DNA of 27,940 nucleotides from a virus, in IMG/VR virus record IMGVR_UViG_3300025138_000262, positions 1-27,940 of that record; one strand, given 5' to 3'. This document shows, one piece after another, positions 1-27,940 of this stretch. Position 1 is the stretch's first letter; each line of letters starts with the position of its first letter. The notes below the pieces were generated by a model, which had not been told where the DNA came from, ran no database searches, and saw only the letters and a program-made list of their open reading frames with translations. Both the position numbers and the translations under genes were made by a program.

Positions 1-2463
1 CCAGGATTAGTAAGTGGAAGTGTTCAAATACTACCAGATCTTGAATTAGAAAAAGTAGATAATGATAATACCTTAGATAAAGTATTAGTAAGAGATGCAA
101 CCACAGGAATTATAAAACAAAGAGATGCTTCTAGTATATCACCACCAATTGGTAGTGGTACATTATATAGATTACCGTTATGGACTCCCGATGGTACTAC
201 ATTGGGTGATTCACTTTTAATTCAAGATGGAGATGTAAGCACTCCAGCTACTCAAGTTACAAATGATGGTATATTAATAAATACAGGAGTTGTAAAACTA
301 GACTCTGTTGCTAATGACGATTCATTAGTGCAGGTATTAGTAAGAGATACTGCTAACTCTAATGAAATAAAATATAGAGCTGCATCTAGCATTAAACCTC
401 AAGTTGGTTTTGATACATTAGCTATGACACCAGATGGATGGGCTTCTGCTGATGGAAACTTTAATGCTTTTGTAAATCTAGATGATTCAGTTACAGCAAT
501 TAAAAACATAAATAATATGACATGGCTTGTTGATGGTGACAGAGTCGTTGTTATTGCAGCAAATAATAAAACAGGCACAATATTAGCAGATAGTGTCCTT
601 AGATTTAAAGATTGGGTATATCCAGGAGCAGGTGGTAGACTAGTAACCAATTTTGGTTCATGGGTTCCGTCATCTTCTGATTTAGCATATCCTACTGCAA
701 CTCTTTTATACGGAGAAAAAGTTAAGTTTAAAGCAGAAATGTATGATATACCATCTACTACAAATAGTCAATTAAATTGGGATGCTTGTTGTAAAATATT
801 CTCAGCAAATCTTTGTCCAACAGGATCAAATGGATCTACAACAATGGATGAAGATACTACTTTTACAGGCGCATTTAATGGTATTGATGATGGGTATGGA
901 GGTTATGGTTTAACATATTCAATTGTAACTCCACCAAGTAATGGTAGTGTAACAATTACTAATGCAAGTACAGGTGCTTTTACATATACACCAACTGCTA
1001 ACTACTTTGGTACGGATAGTGTAACATGGAAAGTAAATGATGGATATTGTGATAGTATAGATTATACTTTTACTTTTACAATTAATGCTACAGATGATGC
1101 ACCAAGATGGACATCAAGTGATCCAGTAACACTTAATACATATCCAACTTTAACTGGAGGAGATGCATGGACATACAGTTGGACTGTAGCAGATGATGAT
1201 ACTGCATGTGCTAGTTTAACATTCCCATCACAAACAATACCTAGCTGGTTAACATTTACTAATAATGGAGATTGTACAGGTACATTATCCGGTACATATC
1301 CTACCGCAGGAGGTAATTTTGCAGTACAATTAAATGTATCTGATGGAACTGACACTGCTTCACAATCTTTTAATATTGGAGGATTAGCAGTAACCGAGGA
1401 TACTTACTTTGTAAATTGGTTTGATGGTTCCGGATCTATGGATACTACAGGAGCAATACTTTCTGCAAATTCTAGTACACCATTAGTTAGGTGTCAATCT
1501 AATGGTGCAGGTAGTGGTACAGTAGCCTTGACAGTACAAGCAGGATCAGCAACAGCTAATGTAGGAATATATGTAGATGATACTGGAGGTAATGGATATA
1601 AGGCATTTAAACTTTTAGTACCTGGTATGACAGTTTCAGGAACAGGTATAGCTGCGGGAACTACAATTGCAACGGTTAGTAATCAGAATATAACATTAAG
1701 TGCTGCTCATACTACTAGTACTGGAGATATAATTACCTTTGCTAGAACAACTGCCCAAAAGACCACTGATTATAATGATGGATCTACTTTTAGAAATTTA
1801 TTACAAGATTTCTATGCTACAGGCGGAACTGAAGCATCAGGTAATACAAATTCAGCAACCAATGGGGCTGATGAATATGATAGTCATGTTTTCTTTGGTT
1901 GGGATGGATATAATGCTGAAGGTAATGGTGAAAGACAAATACAATATTTAGCTAACTTAGGTAATCCAATTACTGGAGCAGGTACTAAATTTCCAAGTGC
2001 TTCTACAGTTGTAGTAATGGCATGGGGTGATGAATCAGATGACTGGTATACTTCAGGTGGTACACCATTTGCAAGTCAAACTTCAGTACAAGGAGCTAGA
2101 GTTGCAGCTGATGTAGGAGAAGTACAAACTTTTATTCAAGATGCAGAAGCTGATGCATCAAATAATTCAATATATAGAGGTATTTGGTTTAGTGTAGGTA
2201 ATAGTAATACTGATTACAGAAATATAGGTCAAGGATTACAAAATGGTATTAGCCCAGCATCACAATTTTCATCTACTGGTTGGAATAATGGTTCTTTACT
2301 TGTAGGTAATTCATCTGGCACTCCAACTAGAATACAATATGCAGGACAAACAGGAGATACAGATTATGTAAATGGTGTTGCTGCTAATAATGCAGTTACA
2401 GGATATTATAGAGGCGTGGTACTTGCTAAATTACAAGATAGCGGATTTTCAACTTTAACATAA
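1..2463 (+). CDS. Large tail-fibre/adhesin-type structural protein (5' end outside window)
   Basis: The reading frame is open from base 1 to the TAA at 2461-2463, so the gene starts upstream and about 820 residues of its C-terminal part are visible; the TTG at 202 is not a real start. In order it shows: two copies of a ~30-residue motif ending LVRD..(x)n..K.R..SSI (nt 52-138 and 295-393); a cadherin-like/tandem-95 type domain (about nt 838-1095, with DEDTTFTGAF, a TYSIVTPPSNGSV-like strand and NYFGTDSVTWKVNDG); an Ig-like (He_PIG-like) domain (about 1099-1380, IPSWLTFTNNGDCTGTLSGT); then a VWA-like part with a DGSGS metal-site motif (nt 1423-1437) and a VVVMAWGDES strand (about 2005-2035). 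A GMTVSGTGIAAGTT beta segment (about 1624-1700) lies between these. Such domain strings are typical of phage tail fibres or receptor-binding proteins. It is the only structural-type gene here and is opposite to the replication genes. The function is inferred from domains; the receptor is unknown. Confidence 0.8.
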   Translation, partial: PGLVSGSVQILPDLELEKVDNDNTLDKVLVRDATTGIIKQRDASSISPPIGSGTLYRLPLWTPDGTTLGDSLLIQDGDVSTPATQVTNDGILINTGVVKLDSVANDDSLVQVLVRDTANSNEIKYRAASSIKPQVGFDTLAMTPDGWASADGNFNAFVNLDDSVTAIKNINNMTWLVDGDRVVVIAANNKTGTILADSVLRFKDWVYPGAGGRLVTNFGSWVPSSSDLAYPTATLLYGEKVKFKAEMYDIPSTTNSQLNWDACCKIFSANLCPTGSNGSTTMDEDTTFTGAFNGIDDGYGGYGLTYSIVTPPSNGSVTITNASTGAFTYTPTANYFGTDSVTWKVNDGYCDSIDYTFTFTINATDDAPRWTSSDPVTLNTYPTLTGGDAWTYSWTVADDDTACASLTFPSQTIPSWLTFTNNGDCTGTLSGTYPTAGGNFAVQLNVSDGTDTASQSFNIGGLAVTEDTYFVNWFDGSGSMDTTGAILSANSSTPLVRCQSNGAGSGTVALTVQAGSATANVGIYVDDTGGNGYKAFKLLVPGMTVSGTGIAAGTTIATVSNQNITLSAAHTTSTGDIITFARTTAQKTTDYNDGSTFRNLLQDFYATGGTEASGNTNSATNGADEYDSHVFFGWDGYNAEGNGERQIQYLANLGNPITGAGTKFPSASTVVVMAWGDESDDWYTSGGTPFASQTSVQGARVAADVGEVQTFIQDAEADASNNSIYRGIWFSVGNSNTDYRNIGQGLQNGISPASQFSSTGWNNGSLLVGNSSGTPTRIQYAGQTGDTDYVNGVAANNAVTGYYRGVVLAKLQDSGFSTLT
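52..393 (+). repeat. Two copies of a ~30-residue repeat within the fibre protein
   Basis: Copy 1 is nt 52-138 and copy 2 is nt 295-393. Both encode K(V/L)D, then an Asn/Asp-rich turn, then VLVRD, then a short variable stretch, then IK(Q/Y)R and a final SSI. The copies are about 155 bases apart and diverged at DNA level. More copies may lie upstream of the window. Short repeats of this type are common in the shaft of phage fibres. Confidence 0.6.
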
Positions 2464-2469
2464 CCCATA

Positions 2470-2525
2470 GGAGAAGGGGAATAAACATTTTACATTGTCT
2501 TATTCCCCTATTGGTTTATTTCTCC
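2470..2525. terminator. Bidirectional stem-loop terminator between convergent transcription units
   Basis: A perfect 10-bp stem pairs 2475-2484 (AGGGGAATAA) with 2500-2509 (TTATTCCCCT) around a 15-nt loop. A second, outer pairing joins GGAGAA (2470-2475) to TTCTCC (2520-2525). It lies 7-60 bases after the fibre stop codon and downstream of the minus-strand genes ending at 2530/2610, so it can end transcription from both sides. T-rich sequence flanks it but there is no pure T run. Confidence 0.65.
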
Positions 2526-2529
2526 CAGA

Positions 2530-2607
2530 TTAATAATTATCTAAATCATTATTATGAGTGATATAAAAACAAAATACAATACCAAAAATTATTAAGGTCC
2601 ATATCAT
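2530..2607 (-). CDS. Putative 25-aa single-membrane-span peptide
   Basis: The ATG at 2607 begins 2 bases after the stop codon of the DUF932-like gene (TAA at 2612-2610). The product starts MIWTLIIFGIVFCFYI and ends in the polar tail THNNDLDNY. The first 16 residues form one hydrophobic helix, long enough to be membrane-inserted. It is the last frame before the terminator hairpin at 2470-2525, as expected for a last gene in an operon. No clear ribosome-binding site is visible, which is normal for Bacteroidetes. A frame this short can occur by chance; the tight spacing and hydrophobic pattern are the only support. Function unknown. Confidence 0.35.
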   Translation of the reverse strand: MIWTLIIFGIVFCFYITHNNDLDNY

Positions 2608-2609
2608 TT

Positions 2610-3509
2610 TTATCTGCCCATAAATACATCTTGAATTAACCTTTTTTCTGTAACATCTTCATCTATTTCTATAGCAAAATCAGTGTCTGCCATAGTAATA
2701 TCTAATTCAATGTTATTATGATTTAACTCATAATTTTTAATATTATTAGGATTCAAAGATTGATTGTTTAAACACTCAATTGTCATAAAATCATGAAAAT
2801 TTTGTTGATCATTTAACCAATCTCTAGGATGAGCTTTCTTTAATGAATGTGTAACATGATTGTAAAAGGCCCAAGCACTAGCATTAATTTCTGTTTCACC
2901 ATAATCAAAAGAGGGTTTATCCATTTCACTTTTTAAACATGACATCTGTTGAGTATCAAGTAAATCTTCTTCAATGAATAATCTACCTGCAAGTTCGGAT
3001 TGTTGTTTACAATTCAAACTGATAGATTTTAAAGCATCTTTGTCTGTTATTAATCTTTTATAATACTTTTCACCATTTTTAATTTGGCTAGCAATTTGGT
3101 TTCTTACATCCATATCTGCAGATCCTGTATGTTTTCTTTTAAAATTAAACATATCTCCGGCCATCATTCCATTGGAGCATACTTTTACATAAGCTCCAAT
3201 AGAACATTGAAATCTGGTGCTTTTGTCATAAGAATTTGTCCAAGAAAACATCATTCCTAATTCCTTTTCATTGTTGATTAGGGTGTCTGTGCTGTTAGGT
3301 ATAATATAATATATACCTCTTGCAACATTTGCATTCATGTTACATATATATAACTGTTCTGTAATGTTAAATCCACTATTTTCTAGTAGAGTTAAAGTGT
3401 TGTCAATTACCGTCTTATGCGGTATGACTGTATAGCTCTTACCATGATTTGGTAAGGGTGCATTTTCCAGATAACTTCTGGTTTGTGATGATGGTTTTTT
3501 GTAACCCAT
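2610..3509 (-). CDS. DUF932-like phage/plasmid protein
   Basis: The product is 299 aa. Residues 89-115 carry the pattern SWTNSYDKS ... G.YVKVCSNGM, which I recognise as the core of the DUF932 (phage/plasmid-like protein) family, found widely on phages and plasmids. Its biochemical role is not established; links to replication or to countering host defence have been suggested for relatives. The segment after residue 200 is acidic and variable and ends in IDEDVTEKRLIQDVFMGR. The ATG at 3509 is the only start that keeps the basic N-terminus. It is followed directly by a possible tiny membrane peptide and the shared terminator, so it lies at the end of its operon. The family call is by motif; function is unknown. 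Confidence 0.65.
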   Translation of the reverse strand: MGYKKPSSQTRSYLENAPLPNHGKSYTVIPHKTVIDNTLTLLENSGFNITEQLYICNMNANVARGIYYIIPNSTDTLINNEKELGMMFSWTNSYDKSTRFQCSIGAYVKVCSNGMMAGDMFNFKRKHTGSADMDVRNQIASQIKNGEKYYKRLITDKDALKSISLNCKQQSELAGRLFIEEDLLDTQQMSCLKSEMDKPSFDYGETEINASAWAFYNHVTHSLKKAHPRDWLNDQQNFHDFMTIECLNNQSLNPNNIKNYELNHNNIELDITMADTDFAIEIDEDVTEKRLIQDVFMGR

Positions 3510-3560
3510 AGTATTAAACTTTTAAGGTGTAAATATAATAAATTAATCTGACTCAGCAAA

Positions 3561-3896
3561 TTAATATCCTTTTTCTTTAAGGAATTTTTTGACACAGGCA
3601 GGACAAGGTTTTATGTTTTTACTTATCCATATTAAATAATTGATAGGTATCTGACTAGGTTTTTTACCTTTGTACTTACCAAATCTTAATGTTGGTTTGT
3701 TATCAGGTTTTAATAGTCTTGTGTTTCCTTCTTGATTCCAAGAATTTCTAAATGAATATTGTCTATTATCATGTGTTACTGAGATTTTTTCTTTGATAGA
3801 TTTATTAACTTTAGAAATTGGTATTTTAAAATATTCTGAGGCTAGTTTTTTTGACTCAAACTGTTGACGGGTTTTCCATTCAATTATAGTAATCAT
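3561..3896 (-). CDS. Small protein with NUMOD1-like HTH and DUF3820-like C-terminus
   Basis: The product is 111 aa. Residues ~14-48 (SKKLASEYFKIPISKVNKSI, then a short basic strand ending in QYSFR) resemble the NUMOD1 DNA-binding helix-turn-helix often attached to homing endonucleases. Residues ~70-95 (LRFGKYKGKKPSQIP..YL.WI) match the DUF3820 pattern FGKYKG.....P..YL.W. A CPAC pair lies at ~98-101 near the C-terminus. No nuclease catalytic motif is visible. It may be a DNA-binding remnant of a homing-type protein or a small regulator. A strong hairpin (3900-3926) ends three bases before its ATG. Both domain calls are by eye. Confidence 0.6.
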   Translation of the reverse strand: MITIIEWKTRQQFESKKLASEYFKIPISKVNKSIKEKISVTHDNRQYSFRNSWNQEGNTRLLKPDNKPTLRFGKYKGKKPSQIPINYLIWISKNIKPCPACVKKFLKEKGY

Positions 3897-3899
3897 ATT

Positions 3900-3926
3900 G
3901 GAGAGTCTTTTATTATAAGACCCTCC
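3900..3926 (-). promoter_or_regulatory. Stem-loop directly upstream of the start codon at 3896
   Basis: Read on the minus strand, GGAGGGTCTT (3926-3917) pairs with AAGACTCTCC (3909-3900): ten base pairs including one G-U, closing a 7-nt loop. It sits between the polymerase stop (3945) and the ATG at 3896, with only three bases between the stem and the ATG. There is no T run after it, so it is a weak terminator candidate. Its position fits control of translation initiation, RNA processing between the two genes, or attenuation. Confidence 0.55.
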
Positions 3927-3944
3927 GTTAAAGGTTTATACATA

Positions 3945-5609
3945 TTAAAATAATTTTAATTGATTATTATTTATAGTGATAATACTATTGATCTCAGATT
4001 CTATAGCTTGCATATAATAAGACTTATTGATATTATAGTTTTCCCATTTAGGTTCTACGGTCATCTTATTAAATACAGTTTGTAGCCACTGGCCTGATTC
4101 TAATTGTATTTCTCTTCCATCTGTTTTATTTACTTTAACTATTTTTTTACCTATAGAAGATATAAAATATCTATTTATTTTTTGTAATTCATCTTCTACT
4201 AAAGAACCATTTTTTATATGTCTGGCTATTTGCTTCCAATCTCCTTTAGATTTTCCACCAATACAATAGTCTAATATATTTTTATTCTTATTTAAATAGT
4301 CTTCAGGCAATATATCATGTACAAAGTATTGATAAATAGCTTTAGGTATAACTAACTTAGATTTGTTTTTATGTAATTGTAATTCATGGAAGTCAAAACG
4401 GCCTTTGAGTTTAACAGGAGCATAACTAAACTTATCATTCTTTACTTTAAATAAGTAATGAGGCTGTTTTTGTTTAACTTCTCTCCATTTAGTGATATCT
4501 ACATCTATATAGTTATTCACACCAATATAATTATTGACATCAGCAAGCACCAATTTTTGGTATTCATCATGTTCAAGATTTAAATTGGTTTTGTCTTCCC
4601 ACTCTTTACATATTTCCATATAAAGATCTATATACTCCCTAGGTATTATAGTCTCAACACCATCTGTGTTTTGTAATAAAGCTACAGCACCCGGTATTCT
4701 TTCCATAATTTGTTCATATAACATCATAAGAGTCAATTGACCATTAATAGTTATACGTAAACAAAGTTCAGGATCATAAAAGAAACTGTTTACATCATTA
4801 CTAAGGCCAAAAGTAGAGTTAAGTATAATCTTATATACATAATTCATTGGATTACTCTTAGGAATCTTCTTACGCTCTTCAAAGAACCATTCATATTGAT
4901 TACAAAACTCATCTTTTGGAAAGTGTTCTGGTGACCATTTATTTTTAATAGCAAGATTAGGATAAAAACTAGTAACGTCTGACGACATTATAACTAAATC
5001 TTCTGTACTTTCATACATTCCTTTACTATTAGCACCATGCGCACCACCTAAACCAAAATGTGTTTTAACATCTTTATAATCTATATAATATTTAAATCCT
5101 CCTTTTAAGCTTGCCGCATCTACTTCAAGTGTTTTAAATCTATCATGTAAAGTTTTAAACTCATCTGAGGTAAAAGAAACACAAGGTAAAATTATATCTT
5201 TTACTTTGATTGTATCTCTATAAGTTCTCATCTTCCTTAAATCTTTTTTAGGGATATTTAAATTTCTAGATAAATAATAACCAAATATTTCTTTACTAAT
5301 TCTTGGTTCTGAGGCGCTAAACATATTTATACCATATGTTTTTGTTAATTCCTTTCTTAATCCAATCTGTGATTTAGCTCTATTATATACTTCTTTAGTT
5401 GATCTAACATCATTAACACAATATTCTAAGATAACATCTATTTCTTTTTGTGTAGTTATCTCTGTCTCATGATGTATAGGCATATCAAGAATGTTTTCCC
5501 AATCCATACTATACTGGATCCACTTCAGACTAGAACGTTTAGCCGGGTTGTCCCAATGATGTAGTTTAAATACATCTATTTGGCTTACAATGATGTAGTT
5601 TAAATACAT
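3945..5609 (-). CDS. Family B DNA polymerase, exonuclease motif III plus polymerase domain (separated from its N-terminus by a frameshift)
   Basis: The 554-aa frame carries Exo III (YCVND, residues 63-67), polymerase motif A (DVTSFYPNLA, 211-220; catalytic D211), motif B (KIILNSTFG, 260-268) and motif C as NTDG (314-317; D316), which stands for the usual DTD. The segment FGLGGAHGA (185-193) precedes motif A. It is the phage replicative polymerase by content. Exo motifs I and II are in the preceding frame (5566-5970). Its apparent start at 5609 lies inside the second copy of a 34-bp tandem duplication (5554-5621); the first seven residues are out of frame with the ancestral protein and homologous sequence begins at SQIDVFKLHH. 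Removing one copy joins the frames into one protein of about 670 aa. It could be a mutant, a true two-subunit enzyme or an assembly error. Confidence 0.85.
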   Translation of the reverse strand: MYLNYIIVSQIDVFKLHHWDNPAKRSSLKWIQYSMDWENILDMPIHHETEITTQKEIDVILEYCVNDVRSTKEVYNRAKSQIGLRKELTKTYGINMFSASEPRISKEIFGYYLSRNLNIPKKDLRKMRTYRDTIKVKDIILPCVSFTSDEFKTLHDRFKTLEVDAASLKGGFKYYIDYKDVKTHFGLGGAHGANSKGMYESTEDLVIMSSDVTSFYPNLAIKNKWSPEHFPKDEFCNQYEWFFEERKKIPKSNPMNYVYKIILNSTFGLSNDVNSFFYDPELCLRITINGQLTLMMLYEQIMERIPGAVALLQNTDGVETIIPREYIDLYMEICKEWEDKTNLNLEHDEYQKLVLADVNNYIGVNNYIDVDITKWREVKQKQPHYLFKVKNDKFSYAPVKLKGRFDFHELQLHKNKSKLVIPKAIYQYFVHDILPEDYLNKNKNILDYCIGGKSKGDWKQIARHIKNGSLVEDELQKINRYFISSIGKKIVKVNKTDGREIQLESGQWLQTVFNKMTVEPKWENYNINKSYYMQAIESEINSIITINNNQLKLF

Positions 5610-5621
5610 CTATTTGGCTTA
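5554..5621. repeat. Perfect 34-bp tandem duplication inside the polymerase gene
   Basis: Bases 5554-5587 and 5588-5621 are identical over all 34 bases. Each copy holds a 19-nt imperfect palindrome (5558-5576 and 5592-5610; GATGTA..TTTAAA..TACATC). Because 34 is not a multiple of three, the second copy shifts the reading frame. On the minus strand both frames encode SQIDVFKLHH, once at the end of the exonuclease frame and once at the start of the polymerase frame, which shows directly that the sequence was duplicated within a continuous gene. Confidence 0.95.
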
Positions 5622-5970
5622 TCTTCATTTTCCATTGTGGATAATCACTAAATTCTTTTGCATTAGACTTTTGAATACAACGTTGCGCATACTTATAAAT
5701 TATATTTGCAACTTCACAGCCACTTAAATTAAGCCAGCTTTTATGATTATCAAGTATATAGTGAGTGACCTGGCCATCAAAAGCTAATCCGTTGTAAGAT
5801 ATATGCCACTCTTTATTATTAATGTTTTCATTAAGAAAACTTATAAAATCATTAAGATCATTACGGAGGTCATGTACAACAAAGACTTTAGTTTCTGTAG
5901 TCTTATAATGTTCAAATACCCCAGTAAAACAATTCTTTAATGTTTCATAATCCATTACCCAATGTCTCAT
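5566..5970 (-). CDS. DnaQ-like 3'-5' exonuclease part of the family B polymerase (N-terminal fragment)
   Basis: The product is 134 aa. Exo motif I is DYE (D7, E9) and Exo II is NGLAFD (N60, D65), the metal-binding set of a proofreading exonuclease. Exo III and the conserved tyrosine are missing here and found in the next frame. The last nine residues (after LHH: CKPNRCI) are a frameshift tail produced by the 34-bp duplication and stop at TAA 5568-5566. Its ATG (5970) overlaps the stop of the upstream HTH gene as ATGA, so the two are probably translationally coupled. Alone, the fragment lacks a full active site; it could only work by pairing with the downstream product or if a frameshift event joins them. 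Confidence 0.85.
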   Translation of the reverse strand: MRHWVMDYETLKNCFTGVFEHYKTTETKVFVVHDLRNDLNDFISFLNENINNKEWHISYNGLAFDGQVTHYILDNHKSWLNLSGCEVANIIYKYAQRCIQKSNAKEFSDYPQWKMKISQIDVFKLHHCKPNRCI

Positions 5971-6134
5971 GCTTTTTCTTTTTTAGTAGGTGTGTGTAAA
6001 CCAAGTTCAATTCTATAATTATAAAGAGTTTTAGATGTAACACCTAGAGCTGCGGCAGCAGTTTCAAGACAGGGATGTCTTTTTATTGCCAACTTCATTA
6101 CTCTTATTCTCATTTGATCTATTGTCTCTATCAT
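5967..6134 (-). CDS. 55-aa Fis-type helix-turn-helix protein
   Basis: The frame runs ATG 6134 to TGA 5969-5967. Residues ~17-45 read LAIKRHPCLETAAAALGVTS followed by KTLYNYRIELGL. This is the Fis/NtrC C-terminal HTH pattern (HTH_8): a first helix, then an AA..LG..S..T.Y...... recognition helix. The protein is almost only this DNA-binding domain with a basic tail (TPTKKEKA). Its stop overlaps the start of the polymerase exonuclease frame (ATGA), and its 5' part overlaps the previous gene's 3' end by 71 bases in another frame. The position suggests a regulator or DNA-bending factor made together with the polymerase. The start could also be M8 (6113) or M13 (6098). Confidence 0.7.
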   Translation of the reverse strand: MIETIDQMRIRVMKLAIKRHPCLETAAAALGVTSKTLYNYRIELGLHTPTKKEKA

Positions 6135-6405
6135 CATTATAGTTTTTAATTGCCACGGATTTAGCTTCAGCTAATAGATCCATTATACAATCATATATGC
6201 TTTCAACAGCTTTTAATTGATCAGGATCTAAAGTTTTATTTATTTCCTTATCATATTTATTTACAGATTGTATGACTTGTTTTACTCTATATTTTACTTT
6301 ATGTTTATGTAGAAATTGTAAACCATGTACAGTTTCGGCCATGCATTTATTTAATGCAAATAATATATTTACTTCTAATGATTCTTCTGCGCTTAATTCA
6401 GCCAT
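6064..6405 (-). CDS. Hypothetical helical protein, 113 aa
   Basis: I chose the ATG at 6405 (MAELSAEESLEVNILFALNK) because the longer frame to 6426 would need a TTG start. The product looks fully alpha-helical, with charged and hydrophobic residues alternating in coiled-coil-like fashion and an Asn/Asp/Arg-rich tail (DDRDNRSNENKS). I recognise no family. Its last 71 bases overlap the start of the Fis-type HTH gene in a different frame, and a possible terminator lies just upstream at 6429-6450, so it may begin a new transcription unit that includes the HTH protein and the polymerase. Confidence 0.6.
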   Translation of the reverse strand: MAELSAEESLEVNILFALNKCMAETVHGLQFLHKHKVKYRVKQVIQSVNKYDKEINKTLDPDQLKAVESIYDCIMDLLAEAKSVAIKNYNDDRDNRSNENKSNEVGNKKTSLS

Positions 6406-6428
6406 ATAATTATTTATTAGTGCCAAAA

Positions 6429-6450
6429 AAACCCCAAATCAATGAGGTTT
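6429..6450 (-). terminator. Possible weak terminator after the 6479-6895 gene
   Basis: On the minus strand AAACC (6450-6446) can pair with GGTTT (6433-6429), and the 3' arm runs into TTTT (6428-6425). The stem is only five pairs with a 12-nt loop, so it is weak. It lies 29 bases after the stop codon of the long operon that begins at 13780, and the 50-base gap contrasts with the near-zero gaps upstream. Confidence 0.35.
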
Positions 6451-6478
6451 CCTTTTTAATCAGTACCGATACAACGAA

Positions 6479-6895
6479 CTACTGACCAGGTAAGATAAGA
6501 TTAGATACTTTAGTTTCTTTTACATCAACAAAATATTGTTGCCAATCAAATTGCTCAGCGTTTATAGCAAACATATTAATTAGTAATTCAATATCATTTT
6601 TATCAGTAAGATAAAATTCTGAAAATGTATCAACCAATCTTCTCTCTTCTTTAACAGTTTTACCTGTCTGTGGATTTGGATTTTTTAATCTTTGTGGTTC
6701 ACCATTATCATCAAGTCTTGGTACCATATGATATGATTGTTTCATCACTTTACTGATGACTGCTAAAATGCCTGATGTTGGGTCAAACATAGCTTCTGTG
6801 TATGGTGAGTCCATGCTCACTGGAATTAATGTAAATGATTTAGCGTTTCTAAAAGTAGAATTTACTAACATCATATTCTGTCCTATTTGTGCCAT
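6479..6895 (-). CDS. Hypothetical protein, 138 aa, last gene of the MoxR/VWA operon
   Basis: The sequence begins MAQIGQNMMLVNSTFRNAKS and has a middle segment SPYTEAMFDPTSGILAVISK that looks beta-rich, a proline/basic loop (QRLKNPNPQTGKTVKEERR), and an acidic helical end (DIELLINMFAINAEQFDWQQ). I do not recognise a family. There is no signal peptide or membrane span. It follows the 194-aa gene with a 2-base gap and is the last gene before a possible terminator. Its place at the end of a string of near-contiguous genes with the MoxR/VWA pair suggests it belongs to the same functional unit. Confidence 0.7.
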   Translation of the reverse strand: MAQIGQNMMLVNSTFRNAKSFTLIPVSMDSPYTEAMFDPTSGILAVISKVMKQSYHMVPRLDDNGEPQRLKNPNPQTGKTVKEERRLVDTFSEFYLTDKNDIELLINMFAINAEQFDWQQYFVDVKETKVSNLILPGQ

Positions 6896-6897
6896 TA

Positions 6898-7482
6898 TTA
6901 TTTATTTTGTTTAGTCAAAGATATGGAACTTTTTTTTAATAGTTGAAAAATAATATGAGTATTATCTATGAAAGTTTCTTTTTTTAAATCTGGAGGACTG
7001 CATACCTCATATATTTTTTGAATAATTTCTACATCAACCCCTAATTCTTTTGCATATAACTCATGCACATCTTCAGGAGATAGAAACCCTTCAACATATG
7101 AAGATATCTTTTTCTGATTTGAAAAGAAATCCAATATACTAATTTTATTATTCAATGAAAATTGTGAATAAGCACCAGATATAAACCTTTGAAAATCAGA
7201 TTTATATGCAGTGAAATCAAATATAAATAAATGTTTATCATTATTTAATTCTATATAGTCTTCAAATAATTTATGATTTTGCAAATAATTAAATGAGAAT
7301 TTTTTAAATGTGGACGTCATCTTGGTACTGTATTCACAGAAAAACCTATTATTTTCAGTAGAGTAAACATTTTCCCATGCAACATAAGTTTGCACGGGAA
7401 CATGTGATACGCCTTTTCTTATCTTTAATAAAGGATATAGAAAGACCTTACTTTTTTGAAAAAATTCTGTATAAACACCCAT
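6898..7482 (-). CDS. Hypothetical protein, 194 aa, in the MoxR/VWA operon
   Basis: The N-terminal half carries aromatic-rich segments (FLYPLLKIRKGVSHVPVQTY, a YSTENNRFFCEYS segment, FSFNYLQNHKLFEDYIEL) that look like a mixed alpha/beta domain. The C-terminal half contains LSPEDVHELYAKELGVDVEI and ends in a basic, Ser-rich tail. I do not recognise a family and see no catalytic motif, signal peptide or membrane helix. The start at 7482 is one base after the PD-(D/E)XK nuclease stop, and the next gene follows after two bases, so it is translated as part of the operon. Confidence 0.7.
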   Translation of the reverse strand: MGVYTEFFQKSKVFLYPLLKIRKGVSHVPVQTYVAWENVYSTENNRFFCEYSTKMTSTFKKFSFNYLQNHKLFEDYIELNNDKHLFIFDFTAYKSDFQRFISGAYSQFSLNNKISILDFFSNQKKISSYVEGFLSPEDVHELYAKELGVDVEIIQKIYEVCSPPDLKKETFIDNTHIIFQLLKKSSISLTKQNK

Positions 7483-7483
7483 A

Positions 7484-8470
7484 CTATAATTTAATCTTAT
7501 TTACTAAGAAATCATAAGGTAGACTATAATTTCTGTTTTCATAATGATATTTAGCAGTTTTTAATGCACCGCTTAAACCACCAGCCCAGGCTGATAATGT
7601 ATCATCTAATACATCAAAAACATAAACTTGTTTGTATAAATCTATAACAACAAACTTAAAAACTATATTGTAATCATCTCTATCATCTCCTAAAGAGTCA
7701 TAAACTAACTTTGAATATATAGCTGCTTGCAACCAATAATTATAAAAATCAATAGTCTCTTTAAAATCTGAAATTGTTTTCCCTGTGGTTTTTAAATCAC
7801 AAATAGTAACTTGCTTTTTATCAGAATCAACAGTATAATGGTCAATGTATCCATGTAAACCAAAAGGGTAACCTTCTAGTGTAGTTTCTAAATACTTCTC
7901 ACTAAATGATTCTATAGGATCTAAATCAAAGTCTGTACTTACTTCATTAAATAAAGACATTACATCTTTATTTTCTTTTAGTATATCTACTTTTTCTTTA
8001 CATCTTAATAAAGTATCCTGATCAACAACGTCAACGTTACTATTACCTATGAATTTCCAGTATGGTTCATTGTCTTCTGTTCTAATTTTAGCTATCCTTG
8101 ACTCATCAGCCTTAAGAGATTGATATAAGTTTAATTCTTTTAAAGAATCTAGTATAACAAAGTCATCACAACTTACTAATGTTTCTGCATCAGTATGAAG
8201 AGCCATATCTTTCAATACTTTTCTAACACTATCTGATGGTGCTTTACCGGGAACAATATTAAACTTTTCATTAACATTCTCAGCTTCAAATAATAGACAG
8301 TGAATAAGTTTACCTTCTATTAGATGTTTGTCTGTTCTGACCTCACGGTCCCATAATATATAGTCCTTATAAAATAAGGATGGTGAAAATAATAATTTGT
8401 TAAGAGAAGAGTAGCTCCACTTAAATTTCTTTAAGTAGAACTCTTCTTCTTTCTGTAAGTCTTTAATCAT
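7484..8470 (-). CDS. PD-(D/E)XK nuclease of the RecB/Cas4-like type
   Basis: The 328-aa product has the usual layout of RecB-family phage exonucleases: an N-terminal WSYSSLNKL helix, a GKLIHCLLF segment with H57, the motif GYIDHY (D210), the catalytic ICDLKTT (D225, K227), and a downstream NYWLQAAIYS helix with the Q...Y-type conserved glutamine (Q248). This fits a DUF3799-like/exonuclease group that degrades or trims double-stranded DNA in recombination. No cysteines are placed to form the iron-sulphur cluster of Cas4. It overlaps the upstream paralogue B gene by 8 bases and is followed after one base by the 194-aa gene, in the middle of the MoxR/VWA operon. The exact substrate cannot be told. 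Confidence 0.8.
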   Translation of the reverse strand: MIKDLQKEEEFYLKKFKWSYSSLNKLLFSPSLFYKDYILWDREVRTDKHLIEGKLIHCLLFEAENVNEKFNIVPGKAPSDSVRKVLKDMALHTDAETLVSCDDFVILDSLKELNLYQSLKADESRIAKIRTEDNEPYWKFIGNSNVDVVDQDTLLRCKEKVDILKENKDVMSLFNEVSTDFDLDPIESFSEKYLETTLEGYPFGLHGYIDHYTVDSDKKQVTICDLKTTGKTISDFKETIDFYNYWLQAAIYSKLVYDSLGDDRDDYNIVFKFVVIDLYKQVYVFDVLDDTLSAWAGGLSGALKTAKYHYENRNYSLPYDFLVNKIKL

Positions 8471-9611
8471 TTATTTTTGAATTTAATTCATCTGCAATAT
8501 ACAAATTTTCAAGATCAATTTTAAATACTTCTGATTCTGGTCCAACCATTGCACCCATCAACTTTTCAAGAATATACTTTCTTGTTTTGTCAACTGCAAA
8601 TCTTGATAGTTTTCCATCATCTGCAAGTTTCTTCAGGTATCTATTATAAGACCATATATTACTTGTACAATGGTTACCTTCATATGCTTTTAATCTGTTA
8701 CGCATTGTTTTTACATTAACTGAATTCCAGTTTGTAGTATTTTTAAACCAATCATAATGCCAGTAATATAATCCAGATACAACATCAAATGATTTTTCTA
8801 TATTACAATTAGCTAACATCTCAATTGTTAATGATCTATTCTCCATATCAGCACTTGTGATCATATTTTTAATATTATCATACTCAGTGTTTTCAATTAC
8901 TGCTAACTCAGCATCAATTATATTACATATTTGTGAATCATATACCATCAAAGAAGTATTATTTTTTAAATCTTCAAATATTTTATAATTTGTTTTTTGG
9001 AGTACCCAATCACTATTACCTAAACCTGTATTACCAGAAGTAGTAATCCAATTTTCTAAATCATTTATTATCAAAGATTTAGCAACATCAGATTGATTCC
9101 AATGTTTCCTAATATTAAAAGTAACCATAGAATCAGTTGGAGCCATTTCTAGAAAATCTTGAAGTTTAACAACAGCTAAATCTGACAATATGCTTTTCTC
9201 TTTCATATAAACCAGTATATCAAATGCTTTTTTATATGTTATGGAAGAATTCCATTCTCTATCAAATATTGTATTAAAAAGCTTATAAGATACAACTGCT
9301 ACATCTGCTTTAGATGGGTCTCTAATTACTTTACAGTTGTATTTTTCTTTTAACAAATCAACTTTTTGTCTTGGAAGAGTAATTTTAGGAAATCTATATA
9401 TTTTTTTATCTTGTAAACTAAGATTTTCAACATTAGTTACCATAGGTAATGACAAAGAAGCTAAATCTTCTGGATCTAACTCCCATTTATCATTTGATGT
9501 TAACCACATACAATCAGATTTACTAAAATTTATAGCAGTTTGCTTTAATTGATTTTTGTCATTCCATTCTCCATCATATGTATTTATTTCTAATTTATAT
9601 TTTTCTTTCAT
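8463..9611 (-). CDS. Hypothetical protein, 382 aa; paralogue B of the tandem pair
   Basis: Residues 68-108 (DKKIYRFPKITLPRQKVDLL, then KEKYN..KVIRD...ADVAVVS) align without rearrangement to residues 67-106 of the next upstream product (9616-10659): both have KK, a PK.T strand, an LKE helix, a D and a hydrophobic strand after AD. A second block (around residue 240-270, ADMENRSLTIEMLANCNIEK) aligns with SRHNEDRVLALKIVPTICYK of the partner. The first block has the strand-helix-strand pattern seen in BRCT or Rossmann-like folds. No enzyme motif is evident. It sits between its paralogue (4-base gap) and the PD-(D/E)XK nuclease (8-base overlap). Function unknown; paralogy is my reading. Confidence 0.75.
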   Translation of the reverse strand: MKEKYKLEINTYDGEWNDKNQLKQTAINFSKSDCMWLTSNDKWELDPEDLASLSLPMVTNVENLSLQDKKIYRFPKITLPRQKVDLLKEKYNCKVIRDPSKADVAVVSYKLFNTIFDREWNSSITYKKAFDILVYMKEKSILSDLAVVKLQDFLEMAPTDSMVTFNIRKHWNQSDVAKSLIINDLENWITTSGNTGLGNSDWVLQKTNYKIFEDLKNNTSLMVYDSQICNIIDAELAVIENTEYDNIKNMITSADMENRSLTIEMLANCNIEKSFDVVSGLYYWHYDWFKNTTNWNSVNVKTMRNRLKAYEGNHCTSNIWSYNRYLKKLADDGKLSRFAVDKTRKYILEKLMGAMVGPESEVFKIDLENLYIADELNSKIND

Positions 9612-9615
9612 TATT

Positions 9616-10659
9616 TTATTTTAAATATTGTTGATACTCTTTTTTCACAGCTACTTTAAATGTATAAAGATCTCTGTTGTGAATACTTATTTCTTTTCTT
9701 ACTATAGGCTCAAGGTATCTAAATGATACTTTATCAAGTTTATCTTTACTATCTAACCACAGTATCATATCCTGAGCACTTCTTCTTTCTAACTTTGTAA
9801 AGCCAGATGCATCAATCCAATACTGTAGATCTTTATCTCTATTATCAGCATAAGTTATCATACTACAATCTTGAGCAAATTGCCATAGTAAATGATAGTT
9901 TGTTTTATAACATATAGTAGGAACAATCTTAAGAGCTAAAACCCTATCCTCATTATGACGTGAGTTATCTAATTGAACTTTAAGATCTGCTAACAATTGT
10001 TCATCAAGAATCATCTTAGTTGCAGAAGCATGAAGTACTGTCTCAGGATCAATAACACTTACATCTGTGGTATCAATTATATAAGCTAAATTAATAGCCA
10101 TCCCAGTTAACATCCAGGAATCATACAAACTGTCTTCTATATCTAAATCATAGTATCTTACACTTTCTGTAAGCTTAGGTGTTATTATAACTTCTAGGCC
10201 TGAATTAGCAATTGCTATTTCTTTAGGGTGTGTTGCTGAAGATCTACCTAATGTAGTTTCATAATTCCATAACTTGTTCATCATTACAGTAGAAGGTATA
10301 TTCTCAGCGTTTTCTAGACGGTGGGTTGATATATCTTCATGACCTATAATTAAATCAGCTAGTTCGTAATCATTTGTTACAGTTATACCGTGCTCTTTAA
10401 GAGCTGCTTTTAATCTATCTTGAGATACAGTACACTTAGGTAATATAAAAGCTTTCTTTTTATTTCTAAAAGTAGTGCCGTCTTCTGTTGGCACTGTTAA
10501 TATAGTGTTTATTTTTTCATATGTTGTTTGATCTTGAGTACATAATACTTCATCTATTTCCCCTGAAGTAGAAAGGACACCATAAGTAGTGTCCTGTTCT
10601 AAATCAAAGTAAGCTAAAGCATCAGTATCAAAATCTTGATATACTGATTTATTTGCCAT
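9616..10659 (-). CDS. Hypothetical protein, 347 aa; paralogue A of the tandem pair
   Basis: The N-terminus is acidic with a possible beta-rich region (residues 1-60). Residues 67-106 hold KKKAFILPKCTVSQDRLKAA, LKEHGITV and ADLIIG, a strand-helix-strand unit like a BRCT repeat, shared with paralogue B. A second shared block lies around residues 230-255. The C-terminal third is helical and basic (FKVAVKKEYQQYLK). It starts one base after the MoxR ATPase stop and is followed by paralogue B after four bases, which links it tightly to the ATPase/VWA pair. It may be a substrate adaptor or structural partner of that machine, but this is inference. Confidence 0.75.
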   Translation of the reverse strand: MANKSVYQDFDTDALAYFDLEQDTTYGVLSTSGEIDEVLCTQDQTTYEKINTILTVPTEDGTTFRNKKKAFILPKCTVSQDRLKAALKEHGITVTNDYELADLIIGHEDISTHRLENAENIPSTVMMNKLWNYETTLGRSSATHPKEIAIANSGLEVIITPKLTESVRYYDLDIEDSLYDSWMLTGMAINLAYIIDTTDVSVIDPETVLHASATKMILDEQLLADLKVQLDNSRHNEDRVLALKIVPTICYKTNYHLLWQFAQDCSMITYADNRDKDLQYWIDASGFTKLERRSAQDMILWLDSKDKLDKVSFRYLEPIVRKEISIHNRDLYTFKVAVKKEYQQYLK

Positions 10660-10660
10660 A

Positions 10661-11932
10661 CTATTTCATTGTCATTTTGATAACCTCTGGGATCATCATG
10701 AATTTATTAAACTTCTTTTTATTACCATTAAAAATGGTCCGTACAACTAGATACTTAAGATCATTAGTAAAATAATCTTGAGTACATAAAGCTTTAAGTC
10801 TATCTGTAACTTTCTGACTTACTGTGTTATCTTTAGAATAAACAACAGAATAATTACCTAGTCTTGTAGCTAGCGTTGATGCAATATCTGCACGGTATGT
10901 ATCATCTTTACCAATACAACTTCTAAGCTCACCTAAGATATATGATTCATTATCATGAGTCAACAAATCTTTTGGTGTTACTAGCTTATCAAGCTTGTTA
11001 TTAATAAATGTAGTAAACATTGACGCAAATGAATCACCAACACTACCTTCTCCAATCATTTGAACTAAACTTAAGTTATCTTCAAATTTTTCAAAGCTTG
11101 ATATAGCATTAAAGAATGTTGTAATAGATCTTGCATTTGTTTCTTGTGTTACTAGTTCTGGGTGTAGCAAAAGAAAGTTAATACATCTAGTATCTATCCC
11201 TGCACCTTCTGCCCATTGAGCCCATACATTAACATCAAACTTAAGATTAGCAGTTACATATCTAGTCTTTTGTGCAGAATCTACACTGTTAACCATATAA
11301 TCACCATTATCCGGGTTAGCTGTTAATATAATATGCCAATCTTTTGGTAGAGTCCATGAGATATAAGTCTGACGGTCTATTAATTCCATAACTGCTTGAA
11401 TAAATCTTGTATCAGCTCTATTCCAGTCATCTAATAATAAGATACCACCTTCTTTTGCATCAGCAATCCATTCAGGAGCACAATAAGACATTCTATTCTT
11501 ACCGGTCATTTTATATCCTTGTTTAAGATATTCTTGTACTGCTAACTCATCAACCCATTGGCCTACTTTCTTAGTAGTTGGTGTTGATATATTGGCAAGA
11601 CTTGTTCCCGCTGCTCTTTGTGTTGCAGATAACATAGATAAATCATCTATTTTCTTAGCTGGTATTATTTTTTCTTTATACATCTGAAATTGACGTACAG
11701 GAAAACCCACTAAGTCACCTAGCTCTTCTATTTGTGCTAGATTAAGTTTTACAAACTTGAGTTTATTATCTTGAGCAAGCTCAACTATAGTAGATGTTTT
11801 ACCAATACCTGATTCACCCACAACTTCTACAGAAACCGGACTTTTTCCTACTCCTTGTAAATATCTATTATTTGTAATTATGTGATTTACAAATCCTTTT
11901 AACTCCGTTACATTTAAATTTACTTGTGCCAT
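10661..11932 (-). CDS. MoxR-type AAA+ ATPase
   Basis: The 423-aa product has Walker A GESGIGKT (39-46), Walker B ILLLDD (164-169) followed by WNRAD, sensor 1 in TANPDNG (N206), and an arginine (R224) in the DSAQKTRY segment at the arginine-finger position. The insertion with RQTYISW after Walker B fits the MoxR/AAA_5 (helix-2 insert) clade. MoxR ATPases act as chaperone-like remodelers paired with a VWA-domain partner; here that partner is the next gene upstream (11939-13102, 6-base gap). All nucleotide-handling motifs look intact. Related AAA+/VWA pairs include CobS/CobT-like chelatases, also reported from phages, but no porphyrin or cobalamin gene is present here. Confidence 0.88.
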   Translation of the reverse strand: MAQVNLNVTELKGFVNHIITNNRYLQGVGKSPVSVEVVGESGIGKTSTIVELAQDNKLKFVKLNLAQIEELGDLVGFPVRQFQMYKEKIIPAKKIDDLSMLSATQRAAGTSLANISTPTTKKVGQWVDELAVQEYLKQGYKMTGKNRMSYCAPEWIADAKEGGILLLDDWNRADTRFIQAVMELIDRQTYISWTLPKDWHIILTANPDNGDYMVNSVDSAQKTRYVTANLKFDVNVWAQWAEGAGIDTRCINFLLLHPELVTQETNARSITTFFNAISSFEKFEDNLSLVQMIGEGSVGDSFASMFTTFINNKLDKLVTPKDLLTHDNESYILGELRSCIGKDDTYRADIASTLATRLGNYSVVYSKDNTVSQKVTDRLKALCTQDYFTNDLKYLVVRTIFNGNKKKFNKFMMIPEVIKMTMK

Positions 11933-11938
11933 TTTCTA

Positions 11939-13102
11939 TTAATTTAATTTAATTACTTGTCCTGGTAACTCATTGTTTATTTCAGATATACTACTAAGAA
12001 CCCATAAAGTATTCTTAGGACAGTCATCTGGAGCATATGCTTCACCATCTGTTAAATATATTAGAGCTGTATAACTCCCCTTCTTTTCATTATAATGATC
12101 AATTACAGGTTGGAATGATGTCCCACCTCTACCATGTATTTCCCAATCTTTTTTAGGATTAAATTCCTTCACACTATTAAGCTGTGTATCACATTGTGCT
12201 ACTGTAATTTTATGGCCTGTCTTGTACATATGAGCAAGCTCACTGAAGAATTCTTTTAACTCTTCATTATTTACAGATCCACTTGTGTCAACACCAACAA
12301 GTATATGATTTTTAAATTTAATTTTTAAACCAGGATTACCTGAATAACGTTTATTATATTTACGTCTTAGCTTTTTAGTATATACAATACTAGAATTACC
12401 AACAAATCTTTTTAGATACCCTTTCCAATCAAACTTAGCTGGTTCAATATGCATAAGCCTCTCTATAAGCTCTGCAAGTTCACCTGGTATACTACCACAC
12501 TTTTTTTCTGTTTGTTCAGCAGAAGCCTTTAATTGATGTTCTATTTGTTTTTCAACTAACTTTTTATCTGCTTCAGGTAAATCATCAAACTCATTCCATG
12601 TACTATGACAATGTTGGCTATTACCATCCATCTGGCTCATTAAGTTATCTAATGATGGGCAATTCCCATCTTCCTGTGCTTGTTCTAATAATTCATAATA
12701 CTTTTTAGTACCTGCTTTTTTAGGAAGATTTAATTCTGGAAAACTTGATAGTAGTAAACCACCTTCAGGTAATTTACTTTCCAGTATGTACTGGTTTATT
12801 TCTAGGTCAGCGGCTATATTAAATAGCTTATGATTAGAATATAGATCTCTTAATAATAAATGACCAAATGCAATATGCAAAAGTTCATGTTTAATTAATC
12901 CGTATCTATGGTCTTCACTCAAATTTGTATAAAAATCTGTGTTTATAGTCAATTGAATACCAATTCCATGTTTACTTACACCTGCTGTAGGTATGCGTAA
13001 ACTAAATTGTTTATTAATACCAATTAAAAAGAGCCCGTAAAAGGGCTCAGTAAATATTAAGTTCTTGGTTGTTTTAGCAACTAAATCTTGTATGTTACTC
13101 AT
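11939..13102 (-). CDS. DUF2201-type metallopeptidase-like plus VWA domain protein
   Basis: The 387-aa product has two parts. The N-terminal domain has a zinc-site motif HELLHIAFGH (H72, E73, H76, H81) followed by the FNIAADLEINQ segment (94-104), typical of the DUF2201 N-terminal putative metallopeptidase. The middle (145-220) is a polar, helical linker. The C-terminal VWA domain has a complete MIDAS: DTSGS (272-276), T328 in GRGGTSF and D352 in LTDGEA. This is the classic partner of a MoxR AAA+ ATPase, which follows after six bases. The role in phage is unknown; by family, the VWA binds a target through a metal and the ATPase remodels it, perhaps with proteolysis. The stop codon is at 11939 and the start overlaps the upstream gene by 8 bases. 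Confidence 0.87.
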   Translation of the reverse strand: MSNIQDLVAKTTKNLIFTEPFYGLFLIGINKQFSLRIPTAGVSKHGIGIQLTINTDFYTNLSEDHRYGLIKHELLHIAFGHLLLRDLYSNHKLFNIAADLEINQYILESKLPEGGLLLSSFPELNLPKKAGTKKYYELLEQAQEDGNCPSLDNLMSQMDGNSQHCHSTWNEFDDLPEADKKLVEKQIEHQLKASAEQTEKKCGSIPGELAELIERLMHIEPAKFDWKGYLKRFVGNSSIVYTKKLRRKYNKRYSGNPGLKIKFKNHILVGVDTSGSVNNEELKEFFSELAHMYKTGHKITVAQCDTQLNSVKEFNPKKDWEIHGRGGTSFQPVIDHYNEKKGSYTALIYLTDGEAYAPDDCPKNTLWVLSSISEINNELPGQVIKLN

Positions 13103-13391
13103 CTGTTATTTTATTAATTATGTCCATATATATTTTATTTACTTTTTTCTTTTCAAGAAATGCATAGATTTTTTTAGTACTTAATTCACCTACGTTTAAG
13201 GTGTATTTTACTGCAGTACAAAAATTAACTCTATCTTCAAACATTAAGGCTTTAGCCATTAATTTGTCTAGCACTTCTTTATTTTCATAATTTGCATTAT
13301 TATATATTTCACATGCTAGTGATTGATCTTCAGGTAAACCTTGAAACATTTGTTTATACTTAAAGAATTCTTCTAATGTGATTATTTTCAT
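13095..13391 (-). CDS. Hypothetical protein, 98 aa
   Basis: The product is helical and rich in Lys and Asn: MKIITLEEFFKYKQMFQGLP at the start and a basic C-terminal end (FLEKKKVNKIYMDIINK). I recognise no family; there is no signal peptide or membrane helix. Its ATG at 13391 overlaps the RusA-like gene's stop (ATGA-type), and its 3' end overlaps the start of the VWA gene by 8 bases, so it is translationally coupled on both sides. Confidence 0.65.
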   Translation of the reverse strand: MKIITLEEFFKYKQMFQGLPEDQSLACEIYNNANYENKEVLDKLMAKALMFEDRVNFCTAVKYTLNVGELSTKKIYAFLEKKKVNKIYMDIINKITDE

Positions 13392-13780
13392 TGAAAATCA
13401 ACTATTTCAATCCATACTCCTGGATTTTGTTTATCATATGTATACTTTTCAAATCCTGGTATAATAAATTCTGCATTATCATCTTCAATCCAACCATATT
13501 TAACCATATCATCTTGTACAGTTTGTGCAGGATTCAAATAGTCAAACTTATGACGGCTACCTCTGATAAACTCAAAAGATATTTTTATTGGTAGCTTACG
13601 TGTTTCTAATGCTTTTTTAAAATCATCAGCATAACTTAAGTAAATATCTTTAGTGGCCTTTCTATAATTCATTACAGCTTTACTTGCTATAAAGTATTTA
13701 CCTGTCCAGCGCCTTCCATTTTTACTAGAAGGTACATTGCCTGGTATCCACCAACGTTTTACTTCTCTAATTTCTCCCAT
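13388..13780 (-). CDS. rusA: RusA-like Holliday junction resolvase
   Basis: The 130-aa length is normal for RusA. The N-terminus has PGNVPSSKNGRRW, matching the RusA P.(P)...NR.R opening, and residues 75-104 have the aspartate pattern (D80, D90/D91, then WIEDDNAEF with D100/D101) seen in RusA as D.DN..K...D.L......DD..I. These acids bind the metal ions used to cut four-way DNA junctions made in phage recombination and replication. It leads the operon that includes the MoxR/VWA pair and the PD-(D/E)XK nuclease. The expected DNL is replaced by YLN, so it is a divergent member. Confidence 0.72.
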   Translation of the reverse strand: MGEIREVKRWWIPGNVPSSKNGRRWTGKYFIASKAVMNYRKATKDIYLSYADDFKKALETRKLPIKISFEFIRGSRHKFDYLNPAQTVQDDMVKYGWIEDDNAEFIIPGFEKYTYDKQNPGVWIEIVDFQ

Positions 13781-13803
13781 AATTTATTTGCTTAATTAAG
13801 TTT

Positions 13804-14790
13804 TTATTGATTTTCTTTATTTAAGGTTTCTCTTAATAAAGGTTTTAGCATTGCATGAACTTTATCAAAACCATGTGACTTCATAGCATCTGATATGTCT
13901 TTACATATAGTTGGTACAAATCCATTAATTTTATATGCATCAGCATATCTATCAACAGCCTTTAGGCCAGCCTCATCATTATCAAAAAGTGTTATTACTT
14001 TTTTATATTTCTTTTTGAAATGTTGAATTATATGAGGTTTTATCATAGTATTCTCTGAGTCTGGAGCTATAACTTCAAGGTTATACCCCATACCCTTAAG
14101 ACACATAGCATCTTTTAAAGAAGAACAAATTACTAAATAGGGTTGATTATATTCTAACTGATCTAGTCCCTGCAAGTAACTTTTAACTTTAAAGAATTTA
14201 TGTGATTTACTTTTAGGTTGATAGAATTTAAACGCTTTACCTTCTTTGTCAAAGTATCCAAAGCAACAACTATTACCTATACGTAAATTTTTTATATCAG
14301 ATTCTTTTGTTTTAACTAAATTATAATAATCTATAGGCCTAACGTTATACTTTTCAAGCATAGTTTTTCCTATTCTATAGCTTAGCCAATACTTTTGATC
14401 TTCAATACTCCAACCTTTAGTTTTAACAAAATCCAATTGCCATTTAGGCTCTGGAACTATAGTTAAATCTTTATATTCAGATGTCTTTATGTATTCATTA
14501 TAATCTGCAACAATCTTTCTCATTGCTTCAGGATATTCTATTTCAAATAACAACTTTACTAAATCTACTTTATTACCATTTTTACCAGTAGAAAAATCTT
14601 TAAACTTATATTGCATAATTTTTTTATCAACATATATGCAAAAGCTTGGTGTTTTTTCTGAGGGATTAAAGACTGATTTAATCTTTAGATCTTGGCCAGT
14701 TAGGCGTTCTGATAAATTTAAGTAATATTGAAATACCCATGTGCTTGGTACATCTGATCCTTCTAATACAAAATTTTTAGTGCTAAACAT
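13804..14790 (-). CDS. DnaG-type primase with TOPRIM domain, no zinc cysteines
   Basis: The 328-aa product has an N-terminal segment (FNPSEKTPSFCIYV...YKFKDFSTGKNGN, residues 41-73) that follows the DnaG zinc-domain pattern but lacks the Cys/His ligands. The TOPRIM domain is at ~218-290: the expected catalytic Glu segment reads ICSSLKDAMCL (221-231), with Ser in place of Glu, and the metal site is FDNDEAG (D270, D272). This SxKD form is seen in a class of phage primases. It makes RNA primers for the polymerase. It follows the SSB-like gene after a terminator-like hairpin and is followed by the RusA-like gene after 23 bases. It is shorter than bacterial DnaG and has no helicase-binding domain. 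Confidence 0.8.
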   Translation of the reverse strand: MFSTKNFVLEGSDVPSTWVFQYYLNLSERLTGQDLKIKSVFNPSEKTPSFCIYVDKKIMQYKFKDFSTGKNGNKVDLVKLLFEIEYPEAMRKIVADYNEYIKTSEYKDLTIVPEPKWQLDFVKTKGWSIEDQKYWLSYRIGKTMLEKYNVRPIDYYNLVKTKESDIKNLRIGNSCCFGYFDKEGKAFKFYQPKSKSHKFFKVKSYLQGLDQLEYNQPYLVICSSLKDAMCLKGMGYNLEVIAPDSENTMIKPHIIQHFKKKYKKVITLFDNDEAGLKAVDRYADAYKINGFVPTICKDISDAMKSHGFDKVHAMLKPLLRETLNKENQ

Positions 14791-14816
14791 AATTAAAATG
14801 TATTAATGTAAATCAA

Positions 14817-14847
14817 AAGGTGGCAATCAATCAAGAAAACCACCCTT
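14817..14847 (-). terminator. Rho-independent-type terminator after the SSB-like gene
   Basis: On the minus strand GGTGG (14844-14840) pairs with CCACC (14823-14819), with an outer AA/TT pair around one bulged base, and the 3' arm is followed by TTTTGATTT. It lies 16 bases after the SSB-like stop codon and 27 bases before the primase start. It may reduce rather than stop transcription into the primase gene. Confidence 0.5.
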
Positions 14848-14863
14848 ATCATTACTTATTCAA

Positions 14864-15538
14864 CTATAAATCAAAGTCATCTCCTGAAACTGCAGCTGGT
14901 TCAAAGCTATTTGTTTTAGGTTCTTCATTTTTAATTAGTCTTCTTAGATGATTATTATTATTAGCATCAAATTTTAAGATTCTATTAGCTTCACTATTTA
15001 AAGCTTCAATAGGAACTCCATCTTTACTTCTTTTAGGTAAAAATAAGTCATTGTTTATGTACCCATCTCTATTTTCCCACTCACGTGCACCTAAGCAAGC
15101 ATTAAAATAACCAGTGTTAGAGAATAACTTATTACACTCTACCATAAATTGATCAATTGTATTAGCTTCAATTTTATCTAGCTCAGCTCTTTTATCAAGT
15201 GCTTCAGATAAAAATACCATAGATTTTAATACTTCTGTATCTCTAGATATTTCTGTACCACTTTGTAAAGTAGTATCTTTATATGGGTAAGGACTAAACC
15301 TAACTCTACCAACTTGTCCTTCATATTTTGGACCATTTGGATTTTCCATATCTTTTAAGAAACCATTGAATTCTCCTGTGATAGGTTCTGTCTCAACATG
15401 CAATACAATATTGTATGCTTCAGCATCATATGGTGTTTGGTCAAATGATACTGAATTGATTTTGATAACATTGTTACCTGGTTCAATTACTGGTTTAGTT
15501 CCACCTGATCCGGCAGACATGTCTTTTGTGTTTAACAT
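14864..15538 (-). CDS. Candidate single-stranded DNA-binding protein
   Basis: The 224-aa product has a beta-rich N-terminal two thirds (VIKINSVSF, AYNIVLHVETEPI, QVGRVRFSPYPY), compatible with an OB-fold, and ends in the acidic tip SGDDFDL. Phage SSBs commonly carry such a negatively charged C-terminal tip with a terminal hydrophobic residue that docks partner proteins. It stands directly between the Sak4-like recombination ATPase (30-base gap) and the primase, the usual setting for SSB. No residue motif proves DNA binding, so the call rests on the tail and the neighbours. A second protein with a similar tail is at 23701-24276. Confidence 0.55.
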   Translation of the reverse strand: MLNTKDMSAGSGGTKPVIEPGNNVIKINSVSFDQTPYDAEAYNIVLHVETEPITGEFNGFLKDMENPNGPKYEGQVGRVRFSPYPYKDTTLQSGTEISRDTEVLKSMVFLSEALDKRAELDKIEANTIDQFMVECNKLFSNTGYFNACLGAREWENRDGYINNDLFLPKRSKDGVPIEALNSEANRILKFDANNNNHLRRLIKNEEPKTNSFEPAAVSGDDFDL

Positions 15539-15568
15539 AATTTACTTTTTTTAAAATTTATTTATTAA

Positions 15569-16252
15569 TTACTCTTCATATTTTTGCATGCAATCTTTTA
15601 CATGCTGTAGGTCATTAGGAATGAAGAAATCCTCAAACATACCCATTGGTGATTTACATGTGTTCTCTCCATTGTTTTGAGTTTCAAAACCATATTCAAG
15701 TACACCATCATCATTTTTAATTACTCTTCCAAATAATACTATAGAAAATAAGCCTTCCAAAGTTAAAGTATTATCAATCATTTTACCAATTGTTTTAGCC
15801 TTAATTTTTCTGTTTCCATTTACATCAGTAGAATCTTCTGAGTGTGTCAAAAAGATTACAGTTAAGTCATCTCTCAAATCTTTAGGCAACTTTGCCACCA
15901 TGGCAAGGTTAGCTGCAATCTGAACAAACTTATCATAACCTTTTTCATTAGCTCTATCAAAATATTCAAAGGAGCTCATATATTGCCAGTCATCAACAAC
16001 AATAGTTTTTATGTGACCCATTTTTTGATCAACATGATTTATAGCTTTAATTATTCCAGGAGCTGTTGCTGTGGAAGTTAAATTACCTTTAGGATTATCT
16101 TTGCTTATCTGAGTGTATTTACTCTTATAGCCTTTAAATGGCAAAGGTTTATTTGCTATGTTTATAATGAAAGTCTCTTCTGGTTTTAATGTTCTAATTG
16201 AGGTAGACTTTCCAGTACCTGAATCAGCAATTACTAATAAGCTTTGTGCCAT
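15569..16252 (-). CDS. Sak4-like AAA/RecA-fold recombination ATPase
   Basis: The 227-aa product has Walker A ADSGTGKST (9-17) and Walker B IVVDD (84-88) followed by WQYM, then VIFLTHSED at the sensor position. This is the compact single-domain pattern of Sak4, a RecA-related phage protein that promotes single-strand annealing together with an SSB; here the SSB-like gene is the next one downstream. No C-terminal domain follows. It starts two bases after the stop of the 184-aa gene. An alternative is a general AAA_24 ATPase, of which Sak4 is a member. Confidence 0.78.
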   Translation of the reverse strand: MAQSLLVIADSGTGKSTSIRTLKPEETFIINIANKPLPFKGYKSKYTQISKDNPKGNLTSTATAPGIIKAINHVDQKMGHIKTIVVDDWQYMSSFEYFDRANEKGYDKFVQIAANLAMVAKLPKDLRDDLTVIFLTHSEDSTDVNGNRKIKAKTIGKMIDNTLTLEGLFSIVLFGRVIKNDDGVLEYGFETQNNGENTCKSPMGMFEDFFIPNDLQHVKDCMQKYEE

Positions 16253-16254
16253 GA

Positions 16255-16809
16255 TTATTTGATTAATTTAGTTATTACTTTTGTTAATGTTATTATTGAT
16301 TGATTTATATCTTCAAGCTTATTAACCATAGCACTCTCTATTGAAATAGGATCTGGCCCAGTCAAATCTGCAAATGGTATTGGATTACTTATAACTGCTT
16401 TTACATTTTTTCTACTTGTTACATCATTAATTACTTTTAATTCTGATACTGGTATTAAATGTCTTTGAAATCCTGAACTTGAGGTTATTAATTCATACTC
16501 ACTTTTCCAATGAGGATTATACTTATGTAGATACAATGTTCTTTTTGGATCTTCACTATCATAATCTATACTAACAAACTCAGTATATATATTTTCTTCT
16601 TTTTCTAATTCACTAGGAAAGAAGCTAACATGTAGTTCATCTTTTCCTTTAGGCCTATAAGCCATTTTTGGTATATACAGAGCATCTAGTTTACCTTCTT
16701 TCTGAAAATAATCTTCATGCTCTTCTCTAAGTTTTGCAACTTTTGATTTTCTTTGATCTGGTGTTAATCCCATTTTTTTATCTTTATTAATATTTTTTGT
16801 GTTTATCAT
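16255..16809 (-). CDS. Hypothetical protein, 184 aa, between helicase and Sak4
   Basis: The N-terminus is highly charged (residues 1-35), followed by a beta-rich middle (DELHVSFFPSELEKEE, TEFVSIDYDS, RTLYLHKYNPHW) and a C-terminal amphipathic helix (ESAMVNKLEDINQSIITLTK) that may form an oligomer. I recognise no family. The ATG at 16809 overlaps the helicase stop codon (ATGA), and the Sak4-like gene follows after two bases. The setting suggests a replication or recombination accessory protein, such as a helicase loader or recombination mediator, but nothing in the sequence proves it. Confidence 0.65.
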   Translation of the reverse strand: MINTKNINKDKKMGLTPDQRKSKVAKLREEHEDYFQKEGKLDALYIPKMAYRPKGKDELHVSFFPSELEKEENIYTEFVSIDYDSEDPKRTLYLHKYNPHWKSEYELITSSSGFQRHLIPVSELKVINDVTSRKNVKAVISNPIPFADLTGPDPISIESAMVNKLEDINQSIITLTKVITKLIK

Positions 16810-17762
16810 CTGCGTTCTTGTTGTTGAGGTGTAGCCATTTCTTCTATCTGCATTTGTTCAAATTTAGCTTTAAAGAAACTCATCCGGGCATCACCATTTC
16901 TAGCTTTTAAGAAATGTAAAACTAATGTTCTATCACTTTCTATAATATACCTATCAGGGCCATAGAACCTAATCTTTTGTTTAGCCGGTCTGTTAATACC
17001 TATAAGCATATCTGCATGTTGTAACATAGCATCTGAACCAAATATATCTGACTCAAGTATATAATTACCATATTTGCCATCAATAGCCCTATCCGGGTTA
17101 TCTATATTTCTATTAAGTTGTGACAAAGCAATAAATAAACAAGGATAATCTCTTTTACACTGTGTAAAGAACTCACCTAACTCAAATAACATGTCTAATG
17201 TATTATTTTGATATGGTGCTCTCTTGACTAACATGGTGTGATCAAGTGTTATCATTGTATTTACGCCCTTATGTAGATTCATATAAGCATCTATCTGTTC
17301 TCTCATTTGATTAACAGTCATTGGTGTACTTACTATATCAACCGGGTGTTTTACTCTTTCTTTAGCATACAAATGACATGTGTTAAGTGTATCTTTACTT
17401 AGTACAGATCCTGCACTACACAATTCTTTATATGTTTTACCAGTAATAGAACTGAATTCTCTTATAGCTGATGTTCTACCAACCATTTCAAACTGAAATT
17501 CTAATACTCTAAAGTTATCATTTGGATTTAATGCAAATGATTCTCTAATTATCTGATCTTTAATTAATGTTTTACCTGAGCCAGGTCTACCACCAATTAC
17601 AGTTAAAGTATTCCATTCTAAACCATCAGTAGCTGCATCATTAAATTTAGGCCATGGTGTATAGATTGATTTTTCTTCTCCTGTTGACCTTCTAAACATA
17701 TATTTAAGCGCCTCATTAAAGGCTGCATACTGTCCTACCCATGATTCTTTTGGTTTACTCAT
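16806..17762 (-). CDS. DnaB-like replicative helicase core
   Basis: The 318-aa product has Walker A GGRPGSGKT (57-65), the Walker B region MITLDHTML (D174), the DnaB motif 3 segment IALSQLNRNI (211-220), and a SDIFGSDAMLQHADMLIGI segment matching the DnaB motif before the arginine finger. It lacks the DnaB N-terminal domain that binds primase, as in several phage helicases. It unwinds DNA at the fork, with the primase at 13804-14790. The start overlaps the 52-aa gene by 8 bases and its stop overlaps the following gene's start, so it is strongly coupled to its neighbours. Confidence 0.85.
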   Translation of the reverse strand: MSKPKESWVGQYAAFNEALKYMFRRSTGEEKSIYTPWPKFNDAATDGLEWNTLTVIGGRPGSGKTLIKDQIIRESFALNPNDNFRVLEFQFEMVGRTSAIREFSSITGKTYKELCSAGSVLSKDTLNTCHLYAKERVKHPVDIVSTPMTVNQMREQIDAYMNLHKGVNTMITLDHTMLVKRAPYQNNTLDMLFELGEFFTQCKRDYPCLFIALSQLNRNIDNPDRAIDGKYGNYILESDIFGSDAMLQHADMLIGINRPAKQKIRFYGPDRYIIESDRTLVLHFLKARNGDARMSFFKAKFEQMQIEEMATPQQQERR

Positions 17763-17913
17763 TGTTTATTATGTATATAATACTTTCTATATTATCAATG
17801 CTGTCATTACATGACTGTTTATCTGGAACCCATGTTCCATCTCTTAGCATTTGAAAATCTTCAAGTACAAGGTTTAATTTATTTAATACTTCTGTTATTT
17901 GATCAGGCGTCAT
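17755..17913 (-). CDS. Small acidic protein, 52 aa, coupled to the helicase
   Basis: This frame starts at ATG 17913, overlapping the TGA of the 196-aa gene (17912-17910) as ATGA, and ends at TAA 17757-17755 just inside the helicase gene. It begins MTPDQITEVLNKLNLVLEDF and continues with LRDGTWVPDKQSCNDSID. The first 20 residues look like an amphipathic helix; the rest is acidic. Start and stop overlaps on both sides and the fact that it fills the otherwise empty 148-base gap make it a convincing gene. No family is recognised; its place before the helicase suggests a helicase accessory role, which is inference. Confidence 0.72.
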   Translation of the reverse strand: MTPDQITEVLNKLNLVLEDFQMLRDGTWVPDKQSCNDSIDNIESIIYIINNE

Positions 17914-18500
17914 ACTACGTTTTCTTTAAAATGTTCATCTTCTGTGCTAACTCCTTCTAGAATCATATCACAATAATCTGCCAATGTAGAATGCTTTACT
18001 CTATGTTTATCTTGTTTACAGATAAAATATTGACTGGTTTGCATATACATATAATCTGCGTCCCTGTACTCATTTACGTACATCTTAGTAGCTTTATGTA
18101 TAATAGTCCAATCATGATCATATGTATCAAAGAACCACCTAAATGCTTCTCCTAACGCTTTAACGTTATTTCTTGCTGGTTTACCACTTGGTAATTTTTT
18201 AGCAGGAAATACAAGTCTATAATTATTAATCATGTCCAAGAAATTTTTACCCATTAATTGAATATCAGTTTTCTTCTTTGCTTTTATAAAGTAGTTATCC
18301 ATTTTAATTATAAGAAGTTTAGCTTCTTTTGTCAATTGATATCTACTATCTATTTTATCAAGATAACCTGCATGAACTAAATCATAAGTATCTTGTTTAG
18401 TTATGTATGGCAAGGAGACGCCTAGCTTGATCCCAAATAGTATCTGGAGCTGGTTTGGTGTCAGTTTTGCATTTAATATTTTCTGGAACATTTCCCACAT
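17910..18500 (-). CDS. Hypothetical protein, 196 aa, with winged-helix-like start
   Basis: Residues 10-70 (NAKLTPNQLQILFGIKLGVS, TYDLVHAGYLDK, YQLTKEAKLLI) have the helix-turn-helix and wing look of a small DNA-binding domain (LTPNQ...L......L...GYL.....LT..G pattern). The middle has LPSGKPARNNVKALGEAFRW and the end has a DADYMYMQTSQYFICKQD segment. Its first 104 bases overlap the end of the DnaA-like gene in another frame; I keep the ATG at 18500 because the LTPNQ segment lies inside the overlap and looks like real coding. Its stop overlaps the 52-aa gene's start. It may be a replication initiation or helicase-loading factor by position. Confidence 0.65.
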   Translation of the reverse strand: MWEMFQKILNAKLTPNQLQILFGIKLGVSLPYITKQDTYDLVHAGYLDKIDSRYQLTKEAKLLIIKMDNYFIKAKKKTDIQLMGKNFLDMINNYRLVFPAKKLPSGKPARNNVKALGEAFRWFFDTYDHDWTIIHKATKMYVNEYRDADYMYMQTSQYFICKQDKHRVKHSTLADYCDMILEGVSTEDEHFKENVV

Positions 18501-18915
18501 AATTTTCTATTTCATTTACTAATTTGTTATATGTATCTAATGTAAGCTTATCATTTGTTTCTAAACCATTCTCTACTCTTCTACATGAGTTTATTATTGT
18601 AGCATGAGTTCTACCTAGATATACTCCTATTCTAGTTTTACTATAACCCATTAAATGACATACGTAACTAAATGTTTGTGCATATATCATAAATTCTCTT
18701 TTTCTAACTCTTTCTAATAAAGAAACTATGTGAGAAAATTCAGGGTATTCACTATAAAGTGCAGCTAATGTACATAGATGTACAGTATCTAATGCTATCT
18801 TATCTTGAGGAGCATTAGGAAGGAAAATATGAACTTTAATTCCATATCTATTTAAAAATCTTTCTTTAAATACCTTTATATCTTGTTTTTGTTCAACTAG
18901 TTGGCTTTCAGTCAT
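18397..18915 (-). CDS. DnaA domain IV-type DNA-binding protein
   Basis: The 172-aa product carries, at residues ~70-118, the DnaA C-terminal (domain IV) pattern: RVRKREFMIYAQTFSYVCHL, then MGYSKTRIGVYLGRTHATII. GRTHATI (101-107) corresponds to the DnaA signature GRDHTTV that contacts the DnaA box. There is no AAA+ ATPase domain; the protein is only the DNA-binding module with N- and C-terminal extensions. It may mark the phage origin or read DnaA boxes. It is first in the replication operon behind the promoter at 18937-18967. Its last 104 bases overlap the next gene. Confidence 0.8.
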   Translation of the reverse strand: MTESQLVEQKQDIKVFKERFLNRYGIKVHIFLPNAPQDKIALDTVHLCTLAALYSEYPEFSHIVSLLERVRKREFMIYAQTFSYVCHLMGYSKTRIGVYLGRTHATIINSCRRVENGLETNDKLTLDTYNKLVNEIENYVGNVPENIKCKTDTKPAPDTIWDQARRLLAIHN

Positions 18916-18929
18916 TTAAATTAAATTTC

Positions 18930-18947
18930 AGTTACACAAATGTAACT
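18930..18947. promoter_or_regulatory. Small inverted repeat overlapping the promoter's -7 element
   Basis: AGTTAC (18930-18935) and GTAACT (18942-18947) are perfectly complementary around ACAAAT. The arms straddle the -7 element of the predicted promoter (18937-18944) and lie where transcription would start, 15-32 bases before the ATG at 18915. It could be an operator site or a small 5' hairpin. Confidence 0.35.
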
Positions 18948-18967
18948 ATTATTACCATTCTATACAA
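18937..18967 (-). promoter_or_regulatory. Bacteroidetes-type promoter for the replication operon
   Basis: Read on the minus strand: TTG (18967-18965), a 20-base spacer, then TACATTTG (18944-18937). This fits the Flavobacteriia consensus TTG-N17-23-TAnnTTTG recognised by the host primary sigma factor. Transcription would start around 18930, some 15 bases before the ATG of the DnaA-like gene. The -33 element lies inside the 3' end of the uracil-DNA glycosylase gene. It is the only full match I found in front of a gene in this window. Confidence 0.65.
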
Positions 18968-19626
18968 GTTTTATCTTGTTTTTCTAACTCTAAATTTACT
19001 TTATTAAACACGTCTTTACAATCCCATTCACCACCTTTATATGCAGCTGAAGCAGGGTGTGCTACCTTAAATATTTTCATGTTAGATAATAATGGTGCCC
19101 ACTCTTCAGCTTTCTTACCCATTAATATAAACACTAAATCCTTATTGTGTCTATTAAGTGTTTCAAATAGATATTCTGTAAATGATTTCCATATACCATA
19201 ATGAGAACCTATTTTATTTACCTCTACGGTAAGCGCTGTATTAATTAATAATACGCCTTGATTAGACCAACATCTTAAATCAGTATGTTCTGTGTCTATA
19301 GCTTTATTGATATATTGTAAAGATTTTTCTGCTTTATCTTTATTACTACAGCTAAATGCTATTCCATCAGCAACTCCAAGCTGAGGATATGGATCTTGTC
19401 CTACTATAACTACTTTAGTTTCATCATATGGACATTCTATAAAAGCATTAAATGTATCTTTAAACTTTGGTGTAAATCTTCTTCCGTTATTTACATTATT
19501 AACTAATGTATTCATGATATGATCAAAGCTTAAACCATTTATATATGGTGCTAATACACGTTTCCACCCAGTAGGTTCTAATTTTTCATTGAGTTTATCT
19601 CTTAAATTATTTATATTGATTTCCAT
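18952..19626 (-). CDS. ung: Uracil-DNA glycosylase, family 1
   Basis: The 224-aa product is full length for Ung. It has the catalytic water-activating motif GQDPYP (76-81; D78), the uracil-binding GVLLINTALTV strand (124-134), FILMGKKAEEW (166-176), and the DNA-intercalation/His motif AHPASAAYKGG (H190). It removes uracil from DNA, starting base excision repair, which also tells us that the phage DNA is not fully uracil-substituted. Phages of this type often carry ung with their replication genes. The promoter for the downstream operon is partly inside its 3' end. The gene is divergent from the plus-strand gene at 19672. Confidence 0.95.
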   Translation of the reverse strand: MEININNLRDKLNEKLEPTGWKRVLAPYINGLSFDHIMNTLVNNVNNGRRFTPKFKDTFNAFIECPYDETKVVIVGQDPYPQLGVADGIAFSCSNKDKAEKSLQYINKAIDTEHTDLRCWSNQGVLLINTALTVEVNKIGSHYGIWKSFTEYLFETLNRHNKDLVFILMGKKAEEWAPLLSNMKIFKVAHPASAAYKGGEWDCKDVFNKVNLELEKQDKTCIEW

Positions 19627-19671
19627 TTTTTTATTATATTATTAGTATATTTACTTTTTAAATTAATTATT

Positions 19672-20109
19672 ATGTCTGAAGAAAAAAAAGAATTACAAAC
19701 TTATGTAACTTACGATAATAAATCTGTAATTAAAGATATTGAATTATCTGTATCTTATATTCCTGCTTTACAAAATATTGTTTCTAATTTAATCATGGCT
19801 GATGATAAAGTAGATACAATAGGTGAAACATTTAAAAAATTTGATATTATAGCTCAAAAATCTAAAGATGGTATTCCTGAAGATGAAGCTGATTTACCTG
19901 TAATTAGTAAATGGGAAGCTGATTTATATGTTTTATTTTCATTGACGCAGTCTTTAAAATATAAAGCACAAAAACAAGGTTTAGAAATTAAAACTGAAAC
20001 TTCAGCTACCAAAGAAGAAATGCAAGCTTTAGCTAAAGATGCTTTTGATGGTAAAGATATTGCAGAAAAACTTAAAGATATAGAATCTAAAATGAGGATA
20101 GTCAAATAA
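19672..20109 (+). CDS. Lone plus-strand hypothetical protein, 145 aa
   Basis: This gene lies on the plus strand in the midst of minus-strand genes: 45 bases from the divergent ung start, and ending at the base before the stop of the minus-strand gene 20110-20493. The product is acidic and helical (MSEEKKELQTYVTYDNKSVI; an ISKWEADLYVLFSLTQSLKY helix; SATKEEMQALAKDAFDGKDI at the end). I recognise no family; there is no signal peptide or membrane span. The upstream gap has TATATTTA (19646-19653), a near match to the host -7 element, but the nearest TTG is too far away. Its opposite direction suggests separate timing from the replication genes. Confidence 0.8.
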   Translation: MSEEKKELQTYVTYDNKSVIKDIELSVSYIPALQNIVSNLIMADDKVDTIGETFKKFDIIAQKSKDGIPEDEADLPVISKWEADLYVLFSLTQSLKYKAQKQGLEIKTETSATKEEMQALAKDAFDGKDIAEKLKDIESKMRIVK

Positions 20110-20493
20110 TTATCTTAATTGCATACCATTAAAGTCTCCTATTTCTATACATGATTGTATAGCTAAATTTAATTCATCTTTATCACAGTCAGCAAAAGAT
20201 TTACAATACTCTTGTTTATCTCTTACAAAACATAATCCTGCAGATCTTTTTACTTGTATTTTGGCTTCTTCAAAGGTGTAACCAATTTCTTGTGCTATTT
20301 CTCTAATCATTGCATGTATACGTGCTAACTGTGGGTTACTACCCTTATCACCACTTACACCAACAAAAATTTCTAGCCTAGAATCATCTTCAAGTTGTTC
20401 AAAAAACTTTCTATACTTAGTTCCCATTGCTTTAATAGGAAAGTGTAGCTGTCCATCTTTAACTGATGCTTTTATGTATAAATTATCTTTCAT
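20110..20493 (-). CDS. Possible NinB-like recombination accessory protein
   Basis: The 127-aa product has a beta-rich start (MKDNLYIKASVKDGQLHFPI) followed by EIFVG and the segment NPQLARIHAMIREIAQEIGY with TFEEAKIQVKR. The pattern of a short helix, REIA, G-T-EE and K is reminiscent of lambda NinB (Orf)-type proteins, which help RecA-independent recombination, though the match is only by eye. Its ATG overlaps the stop of the 46-aa membrane protein (ATGA). It ends immediately against the plus-strand gene with no gap, so transcription from the two sides collides. Confidence 0.5.
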   Translation of the reverse strand: MKDNLYIKASVKDGQLHFPIKAMGTKYRKFFEQLEDDSRLEIFVGVSGDKGSNPQLARIHAMIREIAQEIGYTFEEAKIQVKRSAGLCFVRDKQEYCKSFADCDKDELNLAIQSCIEIGDFNGMQLR

Positions 20494-20630
20494 AATATGA
20501 TAGCTATAAGTAATAACAATGCAAGTCCAACAACTGCTGCAGCAAAAATTGCTACTGAAGTTGCATACTGATCATCTGATCTCCCTTGTCTTGATCTGTA
20601 CTGTCTATTTTTTTTCTTTTTCTTTTCCAT
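20490..20630 (-). CDS. Small membrane protein, 46 aa, with basic N-terminus
   Basis: The frame starts at ATG 20630 (MEKKKKKNRQYRSRQGRSDD) and ends in the hydrophobic run ATSVAIFAAAVVGLALLLLI then AIIL. The strongly basic N-terminus followed by one ~24-residue helix predicts a protein anchored in the inner membrane with its charged part in the cytoplasm. The stop overlaps the ATG at 20493 (ATGA) and it starts two bases after the upstream 46-aa gene ends, which supports real translation. Its role is unknown; membrane anchoring of DNA or a lysis/exclusion role are possible. Confidence 0.68.
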   Translation of the reverse strand: MEKKKKKNRQYRSRQGRSDDQYATSVAIFAAAVVGLALLLLIAIIL

Positions 20631-20631
20631 A

Positions 20632-20772
20632 CTATATTGATTTTATATTCCATACTATACGGTAATCTGGGTCATGAGGATCTAATTCTACTTTAGATCT
20701 TTCATTAATCCATTTACCATTTTGAAATTTATATGTTTTTCCATTAATTATTTTTATTTCTGTTTTATTCAT
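20632..20772 (-). CDS. Hypothetical protein, 46 aa
   Basis: The frame starts at ATG 20772, overlapping the end of the 87-aa gene by eight bases, and stops at TAG 20634-20632, two bases before the next ATG. It reads MNKTEIKIINGKTYKFQNGK and then WINERSKVELDPHDPDYRI. The pattern of short strands with turns (ING, QNG) suggests a small beta-hairpin domain. No family is recognised. Without it and its neighbour, 270 bases would be empty in an otherwise full operon. Confidence 0.62.
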   Translation of the reverse strand: MNKTEIKIINGKTYKFQNGKWINERSKVELDPHDPDYRIVWNIKSI

Positions 20773-21028
20773 GATATTTTTCTATTATTTCATCTGATAA
20801 ATATGTTGGGTTAATTAAATCTAATACATCTACTATACTTGTAGATCCCTCATCATTAGTCAATTCACACCATATGTGAACCATTTCTGCTGATGCTGGT
20901 GAGCCAGGTGTTCCTGGATCTCCATTAGCTTCTGTATGTACTTCCGCTTCTCCCGGATAGTAATAATATTCTACTTCTATTTCATTACCAAATAAAGTCA
21001 TTGGTACTATGTTTATTCCTTTTCCCAT
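20765..21028 (-). CDS. Hypothetical acidic protein, 87 aa
   Basis: The sequence has a beta-rich start (MGKGINIVPMTLFGNEIEVE), a tyrosine cluster (YYYYPGEAEVH), a Gly/Pro turn (DPGTPGSPASAE) and an acidic end. I recognise no family. It begins directly at the stop of the zinc-ribbon gene (21028 shared) and overlaps the next small gene by eight bases, so it is translated as part of the operon. No signal or membrane segment. Confidence 0.6.
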   Translation of the reverse strand: MGKGINIVPMTLFGNEIEVEYYYYPGEAEVHTEANGDPGTPGSPASAEMVHIWCELTNDEGSTSIVDVLDLINPTYLSDEIIEKYHE

Positions 21029-21285
21029 TATTTGTATCTTAAAACGTTATTTTCTATGTATATAAATTCTTGTCCACAACTAACACATTTTGCCTCAGTT
21101 TTATTACGGTGTAAAGATTCACCACCAAAACAATTTGGACATGGTGTATCTTCTGTTGGTATAAACTCTTCACATGATTGACGTGCTAAACTATGAATCA
21201 TAGAATCATGTACACCTTTATAAAATGTATTGTCTGCTTCTTGTTCTTGCTGGCTTTCCATAAATAATTCTTTCATTTTTCCCAT
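21028..21285 (-). CDS. Zinc-ribbon protein, 85 aa
   Basis: The second half has CPNC (residues 49-52) and CVSC (71-74), spaced 18 residues apart with beta-hairpin character (TEAKCVSCGQEFIYIENN). This is a standard C2-C2 zinc ribbon. The N-terminal half is helical and rich in Glu and Gln, with QQEQEADN. Such small proteins often bind nucleic acid or a replication or transcription enzyme. Its start overlaps the C2H2 finger gene by 13 bases, so two different zinc-binding proteins are coded back to back. Confidence 0.65.
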   Translation of the reverse strand: MGKMKELFMESQQEQEADNTFYKGVHDSMIHSLARQSCEEFIPTEDTPCPNCFGGESLHRNKTEAKCVSCGQEFIYIENNVLRYK

Positions 21286-21425
21286 TGTGTTGTTTTTTTA
21301 ATGTATTGTTTTTTATCTTCTGATGCATACCATTCATTTAAATGCTGATCAAAATGCATTCTATAGTCAAATCCACCACAAAAGGTTTTTTCACATCTAC
21401 TACATTTAATGATTGGTTTACACAT
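21273..21425 (-). CDS. 50-aa protein with a classical C2H2 zinc finger
   Basis: The ATG at 21425 shares a base with the helicase stop (TAATG), and the TGA lies at 21275-21273 within the start of the zinc-ribbon gene. Residues 8-27 read CSRCEKTFCGGFDYRMHFDQ, then H at 27 follows... the exact spacing is C8-x2-C11-x3-F-x5-Y-x2-H24-x3-H28, the classical C2H2 finger with its hydrophobic core residues (Tyr in place of the usual Leu). The C-terminal tail is basic (DKKQYIKKTT). It is a good candidate for a single-finger DNA- or RNA-binding protein. Confidence 0.72.
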   Translation of the reverse strand: MCKPIIKCSRCEKTFCGGFDYRMHFDQHLNEWYASEDKKQYIKKTTQWEK

Positions 21426-22543
21426 TATCTACTAAGAGGATTAAAATATTTAATTTTTAACGGATCAAAACCTTTTATAGCATCTTCCACCCATTTTTCA
21501 TCTTGAGTTCCTTTGTACATAAGTATATGACATGTGGCTGTCTCAGTAGGATTTAATCTTAATAATCTACCAATACGTTGGGCCGTCTTTCTTTCATTAC
21601 CATATGCATGCATAATAATACCTGCTTTAAGTTTAGGTATTGTAACACCCTCTGATAACTGTAACACACAGGATAACCTGTCTATTCTTCCATCAGAAAA
21701 TAATTCAAGATTTTCATCAGATTTAGAGTTTTTAGAATGATAACTATGTTTACATATTCTGTCTGCTTGTTTTTGTGTATTAGCAAACACAATGCATTTA
21801 GCATTAATGTTGTTTAATATACTATTTACATAGCTCTCTTTACTTGTATAATCCATTAACGCTCTCATACGCATTATTCTACCAAATTGGATTTGTTTTG
21901 GCGTTTGAGATTGTGCTAATCTAGACGTTACATAGTCATAATCCTTTTTCTCTGTGGTATACCATACACCACCTTTCTTATTCTTCTTCTTTAATGTAGG
22001 AAGTTTTGATAATTCTAATTCATGTATTACTATCTTATAATCATTTAATATGTTTGAGTCAGTTGCATCATCCACAGTAAATACATATTTGATAGGACAA
22101 TACTTTTGAACTAGCATACCTTTCTCTGATGTTTTGTTTTTTGGAGGTGTGCCTGTAAGGCCTAATATTTTCCCCGTGTAATTACTTAAAAAATTTTCAT
22201 GATTTGGTAATAGTGAATGACATTCATCTAAATACACTACATCATATTCATTTGGATTGTGTTTATTAAGTGATAAGTATGTTGTAAATGTTATATGATC
22301 TTCTAAAACACTACTATTCATTTTATCAAGCTCATCAAACCAGGATTTCATAACAGATTTCTTTGGTATAACTACTAATGCTTTTATAAAAGGATTAAAG
22401 TGTCTTTGTAAATGCTCTATAGCTATACGTGTTTTACCAACACCCATAGATATACCTAATCCACATCTTTTATTTTTCATAGCAATTGCTAACGCATCTG
22501 CTTGAACTATGTTCCTGTTACTAACTTCCATATGTTGTACCAT
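21425..22543 (-). CDS. Superfamily 2 DNA helicase
   Basis: The 372-aa product has Walker A MGVGKT (33-38), motif II DECH (106-109), motif III LTGTPP (129-134), a motif IV/V region (CIVFANTQKQ and LSEGVTIP) and motif VI QRIGRLLR near residue 340. It is a minimal two-domain SF2 helicase like those of the phage UvsW/RecG-like or SNF2-like groups, with a role in recombination, fork restart or origin opening. No accessory domain is evident. Its start overlaps a tiny membrane-protein frame, and its stop shares a base with the C2H2 gene start. Confidence 0.88.
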   Translation of the reverse strand: MVQHMEVSNRNIVQADALAIAMKNKRCGLGISMGVGKTRIAIEHLQRHFNPFIKALVVIPKKSVMKSWFDELDKMNSSVLEDHITFTTYLSLNKHNPNEYDVVYLDECHSLLPNHENFLSNYTGKILGLTGTPPKNKTSEKGMLVQKYCPIKYVFTVDDATDSNILNDYKIVIHELELSKLPTLKKKNKKGGVWYTTEKKDYDYVTSRLAQSQTPKQIQFGRIMRMRALMDYTSKESYVNSILNNINAKCIVFANTQKQADRICKHSYHSKNSKSDENLELFSDGRIDRLSCVLQLSEGVTIPKLKAGIIMHAYGNERKTAQRIGRLLRLNPTETATCHILMYKGTQDEKWVEDAIKGFDPLKIKYFNPLSR

Positions 22544-22617
22544 AATAATGTTGTGATGAGTAATATACCTATATAGGTGATTAATTTAATTAGTCTTTGT
22601 TTTTCCCAGTCATTCAT
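22507..22617 (-). CDS. Small membrane protein, 36 aa
   Basis: The ATG at 22617 lies two bases after the stop of the 62-aa gene (TAG 22622-22620) and the frame ends at TAG 22509-22507 inside the helicase start. It reads MNDWEKQRLIKLITYIGILL then ITTLLWYNIW. One hydrophobic helix (about residues 11-30) follows a charged start. It fills the gap before the helicase. Overlap with the helicase by 37 bases in another frame lowers certainty. Function unknown. Confidence 0.52.
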   Translation of the reverse strand: MNDWEKQRLIKLITYIGILLITTLLWYNIWKLVTGT

Positions 22618-22619
22618 AA

Positions 22620-22808
22620 CTAAAATTTTAATAAAAATAACCTGCGTTGATACTTTTGTATAAGCAGTGTATTATTTTTTAGTTTTTTAATGTCTCTTTT
22701 ACTTTTAAAGTCTGTACTAGAAGCTTTAAATGTTCTATTTAGTGTTTCATATTTTAAATGATATAGATATCTTGTAACAAATCTGATATGTTTTCTTTTT
22801 CTGTTCAT
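22620..22808 (-). CDS. Small basic protein, 62 aa
   Basis: The ATG at 22808 overlaps the HNH gene stop (ATGA), the spacing used all through this region. The sequence is very basic (MNRKRKHIRFVTRYLYHLKY, KSKRDIKKLKNNT, QKYQRRL) and probably helical, which suits nucleic acid binding. No family is recognised. A basic composition also arises easily from AT-rich shadow frames, but there is no better frame here. Confidence 0.5.
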   Translation of the reverse strand: MNRKRKHIRFVTRYLYHLKYETLNRTFKASSTDFKSKRDIKKLKNNTLLIQKYQRRLFLLKF

Positions 22809-23056
22809 AATTTATTGTTTCTTGATTGTGAAAATCCTAACTCATAAGATTCTATTGGATGTGTTTCTATCCACATATGACAATTTCTACATACTGGTAA
22901 CCAGGTAGATTCATCTAAATGAAATTCTCCACGTCCTTTCTTATGATGTACATCTGTAGCATGTATAGAACACTTATGGATCTTTGCATGACAGATGTTA
23001 TGATCTGATAAATACTGCCTACGCTGTTTAGAATAGGCAGTGTTTAATTTGGCCAT
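22805..23056 (-). CDS. HNH endonuclease
   Basis: The protein begins MAKLNTAYSKQRRQYLSDHN and has a cysteine pair, then an ATDVHHKKGRGEF segment with the catalytic HH, then LPVCRNCHMWIETH with CxxCH. This is the HNH fold with structural zinc cysteines. I prefer the start at 23056 because it begins two bases after the upstream stop (TAA 23060-23058); a start at 23083 would add nine residues. Small HNH nucleases in phages cut DNA in packaging or recombination or are homing-type. It lies just before a run of small genes and the SF2 helicase. Confidence 0.8.
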   Translation of the reverse strand: MAKLNTAYSKQRRQYLSDHNICHAKIHKCSIHATDVHHKKGRGEFHLDESTWLPVCRNCHMWIETHPIESYELGFSQSRNNKL

Positions 23057-23057
23057 C

Positions 23058-23600
23058 TTATTGGATACTTTTTTGATGCTCATTTGGTTTCAAAGTAAAA
23101 TAATTTTTAGGTAATAGACCTATTGATAGAAATTTTATTACCACATCTTCATAGTTTATCCCTAGCTGTTTGAATGTGAATGTATTTTGATAATCATCCA
23201 ATGTTTCATCTGCAGGTATATTTGCTATATACTGTGCTAAAGGTGAACTTTTAAAAGTTTTACTAAGATAGGCATTTGCTTGCTTATTACAAAGTGTTTG
23301 TTTCCAAGCATTTATCTCTCTTTGTCCTCTTCTCCATACTTTAGTTATGCGTCTCTTCTTATCCCAATGAAGTTTAGTAACTTCTTCAGGTTTATAGACC
23401 TTAAGGCCATGGAGTACACGTTTAAATAAAAAATGTTGATAAGGATTAAGTTTATTATACTGAAATGTATTTATTATTGATGGTGGATGTAACTGATACT
23501 CTGTTAATATCCCTAAATATTGATAACGTTCTAGGCGTTTACTTAATTTTAGTTGATTTTCATTGAGATTTAGTTTAGAAATTTGTTCTGATGTTAACAT
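23058..23600 (-). CDS. Hypothetical protein, 180 aa
   Basis: The N-terminus is helical (MLTSEQISKLNLNENQLKLS), followed by a Tyr/Pro-rich segment (HPPSIINTFQYNKLNPYQHF) and a basic stretch (KLHWDKKRRITKVWRRGQRE) that could bind nucleic acid. The C-terminal part ends in TLKPNEHQKSIQ. I recognise no family. It is the first gene of the minus-strand run to 21273, about 100 bases after the previous gene, and a terminator-like hairpin lies before it. Confidence 0.62.
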   Translation of the reverse strand: MLTSEQISKLNLNENQLKLSKRLERYQYLGILTEYQLHPPSIINTFQYNKLNPYQHFLFKRVLHGLKVYKPEEVTKLHWDKKRRITKVWRRGQREINAWKQTLCNKQANAYLSKTFKSSPLAQYIANIPADETLDDYQNTFTFKQLGINYEDVVIKFLSIGLLPKNYFTLKPNEHQKSIQ

Positions 23601-23642
23601 ACGTGTTTTTTTAGTGATTAAGTGAAATATAATAAATGTCCA

Positions 23643-23674
23643 AGGGTAGCGAATGATAAATCAAACACTACCCT
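23643..23674 (-). terminator. Stem-loop terminator after the acidic-tail protein gene
   Basis: AGGGTAG (23643-23649) and CTACCCT (23668-23674) form a perfect 7-bp stem around an 18-nt loop. It lies 27 bases after the stop at 23701 and 43 bases before the ATG at 23600. On the minus strand it is followed by TGGACATTTATTAT, so it has only a weak T-rich tail. The plus strand has CTTTCATTTTC after it. Confidence 0.45.
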
Positions 23675-23700
23675 CTTTCATTTTCAGAAAACTATTTTAT

Positions 23701-24276
23701 CTATAGTTCAAAAGATTCTTCTTCTACAAGAACTTCTTCTTCAACTTCACTTGTCACTTCATCTTCTTCTTCAACTACATCAGCTTGTTCATCAACAGGA
23801 CTATCTAATCCAAATGCTTCTGCTGGTGTTACAGTAGTTTTAACAGCATTACTTGTTAAGCCATTAGCTTCACGTATAGCATCTCCATTTGTATGAGCTA
23901 TAAGTACATCCTGAGCTGTTATATCAGCTACAAAGAATGTTTTCCTATAAATAGGTTGATCATCTACAGAACATATAATACCTGTTTCACCAGCTATTTT
24001 AAGATCTCTATCTGGATCATTGTTACTAAATGGTGTTACAGACTCTTTTACAATAATCTTACCATTTAATGGTGTTGACTCATTAAGGTTTAGACTTTGT
24101 AAATCATCCATTTTACCGTGTAGTAATGTAGTTCTGTTTGAACTCTTTACCCATCCAGTGTTTCCAAATGTTACTGTTTGTTGTTCTAGTCTGATGTGAC
24201 CAAATTCTGCGTTGTTACTTGATTGACGGATGATATTTCCCATATCATCAGCCACAATGTTGACTTTGTTTTGCAT
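23701..24276 (-). CDS. Acidic-tailed protein, possible second SSB-like protein
   Basis: The 191-aa product has a beta-rich N-terminal domain (IVADDMGNIIRQS, HIRLEQQTVTFGNTGWV, LNGKIIVKESVTPF) and a very acidic C-terminal tail of about 30 residues (VDEQADVVEEEDEVTSEVEE then an ESFEL end). The aromatic-plus-leucine tip after acids resembles the SSB C-terminal tip and the GDDFDL end of the 14864-15538 product. It may bind ssDNA or be a DNA mimic; no motif shows the substrate. It stands alone between two hairpins, so it is probably made at a high or separate level. Confidence 0.5.
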   Translation of the reverse strand: MQNKVNIVADDMGNIIRQSSNNAEFGHIRLEQQTVTFGNTGWVKSSNRTTLLHGKMDDLQSLNLNESTPLNGKIIVKESVTPFSNNDPDRDLKIAGETGIICSVDDQPIYRKTFFVADITAQDVLIAHTNGDAIREANGLTSNAVKTTVTPAEAFGLDSPVDEQADVVEEEDEVTSEVEEEVLVEEESFEL

Positions 24277-24318
24277 TTTTAATAAAATTTAAATAATTAA
24301 TAAATAAGTGTTTAATGA

Positions 24319-24582
24319 CTAGACGTCATCTGAGTGAAAATACGGGTCATCCAGTTTTTCAAAAGCGCTAATTTCATCTAAGTCCGGTTCATTCTCATGA
24401 ATGAATTCTTCCTGTATCTCAGGAGGTAGTGATTTAACAAAGCTGCTGTAAAAAGGATTACCCACTTCTTTAGTATATGCTGAACTAAGACCATTAAGGT
24501 CTTTATATTCCTCATCTGATAAAGATAAGTACTGCTCTAACGAGCATTCTACTATGCGTCCATTTGGAAGTTGGATTATCAT
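24319..24582 (-). CDS. Hypothetical acidic protein, 87 aa
   Basis: The product is MIIQLPNGRIVECSLEQYLS at the start, with a beta-hairpin turn (NGR), a helix ending SDEEYKDLNGL, and an acidic end (NEPDLDEISAFEKLDDPYFH). No family is recognised. The start at 24582 and a 42-base gap to the next gene look normal. Acidic small proteins like this one are common in early phage regions, and some inhibit host proteins, but nothing here proves that. Confidence 0.62.
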   Translation of the reverse strand: MIIQLPNGRIVECSLEQYLSLSDEEYKDLNGLSSAYTKEVGNPFYSSFVKSLPPEIQEEFIHENEPDLDEISAFEKLDDPYFHSDDV

Positions 24583-24684
24583 CTTTTATTTATATTCTAT
24601 AAAGATAATAATATTACTTCTTTTGACTCACATATGATAACATAAATTAAGTTCAGTTTACAAAATAAAAAGCATACATATAGC

Positions 24685-24705
24685 TAACGCTTCACTTAAG
24701 TGTTA
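24685..24705 (-). terminator. Possible stem-loop at the end of the HTH gene
   Basis: TAACGCTT (24685-24692) pairs with AAGTGTTA (24698-24705), eight pairs including one G-U, with a 5-nt loop. It overlaps the last codons and stop of the HTH gene (stop at 24692). The nearest T run on the minus strand lies about 15 bases further on, so termination is uncertain; it could instead protect the 3' end. Confidence 0.3.
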
Positions 24706-24943
24706 ACTTTCTACCTATTCTTTCTATATATTTGTATTCTTTTAGCTCTTTTATCCATCTATCTATGCTTGATTGACTTGAGCCAAGGTCATCAGCTAAT
24801 GTACTGATAGAAGGAAAGCATGTTCTTTGTTTATTTGCATAACAAGATAACACACTATATAATGATTTAGCACCAATGGATAAATTAGGATCAGTTATTA
24901 CCTCACGGCTTACTATTCCAAATCTATTTTTCTGTGTATACAT
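24692..24943 (-). CDS. Helix-turn-helix protein, replication-initiator type (HTH_36-like)
   Basis: The 83-aa product follows the HTH_36 pattern: NRFGIVSREVITDPNLSIGA, KSLYSVLSCYANKQRTCFPS, then STLADDLGSSQSSIDRWIKE. This winged-helix domain occurs at the N-terminus of phage and plasmid replication initiators. Here it is almost the whole protein and lacks a second domain. It may be a repressor or an initiator. Its start overlaps the 63-aa gene by 20 bases. The inverted repeats at 25741-25803 are candidate operators for a protein like this. Confidence 0.75.
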   Translation of the reverse strand: MYTQKNRFGIVSREVITDPNLSIGAKSLYSVLSCYANKQRTCFPSISTLADDLGSSQSSIDRWIKELKEYKYIERIGRKLTLK

Positions 24944-25115
24944 GATCTTTTAATAATCTTAGTAATGCCATATTATCATCTTTTTCACTTGCTAAATCAA
25001 TATCATTCAATTTATACATTTCATTCATTGTATAACCAAAGCTTGTTTTGATTGAGTCTTTGTTCTTCCATGAATTATAATGTGATCTGATCAGTTCCTG
25101 TGATAATTTGGGCAT
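24924..25115 (-). CDS. Small hypothetical protein, 63 aa
   Basis: The frame overlaps the upstream gene by 41 bases and the HTH gene by 20 bases. It reads MPKLSQELIRSHYNSWKNKD at the start and ends in LKDHVYTEK. The real start may be the later MNEMYKLNDID, which would remove the overlap. It is helical with no recognised family. The tandem overlaps support operon membership but the long overlap keeps certainty low. Confidence 0.48.
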   Translation of the reverse strand: MPKLSQELIRSHYNSWKNKDSIKTSFGYTMNEMYKLNDIDLASEKDDNMALLRLLKDHVYTEK

Positions 25116-25626
25116 CTTCTACGGGTTTATTAATTATATTAATTGCTTGTTGTAAATATAATGAATCATGTTTATTTAGTTTAAATAAATCAAAAGGACT
25201 CACTGTATCTTCTTTATATACTATGTTTCTTTCTTTATCATGATAGACATATTTTATCTTTAAGCTTGAATATAACGGATTATACTCTGCAGATGATGAC
25301 CAATTGTTATCACCTTGCACTATAGCATAAACCATATCTTCTCCTGGATAAAGTTTCATATCATTTAAGATATCTTTCTCATAATCTGAACCTGCATGAT
25401 AAGAAGGTGGTTTAATTTTTACATAGTCACCTGGATATACTAACTCATATGGTTCATCCGTCAACATAAGCTCTGCTACCTTTTCTAGGGTATTATCACT
25501 CATCTCACGAAATATTAGATTTCTAATATGATCAAAGTTTGATTGTATGCTTACAGAATTAATAGTAAATAAAGATCTTACTATTTTCTCTAACGTTGTT
25601 TTTTTTATTTGCAATGTTTTTGACAT
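25075..25626 (-). CDS. Hypothetical protein, 183 aa, first gene of its operon
   Basis: It starts MSKTLQIKKTTLEKIVRSLF and has a mixed middle with a YPGDYVKIKPPSYH segment that looks like an SH3-like or OB-type beta barrel, then YPGEDMVYAIVQGDNNW and a helical end. I recognise no family. It directly follows the structured region 25627-25804 and is followed by the HTH gene, so it belongs to a putative regulatory operon. A terminator-type hairpin lies 24-78 bases before the ATG. Confidence 0.62.
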   Translation of the reverse strand: MSKTLQIKKTTLEKIVRSLFTINSVSIQSNFDHIRNLIFREMSDNTLEKVAELMLTDEPYELVYPGDYVKIKPPSYHAGSDYEKDILNDMKLYPGEDMVYAIVQGDNNWSSSAEYNPLYSSLKIKYVYHDKERNIVYKEDTVSPFDLFKLNKHDSLYLQQAINIINKPVEDAQIITGTDQITL

Positions 25627-25649
25627 AATATTTAGATTAAATTAATTAT

Positions 25650-25704
25650 AATTAAACAGTCCCTTTCTAACATGTATGAAAAAAGAAAGGGTTTCTGTTT
25701 AATT
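25650..25704 (-). terminator. Long compound stem-loop between the envelope genes and the 25075-25626 gene
   Basis: AATTAAACAG (25650-25659) pairs perfectly with CTGTTTAATT (25695-25704), and inside it CCCTTTCT (25661-25668) pairs perfectly with AGAAAGGG (25684-25691), with one and three unpaired bases between the stems and a 15-nt loop. This 18-pair structure is the most stable stem in the window. It lies 100 bases after the DUF4846-like stop and 24 bases before the next ATG, so it can end the upstream transcript or shape the leader of the next gene. No T run is present. Confidence 0.6.
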
Positions 25705-25740
25705 GATGGTCCACTTAACCATTTTAATAGTTTTGAACCT

Positions 25741-25803
25741 ACAGTACTAGTGTTATTATATAGTATATATATACTGGTACTGTTAGTACGTCACACGTGA
25801 CGT
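25741..25803. promoter_or_regulatory. Cluster of three palindromes, candidate operator region
   Basis: Three dyads lie in 63 bases: ACAGTACTAG (25741-25750) with CTGGTACTGT (25774-25783, one G-T pair); AGTATATATATACT (25762-25775), a perfect 14-base palindrome; and ACGTCA (25788-25793) with TGACGT (25798-25803) around CACG. The region is in the 178-base gap 25627-25804 and holds no gene. Candidate binding proteins are the HTH protein at 24692-24943 or a host regulator. No full TAnnTTTG promoter element is present. Confidence 0.5.
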
Positions 25804-25804
25804 T

Positions 25805-26653
25805 TTATAATATAAATCTACGTAAATCTGATGGTTCAAATACGAATTCTGGTGTATTGATATAATTCATATCATCCATAGAATACCAAACATCTAAAGT
25901 TACTGGATTTAATAATATATGTTGTTCTTGAGCTGGCATATAACTTTGAGCTAACATAAATATTTTATGTCCTGCTTTATTTACTGCCATATCAACTACA
26001 GTGATAGCATGTCCTGGAAATCCTCCAGTTACAAACACATCACCTGGTTGCATATCCCAATAGTTTACTCCTATTGTATCATACTTTTCTATTGAATATG
26101 TACCCGCATAACTCCATACTAGATCTAACCATCTTCTAAATGTTTTGCAGTTATCTCTACGATTCTTACCCCATTTAGTGACAATATCTCTACCAGCATT
26201 TACTGGAGTTGCGTTAGCACCTTTAAGATATTCTTCATAGGTAGTAACATAACCATTAGTAAATGTAAACTTAAGTCTATCTATAAATCCGTTTGAATAA
26301 TTATAGCTAGCTCTTAAATATATAGCTGCATCAGCACAGTGATGTAAATCTCTTGTGCCAATATCATAATCAAATACTGCAGCATAAACAAAATTATTAT
26401 GCTTTACGTCTCCGTTGTAGTACTTAACTTCTGCTTTCTCTTTTAATGGATGAGCTATCAACCATTCAGAGTATGCATCTACATTGTTTCTTTCATAGCC
26501 ACCTGGTACTGCAAATGCAGTAGAGATTGACTCATGCTTTAATTCTTCTCCTTTGTAAGTTGTTTGTGCACTAGCTACTAAAGCAAATAACATTATTACT
26601 AATGTTATAAGCTGAAGTTTTAATACATTCTTACTATATTTTATATCTTTCAT
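25805..26653 (-). CDS. Secreted DUF4846-like protein
   Basis: The 282-aa product starts with a signal peptide (basic start, hydrophobic run about residues 13-27, ALVASAQ cleavage site near 30), so it is exported. The rest matches the look of DUF4846, a Bacteroidetes family. Possible catalytic residues are C106 in DLHHCADAA and H215 in PGDVFVTGGFPGHAITVVDM; a Cys followed far on by PGD...GH is the plan of NlpC/P60 or papain-like hydrolases. It may act on the cell wall, on a surface polymer, or in exclusion. It is grouped with a two-TM protein and two lipoproteins. The catalytic assignment is my inference. Confidence 0.68.
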   Translation of the reverse strand: MKDIKYSKNVLKLQLITLVIMLFALVASAQTTYKGEELKHESISTAFAVPGGYERNNVDAYSEWLIAHPLKEKAEVKYYNGDVKHNNFVYAAVFDYDIGTRDLHHCADAAIYLRASYNYSNGFIDRLKFTFTNGYVTTYEEYLKGANATPVNAGRDIVTKWGKNRRDNCKTFRRWLDLVWSYAGTYSIEKYDTIGVNYWDMQPGDVFVTGGFPGHAITVVDMAVNKAGHKIFMLAQSYMPAQEQHILLNPVTLDVWYSMDDMNYINTPEFVFEPSDLRRFIL

Positions 26654-26664
26654 AATTATATTTT

Positions 26665-26988
26665 TTAAAGTGGTTTATTAAATTTGATTTCTACTACGCT
26701 AAAAGGTAATAGTAAATGTATATCTCCGTTTTCTTCCCAAGCTATGCCAAATCCAAAACAAGGAGCAGCAGCTATATTAAATTTTGGTAATATTATAACT
26801 TTCTCCATGAACACTGTAAAGAATACAGCGTTCAATATACATAAAAGTGCTATTACTACAATTATAACAGATACAGGTGCATAACCAGTTCCGTATTGCA
26901 TAAAATACGAAATGGCAACTCCTACGCCTAATATTGGTAGTATTACTACATATAGTAGTTTAATTAATTTTTTTATTAAGTGTTTCAT
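26665..26988 (-). CDS. Membrane protein with two spans, 107 aa
   Basis: The product has a basic start (MKHLIKKLIKLLYVVILPIL), a first hydrophobic span (about 11-30) and a second (about 39-62, SVIIVVIALLCILNAVFFTV), then a polar C-terminal region (EENGDIHLLLPFSVVEIKFN) that is probably on one side of the membrane. It looks holin-like in size and plan, but holins have no reliable motif. It lies 11 bases before the secreted DUF4846-like gene and 14 bases after the lipoprotein gene. Confidence 0.62.
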   Translation of the reverse strand: MKHLIKKLIKLLYVVILPILGVGVAISYFMQYGTGYAPVSVIIVVIALLCILNAVFFTVFMEKVIILPKFNIAAAPCFGFGIAWEENGDIHLLLPFSVVEIKFNKPL

Positions 26989-27002
26989 CTTTTAAGTTTT
27001 AT

Positions 27003-27476
27003 TTAGTTTATAATTGTAATATCATCTCCAGCATCAATAAATGTATTTATGTTATACGGTATTAAGAACTTATTCCAAGTATCATCTACTTGATAATCTA
27101 TTCTTAATTGTTGTGTAGCATATTGTAACGTTGATATAACAAACGCATCAGCAAAGCTGTTGAGTGTGTTAGCATCATTATCATAATATTCACTAGCATA
27201 ATTCATAAATTCTTCTCCTGTTACTGGCATATTAACTGTCTCAGCATACACTACAAAATTTGACCAAGCTACTACAAGTTTATCTTCTGCGGTTGTAACA
27301 TCTTCTTCTGTCTTATACAAAAGATAGAGATACTTAGTATCACCGTTTGTTGGTGCATATACTTGAGAAAATAACTTATATAAATCTGGGTTTGTTTGTA
27401 CCTCTGTTTCAAAAGGCTCCTGCTCACAACTTACTATAAGTATAGCAAGCAGGAATATTTTGATAGAGTTTAACAT
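27003..27476 (-). CDS. Lipoprotein, 157 aa
   Basis: I chose the internal ATG at 27476 because it gives a standard lipoprotein signal (MLNSIKIFLLAILIVSC); the longer frame to 27509 adds 11 residues in front. The Cys is followed by EQEPFETE, an acidic stretch like the export signal that sends Bacteroidetes lipoproteins to the cell surface. The mature part is acidic and helical (NPDLYKLFSQVYAP, AEDKLVVAWSNFVVYAETVN). No family is recognised. A surface lipoprotein made by a phage would suit blocking a receptor or DNA entry of other phages, but this is inference. Confidence 0.7.
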   Translation of the reverse strand: MLNSIKIFLLAILIVSCEQEPFETEVQTNPDLYKLFSQVYAPTNGDTKYLYLLYKTEEDVTTAEDKLVVAWSNFVVYAETVNMPVTGEEFMNYASEYYDNDANTLNSFADAFVISTLQYATQQLRIDYQVDDTWNKFLIPYNINTFIDAGDDITIIN

Positions 27477-27625
27477 CTTGTATATTTTTGTTTCTTTGCG
27501 TTCCAACATTTAGCTTTCTGCATTTTATACTTTGACGTTTTACAGCTTCTAGATGAACCACAAGACTGTAGTACTGGTGCTCCTATAAACATAAAGAGCA
27601 TTAAATAAATGATTTTCTTTTTCAT
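27470..27625 (-). CDS. Small cysteine-rich lipoprotein, 51 aa
   Basis: The start at 27625 gives a lipoprotein signal (MKKKIIYLMLFMFIGAPVLQ then SCGSS); the 64-aa frame above it would need a TTG start. The mature part is only about 30 residues, with four more Cys (CKTSKY, KCWNAKKQKYTRC) and many Lys, so it probably sits on the periplasmic side of a membrane. The 3' end overlaps the start of the next lipoprotein gene by seven bases. It could be an outer-membrane spanin-like lysis protein or an exclusion factor; neither is shown. Confidence 0.62.
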   Translation of the reverse strand: MKKKIIYLMLFMFIGAPVLQSCGSSRSCKTSKYKMQKAKCWNAKKQKYTRC

Positions 27626-27638
27626 AATTAAGTGGATT

Positions 27639-27923
27639 TTAGTTGTAACTGTTTGCATACTCAAGAAAGTCCATTGTATGTTGTTGAGTTACTGTTATTA
27701 ATTGATTTTGTTTTGCTACGAACCTAAGTTCTGGGTTGTTCTCTAATTCTATTAAGAGTTCTACTAACGATGGAGAGCCTAACTCTTCACGTTTTACACG
27801 ACTATGTTCCATATCTCCTGTGAAGAAGTTAACGAATAAGTCTTGTTCTCTGCTATATAAGACAATACCTATGGCATTACCCCATGTAGCGAATTGCTCT
27901 GGATTATTTACTATAATTTTCAT
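27639..27923 (-). CDS. Hypothetical protein, 94 aa
   Basis: The sequence begins MKIIVNNPEQFATWGNAIGI and has a VLYSREQDLFVNFFTGDMEH beta segment and a helical Asn/Gln-rich end. There is no signal peptide or membrane span, so it is cytosolic, unlike its neighbours. I recognise no family. The start is 17 bases from the window's end, so whether it is the first gene of its operon cannot be seen. Confidence 0.65.
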   Translation of the reverse strand: MKIIVNNPEQFATWGNAIGIVLYSREQDLFVNFFTGDMEHSRVKREELGSPSLVELLIELENNPELRFVAKQNQLITVTQQHTMDFLEYANSYN

Positions 27924-27940
27924 ACGTGTTTATTTAAGTG

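Follow-up and report, generated by a model that had tools for sequence, protein, structure and literature searches.

The window analysed here is the whole 27,940-nucleotide stretch of DNA, from a virus of bacteria known solely through environmental sequence, in IMG/VR record IMGVR_UViG_3300025138_000262, and within it a 34-nt unit, CAATGATGTAGTTTAAATACATCTATTTGGCTTA, is present twice, head to tail, at positions 5554-5587 and 5588-5621. The two copies are identical, and matching at a period of 34 stops exactly at 68 nt (2 × 34), which confirms the perfect tandem duplication described in an earlier note on this DNA. The resulting +34 shift breaks the frame of a family B DNA polymerase gene on the minus strand and leaves pieces of 134 and 554 amino acids. 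The features of the locus are as follows.

5566 to 5970, minus strand: N-terminal polymerase fragment of 134 amino acids (open reading frame and profile match)
About 5944 to 5952, minus strand: Exo I (D-Y-E) in the N-terminal fragment (invariant motif residues)
About 5776 to 5793, minus strand: Exo II (N-G...D) in the N-terminal fragment (invariant motif residues)
3945 to 5609, minus strand: C-terminal polymerase fragment of 554 amino acids (open reading frame and profile match)
About 5409 to 5423, minus strand: Exo III in the C-terminal fragment (invariant motif residues)
D at 4977 to 4979, minus strand: motif A in the C-terminal fragment (invariant motif residues)
About 4832, minus strand: motif B in the C-terminal fragment (invariant motif residues)
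D at 4662 to 4664, minus strand: motif C (NTDG) in the C-terminal fragment (invariant motif residues)
5588 to 5621, minus strand: 34-nt copy that is read first; the identical 34 nt occurs once in the one-copy sister contig (exact repeat and sister comparison)
5554 to 5587, minus strand: 34-nt copy that is second in the reading direction, nearer the 3' part of the polymerase gene (exact repeat)
5558 to 5576 and, as its second copy, 5592 to 5610, no strand assigned: near-palindrome GATGTA-GTTTAAA-TACATC with 6-bp arms, inside the 34-nt unit (weak hairpin)
5607 to 5609, minus strand: ATG in frame with the C-terminal part, with an in-frame TAG immediately before it (sequence inspection)

The two open reading frames (5970-5566 and 5609-3945) overlap by 44 nt, and the peptide SQIDVFKLHH, which had been noticed at both broken ends, is indeed encoded in both translations. 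The N-terminal fragment ends in an out-of-frame tail, CKPNRCI, followed by a stop. Both pieces match one PHROG polymerase family, phrog_1252, consecutively (profile positions 54-171 and 159-656), and neither matches Pfam. The assignment of Exo I, II and III and motifs A, B and C in the earlier note was borne out by their placement from the invariant columns of 44 relatives. No sequence match to solved structures was found for the polymerase and the fold was compared instead, using an AlphaFold2 model (mean pLDDT 80, pTM 0.70) of the intact 663-amino-acid polymerase of the sister contig. The best PDB matches of this model by Foldseek were archaeal and eukaryotic family B polymerases, with an E value of about 1e-11 and a modest TM score of about 0.4-0.5. 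Thus, the identity as a family B DNA polymerase stood up to testing, with Exo I-III, motifs A, B and C and the PolB fold all present. The expectation that one copy fewer gives a single polymerase also agrees with the intact frame of the one-copy sister, although the size is 663 amino acids there and not the roughly 670 proposed.

The sister contig, IMGVR_UViG_3300031519_000131 (L002), is 95.1% identical to the window over 3900-13796 and 97.6% identical over 13783-25288 (about 21 kb). Because its single 34-nt copy and the flanks are identical to those of the window, the breakpoints are unambiguous, and the microhomology at the junction is zero (h = 0) on either side. Over the same 21 kb or so, no indel but the 34-nt insertion breaks a gene; the others are multiples of three, compensate each other or lie in locally divergent stretches, and leave the reading frames open. 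A contig of the same strain across the site was also sought. The one-copy form with its flanks was found by the IMG/VR scan only in the sister, and the 26-base junction between the copies had no occurrence in IMG/VR, where the window's own record may be omitted from such scans. Another contig, IMGVR_UViG_3300001589_000476 (L329), is 99.94% identical to the window over 13889-27940 and, as it stops at 13889, short of the polymerase, it neither confirms nor refutes the duplication.

Several further differences were observed in these comparisons. L329 differs from the window in eight places, five of which are clustered within 100 bp (22247-22346) and are all T versus C, as if by short-tract exchange or the mixing of two strains. 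The alignment with the sister breaks beyond 3899, where the sister has about 260 nt extra, and identity then amounts to 81% over 334-3899 overall but to 96.6% over 2499-3899, so that the divergent part is a 753-amino-acid ORF (202-2463); this is a mosaic boundary at a gene that is likely of virion or adhesin type. At 13783-13825, adjoining the primase gene and the alignment break at 13783-13796, about 0.9 kb of the sister is absent from the window. A small unlisted ORF at 5967-6137 (minus strand), MMIETIDQMRIRVMKLAIKRHPCLETAAAALGVTSKTLYNYRIELGLHTPTKKEKA, has a stop that overlaps the polymerase start as ATGA, is also open in the sister and overlaps a 120-amino-acid ORF (6064-6426) in a different frame; its product looks like a putative Fis-type helix-turn-helix protein and matches neither Pfam nor PHROG.

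The polymerase frame was uninterrupted in every readable relative, which amounts to about 130 distinct sequences from three overlapping sets. The first set, the 80 top-ranking IMG/VR relatives of the C-terminal piece, had a frame that was open through the site in every case, with L070 and L072 cut by a contig end upstream of it. In the second set of 80, the ORF was full in 79 and truncated by a contig end downstream in the remaining one, and the third, consisting of 52 relatives and four loci from genome assemblies, was uninterrupted throughout (56/56). This alignment of homologous polymerases, which the earlier note had put forward as a check, favours an event that is recent or an artefact, and a split inherited within a clade is ruled out by the single frame in all the relatives read. 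As to the genome that carries the gene, a 114.7-kb contig (L405) that encodes a 79% identical polymerase is binned in a Pseudomonadales MAG, a placement that may be contamination, and several IMG/VR relatives measure 107-118 kb; a full genome of the phage therefore probably measures about 115 kb.

The relatives also bear on the idea that the polymerase or its proofreading is switched on and off reversibly as the extra 34 nt are gained and lost. Slippage can remove one copy of an exact tandem repeat, which would permit such switching. However, no relative carries two copies or any other length variation at the site, the copy number being constant at one, and an off state of the replicative polymerase would bring no evident benefit to a lytic phage. 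The switch is thus unsupported and, in our judgement, hardly credible.

The 34-nt pair is not a matter of chance, since a census of the window and of 5.7 Mb of related DNA (loci of IMG/VR-type family DNA, with 2.7 million distinct 31-mers) showed no other exact tandem duplication with a period of 15-200. This rarity makes the duplication a genuine oddity of this record, yet it cannot tell error from mutation, and a census with no other case cannot reveal a typical artefact length or a peak of periods that would be the signature of an assembler.

To place the duplication in time, the substitutions in the polymerase were polarised with L003 as the outgroup. There were 17 synonymous and 8 nonsynonymous changes on the window branch and 15 and 4, respectively, on the sister branch, with no difference between the branches (Fisher P 0.51). 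The window branch departs from a neutral nonsynonymous fraction of 0.72-0.81 (P between 4e-5 and 9e-8), and with neutrality along more than about half of its length, a count of 8 or fewer nonsynonymous changes among 25 would have P < 0.004. The excess of synonymous changes indicates that purifying selection acted on the polymerase up to the very recent past. An old pseudogene is thereby ruled out, and the gene either lost its function only very lately, continues to function as two parts or is unbroken.

The first of these possibilities corresponds to a real, very recent and private duplication that shifts the frame and probably leaves the polymerase inactive, in a genome that is defective or sustained by co-infecting intact phages. 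Its exactness and its presence in this record only would make the duplication young, and the substitutions on the branch leave no room for a long period as a pseudogene. However, few phages in the population should carry a lethal allele, which makes it an unlikely assembled consensus. The mechanism that had been suggested, replication slippage, is weakened as well. With its exact head-to-tail copies and the shift in frame, the repeat resembles the short tandem duplications made by slippage, but ordinary replication slippage usually leaves microhomology at the junction, whereas there is none here, with flanks unchanged from those of the one-copy sister. The 19-nt near-palindrome to which a role in slippage had been given is present in each copy; its hairpin is, however, weak (-3 kcal/mol as single-stranded DNA), interior to the unit and away from the breakpoints, and hairpin-driven slippage was therefore rejected. 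Overall, we consider a recent inactivating duplication unlikely, although it ranks as the leading alternative to an assembly or library error.

The second possibility is a real and tolerated duplication, in which the 134- and 554-amino-acid products, both with SQIDVFKLHH, would associate, or the 554-amino-acid product would replicate without proofreading. The second product would begin at the ATG at 5609. This start codon had been thought to be made by the duplication itself, which is not the case; the one-copy sister already has the same ATG in another frame, and the effect of the duplication is only to align it with the reading frame of the second half. Its context is A-rich and without a Shine-Dalgarno sequence, as in the other genes of the window, so that translation of the C-terminal piece is possible, but in AT-rich DNA chance alone supplies an in-frame ATG fairly readily. 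Programmed frameshifting was also considered and rejected: the shift into the second frame would have to fall within about 5612-5566, where inspection by eye showed no convincing slippery site, and none of the relatives requires such a shift. A point in favour of tolerance is that, in the model of the sister protein (AlphaFold2), the duplicated segment ends strand 119-121 and starts a low-confidence region (124-148), perhaps a loop. Against this, the cut falls in the exonuclease fold beside the invariant Q119, D121, K124 and H127-N130, and no relative carries the split. A functional two-part polymerase is possible but lacks conservation among relatives, and we regard a tolerated duplication as quite improbable. 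It is very unlikely that this is a natural phage whose polymerase has newly become two-part, with the duplication having given both halves the same strand segment, put the internal ATG in frame and possibly weakened proofreading.

The remaining possibility, that the gene is unbroken and the duplication false, arising from assembly or library preparation, is the simplest account and the one we favour as rather likelier. We infer that assembly or library preparation linked two overlapping pieces by their ends without merging their common 34 nt, or that a chimeric molecule became the consensus, so that these 34 nt appear a second time in the record. In that case, the family B DNA polymerase of the phage would be ordinary and uninterrupted, as in all the relatives. 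This explanation is favoured by the exactness of the copies, the zero microhomology, the absence of the repeat elsewhere, the selection that shows the gene to have been in use up to the recent past and the expected lethality of a polymerase frameshift, since a frameshift that is lethal for an independently replicating phage makes a broken polymerase unlikely as the consensus of an assembled population. Exact copies that end at 2 × 34 nt are what unmerged end-to-end joining leaves, and zero microhomology fits because such an overlap leaves none by construction; the weight of the latter is modest, as about one random blunt join in two would be expected to lack homology too. On the other hand, the rest of the contig is clean, with no N and no other disrupted gene where the sister is comparable, L329 agrees with the window over 13889-27940, 34 matches no k-mer overlap that can be tied to the record, and the census of 5.7 Mb of other IMG/VR-type sequence, having no tandem duplication with a period of 15-200, indicates that such errors are rare in this material.

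If the duplication is false, which is the likelier case, an apparent gene split in one metagenome contig needs checking against relatives and reads first. If it is real and tolerated, a split replicative polymerase can begin from one small duplication, without a mobile element.

Split polymerases are known in the T4-related Aeromonas phages 25 and 44RR, in which PolB is divided into 43A and 43B, either by the insertion of a homing endonuclease gene or by a spacer that is not translated. The 43A and 43B products of phage 25 co-purify and are active together as a polymerase (PMC2988022), a precedent that speaks for a two-part enzyme. The present locus is alike in that a phage family B polymerase lies in two frames. 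It differs in that the known splits hold an inserted element and are common to relatives, whereas here the halves are separated by the 34-nt repeat alone, with no endonuclease gene or spacer, within the exonuclease domain and in one record, and the split was not shared by the relatives read. A two-part polymerase here would have only the two open frames in common with the 43A/43B group, with neither insertion nor conservation. Cellulophaga phage phi14:2 (Crassvirales) has a related polymerase whose gene is likewise annotated in two pieces; its interruption consists of several hundred bases with a small ORF near motif A (L086:3650-4080), probably a self-splicing intron to judge from the sequence, and differs in both place and mechanism.

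For a false duplication, the comparison is with those at contig boundaries, a documented assembly error that is common in long-read vertebrate assemblies (PMC8081667). The duplications of that homotype kind are about as long as a read, whereas the present one measures 34 nt in a phage metagenome contig. Both consist of exact side-by-side copies that are absent from relatives, and the finding that matching at this locus is confined to the copies accords with such an error.
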